A stretch of DNA of 38,486 nt from Verrucomicrobia bacterium GWF2_51_19 (lineage in GTDB: Bacteria > Verrucomicrobiota > Verrucomicrobiia > Opitutales > UBA12508). Of the stretch, positions 1 through 38,486 are shown piece after piece. The stretch lies in the NCBI GenBank assembly GCA_001831095.1, contig MIDP01000025.1, forward strand, positions 1 through 38,486. Reading direction: 5' to 3'. Positions within the stretch are counted from its first letter, which is position 1, and each line of letters opens with the position of its first letter. The position numbers and the translations under genes are program-made. The notes under the pieces are model-generated. The model searched no databases. It was not told the DNA's origin and saw only the letters and a program-made list of their open reading frames with translations.

Positions 1-94
1 ATAGAATGGATAATCTCGCAGAGATTATCTTTTCTTCTCTCCCAAAATTCAAACGCTGCTAGTCAAGAGCCTAAAGTTATTTGGACAAGATCTT

Positions 95-436
95 ATGCAT
101 GAAGTACGAGATAGCGCTATTCGCGCAATGGATCTTATTATTGCAGGTCGAATGAAGCATAAAGACGATCAAGCGCTTTTTCAAGCTTTACAATCTTTAA
201 AGTCTGAACACATAAGTATATTAAGAGAATACATTGCACATGCAACTGACGATACTCTTTTTAGTTTTTTGAGAATGATAGAAGAAAAGCAAAATTTCGA
301 TTTAATCGCCTACACCAGTGAAGACAAAAAAGAATTTGTGAGTCTTAAGGCAATCAGTGATTTATTATTCAGCGAGCTCTACACCGACGAAGGCTGGATA
401 GCGAAATACAGTGCGTATCCGCCGTCGATAAAATAG
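95..436 (+). CDS. hypothetical helical protein, possibly 5'-truncated or frameshifted
   Basis: I do not recognise this 113-residue product. It is charged and largely helical by eye, without a signal peptide or membrane segment. It contains a stretch around residues 50-65 (TDDTLFSFLRMIEE) and a C-terminal TDEGWIAKYS that look like a conserved soluble domain, but no family can be named. The frame is open upstream to position 14. A different frame beginning with an ATG at 6 encodes MDNLAEIIFSSLPKFKR before a stop at 60-62, and it would join this frame sensibly after a one-base shift, so the gene may be a frameshifted longer protein of about 143 residues. It lies in the AT-rich left end, just ahead of a toxin-antitoxin pair, and could be part of the same accessory island. 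Its codon use is more AT-rich than that of genes to the right. Confidence 0.55.
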   Translation: MHEVRDSAIRAMDLIIAGRMKHKDDQALFQALQSLKSEHISILREYIAHATDDTLFSFLRMIEEKQNFDLIAYTSEDKKEFVSLKAISDLLFSELYTDEGWIAKYSAYPPSIK

Positions 437-452
437 TGCACGTGAACATCTT

Positions 453-569
453 ATGCTTTCTTTAAAGAGTGTGCTGCTATTGCTATTTTGTATGGGTCTT
501 AATAAAGCGACGGATGGTTTGTTGTCCATAACACCAACAATAAAGTTGACATTTGCATATAGAAGATAA
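453..569 (+). CDS. small ORF with signal-peptide-like N-terminus
   Basis: This 38-codon frame starts MLSLKSVLLLLFCMGLNKA, a positively charged start, a leucine-rich core and small residues. It could be a short exported peptide or the surviving N-terminus of a lost secreted protein. It ends 11 bp before the antitoxin start, and the antitoxin promoter -35 lies inside it. No Shine-Dalgarno is obvious and no family is recognised, so it may be chance. Confidence 0.22.
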   Translation: MLSLKSVLLLLFCMGLNKATDGLLSITPTIKLTFAYRR

Positions 570-576
570 GTATATT
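546..576 (+). promoter_or_regulatory. putative promoter of the toxin-antitoxin pair
   Basis: A perfect TTGACA at 546-551 is followed after 19 bp by TATATT at 571-576. The start codon is at 581, so the transcript would begin at or next to the ATG (leaderless). The long spacer lowers confidence. Confidence 0.4.
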
Positions 577-580
577 TTGC

Positions 581-829
581 ATGAAATCTACTTATAATAT
601 ATCGCAGGCGCAGAAAAATCTACCACAAATAGTGAGATCGCTCAGTGAGAGTGGTTTTGTGGGAATAAGTTTAAGGGACCATACAAAAGCATTTTTAATA
701 TCAACGGACCAAATGACAGCGATTATCGAGACAATGGAAATTTTATCGAATGAGCATGCCATGAATTGTATTCACAACTATAAAAGCAATCAACTTCGAT
801 TTTCAGACCTCAATGAAACATCAAGTTAA
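581..829 (+). CDS. Phd/YefM-family antitoxin
   Basis: This 82-residue protein has the layout of Phd/YefM antitoxins. The N-terminal MKSTYNISQAQKNLPQIVRSL matches the conserved start where the family forms a DNA-binding dimer, followed by a strand-rich segment (FVGISLRDHTKAFLIST) and a C-terminal helix with an acidic, flexible tail that would wrap the toxin. By family knowledge it should neutralise the toxin encoded next and repress its own promoter. The downstream toxin ORF overlaps its last 17 bases, the usual coupling in such modules. The gene is AT-rich compared with the window, in keeping with a transferred module. Assignment rests on motif and context, not on a database match. Confidence 0.78.
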   Translation: MKSTYNISQAQKNLPQIVRSLSESGFVGISLRDHTKAFLISTDQMTAIIETMEILSNEHAMNCIHNYKSNQLRFSDLNETSS

Positions 830-1094
830 AGTCTCAAGTCAAGTGATAGAGTTTTTGTCACACTTAGCTCCCGCTCCGCGCAAGAAGCTAAAAGAAGGGC
901 TTCGAGGGCTTGCTGAACTTTCTGGCGATCTAAAGGAGTTAGAGGGGCCACTAGCTGGCTTTTATCGGCTTAGAGTTGCACGATATAGAGTAATTTTTGA
1001 CATAAAAGAAGATATTGTTTACTGTATTTTTGCCGAGCAAAGAAATGTCATTTATGAAACATTTGAGAAGATTGTTGGTATGGGAGGGGAGTAG
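813..1094 (+). CDS. RelE/ParE-superfamily toxin
   Basis: The 93-residue product fits the RelE/ParE fold. It has an N-terminal strand (HQVKVSSQVIEFL), two helices rich in Lys/Arg (APRKKLKEGLRGLAEL), then GFYRLRVARYRVIFDI, the hallmark of the family where Arg and Tyr residues line the active face, and a C-terminal strand (IVYCIFAEQRNVIYETF). RelE members cleave ribosome-bound mRNA and ParE members inhibit gyrase. The GxYRLRxxxYRVIF pattern with a downstream CIFAEQRNVIYE segment is more like RelE/YafQ-type toxins, but I cannot separate the two by eye. It overlaps the antitoxin by 17 bp, so the pair is one operon with antitoxin first. No truncation is visible. Confidence 0.8.
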   Translation: MKHQVKVSSQVIEFLSHLAPAPRKKLKEGLRGLAELSGDLKELEGPLAGFYRLRVARYRVIFDIKEDIVYCIFAEQRNVIYETFEKIVGMGGE

Positions 1095-1102
1095 TTGTTG
1101 TA

Positions 1103-1426
1103 TTAGATAGCTGGAGCCGTAACCGCTGCAGGAGTGGGGGCGGGAGTCGGAACCGCCACGGGAGTGGCTGCGGGCGTTGCTGTTGGAACTGGCGTGGCTG
1201 TTGGAACCGGGGTTGCTGTTGGAACTGGCGTTGCGGCCACAACGAGCCCGTTCTCGTCGCAAACACGCTGACGTGGACTGTCGGGGCTGCAATCGACAGC
1301 CTCATCGTCCAGGCCGCTGTCAGCCTCGCTGCCAACAACCTTGATATCGGCAAGACGCTCGAAAGTGTTTCCAAGCGTCTTGAAGGCAAAAGGAATGCCA
1401 TAGAATCGAGATGAAAAGCGTTGCAC
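1103..1426 (-). CDS. possible Pro/Thr-repeat protein (strand uncertain)
   Basis: Read on the minus strand from a GTG at 1426, this frame gives 107 residues. It begins with a non-repetitive part with two cysteines (around VDCSPDSPRQRVCDENG), followed by a tail of TPVPTA repeats that ends in APTPAAVTAPAI. Such Pro/Thr/Ala tails occur in linkers of exported proteins, but no signal peptide is present here. The start has no Shine-Dalgarno and the frame is open only a few codons upstream. The plus strand of the same DNA also looks codable (a VGTGVA repeat frame, then another frame spelling LVANTLTWTVGAAIDSLI), so the true strand is unclear. It may be the decayed end of a gene. Treat as tentative. 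Confidence 0.3.
   Translation of the reverse strand: MQRFSSRFYGIPFAFKTLGNTFERLADIKVVGSEADSGLDDEAVDCSPDSPRQRVCDENGLVVAATPVPTATPVPTATPVPTATPAATPVAVPTPAPTPAAVTAPAI
1179..1232. repeat. three tandem 18-bp units encoding TPVPTA / VGTGVA
   Basis: The units at 1179-1196, 1197-1214 and 1215-1232 differ at only a few positions (GCTGTTGGAACTGGCGTG type). Degenerate copies extend left to about 1112. The unit length is a multiple of three, so any reading frame stays open through it, which is why both strands look coding. Confidence 0.85.
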
Positions 1427-1449
1427 TTGGATGTTTAATTGGCCTTAAT
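1421..1449 (+). promoter_or_regulatory. weak putative promoter of the YraN gene
   Basis: TTGCAC at 1421-1426 and CTTAAT at 1444-1449 are separated by 17 bp. The implied start site (about 1456) is only a few bases before the ATG at 1459, as for several other genes here. The -35 matches only three consensus bases. Confidence 0.25.
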
Positions 1450-1458
1450 TGACGAGAT

Positions 1459-1857
1459 ATGCTTTCCTTTCTGAAGTATTTTAAAAAACCGATTCCAAAG
1501 GGTGACCGCGGAGAGGACTTGGCGGCGGAGTATTTGAGTGGGGCCGGGTATGGCATTGTCGCTCGGAACTGGAGGCATGGCCGCGGAGAGATCGACATTG
1601 TGGCGCGAGATGGCGAGGCCTTGGTATTTGTCGAGGTGAAGACGCGGGGTAGGGGAGCGCTCGTTCCCGGGTATTACGCCGTGGGCCGAAAGAAAAAGGG
1701 CGACGTGCGACGTTGCGCGCAGGCGTATTTACGGCAGTTGAGGAAAAAGCCGAGGACCTTTCGCTTTGACATCGTTGAGGTGACTTTAGATGAAGACGAC
1801 TACAAATTGCAGCATTATTCTAACATTGCTCTTTTTAACAAACACTATCAGGGCTGA
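1459..1857 (+). CDS. yraN: YraN/UPF0102 family protein (endonuclease-like fold)
   Basis: The 132-residue product matches the UPF0102 (YraN) family in length and motifs. [12 protein letters not shown] lies near residues 15-26, and [23 protein letters not shown] near 41-63 carries the Asp and Glu-x-Lys of a PD-(D/E)xK nuclease-like core. YraN proteins are widespread and poorly understood. The fold suggests nucleic-acid cleavage or binding (Holliday-junction resolvase-like), but activity is not generally established. The gene sits directly before the M3 peptidase with a 1-bp gap (stop at 1855-1857, ATG at 1859), so the two are probably co-transcribed. The start at 1459 is the first ATG and gives the usual family N-terminus. 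Codon use switches here from the AT-rich island to the GC-richer bulk of the window. Confidence 0.88.
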
Positions 1858-1858
1858 T

Positions 1859-3919
1859 ATGGACCACCCTTTTTTAGATGACCACCTTCCTATTTCTTGG
1901 CATTTATTGACGCCTGAACGGGCCGATGTCGACCTCGCGATTGCCCTCAAGGCCGCTCAAGAAGAGATCGATGTCTTGGCAAACCGACGTCCGCCATACA
2001 CATTTGAGAACGTTTGTCTGGCTTTTGAAAACGCTGGTGAAGGCCTCGATCGCGCCTGGGGCCGCTTCGATCACTTGTCAAGCGTCTGCGACAGTGAGAC
2101 CCTCCGTGAGGTTTATAAAAAATGGCTACCGAAAGTCACCGACTTCGACACCCAGATCTACCTGAACGAAAAGCTGTGGCACCTTTTTCAGTCCTATGCA
2201 GTGACCGATGAGGCTAAAGCACTACAGGGCATTCGCAAGCGTTACCTGGATCAACTATTGAAGGCCTTTCGGCGGCAGGGTGCCAATCTCGACAGCGCCA
2301 ATAAAGCGAAGTTGGCCAAAATCGAACAAAAGTTGTCGAGCGAGGCGCAGACTTTTTCAGAAAATGTCCTCGACGCCACCAATGCCTGGGATCTGATCGT
2401 GACGGATGCCAACGAGCTCAAGGGCTTGCCGGAGAGCGCATTGGATCAGTCCCAGCAGAGCGCAAAGGAGAAGGGCAAGACGGGCTGGCGATTCACGTTA
2501 CAAGCGCCTTCGAAGACACCGATCTTTCTGTATGCCGAAAACGAGAGCTTGCGGAAAACGGTCTGGAAGGCGTCGGTAAAAGTGGGCAGGCAGGCTCCGC
2601 ACGACAACACGGCGCTCATCTGGAAAATGCTCAAACACCGCGACGAAAAGGCGACGCTCCTGAGTTATAAACATTACCCTGAATACATTTTGGAAGAGCG
2701 CATGGCCAAGGGTGACACGGCCCGCAAGTTTGTCAAAGACCTCCACAAGCGCGTCGTTGGCTATTTCAATCGCGAGGTGCAGGCGCTGGAGGCATTCCGC
2801 GCGGCGACCCTTCATGGGCCGATCGAACACCTACAGCCATGGGATATCAGCTATTGGGCTCAAAAGAAACGCAAGGCCGAGCTTGACTTCGACGACGAGG
2901 TCCTCCGTCCCTACTTCAAGGTTGAAAACGTCATGGCCGGCCTCTTCGACATCGCCCAAACGCTCTTTGGCCTGCAGTTTCGAGAGCGCGAAACCTTTTG
3001 TGAAACTCCCAAGGCGAACGCGGTGCCCGTTTGGGACGCCCACGTGCGCTATTACGACGTCATGCAGGACGGCAAGCTCGTTGGCAGCTTTTACGCCGAT
3101 TGGTTCCCGCGTGAAAACAAGCGTGGAGGCGCCTGGATGAGCGGCCTCGTCCTCGGTCGACGTGATAATGGCCATCGCGAACCCCATGTCGGCGTCATCT
3201 GCGGCAATCTTACGCCGTCAACGCCGTCAAAGCCATCCCTACTCACGCACGACGAAGTTGAGACCATCTTTCACGAGTTCGGCCACCTCCTTCACCACCT
3301 GTTCAGCGAGGTTGAGATTCGCTCACTGGGCGGCACAAACGTCGCCTGGGACTTCGTTGAATTGCCGTCACAGCTCATGGAAAACTTCTGCTGGGAGCGC
3401 GAAAGCCTCGACCGCTTTGCCAAACATTACCAGACGGGCGAACGCATACCAGACGCACTTTTCCAAAAAATGCGCAAAAACCGCACCTTTCTCGCCGGCA
3501 TGACCCATATGCGCCAACTCGCCTTGGCCAAGATGGATCTCGACCTCCACCTCTATTACAAAACGTTTGCCCAGAAAGGTCGCGGTAACATCGACCCTCT
3601 CATTCGAACCAAGCTGAAGGGCTACGAGGTCACCTACAAAAAGATGCCGCCAACCATTCTCAACCAATTTGGCCACCTCTTCGGTGATTCTGTTGGCTAC
3701 AGCTCCGGTTATTATTCCTATAAGTGGGCGGAAGTTCTTGAGGCTGATGCATTTACACGTTTTCAAAAAGATGGCATTCTCAATCCAAAAGTCGGCCGGG
3801 CATGGATCGACGCGGTGCTCAGCCGAGGCGATAGCGAAGATGCCGTTGACCTCTTTAAACGCTTCATGGGCCGCGATGCAAGCGTAGAGCCGCTCTTAAC
3901 AAGGTCCTTCAATCAATGA
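1859..3919 (+). CDS. prlC: M3-family oligopeptidase (PrlC/OpdA/Dcp-like)
   Basis: This is a zinc metallopeptidase of the thimet oligopeptidase family that degrades short peptides, normally in the cytoplasm. From the ATG at 1859 it is 686 residues, the usual size of oligopeptidase A. The catalytic HEFGH is at about residues 472-476, and the downstream Glu ligand is at about 501 (DFVELPSQLMENF). The C-terminal part carries HLFGDSVGYSSGYYSYKWAE, another strong family signature. I prefer the start at 1859 because it follows the YraN stop at once and gives a family-like N-terminus (DHPFLDDHLPISWH). An in-frame ATG at 1790, inside yraN, would add a 23-residue extension that reads like a signal peptide (hydrophobic core IILTLLFLT, then IRAD). 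If used, it would send the enzyme to the periplasm. Family identity is very secure; the start is less so. Confidence 0.93.
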   Translation: MDHPFLDDHLPISWHLLTPERADVDLAIALKAAQEEIDVLANRRPPYTFENVCLAFENAGEGLDRAWGRFDHLSSVCDSETLREVYKKWLPKVTDFDTQIYLNEKLWHLFQSYAVTDEAKALQGIRKRYLDQLLKAFRRQGANLDSANKAKLAKIEQKLSSEAQTFSENVLDATNAWDLIVTDANELKGLPESALDQSQQSAKEKGKTGWRFTLQAPSKTPIFLYAENESLRKTVWKASVKVGRQAPHDNTALIWKMLKHRDEKATLLSYKHYPEYILEERMAKGDTARKFVKDLHKRVVGYFNREVQALEAFRAATLHGPIEHLQPWDISYWAQKKRKAELDFDDEVLRPYFKVENVMAGLFDIAQTLFGLQFRERETFCETPKANAVPVWDAHVRYYDVMQDGKLVGSFYADWFPRENKRGGAWMSGLVLGRRDNGHREPHVGVICGNLTPSTPSKPSLLTHDEVETIFHEFGHLLHHLFSEVEIRSLGGTNVAWDFVELPSQLMENFCWERESLDRFAKHYQTGERIPDALFQKMRKNRTFLAGMTHMRQLALAKMDLDLHLYYKTFAQKGRGNIDPLIRTKLKGYEVTYKKMPPTILNQFGHLFGDSVGYSSGYYSYKWAEVLEADAFTRFQKDGILNPKVGRAWIDAVLSRGDSEDAVDLFKRFMGRDASVEPLLTRSFNQ

Positions 3920-3923
3920 TATG

Positions 3924-3978
3924 CCCTCAGTGAAGTCGGCACAGGAAGTTGACTTTTACTGAGGCCTTAGTTTGTTTC
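3924..3978 (+). terminator. imperfect hairpin after the M3 peptidase gene
   Basis: CCTCAGT at 3925-3931 pairs with ACTGAGG at 3958-3964, with further pairing inward (GAAGTC against GACTTT). A T-rich stretch (TTAGTTTGTTT) follows. The loop is large, so efficiency is uncertain. Confidence 0.4.
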
Positions 3979-4015
3979 GCTAATGATCGATGGAGGGATG
4001 ATGTGTGAATTTTAC

Positions 4016-4043
4016 TTGAGAAAAGCTATACAGGTGCCATACT
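4016..4043 (+). promoter_or_regulatory. putative promoter of the binding-protein/kinase operon
   Basis: TTGAGA at 4016-4021 and CATACT at 4038-4043 are separated by 16 bp. The expected start site is near 4050, four bases before the ATG at 4054, and no Shine-Dalgarno precedes that ATG. Confidence 0.45.
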
Positions 4044-4053
4044 GTTTTGTTCT

Positions 4054-5016
4054 ATGCGTTATTTGTGGATAGTTCTGTTGATTCTCACTGGGTGTACTGC
4101 GAAAAATAAGCCTATTCGCATTGCCATCAACGCATGGCCGGGCTATGAGCAGCTCTTTTTGGCCCAAGAAAAAGGTTTTTTTGAAGAGGCGGGCCTGAGC
4201 ATTCAGTTTATCGAGTTTGGTTCCTTGGGTGACGTTCAGCGCGCCTTCGAATGGGGACAAGTGAATGGCATGGCGTGTACTTTAATCGACGTCATTATCG
4301 CGGATTACCAGACCAACAGAGACCCGAAAATTGTCTTGGTTACCGGTTATCCCAAAGAAGCGACCGACGTCTTGTTTGCATCCGATTACATTAAGAACGT
4401 TGAAGACCTCAAGGGGCGCCACATTGCAGTAGAATTCCGTTCACTTGGCATGTATCTGTTGTTGCGGGCCCTCGAATCCCACAACATGAGCATCAACGAT
4501 GTTATCCTGTTTCCAGCGGACCCGACCTCCTTCCCTTCCCTCTTTGATAAAGGTTATGTCGATGCCGCCGTTTGCTACCCTCCCCATTCGATTCAGCTGA
4601 AAGATCGACATCCAGAGCTGAAACCCTTGTACTCGAGTAAAGAGATCACGGGCGAAATCATCGACGTGCTTGCCCTGGAATCCAAACTAATTAAGGAAAA
4701 TCCAGACATTGTTGAAAAGATCTTAAAGGTCTGGGATCGCGCCGTCAAATACGAGCGAGAACACCCTGATGAAGCGGTATCCATCATGGCGAGCCGGGAA
4801 AACCTCACGTTGGAAGAGTTTTTGACGATTCGGCAAAAAATCAACGTCCTTTCTCTGAGTGAACAAGAGCGTTATTTTACGACGCCATCGCCCTTAGACG
4901 CCACCTCGCAAAAGACAAAAAATCTCCTCCAAGATGTCCACATCATCAACGCCGCCAAGTGCAGCGATAACTTTTTGCACAGAGAAGCCATCTCGAAAGT
5001 GTTAGCTGAAAAATGA
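4054..5016 (+). CDS. NMT1/ThiY/SsuA-like periplasmic binding lipoprotein
   Basis: The 320-residue product starts with a short lipoprotein signal (MRYLWIVLLILTGC; lipobox LTGC with Cys14). It continues as a type II periplasmic binding protein of the NMT1/ThiY/SsuA group: IRIAINAWPGYEQLFLAQEKGFFEEAGL is the diagnostic first strand and helix, and residues around 100-210 form the second lobe. Relatives bind thiamine precursors, sulfonates, nitrate or similar small molecules for ABC import. No ABC permease or ATPase lies beside it. Instead its stop codon overlaps the start of a hybrid histidine kinase by 4 bp. The inference is that it delivers its ligand to the kinase's outer domain, as in other binding-protein-dependent sensors. 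The ligand cannot be read from the sequence. It is the first gene of its operon, and its start looks leaderless. Confidence 0.85.
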   Translation: MRYLWIVLLILTGCTAKNKPIRIAINAWPGYEQLFLAQEKGFFEEAGLSIQFIEFGSLGDVQRAFEWGQVNGMACTLIDVIIADYQTNRDPKIVLVTGYPKEATDVLFASDYIKNVEDLKGRHIAVEFRSLGMYLLLRALESHNMSINDVILFPADPTSFPSLFDKGYVDAAVCYPPHSIQLKDRHPELKPLYSSKEITGEIIDVLALESKLIKENPDIVEKILKVWDRAVKYEREHPDEAVSIMASRENLTLEEFLTIRQKINVLSLSEQERYFTTPSPLDATSQKTKNLLQDVHIINAAKCSDNFLHREAISKVLAEK

Positions 5017-7337
5017 AACACGGCATTCCACACTTTCTGCAGCAACGCTCGTTGAAGGAGAAACTGATTTTCCCCTTTCTCTTGTTTGGTATTCTCTTTA
5101 TAACCATCATTATTGGGTGGAATTACCTGAGTTTTCGGGAGGAGTTGAAGGCGGAGATTTCGACGCGTTCCAGGAATTTGGCCCAAACTATTGGTATCGC
5201 GTCACAAGTGGTGCACCATTCGTACGAGTTACAGCGACTGGTCAATTCTTTGGGCGCCGAGAGCGATGTACGGTTGATTTTGGTTGTAGCGGACACGCCG
5301 TTACGAGTGATTGCGAGCAATAAACTGCAGCTTGTCGGCAAGTGGATCGAGGAAACCCAGATTGAGACCATTTCGGAGATTTTGCCCAAAGTGATTCAAG
5401 AAGAACAGCACATTTCGCGCATGGAGTGGGGCAAGGACTTCTTTACCTATTATTTGAGCTTTTACTTGCCGCCCCGCAGCGGTTTCCCCGACGTCGAAAG
5501 CCGGGCCGGTGTCGCCATTCAGCTCGACACGACCTCGGTGGAGTCCAACATCCTGCATCACGCAATCCAGACAACGCTGTTGGGCATTGGCGGCGTTGTG
5601 TTGATCATGGTGATTCTCTACCGCATTTTGGGCATTGTCGTCATTCGGCCGATTTTTGAGATTAAGAAAAAGATCGAAGAGCGCAAACAAGGCAATCTCG
5701 ATGCTCGCATGCCCGTCTCTTCCAACGACGAAATTGGCTCTCTCGCGCTGGCACTGAATCAGATGATCCGCGCGCAAGAAGAGAGTGAAGACCTCTTTCT
5801 CAAGTTGGCCGACATCGCGCCCATCTTGCTCTGGCGGACGGACAAGACCAACACCCACTATCATTTCAGCAAACGCTTTTTGGAATTCACTGGGCGTACG
5901 AGCGATCAAGAGGTCAATTTCCGTTGGCGGAACGTGATTCATCCACGTTGGCGGCTGACTTTTTTGGAAAAGTACGAAAAAGCCTTTGAGCAGAGGGCTC
6001 CATTTGTGCTCGAACACCGCATTCGGCATGCCAGTGGAGAGTATCGTTGGGTGTTGACACGCTCCGTTCCACGCATTCTCGCCAACGGTTCGTTTGAGGG
6101 CTACATCGGCTGCATGCTCGACATCACAGAGCGCAAAGAAAACGAACGCAAGCTCAAAGAGTATTCCAAAGAATTGGCCCAGGCGCGCGATGAAGCCGTT
6201 GATTCCACTAAGGCGAAATCGCACTTTCTCGCGACCATGAGCCACGAAATCCGGACGCCGATGAACGGCATATTGGGCTTTCTCTACCTGCTTCAGGAAA
6301 CGCAGTTGGACGCCGAACAAAAGGAGTTCGTCCGCAGCATTCATTCCAGCACCAACATTCTCCTCGAGCTGATCAACCAAATCCTCGACTTGTCTAAAAT
6401 CGAGGCCGGACGCGTTGAACTCGAGTACATACCCTTTAATTTTCATGAGTTTCTACAAGAAATTGCCGAGCTCTTCCGTCCGATGATGCTCAAAAAGAGC
6501 CTCACTTTCAACGTCGAGATCGACCCGCAATGTCCAGCGAGCATAGAGGCTGACCCGGCCCGACTCCGCCAAATCCTCATCAACCTGCTCGGAAACGCCG
6601 TCAAGTTCACGGAAAAGGGAGGCGTCACGTTAAAAATCACAGCGCATTGGATCGAGGAAAATGAATTTCTCATCGACTTCTCTGTCACCGATACAGGCAT
6701 TGGCGTGCATCCAAAGGATTGGAAACGCATACTGGAGCCGTTCTCGCAAGCAACCAAGTCGACGACGCGCCAATACGGCGGTACGGGGCTGGGGCTGTCC
6801 ATTTCACAGTCGCTTCTTCGCCTCATGAAGGGCAACCTCCACATTCAAAGCCGTCCTGGTGAAGGTTCAACCTTCAGTTTCGAAATCAAGGTAAAGGGTG
6901 TCCCGCCGGTCATCCAAAGGACGTTTCCGGCAAACGAGCACGCGCATCTCGAATTGCTGCAAAACAAAAAGGTCCTCCTGGCCGAAGACAACCTCAGCAA
7001 TCAAGAAGTCACGCGCAAAATCTTTGAACGCAACGGCATTCCCATCACCGTTGTCTCGGACGGCGAGTCGCTCCTCCACGAGCTGCAAACGCAGGATTAC
7101 AACCTAATATTGATGGATATTCGCATGCCTCAACTCAGCGGAATTGAGGCCGCCAAACGCATTCGAGGCGGAGAACTGGGATCCCACCTTCAAAAGATTC
7201 CCATTATCGCCTTTACGGCCAATGCCATGAAGGAAGACCGCGATTCCTGTTTCGAGGCCGGTATGGACGCCTTCCTCACAAAGCCAATTAATCCCGAAGA
7301 GCTGCTAGCTACTGTCCATCACTTTTTGACGCGATAA
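5013..7337 (+). CDS. hybrid sensor histidine kinase (HAMP-PAS-HisKA-HATPase-REC)
   Basis: This 774-residue inner-membrane kinase has a membrane segment at about 16-38, an external domain of about 140 residues, a second membrane segment near 180-205 and a HAMP linker (about 205-258). A PAS domain follows (about 262-375, containing LLWRTDKTNTHYHFSKRFLEFTG and a PAC-like YIGCMLDITERK). Next come HisKA with SHEIRTPMNG (phospho-accepting His about 411) and HATPase_c with LINLLGNAVKFT, DTGIGV and GGTGLGLSIS. A C-terminal receiver carries phospho-Asp about 702 in LILMDIRMPQ and a conserved Lys in FLTKPI. It would pass phosphate from His to its own Asp and then to an unseen partner; no DNA-binding regulator is encoded nearby. 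Coupling to the upstream binding lipoprotein (ATGA overlap) suggests that the lipoprotein presents the signal. The stop codon TAA is the first triplet of a family A palindromic element. Confidence 0.93.
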   Translation: MKHGIPHFLQQRSLKEKLIFPFLLFGILFITIIIGWNYLSFREELKAEISTRSRNLAQTIGIASQVVHHSYELQRLVNSLGAESDVRLILVVADTPLRVIASNKLQLVGKWIEETQIETISEILPKVIQEEQHISRMEWGKDFFTYYLSFYLPPRSGFPDVESRAGVAIQLDTTSVESNILHHAIQTTLLGIGGVVLIMVILYRILGIVVIRPIFEIKKKIEERKQGNLDARMPVSSNDEIGSLALALNQMIRAQEESEDLFLKLADIAPILLWRTDKTNTHYHFSKRFLEFTGRTSDQEVNFRWRNVIHPRWRLTFLEKYEKAFEQRAPFVLEHRIRHASGEYRWVLTRSVPRILANGSFEGYIGCMLDITERKENERKLKEYSKELAQARDEAVDSTKAKSHFLATMSHEIRTPMNGILGFLYLLQETQLDAEQKEFVRSIHSSTNILLELINQILDLSKIEAGRVELEYIPFNFHEFLQEIAELFRPMMLKKSLTFNVEIDPQCPASIEADPARLRQILINLLGNAVKFTEKGGVTLKITAHWIEENEFLIDFSVTDTGIGVHPKDWKRILEPFSQATKSTTRQYGGTGLGLSISQSLLRLMKGNLHIQSRPGEGSTFSFEIKVKGVPPVIQRTFPANEHAHLELLQNKKVLLAEDNLSNQEVTRKIFERNGIPITVVSDGESLLHELQTQDYNLILMDIRMPQLSGIEAAKRIRGGELGSHLQKIPIIAFTANAMKEDRDSCFEAGMDAFLTKPINPEELLATVHHFLTR

Positions 7338-7476
7338 AAGACCTATGCAAAATGCCGTGAAAGCTCGTTTCGCGCTCCGCCGACTGCCTCACGTACCTCT
7401 ATGTACGCTACGGCAGCTCGTGCTCGCGCAAAGCCAAGCTTTGACGACATTTTGCATAGGTCTTTTATCGCGTCAA
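7326..7476. repeat. family A palindromic element, copy A1 (terminator-like)
   Basis: The core element runs from AAGACC at 7338 to GGTCTT at 7464. The arms pair perfectly for 29 bp (7326-7354 with 7448-7476), including the last codons and stop of the kinase gene. Inside the arms lie CTCGTTTCGCGC on the left and GCGCAAAGCCAAGCTTTGAC on the right, plus a pairing CTGCC / GGCAG. A-tract, stem, loop and T-tract (GGTCTTTTA) resemble a bidirectional intrinsic terminator. It is the best-preserved copy with the standard ~127-bp length. Confidence 0.93.
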
Positions 7477-7500
7477 TTATTTATATTTTACGAGAAAATA

Positions 7501-7517
7501 AAGACCGTTGAAAAATG
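7501..7517 (+). repeat. solo family B arm supplying the next start codon
   Basis: AAGACCGTTGAAAAATG is identical to the left arms of the B elements at 31128 and 34969. No matching right arm follows. Its last three bases are the first possible start codon of the M20 peptidase gene. Confidence 0.75.
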
Positions 7518-8810
7518 AACATGAATTTATTTAAAGACTATTTGCGCATCCCGAGTATTTCCGCTCAGAAGGAGCATGTTGGGGATATGCGGCGGGCGGC
7601 CGATTTCCTGAAAAAGCTGTTTGTGGAAAACGACTTTGGGGCGGAAATCGTTGAGACTGGCGGGCATCCCGTTGTCTTTGCCGAAAAGCGTATTGATGCA
7701 GAGGCGCCAACCTTGTTGTTTTACGGCCATTACGACGTCCAGCCCGTGGATCCCATCGCGCTGTGGCAAAGCGACCCGTTTGAGCCCGACATACGAAATG
7801 GCAAGATCTACGCTAGGGGCGCATCCGACAACAAGGGATCACACTTGTCGATGTTGCTTGGCCTCTTTCGCAGTCGGCCGAAGTTCAACCTGAAATGCGT
7901 CATCGAGGGAGAGGAAGAGATTGGCAGCGTCCATTTTGAGAGCTTTTTAAAGGCCAACCGCGAACGCCTGGCCTGTGACCTCGTTGTCCTGTCTGACACA
8001 GGCTGTATCAGTGAAGAGCAGATCGTCATTACGACGGGCCTGCGCGGCCTTTTGACTTTTGAAGTTGAGCTGACTGGCCCCACGCGCGACCTCCATTCTG
8101 GCGTCTATGGAGGCGCCGTCGACAACCCTATACGTGCCCTCACGGCCCTCTGCGCGTCTCTGCATACCGACGATAGCCGCGTCGACGTTGAAGGTTTTTA
8201 CGATGGCATTATTCCGCCTTCGAAGGCCGAGGTCGATGTCGCCCTGTCGCTGGACTGCAGCCAACTCCAACACGACGCCGGCCGCGCACTCTTGCCATTT
8301 CCACAGTCCGCCATCCGCTTTTCACCGACACTCGAATTTAACGGCATTTGCGGCGGTTATACTGGTGAGGGCTCTAAAACGATCATTCCCCAAAAGGCCT
8401 CGGTAAAAATCAGCTGCCGCCTCGTTCCAGGCCAGGACGCCGTTCAGGTCTTTTCAAAAGTCCAAAAGGCCCTCGTCGAACACTGCCCCAAGACCATGAC
8501 GTTACGTGTTTTCAATTTCCAAGGAGGCAACCCTTATTTCCTGAATACCGCTGACTTGCCCGTCCAGCTCCAATCGCTCCTGCGCAAGACAGAAGGCCTC
8601 CTCACCGCGTTTGGCAAAAAGCCGCTCTACTTGCGCGAGGGCGGAAGTATCGGCATCGTCTCCGCCTTTAGAAACGTACTTGGCGTCTCTTCCCTCATGG
8701 TCGGCCTCTCCTTGCCACAAGACAACCTCCACGCGCCCAACGAGAGCTTCTCCCTCAAAATCTTTGAAAAAGCCGCTGATTTCTATCGGGCCTTCGTCGA
8801 GGAAGATTGA
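7515..8810 (+). CDS. M20-family metallopeptidase (dipeptidase/deacylase-like)
   Basis: The 431-residue product is an M20 (ArgE/DapE/CPG2/PepV-type) zinc hydrolase. Metal-binding motifs are in order: LLFYGHYDVQPVDP with His about 72, YARGASDNKGS with Asp about 105, and EGEEEIGS with catalytic Glu/metal Glu about 133-135. Later come SDTGCISEEQIVITTGLRG and, near the C-terminus, LPQDNLHAPNESF with the last His ligand. GLRGLLTFEVELTGPTRDLHSGVYGG is typical of the M20 dipeptidase branch and marks the lid/dimerisation domain. It probably releases amino acids from dipeptides or acylated amino acids in the cytoplasm; substrate is unknown. The start codon may be the ATG at 7515, formed by a solo repeat arm, or the ATG two codons later at 7521. 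No Shine-Dalgarno is clear for either. It appears monocistronic. Confidence 0.9.
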   Translation: MNMNLFKDYLRIPSISAQKEHVGDMRRAADFLKKLFVENDFGAEIVETGGHPVVFAEKRIDAEAPTLLFYGHYDVQPVDPIALWQSDPFEPDIRNGKIYARGASDNKGSHLSMLLGLFRSRPKFNLKCVIEGEEEIGSVHFESFLKANRERLACDLVVLSDTGCISEEQIVITTGLRGLLTFEVELTGPTRDLHSGVYGGAVDNPIRALTALCASLHTDDSRVDVEGFYDGIIPPSKAEVDVALSLDCSQLQHDAGRALLPFPQSAIRFSPTLEFNGICGGYTGEGSKTIIPQKASVKISCRLVPGQDAVQVFSKVQKALVEHCPKTMTLRVFNFQGGNPYFLNTADLPVQLQSLLRKTEGLLTAFGKKPLYLREGGSIGIVSAFRNVLGVSSLMVGLSLPQDNLHAPNESFSLKIFEKAADFYRAFVEED

Positions 8811-8833
8811 GCTCAATCACGGAAGGCTTTTGT

Positions 8834-8862
8834 TTGACTTTTTGGCATTCGTGCGTTTTAAG
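8834..8862 (+). promoter_or_regulatory. putative promoter of the LysM-parB operon
   Basis: TTGACT at 8834-8839 and TTTAAG at 8857-8862 are separated by 17 bp. The implied start site is about 8869, next to the ATG at 8871. No ribosome-binding site separates the two. Confidence 0.4.
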
Positions 8863-8870
8863 TAAGTTGT

Positions 8871-9443
8871 ATGAGGTTTTGTGCATTGATAATGTTTGCG
8901 AGTGTTCTCTTTGCTGGAGCAGAGGATAAAAACACTGTGTTACATCTCCAAGAAGACTACCGTATGCTCTCAGAACAGCTGAAGCAATTGCAGGTAGATG
9001 TTGAGACCCTACAGGCCAAGAACGGGACTCTGCAAAAGGAGGTCACTCAATTGAAGCGCGAACGCGAGAGCTTTTTGCCCGACAGTCATGAGGCCCTGGA
9101 TGCCATCAAGACGCAAGTTGCAGCACTCGAAAAGCGTTACGATGAGCAAAAGGCCTCTATCCTGAAGAGCGTCCAGGAACAAGTCGAGAGCCTGTCTCAA
9201 CAAATGCAGAAAATTTTTGATTCCCTAACAAAGCTGGTTCAGCCAACTCGGGCCGTCAAAAAAGACTTTTCGGACGATTACCCTCAACGCGGCGTTGTCT
9301 ACACTGTTCAACCAGGCGATACTCTCTCGGTCATCGCTCAAAAACACAAATCGACGGTCCGCGACCTCCAAAATGCCAACCGCATAAACAACCCCAAAGA
9401 CCTCATGGTGGGTCAAAATATCTTCATTCCGCAGAAGGACTAG
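8871..9443 (+). CDS. exported coiled-coil protein with C-terminal LysM domain
   Basis: This 190-residue protein has a signal peptide (MRFCALIMFASVLFAGAED, probable cleavage after AGA), then a long heptad-rich coiled coil (about 25-115, Leu/Gln/Glu-rich). It ends with a single LysM domain at about 143-188 (YTVQPGDTLSVIAQKHKSTVRDLQNANRI, then LMVGQNIFIP). LysM binds the glycan of peptidoglycan, so the protein probably sits in the periplasm anchored to the wall through its C-terminus while the coiled coil mediates oligomerisation. It could be a YgaU/NlpD-like or Tol-associated factor, but no catalytic domain is present. The stop is one base from the ParB start, so both are in one operon, an unusual partner for a chromosome-segregation gene. 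Confidence 0.88.
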   Translation: MRFCALIMFASVLFAGAEDKNTVLHLQEDYRMLSEQLKQLQVDVETLQAKNGTLQKEVTQLKRERESFLPDSHEALDAIKTQVAALEKRYDEQKASILKSVQEQVESLSQQMQKIFDSLTKLVQPTRAVKKDFSDDYPQRGVVYTVQPGDTLSVIAQKHKSTVRDLQNANRINNPKDLMVGQNIFIPQKD

Positions 9444-9444
9444 C

Positions 9445-10326
9445 ATGAAAAAACAATGCCTGGGTCGTGGTTTGAGCGCCCTTATAGAATCCAGTACAAG
9501 TGTGGCCACCAGCGAAGAAAAGGCTGCCGACAGTAGCCTTCCTCATCACAAAGAGGATTATCGGTGGATCGCAACCCATCAGATTGTCGCCAACCCATAT
9601 CAGCCGCGTAAGCAGTTTGATTCCGCTTCTCTCCAAGAGTTGGCCAACAGCATTCGCCAGGAAGGGCTCATTCAGCCCATTGTCGTCCGGCCCAAAGGTG
9701 CCGGGTTTGAGCTCATTGCCGGAGAGCGACGTCTGCGCGCTTTTGAAATTTTGGGCGAAAAGGAAATCCTTGCCCACGTCATTGAGGCCGCTGATAAAAA
9801 ATCTGCAACCATTGCCCTCGTCGAAAACCTCCAACGCGAAGACCTCAACCCACTCGATGAAGCCCTCAGCCTTTCCAGCCTCCTCCACGATTTCGACCTC
9901 ACACAAGAAGAAGTTGCTAAACACGTCGGAAAAGCCAGAAGCACCATCACCAACGCACTCCGTCTCCTCACACTGCCAACGGAAATTCAAAAGCTCATTC
10001 GACAACAAAAACTCACAACCGGTCACGCCAAGGCCATTCTCAGCTTGGCCGAGCCCGACTTGCAATCACGAGTCGCCACACGGATCGCCCAACGAGGCCT
10101 GTCCGTCCGCGAAACCGAAACCATCGTCAAGCGTCTTTTAAGCCCAAGCAAAAAGTCAGCCTCCTCTCCCAAACAACGCGAGGCCATGCGCTCACTCGAG
10201 AAGAAAATCGCCGACGCTATCCAAACCGCCGTCAAGATCCATAAAAACCTCGACCAGGGCACAATCGCTATTCAATATAAAAACTCCACTGAACTCCAGA
10301 GAGTTCTTGAGAAACTTTTACGTTAA
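9445..10326 (+). CDS. parB: ParB-family chromosome-partitioning protein
   Basis: The 293-residue product begins with the ParB N-terminal box (CLGRGLSALIESS), which normally contacts ParA. The CTP-binding ParB/Srx domain follows (about 45-135: IVANPYQPRKQFD, LIQPIVVRP, GERRLRAFE, ALVENLQREDLNPLDEA). A helix-turn-helix (about 150-200: LTQEEVAKHVGKARSTITNALRLL, TGHAKAIL) reads parS, and a short C-terminal dimerisation domain ends IQYKNSTELQRVLEKLL. ParB loads at parS and slides as a clamp to organise the origin region, usually with ParA encoded directly upstream. Here the upstream gene is a LysM protein instead, so ParA must be elsewhere. An AAGGA Shine-Dalgarno lies 5-6 bases before the ATG, inside the end of the LysM gene. 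No clear parS site was seen in the window. Confidence 0.95.
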   Translation: MKKQCLGRGLSALIESSTSVATSEEKAADSSLPHHKEDYRWIATHQIVANPYQPRKQFDSASLQELANSIRQEGLIQPIVVRPKGAGFELIAGERRLRAFEILGEKEILAHVIEAADKKSATIALVENLQREDLNPLDEALSLSSLLHDFDLTQEEVAKHVGKARSTITNALRLLTLPTEIQKLIRQQKLTTGHAKAILSLAEPDLQSRVATRIAQRGLSVRETETIVKRLLSPSKKSASSPKQREAMRSLEKKIADAIQTAVKIHKNLDQGTIAIQYKNSTELQRVLEKLLR

Positions 10327-10332
10327 ACGAAT

Positions 10333-10408
10333 AAGACCTTCTTTGTTCGATTCCGGAAAAACCTTTTTATGGTTTCTGTACGCATTTTGCAATGATAACA
10401 TAGGTCTT
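10333..10408. repeat. degenerate family A element, copy A6
   Basis: AAGACC at 10333-10338 and GGTCTT at 10403-10408 frame a 76-bp segment whose right part keeps GCATTTTGCAATG, a weakened form of the family A right arm. It starts seven bases after the parB stop codon. Arms no longer pair along their length. Confidence 0.5.
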
Positions 10409-10456
10409 TTCATTTTTTGTTTGAAGCGTGTAGTATTATTTGTTTGAATGTAAAAG

Positions 10457-12451
10457 GTGAAGCATTTTTTTCAGTTTCTCTTTCATGCGTTTCTGAACGT
10501 CAGCATACGACGTAAGCTGTTTACTTTCTCATTGTTGTACGTTGTGTTGATTTTTGGAATCATCGTCTTCTTTTTATTATCATTTGCTCAGATTGAAAAG
10601 AGCTATGACCTGAAAGAACGCGCCTACCAGCTGATTCGTTTGACGCAAAATGCCCGCATTTCAGAAAAGTCCTACCTACAGTATTACGACAGTCGCCACG
10701 CCACCCAGCTCATGGAAATTCAAAAGAACATCGAAATGATGGTTCAAGACCTGTCGTTGATCTTGAGCAACCGTGACAACCTTAACACGTTCCGCGGCAA
10801 CCTCGAAAAGTACGAGAGCATTTTTGGTGCGATTGTGGAGACGCACAACAGTTTTCAGCAGTTGAGCACGACCTTCAATTTCAAGATTGAACAAGTGAAT
10901 TTGGCCGCTCAAGAGGCCAACAAATTTGTTAATGAAAAAGCGTCGAGGGCCGACAAACAAGAGCTCTTTGAGGTGCTCAATTACACCAATCAATGCTACA
11001 ATCTGGCATTGGAATTGCAGGGCCTTTACCGCAACTTCTTGCTGGATGGCGACTTGAAGGACATCCAAAAGTACAAATCGCTCCTCAAAGACAAGCTTGT
11101 TCTCTACACAGAACGGCTGAGTGTTCACCCGAGCATGCAAAAATTTGAAAAATTCCGCGGCATCGTCAAGACGTTATTGGAGTCAATGGCCTCGTTTAAA
11201 GACATTCCGGACAAGGCCCTGGCGCTCTTCAATGCAGAGCAGAAAAATATCTTGGAGCTCGACAGCATTGGCAATGTTATCACCCTGACAGCCGATGCCT
11301 TTTTGGCCGAAGCGAATTACGCCAACCGCCTCGACAAGCGCCAATTGATTGCCAACATCAGCTTGTTGACGGTGAGCGGCATTGTGGTAGCGATTGGGTT
11401 TTCATTGGTCCTCATGCACCTCTTGATGACGGCGCTCAACTCCCTCATTTACGCATCACAGAAGCTCGAAGAGGGCGACCTCACGGTCCGCATTCCAATC
11501 TTCAGCAAGGACGAAATTGGGCAAACGTCGGCCAAATTCAATCAGTTTATCGAAAAATTCCAGGGCATCATTCGAAACCTCGACACCAACACACACCAAT
11601 TGGGTGACGCCTCTTTCAACCTTACGGAAACGTCGCAGCAGATGTACGACGTCTCTGAACGCATGAACTCTCAGGCCTCGCGCGTCGCCAAGGCTGGCGG
11701 TGACTTGTCGGCCAATATCGAATTCATGGCGGCTTCAGCGGAAGAAATTTCGGCCCTCGCCAACAGTGTTTCCAAGAGCGTACAGGAGATCAATACGTCG
11801 CTTAACGAAGTGGCTAAAAGCTGCAGTAAAGAATCTGAAATCGCCGCCAAAGCCAATCAGAAGGCCGACGAGGCAATGGCGATCATTCGCGACCTCGGTG
11901 TCGCAGCTGAGCAGGTTAACGAGATTGTTGAAATCATCAGCGACGTCGCCAATCAGACAACATTGCTTGCGCTCAATGCCAACATCGAGGCCGCCGATGC
12001 CGGTGATCGCGGTAAAGGGTTCACCGTTGTGGCCAATGAAATCCAGGCCCTCGCTCAGCGGAGCGCAAAATCCACAATTCAGGTCACCAACCGCATTAAA
12101 AAGATTCAAAAAGACGTCAAAAAATCGGTGTACGCCATGAGCGAAGTTTCCAAAATTATCGGCGAAGTTTCCAAGATTTCCGAAAGCATTACGGTTTCCA
12201 TTGAAGAACAATCGGCCACCATTAACGAGGTTGCAAAGAGTGTATCGTCCTCATCCGAGGCCACCAGCGAATTGGCCAGAAACATTCAAGAGTCATCCAA
12301 GGGTGCCAACGAAGTTTCTGAAAACATTCAGGGCGTCAGCAGCGCCACCGATTCCTCCACAGCCAGCGCCCAGGCAACTTACTCGAGCGCAGAAAAACTG
12401 TCGCAAGTTTCAAATGTCTTGCGAAAAATCGTCCGCCAATTCCGTGTGTAA
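10457..12451 (+). CDS. methyl-accepting chemotaxis-like transducer
   Basis: This 664-residue membrane receptor starts at a GTG (10457), the only plausible start after the in-frame stop at 10451 that keeps the first membrane segment (about 22-46). A long external helical domain follows (about 47-300), then membrane segment two (about 302-325), a HAMP domain (LEEGDLTVRIPIFSKDEIGQTSAKFN) and a cytoplasmic coiled coil. The coiled coil carries the signalling tip around residues 487-545 (IISDVANQTTLLALNANIEAADAGDRGKGF, then VVANEIQALAQRSAKST). The tip matches the CheA/CheW-interacting hairpin of MCPs, with ALNANIEAADAGDRG in place of the usual ALNAAIEAARAGEQG. The external domain has no recognised sensor motif. 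No che genes are present in the window. The C-terminus lacks a CheR-tethering pentapeptide. Confidence 0.92.
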   Translation: MKHFFQFLFHAFLNVSIRRKLFTFSLLYVVLIFGIIVFFLLSFAQIEKSYDLKERAYQLIRLTQNARISEKSYLQYYDSRHATQLMEIQKNIEMMVQDLSLILSNRDNLNTFRGNLEKYESIFGAIVETHNSFQQLSTTFNFKIEQVNLAAQEANKFVNEKASRADKQELFEVLNYTNQCYNLALELQGLYRNFLLDGDLKDIQKYKSLLKDKLVLYTERLSVHPSMQKFEKFRGIVKTLLESMASFKDIPDKALALFNAEQKNILELDSIGNVITLTADAFLAEANYANRLDKRQLIANISLLTVSGIVVAIGFSLVLMHLLMTALNSLIYASQKLEEGDLTVRIPIFSKDEIGQTSAKFNQFIEKFQGIIRNLDTNTHQLGDASFNLTETSQQMYDVSERMNSQASRVAKAGGDLSANIEFMAASAEEISALANSVSKSVQEINTSLNEVAKSCSKESEIAAKANQKADEAMAIIRDLGVAAEQVNEIVEIISDVANQTTLLALNANIEAADAGDRGKGFTVVANEIQALAQRSAKSTIQVTNRIKKIQKDVKKSVYAMSEVSKIIGEVSKISESITVSIEEQSATINEVAKSVSSSSEATSELARNIQESSKGANEVSENIQGVSSATDSSTASAQATYSSAEKLSQVSNVLRKIVRQFRV

Positions 12452-12494
12452 TTCAGGACGCATCTGGAACTCCTATGCGCTGCCAAATACATTT

Positions 12495-12540
12495 AAGGCC
12501 ATCTTTCCTGCGTTTTAGCTTGCCAATGGAGCGGCCTTTT
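12495..12540 (+). terminator. weak inverted repeat after the transducer gene
   Basis: AAGGCC at 12495-12500 pairs with GGCCTT at 12533-12538, followed by TT. The loop is 32 bases, so it is at best a weak terminator. Confidence 0.25.
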
Positions 12541-12554
12541 GCGGATATCTCAGC

Positions 12555-13298
12555 ATGAAAGAATCAGATATGTCTAAGAACTCGGAGTCGCCTGCGTCTG
12601 TACGTTTGCAGAAATTTGCTGCAGACTTGGGCCTGGGCTCGCGGAGAGAAATGGAGGTGTGGATTAGCGAGGGCCGTTTCACGATCAATGGTGAGGTCGC
12701 ACAGTTGGGCGCAAAAGTGGGTGCGAAGGACGCCGTCAAGCTCGACGACAAGCTGATTTTCAGCAAAAAGACAAAAACGATCGTCTTGGCCATGAACAAG
12801 CCTAAACACGTCGTTTGTACCAACAGCGACCCATTTGGCGCCAAGACCGTCTTCGATATTTTGCCAAAGAAACTCAAAAAAGAGCGCCTCTTCTGCGTTG
12901 GCCGCCTCGATAAAGAGAGCGAGGGCCTAGTCCTACTCACCAACGACGGCGAACTCGCCAACCGCATCATGCACCCGTCCTTTCAGGTGACCAAGCGCTA
13001 CACAGTCACCATCAACCGCGATTTCATAATCGAAGACAAAAAGGCTCTCCTTGAAGGCGTTACCCACGACGGCGAACGGCTCTTCGCCAGCAAGGTTGTC
13101 GTTTTCCCCAAAAGCCCCAAACGCCTCGAAATCCACCTCAATCAGGGCCGTAAACGCGAAATCCGCCGCCTGCTCGAGGCCCTCGGCTACTTCGTCAAAA
13201 CCCTCAAACGCTTCCAAATCGGAAAGTTCCGCCTAAAACTACCAACTGGTGCCGTTCAAGAATTGACAGACAAGGATATTCGCGACATTCTAAGCTAG
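12555..13298 (+). CDS. rluB: RsuA/RluB-family pseudouridine synthase
   Basis: The 247-residue protein has an N-terminal S4 RNA-binding domain (about 18-65: VRLQKFAADLGLGSRREMEVWISEGRFTING). The catalytic domain includes GRLDKESEGLVLLTNDGELANRIMHPS, where the Asp of GRLD is the nucleophile, and ends with the family motif GRKREIRRLLEALG. RsuA, RluB, RluE and RluF isomerise specific uridines in 16S or 23S rRNA. The closest by eye is the RluB/RsuA group, and the exact target cannot be read, so the gene symbol is approximate. Two starts are possible, 12555 and 12570; neither has a good Shine-Dalgarno. The stop codon is immediately followed by the folD ATG, so the genes are co-transcribed. Confidence 0.88.
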   Translation: MKESDMSKNSESPASVRLQKFAADLGLGSRREMEVWISEGRFTINGEVAQLGAKVGAKDAVKLDDKLIFSKKTKTIVLAMNKPKHVVCTNSDPFGAKTVFDILPKKLKKERLFCVGRLDKESEGLVLLTNDGELANRIMHPSFQVTKRYTVTINRDFIIEDKKALLEGVTHDGERLFASKVVVFPKSPKRLEIHLNQGRKREIRRLLEALGYFVKTLKRFQIGKFRLKLPTGAVQELTDKDIRDILS

Positions 13299-14183
13299 AT
13301 GAATAGCATCAATGGTAAACAGATTGCGGACGAAATTTTGGATGGGATTAGGGTGCAATTGGCGGGGCAACGCGGGCGTCCGAAGTTGTATTTTGTGAGT
13401 GTGGGGAAAGATCCTGCGTCGGCGGTTTACGTGCGTAACAAGCAGCGTGTAGCAGAGCGGATTGGTGTGGCGAGTGAAGTGATTGCATTGCCGTCAAGCG
13501 TTTCCGAAAAGGAGCTGCTCGACATCATTGCGCGGCTCAATGCAGACCGCCATGTTACTGGAATTTTGGTGCAATTGCCGTTACCGGAGTCTTTGCACAC
13601 ACAGCGCGTCATCAACGCCATTGATCCCCAAAAGGACGTCGATGGCTTTCACGCGTGGAATATGGGATCGCTGGTTCAGGACTCTGCTTCACTCATGCCG
13701 TGCACGCCTTCTGGTATTATCGAGCTCTTGCGTCATGAAAATATTGCGACGGATGGCAAACACGTCGTGATCGTTGGGCGTAGCTTGATTGTGGGAAAGC
13801 CGCTCGCGAATATGCTTTTGGCGAAGTCAGACTCGGGCAACGCGACGGTGACGGTCTGCCATTCGCACACGAAAAACCTCTTTGAGATCACACGAACGGC
13901 CGATATTCTGGTTTCCGCGATCGGCAAGCCGTGTTTTATTACTGCAGATGCGGTCAAAGAGGGTGTGGTCGTCATCGATGTCGGTATCAATCGACTTGCC
14001 GACGCGACACAGGCCAGCGGTTACCGCCTCGTTGGCGATGTCGACTTTGACAACGTCGCGCCAAAGGCCTTTAAAATTACGCCCGTTCCAGGCGGCGTCG
14101 GTCCAATGACGATCGCCTGCCTCATGCGCAATTTGATGAAAATCTTTTTGGCTAAAAAGCCGCATGCCGTCTATCTTCAGTAG
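13299..14183 (+). CDS. folD: bifunctional methylene-THF dehydrogenase/methenyl-THF cyclohydrolase
   Basis: FolD interconverts methylene-, methenyl- and formyl-tetrahydrofolate, feeding purine and fMet synthesis in the cytoplasm. The 294-residue length is standard. Seen motifs are SAVYVRNKQRVAERIG (with the catalytic Tyr and Lys), GILVQLPLPESL, PQKDVDGFHAWNMG, PCTPSGIIELL, HVVIVGRSLIVGKPLANMLL (Rossmann NADP site) and the C-terminal PVPGGVGPMTIACLM. No residue expected to be essential appears to be missing. It begins directly after the pseudouridine-synthase stop codon with no spacer, consistent with translational coupling. The region following it holds only a ~40-bp convergent gap before tilS on the other strand. 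Confidence 0.97.
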   Translation: MNSINGKQIADEILDGIRVQLAGQRGRPKLYFVSVGKDPASAVYVRNKQRVAERIGVASEVIALPSSVSEKELLDIIARLNADRHVTGILVQLPLPESLHTQRVINAIDPQKDVDGFHAWNMGSLVQDSASLMPCTPSGIIELLRHENIATDGKHVVIVGRSLIVGKPLANMLLAKSDSGNATVTVCHSHTKNLFEITRTADILVSAIGKPCFITADAVKEGVVVIDVGINRLADATQASGYRLVGDVDFDNVAPKAFKITPVPGGVGPMTIACLMRNLMKIFLAKKPHAVYLQ

Positions 14184-14222
14184 TTTTTGCAAGCCCTTTC
14201 TGCCTTCCTAGATAATCATAAC

Positions 14223-15560
14223 TTAACGTGACCAGACAAGGTGTAGGGCAGCGGTATCTTGGAGCGAGAGTTTGCTATCGTCTGCAGGAGGAAGGCCTGG
14301 GATCCATAGAATTTGGCCATCGGAGGAGCAAAACACTGGCAGTGAGTGGCGGACCCACTTCGAAATTTTGCGATCGGTAAAGAGGTCTTGAACTTTTTTA
14401 TGGCCATGCATTCCAATAGGTTTATAGGCGTCACCGTCGACCCATGTTCGCGCCAATATGTCTTGCGGCTTACAGTAAATTTCGATGGTATTATTGAGTG
14501 TTTTGGAGGAGAGCCGTGTACGCAAATCGGCAGTCAACGGAGTAGACTCTATGAAGATGTGACTGCCATCGGGCCAATAGAGGGCGGTGTTTTGAGGGAC
14601 CGCGAGCACGGGGAAATTAAAAACTTTTTTTTCGCGCACTTGCAACACGTGGTCTTCGTAGACGAGAAATGTGTGTTGGCCGATATTCAATTGAAAGGTT
14701 TGTTGCTGATACATGTGTTCGAGAAGCAGGTCAACGGCGTTGCTGTCGAGCTCAAGTGCATGTGGTTCAGATCTCAGGTGTCGGTTGAGGGCTCTCCGGA
14801 AAAGGGCCTTGGGCAACCCAATGAGGGGCGTGCAGTCGAGTTGACTGTTGTTGACGTTCACAATGGAGTTTAGCCAGAAATCGACAGCCGTGTTGTCTTC
14901 TTCTAACAACATACGGGAACGCGCCATGCCTCGCAACGGGTCAGCCTGCTCTGCCAATATCGGTAAAATTTGCTTACGTATACGGTTGCGAAAATAGTCT
15001 TCATTGTCATTCGAGCTGTCTTCTCTCCAGGCAATACCATGCTCATGAAGGGCCGCGCGGATGTTGGAACGTGAGATGTTTAACAATGGTCTTAAAAATG
15101 TCTGTTGTCCTACTCGCGAGATGGGTCGTGGCGCCGACAAGCCCTCAGAGCCGCTTCCACGCGTCAAGCGCATAAGCAAGGTCTCAGCAATGTCTTCTAA
15201 TTGGTGGCCAAAACAGATAACCTCAACTGGCTGCTGCGCGAAAAACGCCAATCGAGCTGCTCGCAGTCTCCCTTCACTCGCGTGTGGTATCGCATTTTCC
15301 CACTCGCCAATGACGCATTTCAACCCCATTTGCGCTGAAACAGCTGCAACAAAGTTAGCATCGTCATCAGAAGACTCTCCGCGTTGCTTGTGATTGAAGT
15401 GCAGGACAAGCAAATCGCGCGCCGGGAAAGAGTTTTTCAGTGCATGCAACAGGAACATAGAGTCCGCACCGCCCGAACACGCAATTCCCACAACGACGCG
15501 GCCCAAATACGGTCCCACTTCTTTAGAAAAGCACAACGCTGAAATATCCATTAGACTCAT
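14223..15560 (-). CDS. tilS: tRNA(Ile)-lysidine synthase
   Basis: TilS attaches lysine to C34 of the CAU-anticodon isoleucine tRNA so that it reads AUA. The 445-residue protein carries the PP-loop ATP-pyrophosphatase signature VGIACSGGADSMFLLHAL near residues 23-40. The TilS-type segments FNHKQRGESSDDDANFV, CFGHQLEDIAETLLMRLTRGSGSEGLSAPRPIS and RPLLNISRSNIRAALHEHGIAWREDSSN follow. The C-terminal domain holds KVQDLFTDRKISKWVRHSLPVFCSSDGQILWIPG, typical of the long TilS class. The gene is convergent with folD. It shows no frameshift. Because TilS depends on an Ile2-type tRNA with CAU, the CAU tRNA at 30934 deserves a check for which amino acid it carries. Confidence 0.95.
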   Translation of the reverse strand: MSLMDISALCFSKEVGPYLGRVVVGIACSGGADSMFLLHALKNSFPARDLLVLHFNHKQRGESSDDDANFVAAVSAQMGLKCVIGEWENAIPHASEGRLRAARLAFFAQQPVEVICFGHQLEDIAETLLMRLTRGSGSEGLSAPRPISRVGQQTFLRPLLNISRSNIRAALHEHGIAWREDSSNDNEDYFRNRIRKQILPILAEQADPLRGMARSRMLLEEDNTAVDFWLNSIVNVNNSQLDCTPLIGLPKALFRRALNRHLRSEPHALELDSNAVDLLLEHMYQQQTFQLNIGQHTFLVYEDHVLQVREKKVFNFPVLAVPQNTALYWPDGSHIFIESTPLTADLRTRLSSKTLNNTIEIYCKPQDILARTWVDGDAYKPIGMHGHKKVQDLFTDRKISKWVRHSLPVFCSSDGQILWIPGLPPADDSKLSLQDTAALHLVWSR

Positions 15561-16067
15561 ATTACAGCATCGGTCGAAAAAGTAAAGTTCGATACTGAGA
15601 ACCGTGCCTCAATCCAATCTTTTCGTTCAAGTGTTGCACTTCGACGTTGAATGGGCGTAACATCTCCATCGTGTCTGGTACCGTTAGATTAGAATTATCG
15701 AGCTCAGCGGAAAGGACTGACGGCGGTCCTCTGAAGGGCTTTCTGAGCTTGCAAATGTTTGGATTTACCTGCATCGTTTTTATTGAGGGGTTTCTGTGGT
15801 GTTTGAAAAGGCAACACAGTTTATCCTTAGAAGTATACTTAACGGGAGTTGAACTCGAAGGGCGGATGTCAAGCCTCCTTGCGTGGAAGACAGAAGTTTT
15901 TCGAGAAACGCCCACCTGAACATAAAAAGGTATAAAATGCTGCTAAACGTTCGGCACAGGCGGATTCCCCTCACCTCAACATAGTCCCAGCTTCAACATA
16001 GTCCCAGCTTCAACCTCACATCAACCTCAACTAGAATTTTAAGCGTGCATTACAAGTTTTCCGCATT
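15561..16067. other. 0.5-kb gap without a convincing gene
   Basis: Open frames of about 90 codons on the plus strand (15647-15919) and 117 codons on the minus strand (15562-15915) exist, but neither has family-like motifs, a ribosome-binding site or the codon bias of neighbours. The gap lies between the divergent starts of tilS and ftsW, so it should hold their promoters. None is clear enough to mark. Confidence 0.6.
15976..16009. repeat. two tandem 17-bp units upstream of ftsW
   Basis: TCAACATAGTCCCAGCT occurs at 15976-15992 and again at 15993-16009, followed by shortened TCAACCT-type remnants to about 16030. The purpose is unknown. It could be slippage or a binding-site array. Confidence 0.85.
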
Positions 16068-17150
16068 ATGAATTTTTTAAAAAAAGACTCTCTGTATAGT
16101 ATTGGATTACTGGGCATTCCACTCGTCTTGTTTTCGTTGGGGCTCGTCGTGTTGTCGAGTGCAAGCCAATCCTTCATTGGGGAAAATTATTTTCTAAAGC
16201 AGATCTTGGCGTTTTTCTTGGCCGTGTTTTTCGGTACCCTTGCATTTTTCCTAAACTGGGAATACTTGCGGCGTTGGAGTCTGTTGTTCTTAATCTGCAG
16301 TTTTGCGCTGCTGTTGATCGTTTTTATTCCAGGAGTTGGGCTGAAAATCAATGGAGCGCGGCGTTGGTTTTCGTTGGGACTCTTCAATGTGCAGATTTCG
16401 GAAATGGCAAAGTTGGCCCTGGTTTTCTTCTTGGCCGACTACTTTGACAAACGACAGCGGCAATTGAGCGATTTGCGCGTTTCGTTTTTCATACCGATGG
16501 GCATTGTGGCTGCCTTTTGCGGCGTCGTGTTTGTCGAGCCAGATTTTGGAACGGCCTTTTTGCTCGGTCTCACTGGATTCAGCATGATTTTTATTATGGG
16601 AATACCGTGGCGTTATTTGATTGGAACAATTGGTCTGGGCGGCGGTGTCTTTGTTTTGGGCGTCTACCTCGACCCCATTCGCTTCAACCGCATTTTGGCG
16701 TTTTTGGACGTCGAGGGCAATAAGTTCACGACCTCATATCAACTTTGGCAAAGTTTTCTCGGATTTGCCGCAGGTGGCCCTTGGGGCGTCGGCTTGGGCA
16801 ATGGACGTCAGCAGCTCCATTTTCTTCCCGAAGCGCATACCGACTTTATTTTCCCTATTTTGAGCGAAGAACTTGGCGGATGGATCGCCTTAATTGTGGT
16901 TGTTTTGTTCGCGATATTCTTTCTGATCGGCATAATACGGCTATTTCGTCCAAAACTCTTTTATTTTCTCTTTGGATTTGGCTTGCTCTTGATGATGACT
17001 TTTCAGGCCCTCATCAACTTTGCTGTAGTGACTGGAATTGTGCCAACCAAGGGAATGGCGCTTCCATTCATCAGTTATGGGGGATCAAATCTCATGTCTG
17101 TCTGCATTGCCTTGGGAATACTTCTTTCAATCCTAAAACACGCCCGTTGA
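16068..17150 (+). CDS. ftsW: SEDS-family peptidoglycan polymerase, FtsW-like
   Basis: The 360-residue protein has about ten membrane segments and the SEDS signatures NGARRWFSLGLFNVQISEMAKLA (about 93-115), GVGLGNGRQQLHFLPEAHTDFIFPILSEELG (about 238-268) and the C-terminal FISYGGSNLMSVCIALGILLS. SEDS proteins polymerise lipid II into glycan strands with a partner class B PBP: FtsW at the division septum, RodA in elongation. GLGNGRQQLHFLPEAHTDFIF is closer to FtsW than to RodA, but no division-cluster genes flank it, so RodA cannot be excluded. It stands alone upstream of tRNA-Gly. The N-terminus is short, typical for the family's minimal form. Confidence 0.88.
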   Translation: MNFLKKDSLYSIGLLGIPLVLFSLGLVVLSSASQSFIGENYFLKQILAFFLAVFFGTLAFFLNWEYLRRWSLLFLICSFALLLIVFIPGVGLKINGARRWFSLGLFNVQISEMAKLALVFFLADYFDKRQRQLSDLRVSFFIPMGIVAAFCGVVFVEPDFGTAFLLGLTGFSMIFIMGIPWRYLIGTIGLGGGVFVLGVYLDPIRFNRILAFLDVEGNKFTTSYQLWQSFLGFAAGGPWGVGLGNGRQQLHFLPEAHTDFIFPILSEELGGWIALIVVVLFAIFFLIGIIRLFRPKLFYFLFGFGLLLMMTFQALINFAVVTGIVPTKGMALPFISYGGSNLMSVCIALGILLSILKHAR

Positions 17151-17268
17151 TGTATTTTGTCACTCTTTAAAAAAATCTTTAAAAACATAACGAAACGCTT
17201 GACAACCGCATTTAAAGCATGCAATTTTCTCTCTGCTTTTTCATTTAAAAGCGAATGTCCGTAGACGG

Positions 17269-17344
<76 letters not shown>

Positions 17345-17480
17345 TTTTTTTCATTTGAAAAATCGAGCATTTCTCGAAATGGTCACGACCTCTTTAACGA
17401 ACGCTGCACAACCGATTGCAATCCTTATTGCCTTCTCTTTTGCAGCGTTTCTTCATTAGGGGCCTTTTTAGTTGTAAAAA

Positions 17481-18251
17481 ATGGAAAACAGTAAGCCCCT
17501 CATTTCCGTCAAAAACCTCTCCAAAAGCTACGAGGGGCACAAAGTTTTAGGCAAAATCAGCGTCGACATCGAGGAGGGTGACCTCGTTTCAATCATCGGC
17601 CCGTCTGGCTGTGGAAAGTCGACCTTTTTGCGCTGCCTCAACTGCCTCGAAATCATAGACTCCGGCAGCGTCGTCATAGACAAAATTGCCCTGGAACGCA
17701 AGTCCGCCAACGAGCCCATCAGCGATGATTTTCACGACAAGGCCCACCAACTCCGGCAACATGTCGGCATGGTCTTTCAGGCCTTCAACCTCTTTCCACA
17801 TAAGACACTGCTACAGAACGTCATGCTGGGTCCTCTCGTCGTCAAAAAAGAAAAACCGGACATCGTCGAGGAAAAGGCGCGGCATCTCTTGCGCAAAGTC
17901 GGTCTGTCTCACTTTGCCGAACGTTACCCAGAGAGCGTTTCCGGCGGTCAACGACAGCGGGCGGCCATCGCGCGTGCCCTGGCGATGAACCCCAAAGTTA
18001 TGCTCTACGACGAGCCTACATCATCGATCGACCCCGAGATGGTTGACGAAGTTTTACAGGTCATGCGCGACCTCGACAAAGAAGGCATGACACAGCTCAT
18101 CGTCACGCACGAAATGAAGTTCGCCCGCGATGCCTCGGACTACATTATTTACATGGAACACGGCGAGTTTATCGAGATTTCTGACGAGGATGAGATCTTT
18201 ATAGCCCCCAAGGATGAGCGCACTAGGCGGTTTCTACGCAACTTTATGTAA
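17481..18251 (+). CDS. glnQ: polar amino-acid ABC transporter ATP-binding protein (GlnQ-like)
   Basis: The 256-residue ATPase has Walker A GPSGCGKST near residues 40-48, a Q-loop (GMVFQAFNLFPHKT), the signature VSGGQRQR, Walker B VMLYDEPTSSID and the H-loop (IVTHEMKFARD). The QAFNLFPHKTLLQNVMLGP segment and the EMKFARD end are typical of the polar amino-acid (GlnQ/HisP/ArtP) subfamily. It powers import, very probably with the binding-protein/permease fusion encoded next at 18533, although a 281-bp interval with a family A element separates them. The extra residues near 70-90 (ERKSANEPISDDFHDKAHQ) lengthen the loop before the Q-loop. The stop codon TAA is the first triplet of that element. Confidence 0.93.
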   Translation: MENSKPLISVKNLSKSYEGHKVLGKISVDIEEGDLVSIIGPSGCGKSTFLRCLNCLEIIDSGSVVIDKIALERKSANEPISDDFHDKAHQLRQHVGMVFQAFNLFPHKTLLQNVMLGPLVVKKEKPDIVEEKARHLLRKVGLSHFAERYPESVSGGQRQRAAIARALAMNPKVMLYDEPTSSIDPEMVDEVLQVMRDLDKEGMTQLIVTHEMKFARDASDYIIYMEHGEFIEISDEDEIFIAPKDERTRRFLRNFM

Positions 18252-18440
18252 AAGACCTATGCAAAATGCCGTGAAAACTCGTTTCGCGCTGGGGGCAGCG
18301 GCCCCCGTACCCCCTAGGATGCTCACGCATCCACTTTTAAAAGTGGATACGCAGTATCCAAGGGTGCAGGGCCAGCCCTGCCGCTACGGCAGATCGTACT
18401 CGCGCAAAGCCAAGCTTTGACGACATTTTTCATAGGTCTT
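18252..18440. repeat. family A element with an expanded hairpin-rich centre, copy A2
   Basis: The ends AAGACCTATGCAAAATG (18252) and CATAGGTCTT (to 18440) and the inner blocks CTCGTTTCGCGC and GCGCAAAGCCAAGCTTTGAC match A1. About 60 extra bases replace the simple loop. They contain several perfect small palindromes: ATCCACTTTTAAAAGTGGAT, GGATGC/GCATCC, TGGATAC/GTATCCA and CAGGGC/GCCCTG. It starts one base after the glnQ stop. Confidence 0.92.
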
Positions 18441-18532
18441 TTAACTACTTATTCATTATGCAATTTATATAAGAAACCTTTCGCCCAAGGTTATGTAATT
18501 ATTGATTTTTCAAAATTAAATTTCGAGCAAAG

Positions 18533-20062
18533 ATGATAAAAAAAATACTTTTATTAGGTGGCGTTTTTACCGCTTCGCTCTTCGGGGCGATGGATGCAAG
18601 CACGCTCTATTGGGCTTCTGATGCGGAGAGCGACGCGCCGTACATCTTTCACGACATCAATGATTACGAAAAGATCATCGGCTTTGAGGTGGAAATTGTC
18701 GATTCGATCGCCCAGAAAATCGGCAAAAAGACCGTCTTTGTTCAGAACGATTGGGACTCCATTATCGCGGGTCTGCAGCGCGGTCATCTGTATGACATCG
18801 CCATCAACGGCATCGACGTGACGCCCGATAAACAACGCTTTGTCAATTTTTCCATTCCGTATTACATCACCTATTACCAACTCGTGGTGCGGGCAGACAA
18901 CAAGAGTATCCATTCCCTCGCCGACTGTGCAGGAAAGTCGGTGGGCACATTGAAGTGTTCCAATGCTTATCAATACTTGGAGGAGGTTGGCAATGTCGAC
19001 ATTCGTGACTACACCAGCGAAGTCAACGGCTTTTCAGACCTCAAAATTGGCCGCATTGACGCCGTCCTCTTCGAGGCGCCCATCGACCTCTTTTACGCTG
19101 AACCCGACACGTCCCTCAAAAAGACAGGTGGGCCCATTGGCAAGATCCAGTACGCCATTGCCGTTCGTAAGGATGACAAATTGCTGCTCTCTCAGATCAA
19201 CCGCAGCCTCTACACGATGCAGCACAACGGCGAATTGCGAAAAATTCTGGAGCGTTGGAAGCTCTGGAACCCCTACACTGCCGCCTACCTCAATGATTAC
19301 TCTACGGTCGTCATCGAGCCCGATGGCTACAACGACTTTCTCAATTGTTTTTACAAAAACATCTCGTGGGCGGAACGTTTTGAGCGCTACTTTGGCGCCT
19401 GGCCATTCCTCCTCGACGCTGCCTGGATGACAATGAAGTTGTCCTTTGTCTCCATGATTTTCGCCATATCGCTCGGTTTCTTTATAGCCATTATTCGCGT
19501 CTATGGACCTATGCCGATCCAGCTGTTGTCAATGCTCTACATTGAGATTGTACGAGGCACGCCGCTGCTCATTCAGATGCTCTTTATTTTTTATGGACTG
19601 CCACTGATTGGGGTTGAGTTTTCGCCATTCGTTGCTGGGATTCTCGCCCTGGGCATCAATTACTCTGCCTACGAAGCCGAAAATTACCGTGCCGGCCTGC
19701 TCTCCGTTCACCGAGGCCAGATGGAAGCCGCCCGAGCCCTCGGCATGACTCACAATCAGGCACTCCGCTATGTCATCATTCCACAGGCCATTCGCTTTGT
19801 CATTCCGCCCGTGACTAACGACTTTATCTCTCTATTGAAGGACTCATCTCTCGTCTCCGTCATCACGATTGTCGAACTGACGAAGGCCTACCAACAGCTC
19901 ACAACCAACCATTACGACTATTTTGGCATGGGCATTCTCGTGGCCGCTGTCTACCTCCTGCTCGGCCTTCCCTTTGTCCGCTTCTCTCGCTGGGCCGAAA
20001 AGCGCCTCACATACCGCTACATGCGGCATAAGGCGTTGGAGAAAAAGAAGATCATCTTTTAA
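18533..20062 (+). CDS. fused substrate-binding protein and permease of a polar amino-acid ABC transporter
   Basis: The 509-residue product joins two transporter parts. Residues 1-20 form a signal peptide or first anchor (MIKKILLLGGVFTASLFGAM). Residues about 25-260 are a family-3 solute-binding domain (YEKIIGFEVEIVDSIAQKIGKKTVFVQNDWDSIIAGL, DIAINGIDVTPDKQRFVNFS, GKSVGTLKCSNAYQYL). From about 285 there is a multi-spanning permease with the EAA motif YRAGLLSVHRGQMEAARALGM, then RYVIIPQAIRFVIPPVTNDFISLLKDSSL. This GlnP-type fusion tethers the binding domain to the outer face of the membrane. The ATPase partner is most likely the gene at 17481. Substrates of this family are glutamine, glutamate, arginine and related amino acids; which applies here is unknown. 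The fusion reads through without frameshift. Confidence 0.94.
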   Translation: MIKKILLLGGVFTASLFGAMDASTLYWASDAESDAPYIFHDINDYEKIIGFEVEIVDSIAQKIGKKTVFVQNDWDSIIAGLQRGHLYDIAINGIDVTPDKQRFVNFSIPYYITYYQLVVRADNKSIHSLADCAGKSVGTLKCSNAYQYLEEVGNVDIRDYTSEVNGFSDLKIGRIDAVLFEAPIDLFYAEPDTSLKKTGGPIGKIQYAIAVRKDDKLLLSQINRSLYTMQHNGELRKILERWKLWNPYTAAYLNDYSTVVIEPDGYNDFLNCFYKNISWAERFERYFGAWPFLLDAAWMTMKLSFVSMIFAISLGFFIAIIRVYGPMPIQLLSMLYIEIVRGTPLLIQMLFIFYGLPLIGVEFSPFVAGILALGINYSAYEAENYRAGLLSVHRGQMEAARALGMTHNQALRYVIIPQAIRFVIPPVTNDFISLLKDSSLVSVITIVELTKAYQQLTTNHYDYFGMGILVAAVYLLLGLPFVRFSRWAEKRLTYRYMRHKALEKKKIIF

Positions 20063-20066
20063 CGGT

Positions 20067-20311
20067 AAGACCGGTGTAAAATGGATGCAAAAATGTGGCT
20101 TTGCGCGAGTACGATTTGCCGTAATAGCAGCGTTATCCATCCGGATTCGCCAATTTCTTTTGCGAAATATAAAAATGCATGCATTTTTGTGTTTCGCTTT
20201 AAAAGTTTTTTGGAGAGGGGGTCGGGGAGAGACTTTTTTTCAAAAAAGTCTTTCCCCGTGGCCAGTCGACGGAGCGCGAAACGCATTTTGGCGCCATTTT
20301 ACACCGGTCTT
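20067..20311. repeat. composite element: inverted family A copy carrying a family C insert
   Basis: Perfect 18-bp ends AAGACCGGTGTAAAATGG (20067-20084) and CCATTTTACACCGGTCTT (20294-20311) enclose the family A inner blocks in reverse order (GGCTTTGCGCGAG on the left, GCGCGAAACGC on the right). This copy therefore lies opposite to A1. Its loop contains the family C hairpin at 20188-20258. It starts five bases after the permease stop and ends two bases from the CCA end of tRNA-Leu on the other strand, so it sits where transcripts converge. Confidence 0.88.
20188..20258. repeat. family C hairpin repeat, copy 1 (nested)
   Basis: TGTGTTTCGCTTTAAAAG opens the repeat, followed by TTTTTTGGAGAGGGGG. 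A hairpin of GGGGAGAGACTTTTTT against AAAAAGTCTTTCCCC closes it. The first 30 bases resemble those at 37716, and in both places a purine-rich GGGGA(A/G)A stem follows. It appears inserted in the loop of the family A element. Confidence 0.65.
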
Positions 20312-20312
20312 T

Positions 20313-20397
20313 TGGTGCCTGGGAAGGGACTTGAACCCTTACACTTTACAGTACTAGATCCTAAGTCTAGCGCGTCTGCCAATTCCGCCACCCAGGC
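20313..20397 (-). tRNA. tRNA-Leu (UAG)
   Basis: Read on the minus strand from 20397, the acceptor GCCTGGG pairs with CCCAGGC and the D arm is GGCGGAATTGGCAGACGC. The anticodon stem CTAGA/TCTAG holds CTTAGGA (anticodon TAG). There is a long variable arm, a T arm GGGTTCAAGTCCC, and an encoded CCA at 20315-20313. The 85-base length is typical of class II tRNA-Leu. Confidence 0.97.
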
Positions 20398-20418
20398 ATT
20401 TTGCGAGTATCTGAAATA

Positions 20419-20446
20419 TTTATGGCGAGCTTTTGGTCTCTGTCGA
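20419..20446 (-). promoter_or_regulatory. putative tRNA-Leu promoter
   Basis: On the minus strand TCGACA (20446-20441) and CATAAA (20424-20419) are 16 bp apart, about 22 bases before the tRNA 5' end. Confidence 0.4.
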
Positions 20447-20505
20447 GCTTAAAAGCCTTTGAAATCTGATGATTAGGAGGGTATGTTTTGCAAATGCCTT
20501 CGCTG

Positions 20506-20518
20506 TTGACAATTGTCA
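20506..20518 (+). promoter_or_regulatory. alaS -35 hexamer inside a 12-bp palindrome
   Basis: A perfect TTGACA (20506-20511) overlaps the perfect palindrome TGACAATTGTCA (20507-20518). The -10 is not obvious; TCGTAT at 18-bp spacing is the best candidate. A palindrome covering a -35 is a plausible operator, but a 12-bp AT-centred one can arise by chance. Confidence 0.35.
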
Positions 20519-20554
20519 TTTAAAGGCCATCGTATCTTGAGCACAAGGAAAAGT

Positions 20555-23230
20555 ATGCAATCCGTCGATATTCGCCAATCGTATTTAGACTTTTTTAAAG
20601 AGAAAGGGCACGTGATTGTGCCGTCGTCATCACTGTTGCCCGATGCCCCCAATTTGCTGTTTACGAATTCGGGCATGAATCAGTTTGTTCCGTACTTTTT
20701 GGGCGAAAGAAAGGCCCCGTATCCGTCTGCTGCAGACACCCAAAAGTGCATTCGGGCGGGCGGTAAGCACAACGACCTCGAAGATGTCGGCTTCGACACT
20801 TACCACCAGACTTTTTTCGAAATGCTGGGCAATTGGTCATTCGGCGATTATTTTAAAAAAGAGGCGATCGCGTGGGCCTGGGAATTACTCACAAAGCGTT
20901 GGGGATTTCCCAAAGAGCGTCTCTATGCGACTGTCTACAACCCCGGCAATGGCGAACCCTCTTGCTTTGACCAAGAGGCCTATGACCTCTGGACGGCGAT
21001 CTTTGAAAAAGAGGGCATGGATCCCAACAAGCACATCCATCGTTTTGGTCGCAAAGACAATTTTTGGATGATGGGAGAAACGGGTCCTTGCGGCCCCTGC
21101 AGCGAGATTCACATCGACTTGACGCCCAATGGAGACACAGCGGGCGCCCTCGTCAACCAGAGTTCGCCGTACTGCATCGAAATTTGGAACCTCGTCTTCA
21201 TCCAATTCAACGCCGAAAGCAATGGCACCTTTATCCCACTCAAGGAAAAACACGTTGACACCGGCATGGGCTTTGAGCGCGTGGCAGGCATTTTGGCGAC
21301 CACAAAGCATTTTAAGGATTTTTCGCAAAAGCCATCGAACTACAACAGCGACCTCTTTACCTTCATTTTTGACGCCATTTCCCGCATGACAGGCACGCGC
21401 TACACGAGAACCCTGCCAGAGGACCGCGACAACCTATCGCATGCCGAGTACATGGACTGCGCCTATCGCGTCATCGCGGACCACATTCGGACGCTCAGTT
21501 TTTCGATCGCCGACGGCATTCTGCCTGGCAACGAGGGCCGAAATTACGTCCTGCGCCGCATCCTTCGTCGGGCCATTCTCTTCGGCAAGAAGTTGAACTT
21601 GCCACACGGATTCTTTGCAAAACTCGTACCGCCGCTCGTCGACAAGATGTGTCCGTTCTTTCCCGAGCTCCGTGAACAGGAAGCAACGATCCAAACCGTG
21701 ATTGCCCGTGAAGAGCAAGCATTCGAGCGCACACTCGACCGCGGATTGGCCCTGTTGGACAAAATGACAGCCCACACGAGCGTCCTGTCGGGTGCCGACC
21801 TCTTCACGCTCTACGACACATACGGCTTTCCAGTGGACCTCACACAACTCATCGCGAAGGAGCGCAAATTGAGCCTCGACATTGAGGGCTTTGAGCGCGA
21901 GATGGACAAACAGCGAGAGCGCGCCCGACTCTCTCAGAAAAAGACGGCCGTCAAACTGGCCGAGGCAGCCACGTCGGAAAAGACTGTCTTTGTCGGCTAC
22001 GATTCGAACAACTTGGGCGAAGTAAAGGCAACACTCTTGCACGTGATTTCCAAGCCAGAGGCCACTTACCTGATCTTTGACCGCACGCCCTTTTACGGCG
22101 AAATGGGCGGCCAGACTGGCGACACAGGCAGCGTTCGCATCGCGGGACAGGAGTTTATGGTCATCGATACCCAGCGCGACGAGCATGAACATTTTCTGCA
22201 CAGTATCAGCGTCGGGAAAGAAGACATTGCGGCCCTCATCGGCCAAGAGGCAACGCTCTCCGTCGACATCGACCGCCGGAGACGCATTCAGCGCCATCAT
22301 ACCGCCACACACCTCCTCCATTGGGCACTCAGAAAGGTTTTGGGAAAACACGTACGTCAGGCAGGCTCGCTCGTTACCCCCGATTACCTGCGTTTCGACT
22401 TCTCTCACTTCGAAGGCCTTTCGCCCCTCCAAATTCGAGAGGCCGAAGCCCTCTGTAATGCTCAAATCCTGCTAAACACGCTCGTTACCGGCGAGGAAAT
22501 GGCTTTTGAAAAGAAGCCCGAGCACTGCATTGCTCTCTTCGGCGAAAAATACGGCTCGAAGGTACGCGTCGTCGACATCGGTGGCTATTCAACTGAGCTC
22601 TGTGGCGGTACACACGTCACGCAGACTGGCGATATTGGCCTGATTAAGGTTGTCCAAGAGAGCGCCATCGCATCAGGCACACGCCGCATTGAGGCCGTTT
22701 GCGGAGAGAGCGCCCTGGATCTGCTCACGGAAAACTTTAACCAGTTACACGCCCTATCACAGGTCCTCTCTTGCCACAAGGATGAGCTCGAACAGCGCCT
22801 CCAGGGCCTGTTACAGCAAAACAAGGACCTCCAAAAACGCCTGCGGGGATTCGAACAACAAAATGCCCTCTCACAGCTCGATGATCTCGTTCAACACACA
22901 AAGAGTGTCGACGGGCTGTTCTGGATTGGAGGCGTTGTACAGGTCGACAAGCCCGAAGATCTACGCGGGCTGGCTCTCCAGATTTCCAAAAAAGTTCCAG
23001 ACAGCGTTGTCGTCTTGGGTGCCACTTTTGAAGATAAGTGCAACCTCGTCGCCCTCTGCTCCGAAAAGGCCATTCTCAAAGGCTATAAGGCTGGCATTAT
23101 TATTGAAAAATGCTGCAAAAAACTCGATGGGAAAGGCGGCGGCAAGCCGGATTTTGCCATGGGAGGCGCCAAGAAAACACAACAATTAAAACACATTATT
23201 GATGAGAGTTGTAACCTGGTCTCGGGATAA
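20555..23230 (+). CDS. alaS: alanyl-tRNA synthetase
   Basis: AlaRS charges tRNA-Ala in the cytoplasm and edits misacylated Ser/Gly. From the ATG at 20555 (preceded by AAGGA at a proper distance; a TTG 14 codons upstream is unlikely) it has 891 residues, normal for the family. The class II catalytic core is at the N-terminus (SVDIRQSYLDFFKEKGH, SSSLLPDAPNLLFTNSGMNQF, GETGPCGPCSEIH). The editing-domain zinc motifs are HHTATH (about 581-586) and CGGTH (about 683-687). A C-terminal coiled coil (about 745-785, QRLQGLLQQNKDLQKRL) and the C-Ala domain ending GKGGGKPDFAMGGAK follow. All expected motifs are present. Its last 29 bases overlap the next gene, which suggests coupled expression of an unrelated envelope gene. 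Confidence 0.98.
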   Translation: MQSVDIRQSYLDFFKEKGHVIVPSSSLLPDAPNLLFTNSGMNQFVPYFLGERKAPYPSAADTQKCIRAGGKHNDLEDVGFDTYHQTFFEMLGNWSFGDYFKKEAIAWAWELLTKRWGFPKERLYATVYNPGNGEPSCFDQEAYDLWTAIFEKEGMDPNKHIHRFGRKDNFWMMGETGPCGPCSEIHIDLTPNGDTAGALVNQSSPYCIEIWNLVFIQFNAESNGTFIPLKEKHVDTGMGFERVAGILATTKHFKDFSQKPSNYNSDLFTFIFDAISRMTGTRYTRTLPEDRDNLSHAEYMDCAYRVIADHIRTLSFSIADGILPGNEGRNYVLRRILRRAILFGKKLNLPHGFFAKLVPPLVDKMCPFFPELREQEATIQTVIAREEQAFERTLDRGLALLDKMTAHTSVLSGADLFTLYDTYGFPVDLTQLIAKERKLSLDIEGFEREMDKQRERARLSQKKTAVKLAEAATSEKTVFVGYDSNNLGEVKATLLHVISKPEATYLIFDRTPFYGEMGGQTGDTGSVRIAGQEFMVIDTQRDEHEHFLHSISVGKEDIAALIGQEATLSVDIDRRRRIQRHHTATHLLHWALRKVLGKHVRQAGSLVTPDYLRFDFSHFEGLSPLQIREAEALCNAQILLNTLVTGEEMAFEKKPEHCIALFGEKYGSKVRVVDIGGYSTELCGGTHVTQTGDIGLIKVVQESAIASGTRRIEAVCGESALDLLTENFNQLHALSQVLSCHKDELEQRLQGLLQQNKDLQKRLRGFEQQNALSQLDDLVQHTKSVDGLFWIGGVVQVDKPEDLRGLALQISKKVPDSVVVLGATFEDKCNLVALCSEKAILKGYKAGIIIEKCCKKLDGKGGGKPDFAMGGAKKTQQLKHIIDESCNLVSG

Positions 23231-24362
23231 ACTTTTGAGCGGAGCTTTCCTCGTTTGCGCTTTCGGAACGGGCGTCAGTTTTCCACTCTTTAAAGCCCCA
23301 ACAAACATCTTTTTCTACACATTGATCGTCTTGGCCCTGTTCGACAAGGCCATTCGATCGCAGCTTTCGGCAACCCTGCAAAATAGAACGGTCCAAGTCG
23401 GCTTTCTGCTCGTTGGCCTGTTTCTCATCGGTCTCGCCTACAGCCCAGTCTCGTTCGAGTACAGCTTTCGCGTGTTTCTAAAATACCTGCGATTCGAGCT
23501 GCCCATTGTACTCATTCCGTTTTTCAGCCGAGAACGACACGTGCGTGCCTTCTTTTACGGCCTCGCTGCGAGCATCTTTTTGATGCTCTTTACGCTCTTT
23601 GGCAATTGGCACCCACAGGTCATTAATCCCATCTATGCCAGCTTCATTTGGGCCACCTTTTTTTCTATCTGCCTGGTCCTCTTCCTGAATGGCAACAACT
23701 GGGTGCTGATCCCAATGGCGGCGATTGGCTATACTTTATTATTCCAAATCCAACAGCGAACGGGACTGATCATTCTCGAGGCCAATGTGGTGTGCATCAC
23801 GGCCATCTATGCCTTTTTTCGACGCGAATGGAGGCGGCCTGTTATCGTCTGCGTGCTGTTTTTGGGCGTGCCATTTGTCATGCAGAAAAAAGTTCCCGCG
23901 GCCGACATTATCAAAAGAGAAGTGGCCGACATTATTCAAAAAAAACCGCAATTAAACTCCTGGGGATATCGTCTGGAATTTATTAAAAACGGTGTCAAAC
24001 TTTGGAAAGAGGCACCGGTATTTGGCCACGGCACTGGTAGCTATGCGACTTTATCTCGCAATCACAATTATCCATATATAAGGGACACCGATGAGCCCAA
24101 CCCGCACAACGAGTACATCCACATTATCGTGGAGCTCGGCCTCGTCGGCCTGTTGACCTTCTTGTTGTGGCAAGCGACGCTTTTTGTAGGTTTTGGCCAG
24201 CGCACATTTGAAAGCAAGCTGATGCTGTGCGCCTTTATGATCTCCTTAATGATGGGGCTATTTTCGGACTCGATGTTTTTCCTCAACTCCACTCGCGACT
24301 TTATCTTCGCGATGGTCGCTGTTTTTCAAACACCGTTCTTGTCAGGAAAGACCGTTAAGTAG
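23202..24362 (+). CDS. O-antigen ligase/polymerase-like membrane protein (Wzy_C family)
   Basis: The 386-residue protein has about ten membrane segments and, near residues 270-330, a large outer loop with FGHGTGSYATLSR followed by DEPNPHNEYIHIIVELGLVGLLTFLLW. The PHNEYI motif with its preceding Gly-rich turn is the hallmark of WaaL/Wzy_C enzymes, which join or polymerise undecaprenyl-linked glycans on the periplasmic face (O-antigen ligation to lipid A-core, or protein O-glycosylation in PglL types). Which acceptor is used cannot be read. Its ATG at 23202 lies inside the end of alaS in another frame; a TTG one codon earlier is possible. The gene fits with the CMP-sugar operon 1.1 kb downstream on the opposite strand as part of surface-glycan synthesis. 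Confidence 0.85.
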   Translation: MRVVTWSRDKLLSGAFLVCAFGTGVSFPLFKAPTNIFFYTLIVLALFDKAIRSQLSATLQNRTVQVGFLLVGLFLIGLAYSPVSFEYSFRVFLKYLRFELPIVLIPFFSRERHVRAFFYGLAASIFLMLFTLFGNWHPQVINPIYASFIWATFFSICLVLFLNGNNWVLIPMAAIGYTLLFQIQQRTGLIILEANVVCITAIYAFFRREWRRPVIVCVLFLGVPFVMQKKVPAADIIKREVADIIQKKPQLNSWGYRLEFIKNGVKLWKEAPVFGHGTGSYATLSRNHNYPYIRDTDEPNPHNEYIHIIVELGLVGLLTFLLWQATLFVGFGQRTFESKLMLCAFMISLMMGLFSDSMFFLNSTRDFIFAMVAVFQTPFLSGKTVK

Positions 24363-24382
24363 ATGCGGCTTACATCGGTATA

Positions 24383-24458
24383 TGGCGGGGAAGAAGGGAG
24401 TCGAACCCTTGACCTTCGGCTTAGAAGGCCGCTGCTCTATCCACTGAGCTACTCCCCC
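24383..24458 (-). tRNA. tRNA-Arg (UCU)
   Basis: Minus-strand cloverleaf from 24458: the acceptor GGGGGAG pairs with CTTCCCC with one G-U, the D arm is AGCTCAGTGGATAGAGC, and the anticodon loop TTCTAAG (anticodon TCT) lies in a CGGCC/GGCCG-type stem. The T arm is AAGGGTTCGACTCCCTT, and CCA is encoded at 24385-24383. It lies 21 bases after the dehydrogenase stop codon on the same strand. Confidence 0.97.
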
Positions 24459-24475
24459 ATACAATAAAACGAGTT

Positions 24476-24506
24476 CTTATCAAAGAGATTGCTGGAATTC
24501 TGTCAA
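24476..24506 (-). promoter_or_regulatory. putative tRNA-Arg promoter inside the end of the dehydrogenase gene
   Basis: A perfect TTGACA (24506-24501) lies in the last codons of the dehydrogenase gene, followed after 19 bp by GATAAG (24481-24476), with TTGATA at 17 bp as an alternative -10. The tRNA starts about 18 bases further on. Confidence 0.45.
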
Positions 24507-25391
24507 CCCCAAATCCCGCAAGAGGTTTTCGACGGCCTGTGTCTCCATGGCGTCGCGGCACTGCTTGGTATAGGTGCTGATGTGTGGTGTGAGGAGCGCA
24601 TTGGAGCATTGAGTGAGTGGGCCATCGTAGGGCTCTTTTGCAAAAACGTCGAGCCAGCAAGCAGCCACCTTCCCTCTATTGAGTGCCTCAATGAGCGCCA
24701 CTTCGTCGACCAACTCACCGCGGGCAGCATTGAGGAGAATGGCGCCTGTTTTGACCCTTTTAATCGTTTCGTTCGTGAGAATGGGCGTGTTTCCAGAAGC
24801 GTGAATCGTGATGACATCAGCCTGAATCAGGCCCTCTGCGAGCGTCGGCAAAGAGAGGTTTGGCAGTTGTGGATCGTAGATGAGAATGTTTGCCCCAAGG
24901 GTCTTTAAAAGCGTCCCGACTTGGCGACCGATACGGCCATAGCCGATCACGAGAACCGTTAGGCCGTCGATCGATAGGCCGATGGCCTTGTTCCATTTTT
25001 TCTCATGGAGGGCCTGGTTGGCTGGGACGAGGCCGCGTGCGAGGCAGAGGAGTGCCGCGAGTGTCATTTCCGCGACGGCCTTTGTAGGGCCTTCAGGGGT
25101 ATTGGAGACGCGAATGCCGCATGATTTGGCACAGGCGATGTCGACATTGTCGAGGCCAATGCCTATGCGACTGATGGCCTTCAACGAGCTTGTTGACTTG
25201 AGTACAGTGGCGTTGTAGGGCTCAAGACCGGCCAAAACGCCATCGGCGCCCTTGAGAAACTCAATCGTCTCTGACTCCGTTAGCTTGCGGCCAAATGGGT
25301 TTTTGACGCACTCAATGCCATATTGGCGGAGTCGCTCGATGGGCTTGTCCGAAGTTGCCGCGAAGGAAGAAGCGCCGACGACGACCCGCAT
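24480..25391 (-). CDS. D-2-hydroxyacid dehydrogenase, 3-phosphoglycerate dehydrogenase-like
   Basis: The 303-residue enzyme has the two-domain fold of NAD-dependent D-isomer 2-hydroxyacid dehydrogenases. Visible signatures are a substrate domain (ISRIGIGLDNVDIACAKSCGI), the nucleotide fold VLVIGYGRIGRQVGTLLKTLGANILIYDPQ, and the catalytic Arg (LLNAARGELVDE), Glu (WLDVFAKEPY) and His (LLTPHISTYT). I take the ATG at 25391, which overlaps the upstream SIS stop codon as TGATG, rather than a longer start inside that gene. SerA-type regulatory domains are absent. Its place as third gene of a sugar-nucleotide operon suggests oxidation or reduction of a sugar-acid intermediate rather than serine synthesis. 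That is inference; a general 3-PGDH role is possible. Confidence 0.88.
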   Translation of the reverse strand: MRVVVGASSFAATSDKPIERLRQYGIECVKNPFGRKLTESETIEFLKGADGVLAGLEPYNATVLKSTSSLKAISRIGIGLDNVDIACAKSCGIRVSNTPEGPTKAVAEMTLAALLCLARGLVPANQALHEKKWNKAIGLSIDGLTVLVIGYGRIGRQVGTLLKTLGANILIYDPQLPNLSLPTLAEGLIQADVITIHASGNTPILTNETIKRVKTGAILLNAARGELVDEVALIEALNRGKVAACWLDVFAKEPYDGPLTQCSNALLTPHISTYTKQCRDAMETQAVENLLRDLGLTEFQQSL

Positions 25392-26002
25392 CAATGACGG
25401 CCCCCCTCGTACATATCGAGAAAGGCGTCCAGCCAGCAATGCAGGATAAAGGCGTGGCAAACTTCCGTTGTGCCGTAAGTTTCGCAGGGCACGTAAAAGT
25501 TGAAATCGCCTAGCTGGCGCGATGGGTTATCGGGACGTTTTCCAGACAGTGTCACGACGAAGATGCCCTTTTCTTTGGCCTTCTGTATGGCCTTGACGAT
25601 GTTTGGAGAGCTGCCCGAGCTGCTCGTTGTAACAACGATGTCATTTTGCCTGGCGAGCTTGTCAACCTTGAAGGAAAAGACAGCCTCAAACGAGATGTCA
25701 TTGCTGATGGCCGTTAAATAAGAGGTCTCCGAGCAGGTTGATGTCCTGACTTTTGCATTTTGCAAGAAATCGAAGCTCATATGTTCACCCATCGTAGCGC
25801 TGGCGCCGTTTCCAAAAAAGAACAGCGTGCCGTCATTGTCGCGCAAATACTTTGTTCGCTTGGCCAACTCGGCAAAGCCCTTATCTAGCTGCAAGCTTTT
25901 CCCGAAAAGCGTGATTTCCATGTGGTCGAGCGCCGAACTGATGTATGTTTTGTACTCTTGAAAGTACGCCGTTTGCTGAGTCGAGGAAGCTGTTGTTTTC
26001 AT
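25391..26002 (-). CDS. SIS-domain phosphosugar isomerase, GmhA-like
   Basis: The 203-residue protein is a single SIS domain of the GmhA/DiaA group. Motifs are LFFFGNGASATMGEHMSFDFLQ, NDIVVTTSSSGSSPNIVKAIQKAKEKGIFVVTLSG and YGTTEVCHAFILHCWLDAFLD. The Ser-rich loop binds sugar phosphate, and the C-terminal Glu/His-bearing helix matches the heptose-isomerase catalytic region, so conversion of a ketose phosphate to an aldose phosphate is the likely reaction. It overlaps the cytidylyltransferase gene by 4 bp and the dehydrogenase gene by 1 bp, so all three are translated together. A canonical ADP-heptose role would predict hldE/gmhB neighbours, which are absent. A role in making a CMP-activated sugar fits the context better. 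Confidence 0.85.
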   Translation of the reverse strand: MKTTASSTQQTAYFQEYKTYISSALDHMEITLFGKSLQLDKGFAELAKRTKYLRDNDGTLFFFGNGASATMGEHMSFDFLQNAKVRTSTCSETSYLTAISNDISFEAVFSFKVDKLARQNDIVVTTSSSGSSPNIVKAIQKAKEKGIFVVTLSGKRPDNPSRQLGDFNFYVPCETYGTTEVCHAFILHCWLDAFLDMYEGGRH

Positions 26003-26700
26003 AGTTGTATGGATTCGAAATATTTTTGAGGAAACGGCCGTTGTCTAGACAGCAAAATCCCTTCTGCGATGCGCCAATCCTCTTCGGTGTCGAGATCACA
26101 GGCCTCGTCTTTTGGAATTTCAAACGTCGACAATCGCCCGCCAAACACGGGACATTCGCCGCTCTCTTGCAATTTCAGAAAAGTCGATCGTCGCCAAGCC
26201 GTCAAGGCCCAAACGACTTTTTGTGTCGGTTCCAAGGCCTGCGAGGGCCGCTTTTCACCCAATGAAAAATTGAGCGGCTGCTCCTTAAAAAACGTCTCCG
26301 CGCGCTCGCTGACTACAGACAAAACCGTATCGTATTCATCTCGTTTAACAAAATTGACAAAGTGCATGATGGTCTGGACGCGCAAGACTGGCGAGGTTGA
26401 GTTTACCATGACGAGAAAGTCGCAATCGTGTTGCTTGAGGAATTCATAAGTAAATTCCCGATTGGTCGCGATATCGTTGGCCAATTCTGCGGGTCTCGCG
26501 TGATACCGAATGCCAAACTGTTTGCCGATCTCGCCAAAAACAGGCTCTTCGCTGTTCACCCAGATTTGGTCAAAGGCCTTACTCTGTGCCGCCAATGACA
26601 TGGCGTATGAGATGAGTGGTTGTCCAGCCATGTAGCGCACGTTTTTACGCACAATCCGCTTAGAGCCCATTCTGGCAGGTATCATTGCCAATATCCGCAT
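25999..26700 (-). CDS. CMP-sugar (NeuA/acylneuraminate-type) cytidylyltransferase
   Basis: The 233-residue enzyme begins MRILAMIPARMGSKRIVRKNV, the nucleotide-binding P-loop of CMP-nonulosonate and related cytidylyltransferases, with GQPLISYAMSLA following. Further motifs are FLVMVNSTSPVLRVQTIMHFV (the metal/CTP region, usually Q/N-x-T-SP) and a C-terminal DEACDLDTEEDWRIAEG typical of NeuA-type proteins. It would activate a sugar acid with CTP. I use the ATG at 26700. An in-frame ATG at 26748 has no family support and would place the putative promoter inside the gene. It is the first gene of a three-gene operon with the SIS isomerase and dehydrogenase. No NeuB-type synthase is present in the window, so the sugar made is unknown. 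Confidence 0.85.
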   Translation of the reverse strand: MRILAMIPARMGSKRIVRKNVRYMAGQPLISYAMSLAAQSKAFDQIWVNSEEPVFGEIGKQFGIRYHARPAELANDIATNREFTYEFLKQHDCDFLVMVNSTSPVLRVQTIMHFVNFVKRDEYDTVLSVVSERAETFFKEQPLNFSLGEKRPSQALEPTQKVVWALTAWRRSTFLKLQESGECPVFGGRLSTFEIPKDEACDLDTEEDWRIAEGILLSRQRPFPQKYFESIQL

Positions 26701-26704
26701 GCAG

Positions 26705-26735
26705 ATAATAGTGCAGCAAACCATAAAAACTTCAA
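26705..26735 (-). promoter_or_regulatory. putative promoter of the CMP-sugar operon
   Basis: On the minus strand TTGAAG (26735-26730) and TATTAT (26710-26705) are 19 bp apart. The start site would fall at the ATG (26700-26698), another leaderless-like arrangement. Confidence 0.35.
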
Positions 26736-26829
26736 GTGTAAACGCCAATTAAACAACTAAGCGCAACACTCGGACGAAAAGAGTGGTAGGACGCGGAGAT
26801 GTAATGTGTCGCTTTTGCAGTTTTTTTAG

Positions 26830-26859
26830 TTGACACGGAGCCCATATTCAGCGTCATTT
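26830..26859 (+). promoter_or_regulatory. putative promoter of the ankyrin-like gene
   Basis: TTGACA at 26830-26835 is a perfect -35 hexamer. The matching -10 is weak (TCATTT at 18 bp). The ATG is at 26867, 37 bases after the hexamer starts. Confidence 0.3.
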
Positions 26860-26866
26860 AAACATC

Positions 26867-27682
26867 ATGCGTTTATTACCCCTGTTTTTTGTCGCCAGTC
26901 TTTGTTGCGGGCGGCCCATTACCGAATATCTCATCGAATCGTGCCAAAAAGGGGACACTAACGGCATCAAGAAAGCAGCTTACAACGTAGATGATTATAA
27001 AGATTTCGACACATGTGACGAGAGTGGGTTGCCGCCATTGTTTATCATTTTTTCGAGTGCGGAAAACAGCGGTAAACAGTTGGAGCACGTGAAGTTATTG
27101 TCTTATTATGGCGCTCGGTTCAGCGTCACCAATGCACAAGGCCTGCCGTTTTTGTCTTTTTTTGCGGGCCTGGCTTTATCGGGAGATGTGTCGTATGACA
27201 TTGTTCAAGAAACGTTGGCTAGTGCCGATTACAAAGATTTTAAGGCGATCGATGCCACTGAAGGCAACTTTTTGCACTTTATTTTTCAACAGCCCTTGAG
27301 CAACAAGACGCAACTGGTTTTGAGTCGTTTTTTTTGGGTTCATAATTCCATCAAAATATGGAGGCAAGCCGACTCATTTGGAAACACGCCTTTTTACTAT
27401 TTTGTGAAGCAACTGGAAAACGATCCCGATGCTTTGACGCGTGAACAGAAAGTGGAGCTCGTAAAGCTGATTGCCTTTAACACACCTTCTAATTTTGAGG
27501 TTTCTAAAAGTGGGCAATCCATTTTGACGCTCAAGTCACCAGAACACGTCAAAGATCAGACGCCAAAAAAGCTACGCAAAAAGACACCAGAAAGCAGAAG
27601 GCCACTGCCTGCAATTCAAGTCGAAATGCCGATCTCGAGCGAGCTCATGGAGGTTTTTAGAGAAGTGTACCTGTTTCGCTAA
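26867..27682 (+). CDS. exported protein with degenerate ankyrin-like repeats
   Basis: The 271-residue product starts with a signal peptide (MRLLPLFFVASLCCGRP). It continues with blocks resembling ankyrin helices: ITEYLIESCQKGDTNGIKKAA, then DESGLPPLFIIFSS, then LEHVKLLSYYGARFSVTNAQGLPFLSFFAGLALSG, then DATEGNFLHFIFQQPL, then DSFGNTPFYYFVKQL. The G-x-x-PL(F/H) turns and about 33-residue period suggest four or five diverged repeats, roughly residues 18-190. The last ~60 residues are Lys/Arg/Pro-rich and not repeat-like. Cysteines at the signal end could make it a lipoprotein (residues 13-14) though the lipobox is poor. A protein-binding role in the periplasm or outside is plausible. It stands alone, convergent with rodZ. 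Function unknown. Confidence 0.6.
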   Translation: MRLLPLFFVASLCCGRPITEYLIESCQKGDTNGIKKAAYNVDDYKDFDTCDESGLPPLFIIFSSAENSGKQLEHVKLLSYYGARFSVTNAQGLPFLSFFAGLALSGDVSYDIVQETLASADYKDFKAIDATEGNFLHFIFQQPLSNKTQLVLSRFFWVHNSIKIWRQADSFGNTPFYYFVKQLENDPDALTREQKVELVKLIAFNTPSNFEVSKSGQSILTLKSPEHVKDQTPKKLRKKTPESRRPLPAIQVEMPISSELMEVFREVYLFR

Positions 27683-27744
27683 CGCGTATCGATTTCGCTA
27701 ACGCGGTGAATGGACAGGCGAGAGTTTTGCCAGCTTTTAGCGAA
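27675..27744. terminator. inverted TTCGCTAA octamers between converging genes
   Basis: TTCGCTAA occurs at 27675-27682 (holding the stop of the ankyrin-like gene) and at 27694-27701. Its inverse TTAGCGAA is at 27737-27744 (holding the stop of rodZ). The outer copies can pair across the whole intergenic stretch. It may act as a bidirectional terminator, though no long T-run is present. Confidence 0.35.
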
Positions 27745-28519
27745 CGCTGACCCACCCAACACCATCCGACTGTGGCCGAATCAGTTCGCCATTTGCCTTT
27801 TTGATAACGAGATTCGAGCCCTTGGAAAAGGAAATTTTTACAAAGCCATCGGGCGTGATTATTTTCTGCTCACCTTTGTGTAAGGTTCCGGTGAAGAGCG
27901 GCTTTTTGTCTTTTTCTTGACGGACGAAAACCTGTACGTCATCAGAACCGATCAAAGAGAGAGTCGTATCTGCGCCGGCTTCTTGTGCGACGAGGGTGGT
28001 ATCAGAGATGGCGTTCTGCGTCTTGGACTTCGTGCCAAAAAACGAATTAATGAGAATCCCAATGAGAAGGATTGCTGCAAAAGTGCCACCGAAGATCAAA
28101 CCCGTGCGAAGGTAGAGTGCCTTGTTGTGCGGCGCGGCTGGCTGGGCCGTTTCTTTGTTGTTTGCGGGGGCGAGTTCCTCTTGCGCTGGCGTGTCGAGGA
28201 AGGGTGTGGGGAGGCTTTTATCGCGCTCTGTCAATTCCATGCGGCCAAAAAATTGACCCTCTTTTTTGCCCAATTTACTCGAGCCCAATACGAAAGCATT
28301 GTAATCGGTCAAAATGCTCTCGACATCCATTTTGAGGTATTTTGCGTAGAGTCGCACAAACCCACGTCGGTAAACCTCTGGCAACGCGATATCAAAATCG
28401 TTTTTTTCAAAACTCTGTAAAAAGTCTTTGCGGATCTTGGTAGTGTCAGACGCTTCCCTCAACGATATCCCTTGCTGCTTGCGCGCCTCTTCAAAACGTT
28501 CTCCAATATTTGCATTCAT
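27737..28519 (-). CDS. rodZ: RodZ-like cytoskeleton-associated helix-turn-helix membrane protein
   Basis: The 260-residue protein begins with a Cro/C1-type helix-turn-helix of the RodZ group (about 1-70: IGERFEEARKQQGISLREASDTTKIRKDFLQSFEKNDFDIALPEVYRRGFVRLYAKYLKMD). A polar linker, one membrane segment (about 137-160, LIFGGTFAAILLIGILINSFF) and a periplasmic C-terminal domain with VQVFVRQEKDKKPLFTGTLHKGEQKIITPDGFVKISF follow, the last resembling the DUF4115 domain of RodZ. RodZ links MreB filaments to the elongation machinery through its HTH domain and controls rod shape. No mreB gene is in the window. It is divergent from trxA and convergent with the ankyrin-like gene. Confidence 0.85.
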   Translation of the reverse strand: MNANIGERFEEARKQQGISLREASDTTKIRKDFLQSFEKNDFDIALPEVYRRGFVRLYAKYLKMDVESILTDYNAFVLGSSKLGKKEGQFFGRMELTERDKSLPTPFLDTPAQEELAPANNKETAQPAAPHNKALYLRTGLIFGGTFAAILLIGILINSFFGTKSKTQNAISDTTLVAQEAGADTTLSLIGSDDVQVFVRQEKDKKPLFTGTLHKGEQKIITPDGFVKISFSKGSNLVIKKANGELIRPQSDGVGWVSVR

Positions 28520-28658
28520 AAAGTATCTATTTTACTGTCCACTTGTAATTGATTCCCAAAAAGACACAAGCTTTTTTAAAAAAATTCACGGGTTCAATTT
28601 ACGCTTGACAAAAAAGACCATTCTAAAGACGCTCTAAGGAACTAACCAAGGTAAAAAG

Positions 28659-28985
28659 ATGTCAGAAAACATTCTCAACTTAAACAGCGCTAATTTTGAC
28701 AAGACTGTCAAGTCAGCGGACAAACTTATGCTGGTCGACTTCTGGGCTCCATGGTGTGGTCCATGCAGGGCGCTTGGGCCAGTCCTCGAAGAATTGGCTA
28801 CCGAATTTGACAAAAAGGTCCAAGTCTGCAAGGTCAACGTCGACGAAAATGGCGAGCTCGCTGCCAAATTTAACGTCCGTGGCATTCCAGCAATGTTCGT
28901 TCTCAAGAATGGCAAGGTCGTCGATCAGATGGTCGGCCTGGCTGCAAAGAACGATATTAAGTCCAAGCTTGAAGCTCACCTCTAA
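28659..28985 (+). CDS. trxA: thioredoxin
   Basis: The 108-residue protein is a classical thioredoxin: VDFWAPWCGPCRALGPVLEELA, with redox Cys33 and Cys36, and the cis-proline loop GIPAMFVLKNGKVVDQMVG. It reduces disulfides in the cytoplasm with electrons from thioredoxin reductase. The start ATG is preceded by a purine-rich AAGGTAAAAAG. A perfect TTGACA stands at 28604-28609, 55 bases upstream, though a matching -10 is not clear. The stop codon TAA is the first triplet of a family A left arm, and a strong hairpin terminator follows at 29044. Confidence 0.98.
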   Translation: MSENILNLNSANFDKTVKSADKLMLVDFWAPWCGPCRALGPVLEELATEFDKKVQVCKVNVDENGELAAKFNVRGIPAMFVLKNGKVVDQMVGLAAKNDIKSKLEAHL

Positions 28986-29020
28986 AAGACCTATGCAAAA
29001 TTTTGTGAAGGCTCGTTAGC
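28986..29020 (+). repeat. solo left arm of a family A element, copy A5
   Basis: AAGACCTATGCAAAAT is identical to the A1 left end, then TTTGTGAAGGCTCGTT follows with drift. It starts one base after the trxA stop. No right arm is present; an unrelated terminator hairpin follows instead. Confidence 0.8.
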
Positions 29021-29043
29021 TCGGTATTGAAAGTCCATTCAAC

Positions 29044-29075
29044 GTCCCGAAAATGCCAGCGTTTTCGGGACTTTG
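29044..29075 (+). terminator. strong intrinsic terminator after trxA
   Basis: GTCCCGAAAA (29044-29053) pairs perfectly with TTTTCGGGAC (29062-29071) around an 8-base loop and is followed by TTTG. The A-rich left side and T-rich right side let it work in both directions. Confidence 0.75.
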
Positions 29076-29101
29076 TTTAGGCACAATCAGGATAACTTCT
29101 T

Positions 29102-30850
29102 ATGTTAGCTTTTCTTCCATTTTTAAAGTATTTAAAGCCTTACCGCGGTGTAATTTTTGCGGCGTTTCTCTGTGGAGTGCTCTTCGGTGTCAGCAGTGGG
29201 GCGGCCATTCCGGTGATTTTTGAAAAAGTGTTTAAGGAGGTTTTCGAAGACACGGGGCGGGTTTACACGACCTGGAAGATTTGGGGAATTGCGTTGGCGG
29301 TGCCGGTTGTTTTTTTGATGCGTGGATTTTTTGGCTTTGCGAGCACCTACTTGATGAGTGTGGCGTCCTTGAGGATTTTAAAGGACATCCGCCGCGATGT
29401 CTTTGACAGCCTACAGCGGTATCCTTTGAGCTTTTTTGAGAAAAACAGCTCGGGTGACCTGATTACGCGCATTTCGAGCGATCCCGGCGTGATTCAGGAT
29501 GCCCTTCTGGATATTTCGACGGAGCTGATACGGCAGTCGATGCAGTCGCTTGCGGCGATGGGCACCTTGATTTACTGCGCGATTACCTACAAAAGTTTTT
29601 TCTTTGTCTTTGTGCTTTTGTTCGCGCTGCCATTGGTCCTGGCACCCATTCATCTGTTGAGAAAACAGCTGCATCGACGCGGTAAGCAGGTCCAGGAAAT
29701 GGGGTCAAAAATGTTGCAGCACTTGATTGAGAACCTCAGCTCGATTCAAGAAATCCGCTCATTTAATATGGAAAAACGGCAGAGCGACGTTTTTGTCGAC
29801 CGAGTCCAATCGTACACCAACACGGAACTGAAATTGCGCAAATACGAACAAATTCGGCAGCCGTCCATGGAGATTTTATCGGCGATCGTGATCAGTGTTG
29901 TTTTCCTTTTCGCCTACAGTCACAAAATGCCGTTCTCCGTCTTCTTGCAGATGGGCCTGGCGCTCTATTTTGGCATAGATCCCCTCAAGCGCATTGGTCA
30001 AATTATCGGCAAAGTCAACCGCTCGCAGGGCTCCCTTGAACGCATCAACGAGGTCTTGCATTACCAGTCGGAGATCCAAGACGCCCCCAATGCCGTTGTC
30101 CTGAAAAACGCGCGCGGCTACGTGCAATTTAAAAACGTCTCTTTTCGCTACCAGGAAACTGCTCCCTGGGCGCTTCAGAACGTCACCGTCGACGTGCCTG
30201 CGGGCAGTTTTTGTGCCCTCGTAGGACCGAGCGGTGCCGGCAAAAGCACGTTTGCAAAACTCCTCCCGCGCTTCTATGAGGCCGTTGAGGGCGACATCAC
30301 AATCGATGGCACCTCTATACGACAAATCCAGTTAGAGAGCTTGCGAAAAAACATTGGCGTCGTATCGCAAAACCCAGTCCTCTTCAACGACACGCTGTTT
30401 AACAACATCTGCATCGCGCGTCCCGAAGTTGCACCAGAGGCCGTTCTGGAAGCCTCTCGAAACGCCTTTGCTCACGAATTCATTGAAAAGATGGAGCATG
30501 GGTACAACACCCTTGTCGGCGAGCGCGGAGACAAGCTGTCTGGCGGTCAACGTCAGCGCATCGCGATTGCAAGGGCCTTTCTCAAAAACGCGCCCATTCT
30601 CATTCTCGACGAGGCGACTTCTGCCCTCGACTCCGAGAGCGAGCACTTTATTCAACAGGCAATTGCGAAGCTCGCTAAAGGCCGTACCGTGTTTACCATC
30701 GCTCACCGCCTTAGCACCATTCAGAACGCGGACATCATTCTCGTCTTCAACGACGGCCACATCGTCGACTCCGGAACACACGCAAAGCTGATTCACACCT
30801 CGAGCATATACGCCAATTTCGTTGAGAAACAGCAGTTAAAGATATCGTAA
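29102..30850 (+). CDS. msbA: MsbA-like lipid-exporting ABC half-transporter
   Basis: The 582-residue protein is an ABC exporter with a six-span membrane domain (about 1-315) fused to an ATPase domain (about 335-580). ATPase motifs are GPSGAGKST (Walker A, about 375), VVSQNPVLFNDTLFNNI (Q-loop), LSGGQRQRIAIARAF (signature), ILILDEATSALDSE (Walker B) and TIAHRLSTI (H-loop). The membrane domain holds SSGDLITRISSDPGVIQDAL, common in MsbA-type flippases. Its likely job is to flip lipid A-core or a similar lipid across the inner membrane, in line with the O-antigen ligase-like gene nearby. A drug or peptide exporter cannot be excluded from sequence alone. AGGAT upstream of the ATG is a modest Shine-Dalgarno. 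Confidence 0.85.
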   Translation: MLAFLPFLKYLKPYRGVIFAAFLCGVLFGVSSGAAIPVIFEKVFKEVFEDTGRVYTTWKIWGIALAVPVVFLMRGFFGFASTYLMSVASLRILKDIRRDVFDSLQRYPLSFFEKNSSGDLITRISSDPGVIQDALLDISTELIRQSMQSLAAMGTLIYCAITYKSFFFVFVLLFALPLVLAPIHLLRKQLHRRGKQVQEMGSKMLQHLIENLSSIQEIRSFNMEKRQSDVFVDRVQSYTNTELKLRKYEQIRQPSMEILSAIVISVVFLFAYSHKMPFSVFLQMGLALYFGIDPLKRIGQIIGKVNRSQGSLERINEVLHYQSEIQDAPNAVVLKNARGYVQFKNVSFRYQETAPWALQNVTVDVPAGSFCALVGPSGAGKSTFAKLLPRFYEAVEGDITIDGTSIRQIQLESLRKNIGVVSQNPVLFNDTLFNNICIARPEVAPEAVLEASRNAFAHEFIEKMEHGYNTLVGERGDKLSGGQRQRIAIARAFLKNAPILILDEATSALDSESEHFIQQAIAKLAKGRTVFTIAHRLSTIQNADIILVFNDGHIVDSGTHAKLIHTSSIYANFVEKQQLKIS

Positions 30851-30933
30851 GCGACCGTTAAAGACGTGACTTTTAAGGTGATTCCGCGCCTGACAGCCCT
30901 TTACAAAACGAAAGGTTTTTTAACGAAAATCAG

Positions 30934-31008
<75 letters not shown>

Positions 31009-31024
31009 ACTCGCAATTGAGCTT

Positions 31025-31055
31025 GTTATAGAAAATGAAATTCAAAACAAGTCAA
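31025..31055 (-). promoter_or_regulatory. putative promoter of the CAU tRNA
   Basis: TTGACT (31055-31050) and TATAAC (31030-31025) on the minus strand are 19 bp apart, and the -10 is about 17 bases before the tRNA. Confidence 0.45.
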
Positions 31056-31127
31056 GCCCAGATCAAAAATTTTGCGAAGTTTTGCATATCCAAACATTGA
31101 TGCAATGTATAGCAGAGACCACATTAC

Positions 31128-31203
31128 AAGACCGTTGAAAAATGCGCCTATAGCAAGACCAGAACGACGAGAACGACGTTTGATATTATTTTTCAACGGG
31201 CTT
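31128..31203. repeat. family B palindromic element, copy B1
   Basis: This 76-bp unit starts AAGACCGTTGAAAAATG and ends ATTTTTCAACGGGCTT, which pair with one mismatch. The middle holds GCCTATAGCAAGACCAGAAC and GACGAGAACGACG, close to B2. It sits between the divergent CAU tRNA and ileS, ahead of the ileS promoter, so it does not follow a gene end here. Confidence 0.85.
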
Positions 31204-31216
31204 GTGAGGTCTTTTC

Positions 31217-31244
31217 TTGACAAAAAAGGTAAGTCAGGCACAAT
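31217..31244 (+). promoter_or_regulatory. putative ileS promoter
   Basis: TTGACA (31217-31222) and CACAAT (31239-31244) are 16 bp apart. The ATG at 31272 follows with a GAGGG Shine-Dalgarno. Confidence 0.55.
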
Positions 31245-31271
31245 GGCCGCTTACATTTGAGAGAGAGGGAC

Positions 31272-34049
31272 ATGGCTGAAGATTTAAAAAACACACTCAA
31301 CTTGCCGCAGACGCAATTTCCCATGCGCGCCAATTCCGTTGAACGCGAGCCCATGCGCATTCAGCATTGGGAGGCGACGGAACTTTACAAAAAAGTTCAG
31401 GAAAAGAACCATGGCAAGCCGACCTTCATTCTCCACGACGGCCCGCCCTTCACCAATGGCGACGTTCACATCGGCACGGCCCTCAACAAGATTTTAAAAG
31501 ACATTCTCGTGCGGTACAAGTCGATGAATGGCTACCGGGCGCCCTATGTGCCTGGCTGGGACTGTCACGGGCTGCCGATCGAGCACAAAGTCATGAAGGA
31601 ACTGCAGGCTCAAAAGACGGTCTTGAGTCCAGACAAACTGCGTCATGCCTGTGCAGACTTTTCCGAATCTTTTTTAAAGAAGCAGCGGACGCAATTCAAG
31701 CGATTGGGCGTGATTGCCGACTGGGCGAACGAGTACAAGACAAAGAATCCGGCCTACGAGGCGATCATTTTGAGGACCTTTGCGACTTTCGTGGAGAAGG
31801 GGCTAGTTTACCGCAGTAAAAAGCCGGTCTACTGGTCGATTCCCTGTGAAACGGCCCTGGCGGAGGCAGAAGTCGAGTACAAGGACCATGTCAGTGATTC
31901 CATTTGGGTGCGTTTTCCGATCATCGATTGCGACCGCCTGGAGACACGCAAGCCAGCCTCGGTAGTCATTTGGACGACGACTCCATGGACGATTCCCGCT
32001 AATTTGGCCATCGCAGTCCATCCCGAATTGATCTATGTGGAGGTCGATGTTGGCAACGAAGTGCTGCTAGTCGCGCAGCCGCTCGCGGAGACGTTTTTAA
32101 ACGACTGTGGCCTGTCTGGAAAATTCGGAAAGACGCACAGCGGTTCCTCTTTGGAAGGCCTACAGACACGGCACCCGTTTATCGATCGCAAAAGCCCCGT
32201 TGTATTGGCCGATTACGTGACGACGGAGTCTGGAACAGGCTGTGTACACACGGCTCCCGGGCATGGTCTCGAGGACTACTTTACTGGCATCCGGTACGGA
32301 TTGGAGCCCTACAGCCCACTCGATGATGCCGGGTGTTACCTCAACGACGGTCGCATTCCGCAAAAGCTGGTTGGCCTGAGCGTTGCCGACATCGGTAATC
32401 GTTGCCCAGCCAATGAGGCGGTTTTAGAGTTGTTGAAGGCAAACAACGCCCTCCTGTGCTCACGAAAATACACGCACTCCTATCCGCACTGCTGGCGATC
32501 GAAGGCCCCGGTCATCTTTCGCGCGATGGAACAGTGGTTCGTCTCACTCGACGACTCAGCTAAAAAGGTCGCCTTTGCAGAAATCGAAAAGACGCGTTGG
32601 GTGCCGAGTTGGGGAGAAAACCGCATCAAGGGCGCAGTCGAGGGCAGGCCCGATTGGTGTATCAGCCGTCAACGCGCTTGGGGCGTCCCCATTCCCGCCT
32701 TCTACGACGCCGATGGCAATCCTTTACTCGATGCAAAGGTCATTCGCGGTATCGCCGAAAAGGTCGCCCAGGGAGGCTCCAATGTCTGGTTTGAAAAGAC
32801 CGTCGAGGAGCTCCTTGAGGGCATCGAGCTTCCTGAGCCTTTCCGCGGCAAAAAGCTCACAAAGGGCCGCGACACCCTCGACGTCTGGATCGACTCCGGA
32901 TGCAGTCATCGCGCCGTTCTGCAGCAAAATAAGGACCTTCAATGGCCGGCCGACCTCTACCTCGAGGGCAGCGATCAACACCGCGGTTGGTTTCAATCTT
33001 CGTTGTGGACAGGCCTGTTGGCAGACGGAAGGGCTCCATACAAGGCCGTTCTCACGCACGGCTTCGTGGTCGACGAAAATAAAAAGAAAATTTCCAAGAG
33101 CGAAGGCAAACCGCAGACCGCCGACAGCTATATCCAAAAGTGGGGGGCCGACATTTTGCGTCTGTGGATCGCGTCCACCGACTACACCAATGACATCCCC
33201 ATTTCGGAAGACATTTTACAACAGATCGTTTCCTGCTACCGAACGATTCGCAACACGCTGCGTTTCCAAATCGGCAACTTATTCGACTTTTCCTTTGAGA
33301 AAAACGCCGTTGATGAGCTGTCCTCGATCGACCGTTGGGCCCTCCACCAGACCAACGACCTCATTGAAAAAGTCACCGAGACCTACGATCAGTACGCCTT
33401 TCACAAGGTCTACCAGCTAGTCAACCGCTTTTGCGCCGTCACGCTGTCGGCCACCTACCACGACATCCTCAAGGATCGCCTCTACACTTACGCACCCGAT
33501 TGGCATGAACGCCGGTCCGCTCAGACAGTCATTTACAAGACCTTCCACGCGCTGATCGGCCTGTTGGCACCCATCCTCGCGCTCACGACCGATGAGGCCC
33601 TCGATTTCTTCCTCCAAGACAAAGACTTTTCTAAAGAGTCTGTCCACCTCAGAGACTTCCCGAAAGTCAACCCGAGTTGGGCCTTTAACGAGGCCGATGA
33701 AATCGATGCCCTCCTGGCCTTCCGTTCACGCGTCCACGAACAACTAGAGAGTGCCCGTCAACAAAAGCTATTGGGCCAGTCTCTCGATGCCAAGGTCGTC
33801 ATTCAGGGGCCTCAAAATGACCCCATTATGCAGCTGCTCCACAAATATCATGCGGAGCTCTGCGAACTCTTTATCGTCTCTCAAGTTTCCTTGCACGACG
33901 CGAGCGAACTCTCCGTCACTGTGACGCACGCAGACGGCGTACGTTGCCCCCGCAGCTGGCGTTGGGTCGACAAACTAGTCGATTGCAAAGAATACGGTCC
34001 CGTGTCTGAACGCTGCCAAAAGGCACTGCTGAAGACACGAACAATGTAA
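31272..34049 (+). CDS. ileS: isoleucyl-tRNA synthetase
   Basis: IleRS charges tRNA-Ile and edits valine. I take the ATG at 31272, with GAGGG five or six bases before it, instead of the upstream TTG at 31257; this gives 925 residues, the usual length. Class I motifs are HDGPPFTNGDVHIGTALNKILKD (HIGT in place of HIGH), PGWDCHGLPIEHKV, TTPWTIPANLAIAV (editing domain), WCISRQRAWGVPIPAF, DVWIDSGCSH and KKISKSEGK (the KMSKS loop). The C-terminal zinc-finger region reads GVRCPRSWRW, then SERCQKAL, so one Cys of the usual CxxCWR pair is Ser and the last pair is incomplete. Zinc binding is therefore doubtful. The DksA-like gene follows within 22 bp. Confidence 0.97.
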   Translation: MAEDLKNTLNLPQTQFPMRANSVEREPMRIQHWEATELYKKVQEKNHGKPTFILHDGPPFTNGDVHIGTALNKILKDILVRYKSMNGYRAPYVPGWDCHGLPIEHKVMKELQAQKTVLSPDKLRHACADFSESFLKKQRTQFKRLGVIADWANEYKTKNPAYEAIILRTFATFVEKGLVYRSKKPVYWSIPCETALAEAEVEYKDHVSDSIWVRFPIIDCDRLETRKPASVVIWTTTPWTIPANLAIAVHPELIYVEVDVGNEVLLVAQPLAETFLNDCGLSGKFGKTHSGSSLEGLQTRHPFIDRKSPVVLADYVTTESGTGCVHTAPGHGLEDYFTGIRYGLEPYSPLDDAGCYLNDGRIPQKLVGLSVADIGNRCPANEAVLELLKANNALLCSRKYTHSYPHCWRSKAPVIFRAMEQWFVSLDDSAKKVAFAEIEKTRWVPSWGENRIKGAVEGRPDWCISRQRAWGVPIPAFYDADGNPLLDAKVIRGIAEKVAQGGSNVWFEKTVEELLEGIELPEPFRGKKLTKGRDTLDVWIDSGCSHRAVLQQNKDLQWPADLYLEGSDQHRGWFQSSLWTGLLADGRAPYKAVLTHGFVVDENKKKISKSEGKPQTADSYIQKWGADILRLWIASTDYTNDIPISEDILQQIVSCYRTIRNTLRFQIGNLFDFSFEKNAVDELSSIDRWALHQTNDLIEKVTETYDQYAFHKVYQLVNRFCAVTLSATYHDILKDRLYTYAPDWHERRSAQTVIYKTFHALIGLLAPILALTTDEALDFFLQDKDFSKESVHLRDFPKVNPSWAFNEADEIDALLAFRSRVHEQLESARQQKLLGQSLDAKVVIQGPQNDPIMQLLHKYHAELCELFIVSQVSLHDASELSVTVTHADGVRCPRSWRWVDKLVDCKEYGPVSERCQKALLKTRTM

Positions 34050-34070
34050 AAACAAACATCAACACATTAT

Positions 34071-34871
34071 ATGGCGAATCGAAAAAAACAAGATCCTGAT
34101 AACAAAAGGCTAGCAAAAGCAAAAAGCCTCTTGCTAAAACTCAGAAAGAAAAATAATGCGTCCAACCCACTCCGTGATAGCAAAAACACCCCGATTGTTT
34201 TCACGCTAGATGACGTCCAGGCCGTGCTCGCCAATAAGCAAGCCAATAAGCAAGCCGATAAGCCCGTCATCGTCCAGGCCGCTCTCGCTAATAAAATAGT
34301 CCAGGCAAAACCAGAAAAACAACGCACGCTTCAGGCAGTCTCAGTCAGCGATATCCTTGGCTTTAACATTGCCAATCGCAAAAAAGTCAAATCTTTGCGG
34401 GAAATGGAAAAAGTGTCACCAAGGTTTAAGCCCTATTTCGATATCCTCGTTGCCCTCGAGAAAAAAGTTCAGGGAGAAATAGAAGAACACGCTCACGATA
34501 CCCTTAAACACACAGATGCTTCCGGAGAGACCGCAGGTAACGATATGCTCAATAAGGACGCCGATAGCTACGACCTCGACTTCGCCCTTGGCATTGTCAC
34601 CAGCGAAAAACTCCTCCTCGACGAAATTGAACAGGCGATCGACCGTATCTTCGACGGCTCTTACGGCATCTGCGAAGTCACAGGCAAACCAATACCTAAG
34701 GAGCGCTTGTTAGCCGTCCCATTCACACGCTGCTCCCTCGAAGGCCAAAAAGAACAAGAACGGAAAAATGCTGCCCTTAGGAAAAAACCTGTCGACGAGG
34801 GCGTCTTTACCCGCGACGACGATGACGACGATATACCACTCACTTACACAGAAGAAGAATCCGATTTATAA
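34071..34871 (+). CDS. DksA/TraR-family protein with long Lys-rich N-terminus
   Basis: The 266-residue product ends in a DksA/TraR-type region (about 165-240). A coiled-coil-like acidic helix (DLDFALGIVTSEKLLLDEIEQAIDRIF) is followed by GSYGICEVTGKPIPKERLLAVPFTRCSLEGQKEQE. Only one Cys is left in each half of the C4 zinc finger (CEVTG and CSLEG). DksA proteins enter the RNA polymerase secondary channel and tune transcription, often with ppGpp; Zn-poor variants exist. The first ~60 residues are Lys/Asn-rich, and residues about 47-85 hold an internal duplication (VQAVLANKQANKQADK and VQAALANKIVQAK). The gene follows ileS by 21 bp and is likely in its operon. Its stop TAA begins a degenerate family A element. 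Confidence 0.85.
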   Translation: MANRKKQDPDNKRLAKAKSLLLKLRKKNNASNPLRDSKNTPIVFTLDDVQAVLANKQANKQADKPVIVQAALANKIVQAKPEKQRTLQAVSVSDILGFNIANRKKVKSLREMEKVSPRFKPYFDILVALEKKVQGEIEEHAHDTLKHTDASGETAGNDMLNKDADSYDLDFALGIVTSEKLLLDEIEQAIDRIFDGSYGICEVTGKPIPKERLLAVPFTRCSLEGQKEQERKNAALRKKPVDEGVFTRDDDDDDIPLTYTEEESDL

Positions 34872-34943
34872 AAGACGGTGTAAAATCGCGTGAAAACTCG
34901 TTTCGCGCATTGTAGAACTTTGACAGCATTTTTTAGGTTTTTT
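34872..34943. repeat. shortened family A element, copy A3
   Basis: AAGACGGTGTAAAATCGCG, then CTCGTTTCGCGC on the left, and AACTTTGACAGCATTTTTTA on the right, match the A arms. The middle is missing. It starts one base after the DksA-like stop and ends with a T-run, so it may still terminate transcription. Confidence 0.75.
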
Positions 34944-34968
34944 TACGAATTAATAACTGATGAAAGGG

Positions 34969-35044
34969 AAGACCGTTGAAAAATGAGCCTATAGCCAGGC
35001 CCGAACGACGAGAACGCCGCTAGAGGACATTTTGCAATGGTCTT
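34969..35044. repeat. family B palindromic element, copy B2
   Basis: The 76-bp unit starts AAGACCGTTGAAAAATG, has GCCTATAGCCAGGCCCGAAC and GACGAGAACGCCGCTAGAG inside, and ends CATTTTGCAATGGTCTT. The right end carries an ATG (35037) in frame with the following gene. It lies 25 bp after A3. Confidence 0.88.
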
Positions 35045-35048
35045 ACAC

Positions 35049-35654
35049 ATGAGAGCAAAAGATTTTTTCAATATAGATGAGATTTTCAGATTTAAGGGTA
35101 TATTTGATAGAGAACTGGGACCGTGGGAGTGGGTAAAGTTGGTAGGGATGGCGTTGGAAGGTGTGGATTTTTCGCAGTCGGAGCGGTACAAGATACCTCC
35201 AGGATTATTTGTTGGGGAAAAGGTTTTTTTTGAAAGAGGGGTGAAGTTGCCGCACTTTGGAACAATCGAGGGTCCGGCGTACATTGGGGAGGGGAGCGAG
35301 CTGCGACCTGGCGTCTACATTCGGCAAAACGTGATTGTCGGTAAACGTTGTGTTCTCGGCAACAGTTGCGAATTTAAGAATTGCCTGCTCTTGAACGACG
35401 TCCAGGCGCCACATTTTAACTACGTTGGAGATTCCATTCTCGGCAACCACAGCCACCTCGGCGCAGGTGTCATCTTGGCCAACCTCCGACTCGACTCCCA
35501 GCCCATCCGCGTCAAAACACTCAATGGTTTCATCGATACCGGTATGCGCAAACTTGGCGCTGTCCTCGGTGATTCCGCCCAGGTCGCTTGCAACTCCGTC
35601 CTCAACCCAGGTACCCTTGTTAAACCTCATCAACATGTTTTGCCACGGCGATAA
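35049..35654 (+). CDS. left-handed beta-helix hexapeptide-repeat protein (GlmU-C/LpxA-like)
   Basis: The product of about 201 residues has a leading segment (FFNIDEIFRFKGIF), then hexapeptide repeats of a left-handed beta-helix from about 60 to 195: IEGPAYIGEGSELRPGVYIRQNVIVGKRCVLGNSCEFKNCLLLNDVQAPHFNYVGDSILG, NHSHLGAGVILANLRLDS, then a final stretch GAVLGDSAQVACNSVLNPGTLV. The NYVGDSILG and GAG-ANL motifs are those of the GlmU acetyltransferase domain and related sugar-nucleotide acyltransferases. No uridylyltransferase domain precedes it, so it is a stand-alone beta-helix, probably a transferase acting on a sugar nucleotide. The ATG at 35037 lies within a family B arm; I prefer 35049. Its TAA stop is the start of a family A element. 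Confidence 0.78.
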   Translation: MRAKDFFNIDEIFRFKGIFDRELGPWEWVKLVGMALEGVDFSQSERYKIPPGLFVGEKVFFERGVKLPHFGTIEGPAYIGEGSELRPGVYIRQNVIVGKRCVLGNSCEFKNCLLLNDVQAPHFNYVGDSILGNHSHLGAGVILANLRLDSQPIRVKTLNGFIDTGMRKLGAVLGDSAQVACNSVLNPGTLVKPHQHVLPRR

Positions 35655-35780
35655 AGACCTATGCAAAATGCCGTGAAAGCTCGTTTCGCGCTGCGTCGAC
35701 TGCCTCACGTACGTCTGTGTACGCTACGGCAGGTCGTGCTCGCGCAAAGCCAAGCTTTGACAGCATTTTTCACAGGTCTT
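35654..35780. repeat. family A palindromic element, copy A4
   Basis: This 127-bp copy runs AAGACCTATGCAAAATG ... CACAGGTCTT and carries CTCGTTTCGCGC, TGCCTCACGTACG and GCGCAAAGCCAAGCTTTGAC. It is the closest match to A1 in length and order. It shares the last base of the preceding gene's TAA. It is open in one frame, which extends the next ORF backwards artificially. Confidence 0.93.
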
Positions 35781-35849
35781 TGCTCATTAAAGAAAGAACG
35801 ATATAGCTTCCACTCGCAAAAAAAAGGGTTTTCCGCAAAATGCGTTTCG

Positions 35850-37595
35850 GTGCTAATATTTCCTTTCTTTTTTGCTGCTTGTGGGGAGGTGCCGAAGGTG
35901 GAGCGCGGTGGGCACGCGTTACCGGAGGATGTATGTGTTGTGGGGAACGGGGTGGGGGAGTACGGTGGTGTTTTTGTATTGTCGGGGGCTGATGAGCCAA
36001 AAAGTTTCAATTTCCTGGTCTCATTGGACCACACATCGAGTCAAGCACAGGGGTATTTATTCAACGCGTTGATCGATTTCAACCCGATGACGCAGTCATT
36101 TGAGCCGGCCCTGGCGAAGAGTTGGGAAGTCGCGGAGGACCACCGACATTTCCGCTTTGAGCTGCGTAAGGGCGTGTGTTGGAGTGACGGTGTGCCGTTG
36201 ACGGCAGACGATGTGATTTTTACCTGGGATTGTATTTTTGATAAAAGTTACCCGAACCGTTATGCAGGTCAATTCACGATAGGCGGCGAAGCGTTGAAGT
36301 ACGAGAAGGTGGATGACTTTACGGTGGTCTTCGAGACGGCCAAGCCGTTTGCGCCGTTCTTAAACGACATCAGCTCGATACAGGTGTTGCCGAAACACTG
36401 CCTGTGGGAACGGTTCCAGGACGGGACACTCTTGGAGGCCTGGTCGATGCAAACGGCGATCGACGACCCCCGTAGCATTGTAGGAACAGGGCCGTTCACC
36501 ATTGACCGCTATCACCCGTCAGAGTACATTCTACTGCGCGCGAACCCGCACTACTGGAAGGCGGACAAAAAGGGCCAACGTTTGCCGTACATCGACTTTC
36601 TCATCACGCAGTTTGTGAGCGACGTGAAGACGCAGGTGATCTTGTTTGCGACCGGCCAGACAGACGCGTCGAACATTCCATCGAGCGACGTTGTTTGGGT
36701 GCAGGCGGCGGCGAAGACGTACGACTTCACGCTCTACAACCGCGGCCCCGACGGCAGCATCTCGTTTATTTGGTTCAATCAACACCCGGGATCGCGAGAC
36801 GGCAAGCTCTACATTGAGCCCTACAAGTTGAAATGGTTCCAAAACCAGGCCTTTCGGCAGGCGATTATGTACGGATTCAACAGACAGGGGCTATTGGAGT
36901 CCGTCTATTCGAACGACGGCCGGCCGATCCATTCAATCATTGCCGAGGCAAATATCAAGTGGTATAACCCTCATGTCCGTCAATACCCGTATGATCCCGG
37001 CCGTGCCCGGGCACTGCTCGCGCAAAACGGCTTTAGACTGAAGAACAGCGAGCTCTTCGACATGGATGGCCACAGTGTCGCCTTTTCTCTGATCGTCAAC
37101 GATGGCAGCCCGCTCACATCCGGTTGCGCCACGACCTTTTGCCAAAACATGGAAGCTCTCGGCATTCACGTGCGCGTTCAGTATCTCGACTTCGGCGCGC
37201 TGCTCGACAAGGTTTCAAATAACTTTGACTACGAGGCCTCCATTATGGGCTTTACGGGCGGCGGTGATCCATCTGGCGGCAAGGCGATCTACCGCAGCGA
37301 CGGCAACATGCACCTCTGGTACCCAAACCAGAAGCAGCCAGCAACACAATGGGAGGCCGAAGTGGACGCCATTTGGGAACAACAGGAGTCCGAATTTGAC
37401 GAGGACAAACGCATTGCCCTCATTCACCGCATGCAGGCCATCTTCAGTGAACAACTGCCCCTGCTCTTCCTAAACACCCCCAACCGCTACACCGGTGTCA
37501 AAAATAAATGGCACAATGTCCAAATTCCACCTATGGACTCGATGCTATGGAACATCGACTGCCTGTGGGAAAGACCATTGCAAAATGGTCTCTAG
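35850..37595 (+). CDS. peptide-type ABC transporter substrate-binding lipoprotein (SBP_bac_5 family)
   Basis: The protein is a family-5 extracellular binding protein (OppA/DppA-like), about 580 residues. A hydrophobic stretch leads to lipobox FAAC and a Cys. ESBP5 features follow: GGVFVLSGADEPKSFNFLVSLDHTSSQAQGYLFNALIDFNP, PALAKSWEVAEDHRHFRFELRKGVCWSDGVPLTADDVIFTWD, IVGTGPFTIDRYHPSEYILLRANPHYW and a late YPNQKQPATQWEAEVDAIW. It would deliver peptides or other ligands to an ABC importer, but no permease or ATPase is nearby. The start is uncertain. A GTG at 35850 gives a very short signal. An ATG at 35840 is in another frame, and an ATG at 35661 lies in a repeat. The last seven residues and stop are encoded by a family B element. 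Confidence 0.85.
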   Translation: MLIFPFFFAACGEVPKVERGGHALPEDVCVVGNGVGEYGGVFVLSGADEPKSFNFLVSLDHTSSQAQGYLFNALIDFNPMTQSFEPALAKSWEVAEDHRHFRFELRKGVCWSDGVPLTADDVIFTWDCIFDKSYPNRYAGQFTIGGEALKYEKVDDFTVVFETAKPFAPFLNDISSIQVLPKHCLWERFQDGTLLEAWSMQTAIDDPRSIVGTGPFTIDRYHPSEYILLRANPHYWKADKKGQRLPYIDFLITQFVSDVKTQVILFATGQTDASNIPSSDVVWVQAAAKTYDFTLYNRGPDGSISFIWFNQHPGSRDGKLYIEPYKLKWFQNQAFRQAIMYGFNRQGLLESVYSNDGRPIHSIIAEANIKWYNPHVRQYPYDPGRARALLAQNGFRLKNSELFDMDGHSVAFSLIVNDGSPLTSGCATTFCQNMEALGIHVRVQYLDFGALLDKVSNNFDYEASIMGFTGGGDPSGGKAIYRSDGNMHLWYPNQKQPATQWEAEVDAIWEQQESEFDEDKRIALIHRMQAIFSEQLPLLFLNTPNRYTGVKNKWHNVQIPPMDSMLWNIDCLWERPLQNGL

Positions 37596-37692
37596 CGGCG
37601 TTCTCGTCGTTCGTGCTAAGTCACGTACCAACGTACGCTCCTGTCGCACTCATTCCTCGGGCCTTGCTATAGAGCCATTTTTCAACGGTCTT
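37571..37692. repeat. inverted family B element with enlarged loop, copy B3
   Basis: AAGACCATTGCAAAATGG at the left is the reverse complement of a B2-type right end, and the right end ATTTTTCAACGGTCTT is the reverse complement of the B left end, so this copy is reversed. CTCTAGCGGCGTTCTCGTCG and CCTTGCTATAG are recognisable. About 45 extra bases fill the loop. The preceding gene ends inside it. Confidence 0.88.
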
Positions 37693-37715
37693 TCAAAACA
37701 GATATAGCGCCCAAA

Positions 37716-37794
37716 TGTGTTTCGCTTAAAAAGTGTTTTGGAAGTGGTCCGGAGAAACATTTTATTCTATATAAAATATAAAAGGTTTCCCCGG
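37716..37794. repeat. family C hairpin repeat, copy 2
   Basis: TGTGTTTCGCTTAAAAAGTG, then GTTTTGGAAGTGG, resembles the insert at 20188. CCGGAGAAAC pairs with GTTTCCCCGG (37785-37794) with one mismatch around an AT-rich loop. It lies between a B element and the end of nifJ, so it may terminate nifJ. Confidence 0.65.
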
Positions 37795-37815
37795 GGCGAA
37801 TGACGGCATTGAGCC

Positions 37816-38486
37816 TTACTCCTTTGTTTCAGCGATTTTCTGGTAGAAGGCGTAATGTTTCTTGATAGTTTCTTCGGCGAAGGCCTCCAATGCTTTGGCG
37901 CGTTCCGGGTTTGACTGTTGCAACATGCGGTAGCGGCCCTCGTTGGAGATGTAGTCGTGGAGGGGGATCTTTGGTGCGCCCGAGTCCAGTTTCATTGGAT
38001 TTTCGGCGTCGCGAGGGTCGTAGCGGTAGAGTGGCCAGTGTCCACATTCGACTGCCTTCTTTTGTTGATCCATGCCTATATTGAGGTCATAGCCGTGGGC
38101 TATACAGTGGCTGTAGGCGACGACGAGAGACGAATGCTCATACGAAGTGGCTTCGGTGAAGGCCTTGAGTGTCTGTTGGTAATTGGCGCCCATGGCGACT
38201 TGCGCGACGTAGATGTTGCCGTAGGAGACGGCGAGCAGGCCGAGGTCCTTTTTTGGAGTGGGTTTGCCGGCCGCGGCGAACTTGGCGATGGCACCAATGG
38301 GTGTTGCCTTGGACTGTTGACCGCCCGTATTGGAATAAACTTCGGTGTCGAGGACGAGAATGTTGACGTTCTTTTGGCTCGCGAGGACGTGATCGAGGCC
38401 TCCATAGCCGATGTCGTACGCCCACCCGTCGCCGCCGATGATCCAGACAACCTTATCGACGAGGTAATCAGCCAAATCGAGGAGCC
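37816..38486 (-). CDS. nifJ: pyruvate:ferredoxin (flavodoxin) oxidoreductase, C-terminal part
   Basis: The gene enters from the right edge; about 223 C-terminal residues are present, in frame to the window end. VVWIIGGDGWAYDIGYGGLDHVLASQKNVNILVLDTEVYSNTGGQQSKATPIGAIAKFAAAGK is the thiamine-diphosphate domain of PFOR, including GDGWAYDIG and the NTGGQ-S signature. ATSYEHSSLVVAYSHCIAHGYDL and GHWPLYRYDP are also typical. PFOR oxidises pyruvate to acetyl-CoA and reduces ferredoxin, a hallmark of anaerobic metabolism. The protein would be a single-chain (about 1,170-residue) enzyme in related organisms, although the N-terminal part is outside. The end is intact, with a stop at 37818-37816. Confidence 0.96.
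   Translation of the reverse strand, partial: LLDLADYLVDKVVWIIGGDGWAYDIGYGGLDHVLASQKNVNILVLDTEVYSNTGGQQSKATPIGAIAKFAAAGKPTPKKDLGLLAVSYGNIYVAQVAMGANYQQTLKAFTEATSYEHSSLVVAYSHCIAHGYDLNIGMDQQKKAVECGHWPLYRYDPRDAENPMKLDSGAPKIPLHDYISNEGRYRMLQQSNPERAKALEAFAEETIKKHYAFYQKIAETKE

Follow-up and report, generated by a model that had tools for sequence, protein, structure and literature searches.

A dispersed double-hairpin repeat anchored at stop codons, probably a REPIN-like mobile element, in a 1.26 Mb bacterial genome

Hairpins and genes in the window

The window, which is the whole analysed stretch of 38,486 nucleotides, carries palindromes of two types, A and B, together with their remnants, at the boundaries of unrelated genes (Table 1). 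Both types end in AAGACC/GGTCTT, within 17-bp terminal inverted repeats. The first-pass annotation had described three full B copies and one arm, and all of them were present: two 76-bp hairpins, a reversed 122-bp copy and the arm at 7501. The end assigned to these copies, AAGACCGTTGAAAAATG, was exact at 7501, 31128, 34969 and 37692 (minus strand), whereas the right end of the copy at 31128 was degenerate. With up to three mismatches allowed, this end had 15 matches in the window compared to 0.31 expected (100 shuffles, maximum 2). The arm at 7501 had been taken as solo; it instead belongs, as left arm, to a truncated B preceded by a full A hairpin and a linker, and these form a composite at 7338-7517. 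A second composite, at about 34871-35044, consists of a decayed A, a linker and a short B.

The decayed A of the second composite lies directly at the TAA stop of a dksA/traR-type gene (34131-34871). The oligopeptide-binding-protein gene (36087-37595; Pfam SBP_bac_5) reads into the reversed B and ends at a TAG inside it, so that the hairpin encodes the C-terminal end of the protein, ERPLQNGL-stop (37571-37595). At the A copy behind the histidine-kinase gene, the inverted repeat (7326-7476) continues 12 bp past the element into the upstream coding end (TTGACGCGATAA ... TTATCGCGTCAA). The downstream flank looks like a copy of the upstream one, which may have arisen by template switching at a quasi-palindrome. 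So long an extension was not noticed at any other A copy. A heavily decayed A-like hairpin at 10330-10410 (TAAGACC ... CATAGGTCTTTT) also has its start inside a TAA, a hint that sites of this kind have seen turnover for a long time. In an Rfam scan of the window the hairpins had no match above the gathering score, and only tRNAs and a 6S RNA gene (15788-15970; RF00013, 67 bits) were found.

Table 1. Hairpins, linkers and hairpin remnants in the window
Feature	Position	Strand	Context and basis
Full A hairpin	7338..7464	+	Directly after TAA stop of histidine-kinase gene (5013-7337); HMM, covariance model
Composite linker	7465..7500	+	Sequence
Left arm of truncated B	7501..7517	+	Its ATG is the start of ORF 7515-8810; sequence
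A outer stem, alternative apical palindromic cassette	18252..18440	+	Directly after TAA stop at 18251
A outer stem (GGTGTAAAATGG subtype), second apical cassette	20067..20311	-	4 nt from 3' side of tRNA gene (20316-20397, -)
Left arm of decayed A	28986..29017	+	Directly after stop codon of gene 28659-28985; direct repeats, HMM
Short B hairpin, 76 bp	31128..31203	+	Degenerate right end AAGCCCGTTGAAAAATA; sequence; HMM B in two pieces
Decayed A hairpin	34871..34948	+	Boundaries approximate; HMM A match 34876-34910; direct repeats D5, D8
Composite linker	34949..34968	+	Ends in GATGAAAGGG (AAAGG motif); left boundary approximate; sequence, linker comparison
Short B hairpin, 76 bp	34969..35044	+	ATG at 35050 comes 5 nt later; sequence, HMM, covariance model
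Full A hairpin, 127 bp	35654..35780	+	Left end within TAA stop of gene ending at 35654; palindrome, HMM, covariance model
Full B hairpin, 122 bp	37571..37692	-	Strict palindrome, HMM, covariance model

A dispersed composite with conserved folding

The source genome comprises 1.26 Mb at an estimated completeness of ~92% (~8% missing). The organism is placed in or near the Opitutales on the basis of IleS, whose closest protein matches share 57-59% identity and derive for the most part from Opitutales/Opitutia metagenome assemblies. The 17-mer end AAGACCNNTGNAAAATG had 201 exact matches genome-wide compared to 0 for a reversed-pattern control. Covariance models built from strict copies detected at least 150 B-type and at least 127 A-type hairpins, both lower bounds because scoring was limited to 150 candidates per model. 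The further copies anticipated by the first-pass annotation thus exist in large number, and they lie beside unrelated genes on most contigs, which local tandem duplication does not explain. The copies have diverged, with a mean column identity of about 88-92%. One tandem array, at L052:819-1380, consists of three A hairpins at a spacing of 232 and 203 bp, with B-like pieces in the gaps, and then a B. Elsewhere the repeat is scarce: the 17-mer end had one isolated match among 51 other genomes of the order, none of them of the same family, and the full long palindrome was found neither in viral contigs nor across 84,980 prokaryotic species, in a collection possibly omitting the source genome itself. 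A literature search turned up no description of a comparable repeat from Opitutales or Verrucomicrobiota.

The usual form of the hairpin is a 114-128-bp palindrome (standard B 122 bp, A ~127 bp), most hits of covariance model R1 being full length. Strict palindromes numbered 50 long A/B compared to 3 short genome-wide, which reverses the earlier picture of a 76-bp basic unit with one enlarged copy. The rare 72-76-bp B form is missing 46-50 bp between two GCCCGA direct repeats and so may have arisen by slippage deletion, the opposite direction also being possible. On the same outer stem, the usual A loop can be replaced by either of two different palindromic apical cassettes. Those at 18252-18440 and 20067-20311 recur at unrelated loci (L034:9568-9757, L080:2790-2977, L038:1059-1304), and the hairpins are therefore modular, with interchangeable tips.

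The first-pass annotation had related A and B through their termini. They are indeed related, but the likeness goes beyond the ends: in comparisons of profile HMMs seeded with strict palindromes, A forward was homologous to B reverse over its whole length. Adjacent hairpins were arranged as A then B in the same direction in 39 of 57 pairs, separated by a linker of mostly 24-36 nt with related sequences such as TGTGTATTAACAACTTACGAAAGGA. Given the full-length homology in opposite orientation and the shared composite, we rejected the view of A and B as independent families, and a mobilising mechanism common to both is plausible. Alignments of composites across loci start at the left end of A and stop at the right end of B, with a modal offset of 0 at both. 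Bounded in this way, they point to a unit of spread of ~274 bp that consists of A (~127 bp), linker and B (~122 bp), with the hairpins inverted as in a REPIN. Many of the A or B hairpins that stand alone are probably what is left of a composite. Lone A hairpins score no lower than A within composites, and decay of singlets can therefore be argued for B only.

Folding of the hairpins is conserved. Among copies collected by HMM, with no palindrome pattern used, various Watson-Crick combinations are found at stem pairs 7 and 8, and in alignments of strict palindromes covariation exceeded shuffled and slid controls. In both hairpins G.T is more frequent than A.C on the same strand (34:10 and 53:11), and it is on this strand that the consensus folds better. 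Relative to the upstream gene the strand is sense for B and antisense for A. The strand bias speaks for recognition of one DNA strand per hairpin more than for an mRNA function of A; a common ancestor of A and B could also be the source of the shared bias.

Anchoring at stop and start codons

The placement of the hairpins at stop and start codons is an addition to the first-pass annotation. Gene boundaries were taken from a simple, purpose-written codon-usage caller, and the statistics cover about 519 kb chosen around elements, so they describe position and not overall density. Among 83 full A copies, 39 had the left end within -2 to +2 nt of the stop of a gene running in the same direction, compared to a mean of 2.5 and a maximum of 7 when each copy was shifted locally by up to 60 nt. 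In a further 15 of the 83 the gene enters the hairpin and the stop codon lies inside. Several genes owe their C-terminal codons to A copies (with ends at -23, -18 and -11). The abutted stop was TAA in 37/39 cases compared to 168/333 among all called genes. At junctions of -1 and -2 the element itself provides the A or AA of the stop codon; where the whole stop lies outside the element (junctions at 0 or more), 21 of 22 were TAA. Partial A remnants that retain the left end showed the same stop-codon position in 12/32, and position statistics for the inner ends (A right, B left) showed no comparable stop-codon clustering.

The right end of B lies near start codons, most often at 3-9 nt, or at the stops of convergent genes. 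There is a strong orientation bias, with A facing stops in 65:14 and B facing starts in 65:21, and copies also occur at convergent gene ends and after a tRNA. AAAGG is a frequent end of the linker where it meets B, and start codons are common within 10 nt behind B. Where a start codon lies that close, a Shine-Dalgarno (SD)-like motif was present directly before B in 12/29 copies, compared to 7/50 elsewhere (p=0.007); genes at L068 and L045, with likely starts 4 nt after B, were binned as starting inside B, which makes this test slightly conservative. No SD-like motif was found at the other 17/29 B copies that adjoin a start codon. Bridging of B by a linker SD-like motif is therefore a minority hypothesis, and as a general rule it had weak statistical support.

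Mobility and alternative explanations

We favour, with a probability of roughly 0.6, the reading that the hairpins all go back, as copies or remnants, to one REPIN-like mobile element, a non-autonomous and non-coding double hairpin with an insertion bias for stop codons. Dispersal, composite unit, conserved folding and stop-codon position are shown by the data; transposition in trans, like the enzyme and the strand used, is what we infer: a trans-acting activity would move the element, probably recognising one strand of each hairpin, and the whole composite would be copied into gene boundaries with its A end preferring TAA stops. Insertion inside TAA would still leave a stop because the A terminus begins with AA. 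Selection would remove insertions elsewhere and in less tolerable orientations, and the orientation bias (65:14 and 65:21) counts against the mobile-element reading to this extent, since it would need selection if insertion were purely selfish.

REPINs and BIMEs served by RAYT are high-copy extragenic palindromes whose unit of spread is an inverted doublet with a spacer (PMC3116915, PMC2817692). The repeat is like them in its inverted doublet with spacer, its additional singlets and its predicted hairpins in ssDNA or RNA. It differs in that each half is a ~120-bp hairpin, where a REP has 20-40 bp; in ends of AAGACC/GGTCTT in place of the REP tag GTAG/CGTC (PMC3733652); in the near base-pair precision with which its A end is set at stop codons; and in the apparent lack of a Y1/RAYT gene. 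The first-pass annotation expected a transposase elsewhere in the genome, but a search of the ~92% complete genome that covered six mobility families found none. The RAYT/Y1 profile (Y1_Tnp, PF01797), which was positive in 5 control genomes, had no match, and profiles for rve, DDE_Tnp_1, DDE_3, the IS110 type (Transposase_20) and reverse transcriptase (RVT_1) detected nothing. Nor was any gene flanked by the same ends found among the candidate end pairs examined; an autonomous copy bracketing a gene was considered at the wide pairs C16:22685-23664 and C15:30315-31619, and these looked like separate elements. With six enzyme families undetected, the repeat is not, on present evidence, a RAYT-served REPIN, though built like one. 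Its mobilising enzyme may lie outside the six families searched, or may have been lost.

Other small repeats offer partial parallels. ERIC/RU-1 (127 bp), RU-2 and RU-3 are MITE-like repeats that have been reported inside genes too (PMC2759123, PMC2229807). They share small size, palindromic structure, intergenic position, high copy number and a non-autonomous nature with the repeat described here, which differs as a 274-bp double hairpin with no apparent target duplication; ERIC/RU-1 was compared by length only. Mitochondrial double-hairpin and repetitive hairpin elements are likewise dispersed in intergenic DNA (PMC5910586, PMC2800124). They resemble the repeat as dispersed hairpin-forming elements, and differ from it as organellar and unrelated sequences. 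We know of no enzyme identified for these mitochondrial elements and of no stop-codon anchoring of this kind among them. Overall, the element resembles known bacterial REPIN and MITE repeats but is unusual in its termini, in where it inserts and in apparently lacking a mobilising enzyme.

An unlikely alternative is that the unit functions as an intergenic RNA cassette, which selection maintains and whose copies recombination homogenises. A would then protect the mRNA 3' end or slow translation at the stop. The linker and B would provide the following gene with its ribosome-binding region, in which a folded-out B places AAAGG near the start codon. The placement at stop and start codons and the orientation bias fit this, as does the enrichment of SD-like motifs, which is expected if B folds out. 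E. coli REPs offer a precedent near stops: PMC12306157, quoting Liang et al. 2015, puts about 11% of REPs at 15 nt or less from a stop codon, and such REPs are reported to reduce translation, an effect that A could have by analogy. Both are palindromes just downstream of stop codons, but about half of the full A copies lie within 2 nt, compared to 15 nt for the REPs, and here some of the stop codon's letters can belong to the element itself. Against an RNA cassette stand the many start-adjacent B copies that have no motif, the antisense direction of the better-folding strand of A, and the copies at convergent gene ends and after a tRNA. More doubtful still is a portable gene junction, which would land in TAA with the stop preserved and let its linker and B act as ribosome-binding region for the gene that follows; ribosomes would have to reach the start codon across a folded B hairpin of ~120 nt. 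If true, the element would have become the standard intergenic region of a small genome.

It is improbable that the repeat is a classical MITE moved by an insertion-sequence DDE transposase with a target-site duplication such as TA. The terminal inverted repeats, small size, dispersal and A/T-rich flanks would suit one, but rve, DDE_Tnp_1 and DDE_3 went undetected in the genome, and the flanks of the composites, compared at occupied sites, showed no consistent duplication. Amplification of A as an intrinsic transcription terminator is very improbable. A does follow stop codons directly, lies near a tRNA 3' end and has strong predicted hairpins, but apart from the few U in the stem itself a U-tract is absent, B is placed before start codons, and terminator prediction in window 18487-38486 gave 18 sites compared to 27.4 in shuffles without calling the A copies there. 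Local tandem duplication, chance palindromes or an assembly artefact, for which a few tandem arrays (L052, L045) and several contigs ending in repeats might be cited, can be practically dismissed, with diverged copies dispersed over most contigs and counts far above chance both genome-wide and in the window.

On the mobile-element reading, the repeat leads one to ask how REPIN-like doublets are copied when RAYT is missing. Together with its remnants it makes up a large share of the intergenic DNA of this small genome, and it is a natural case of a repeat able to enter stop codons and leave a stop in place, maybe also supplying a ribosome-binding region.
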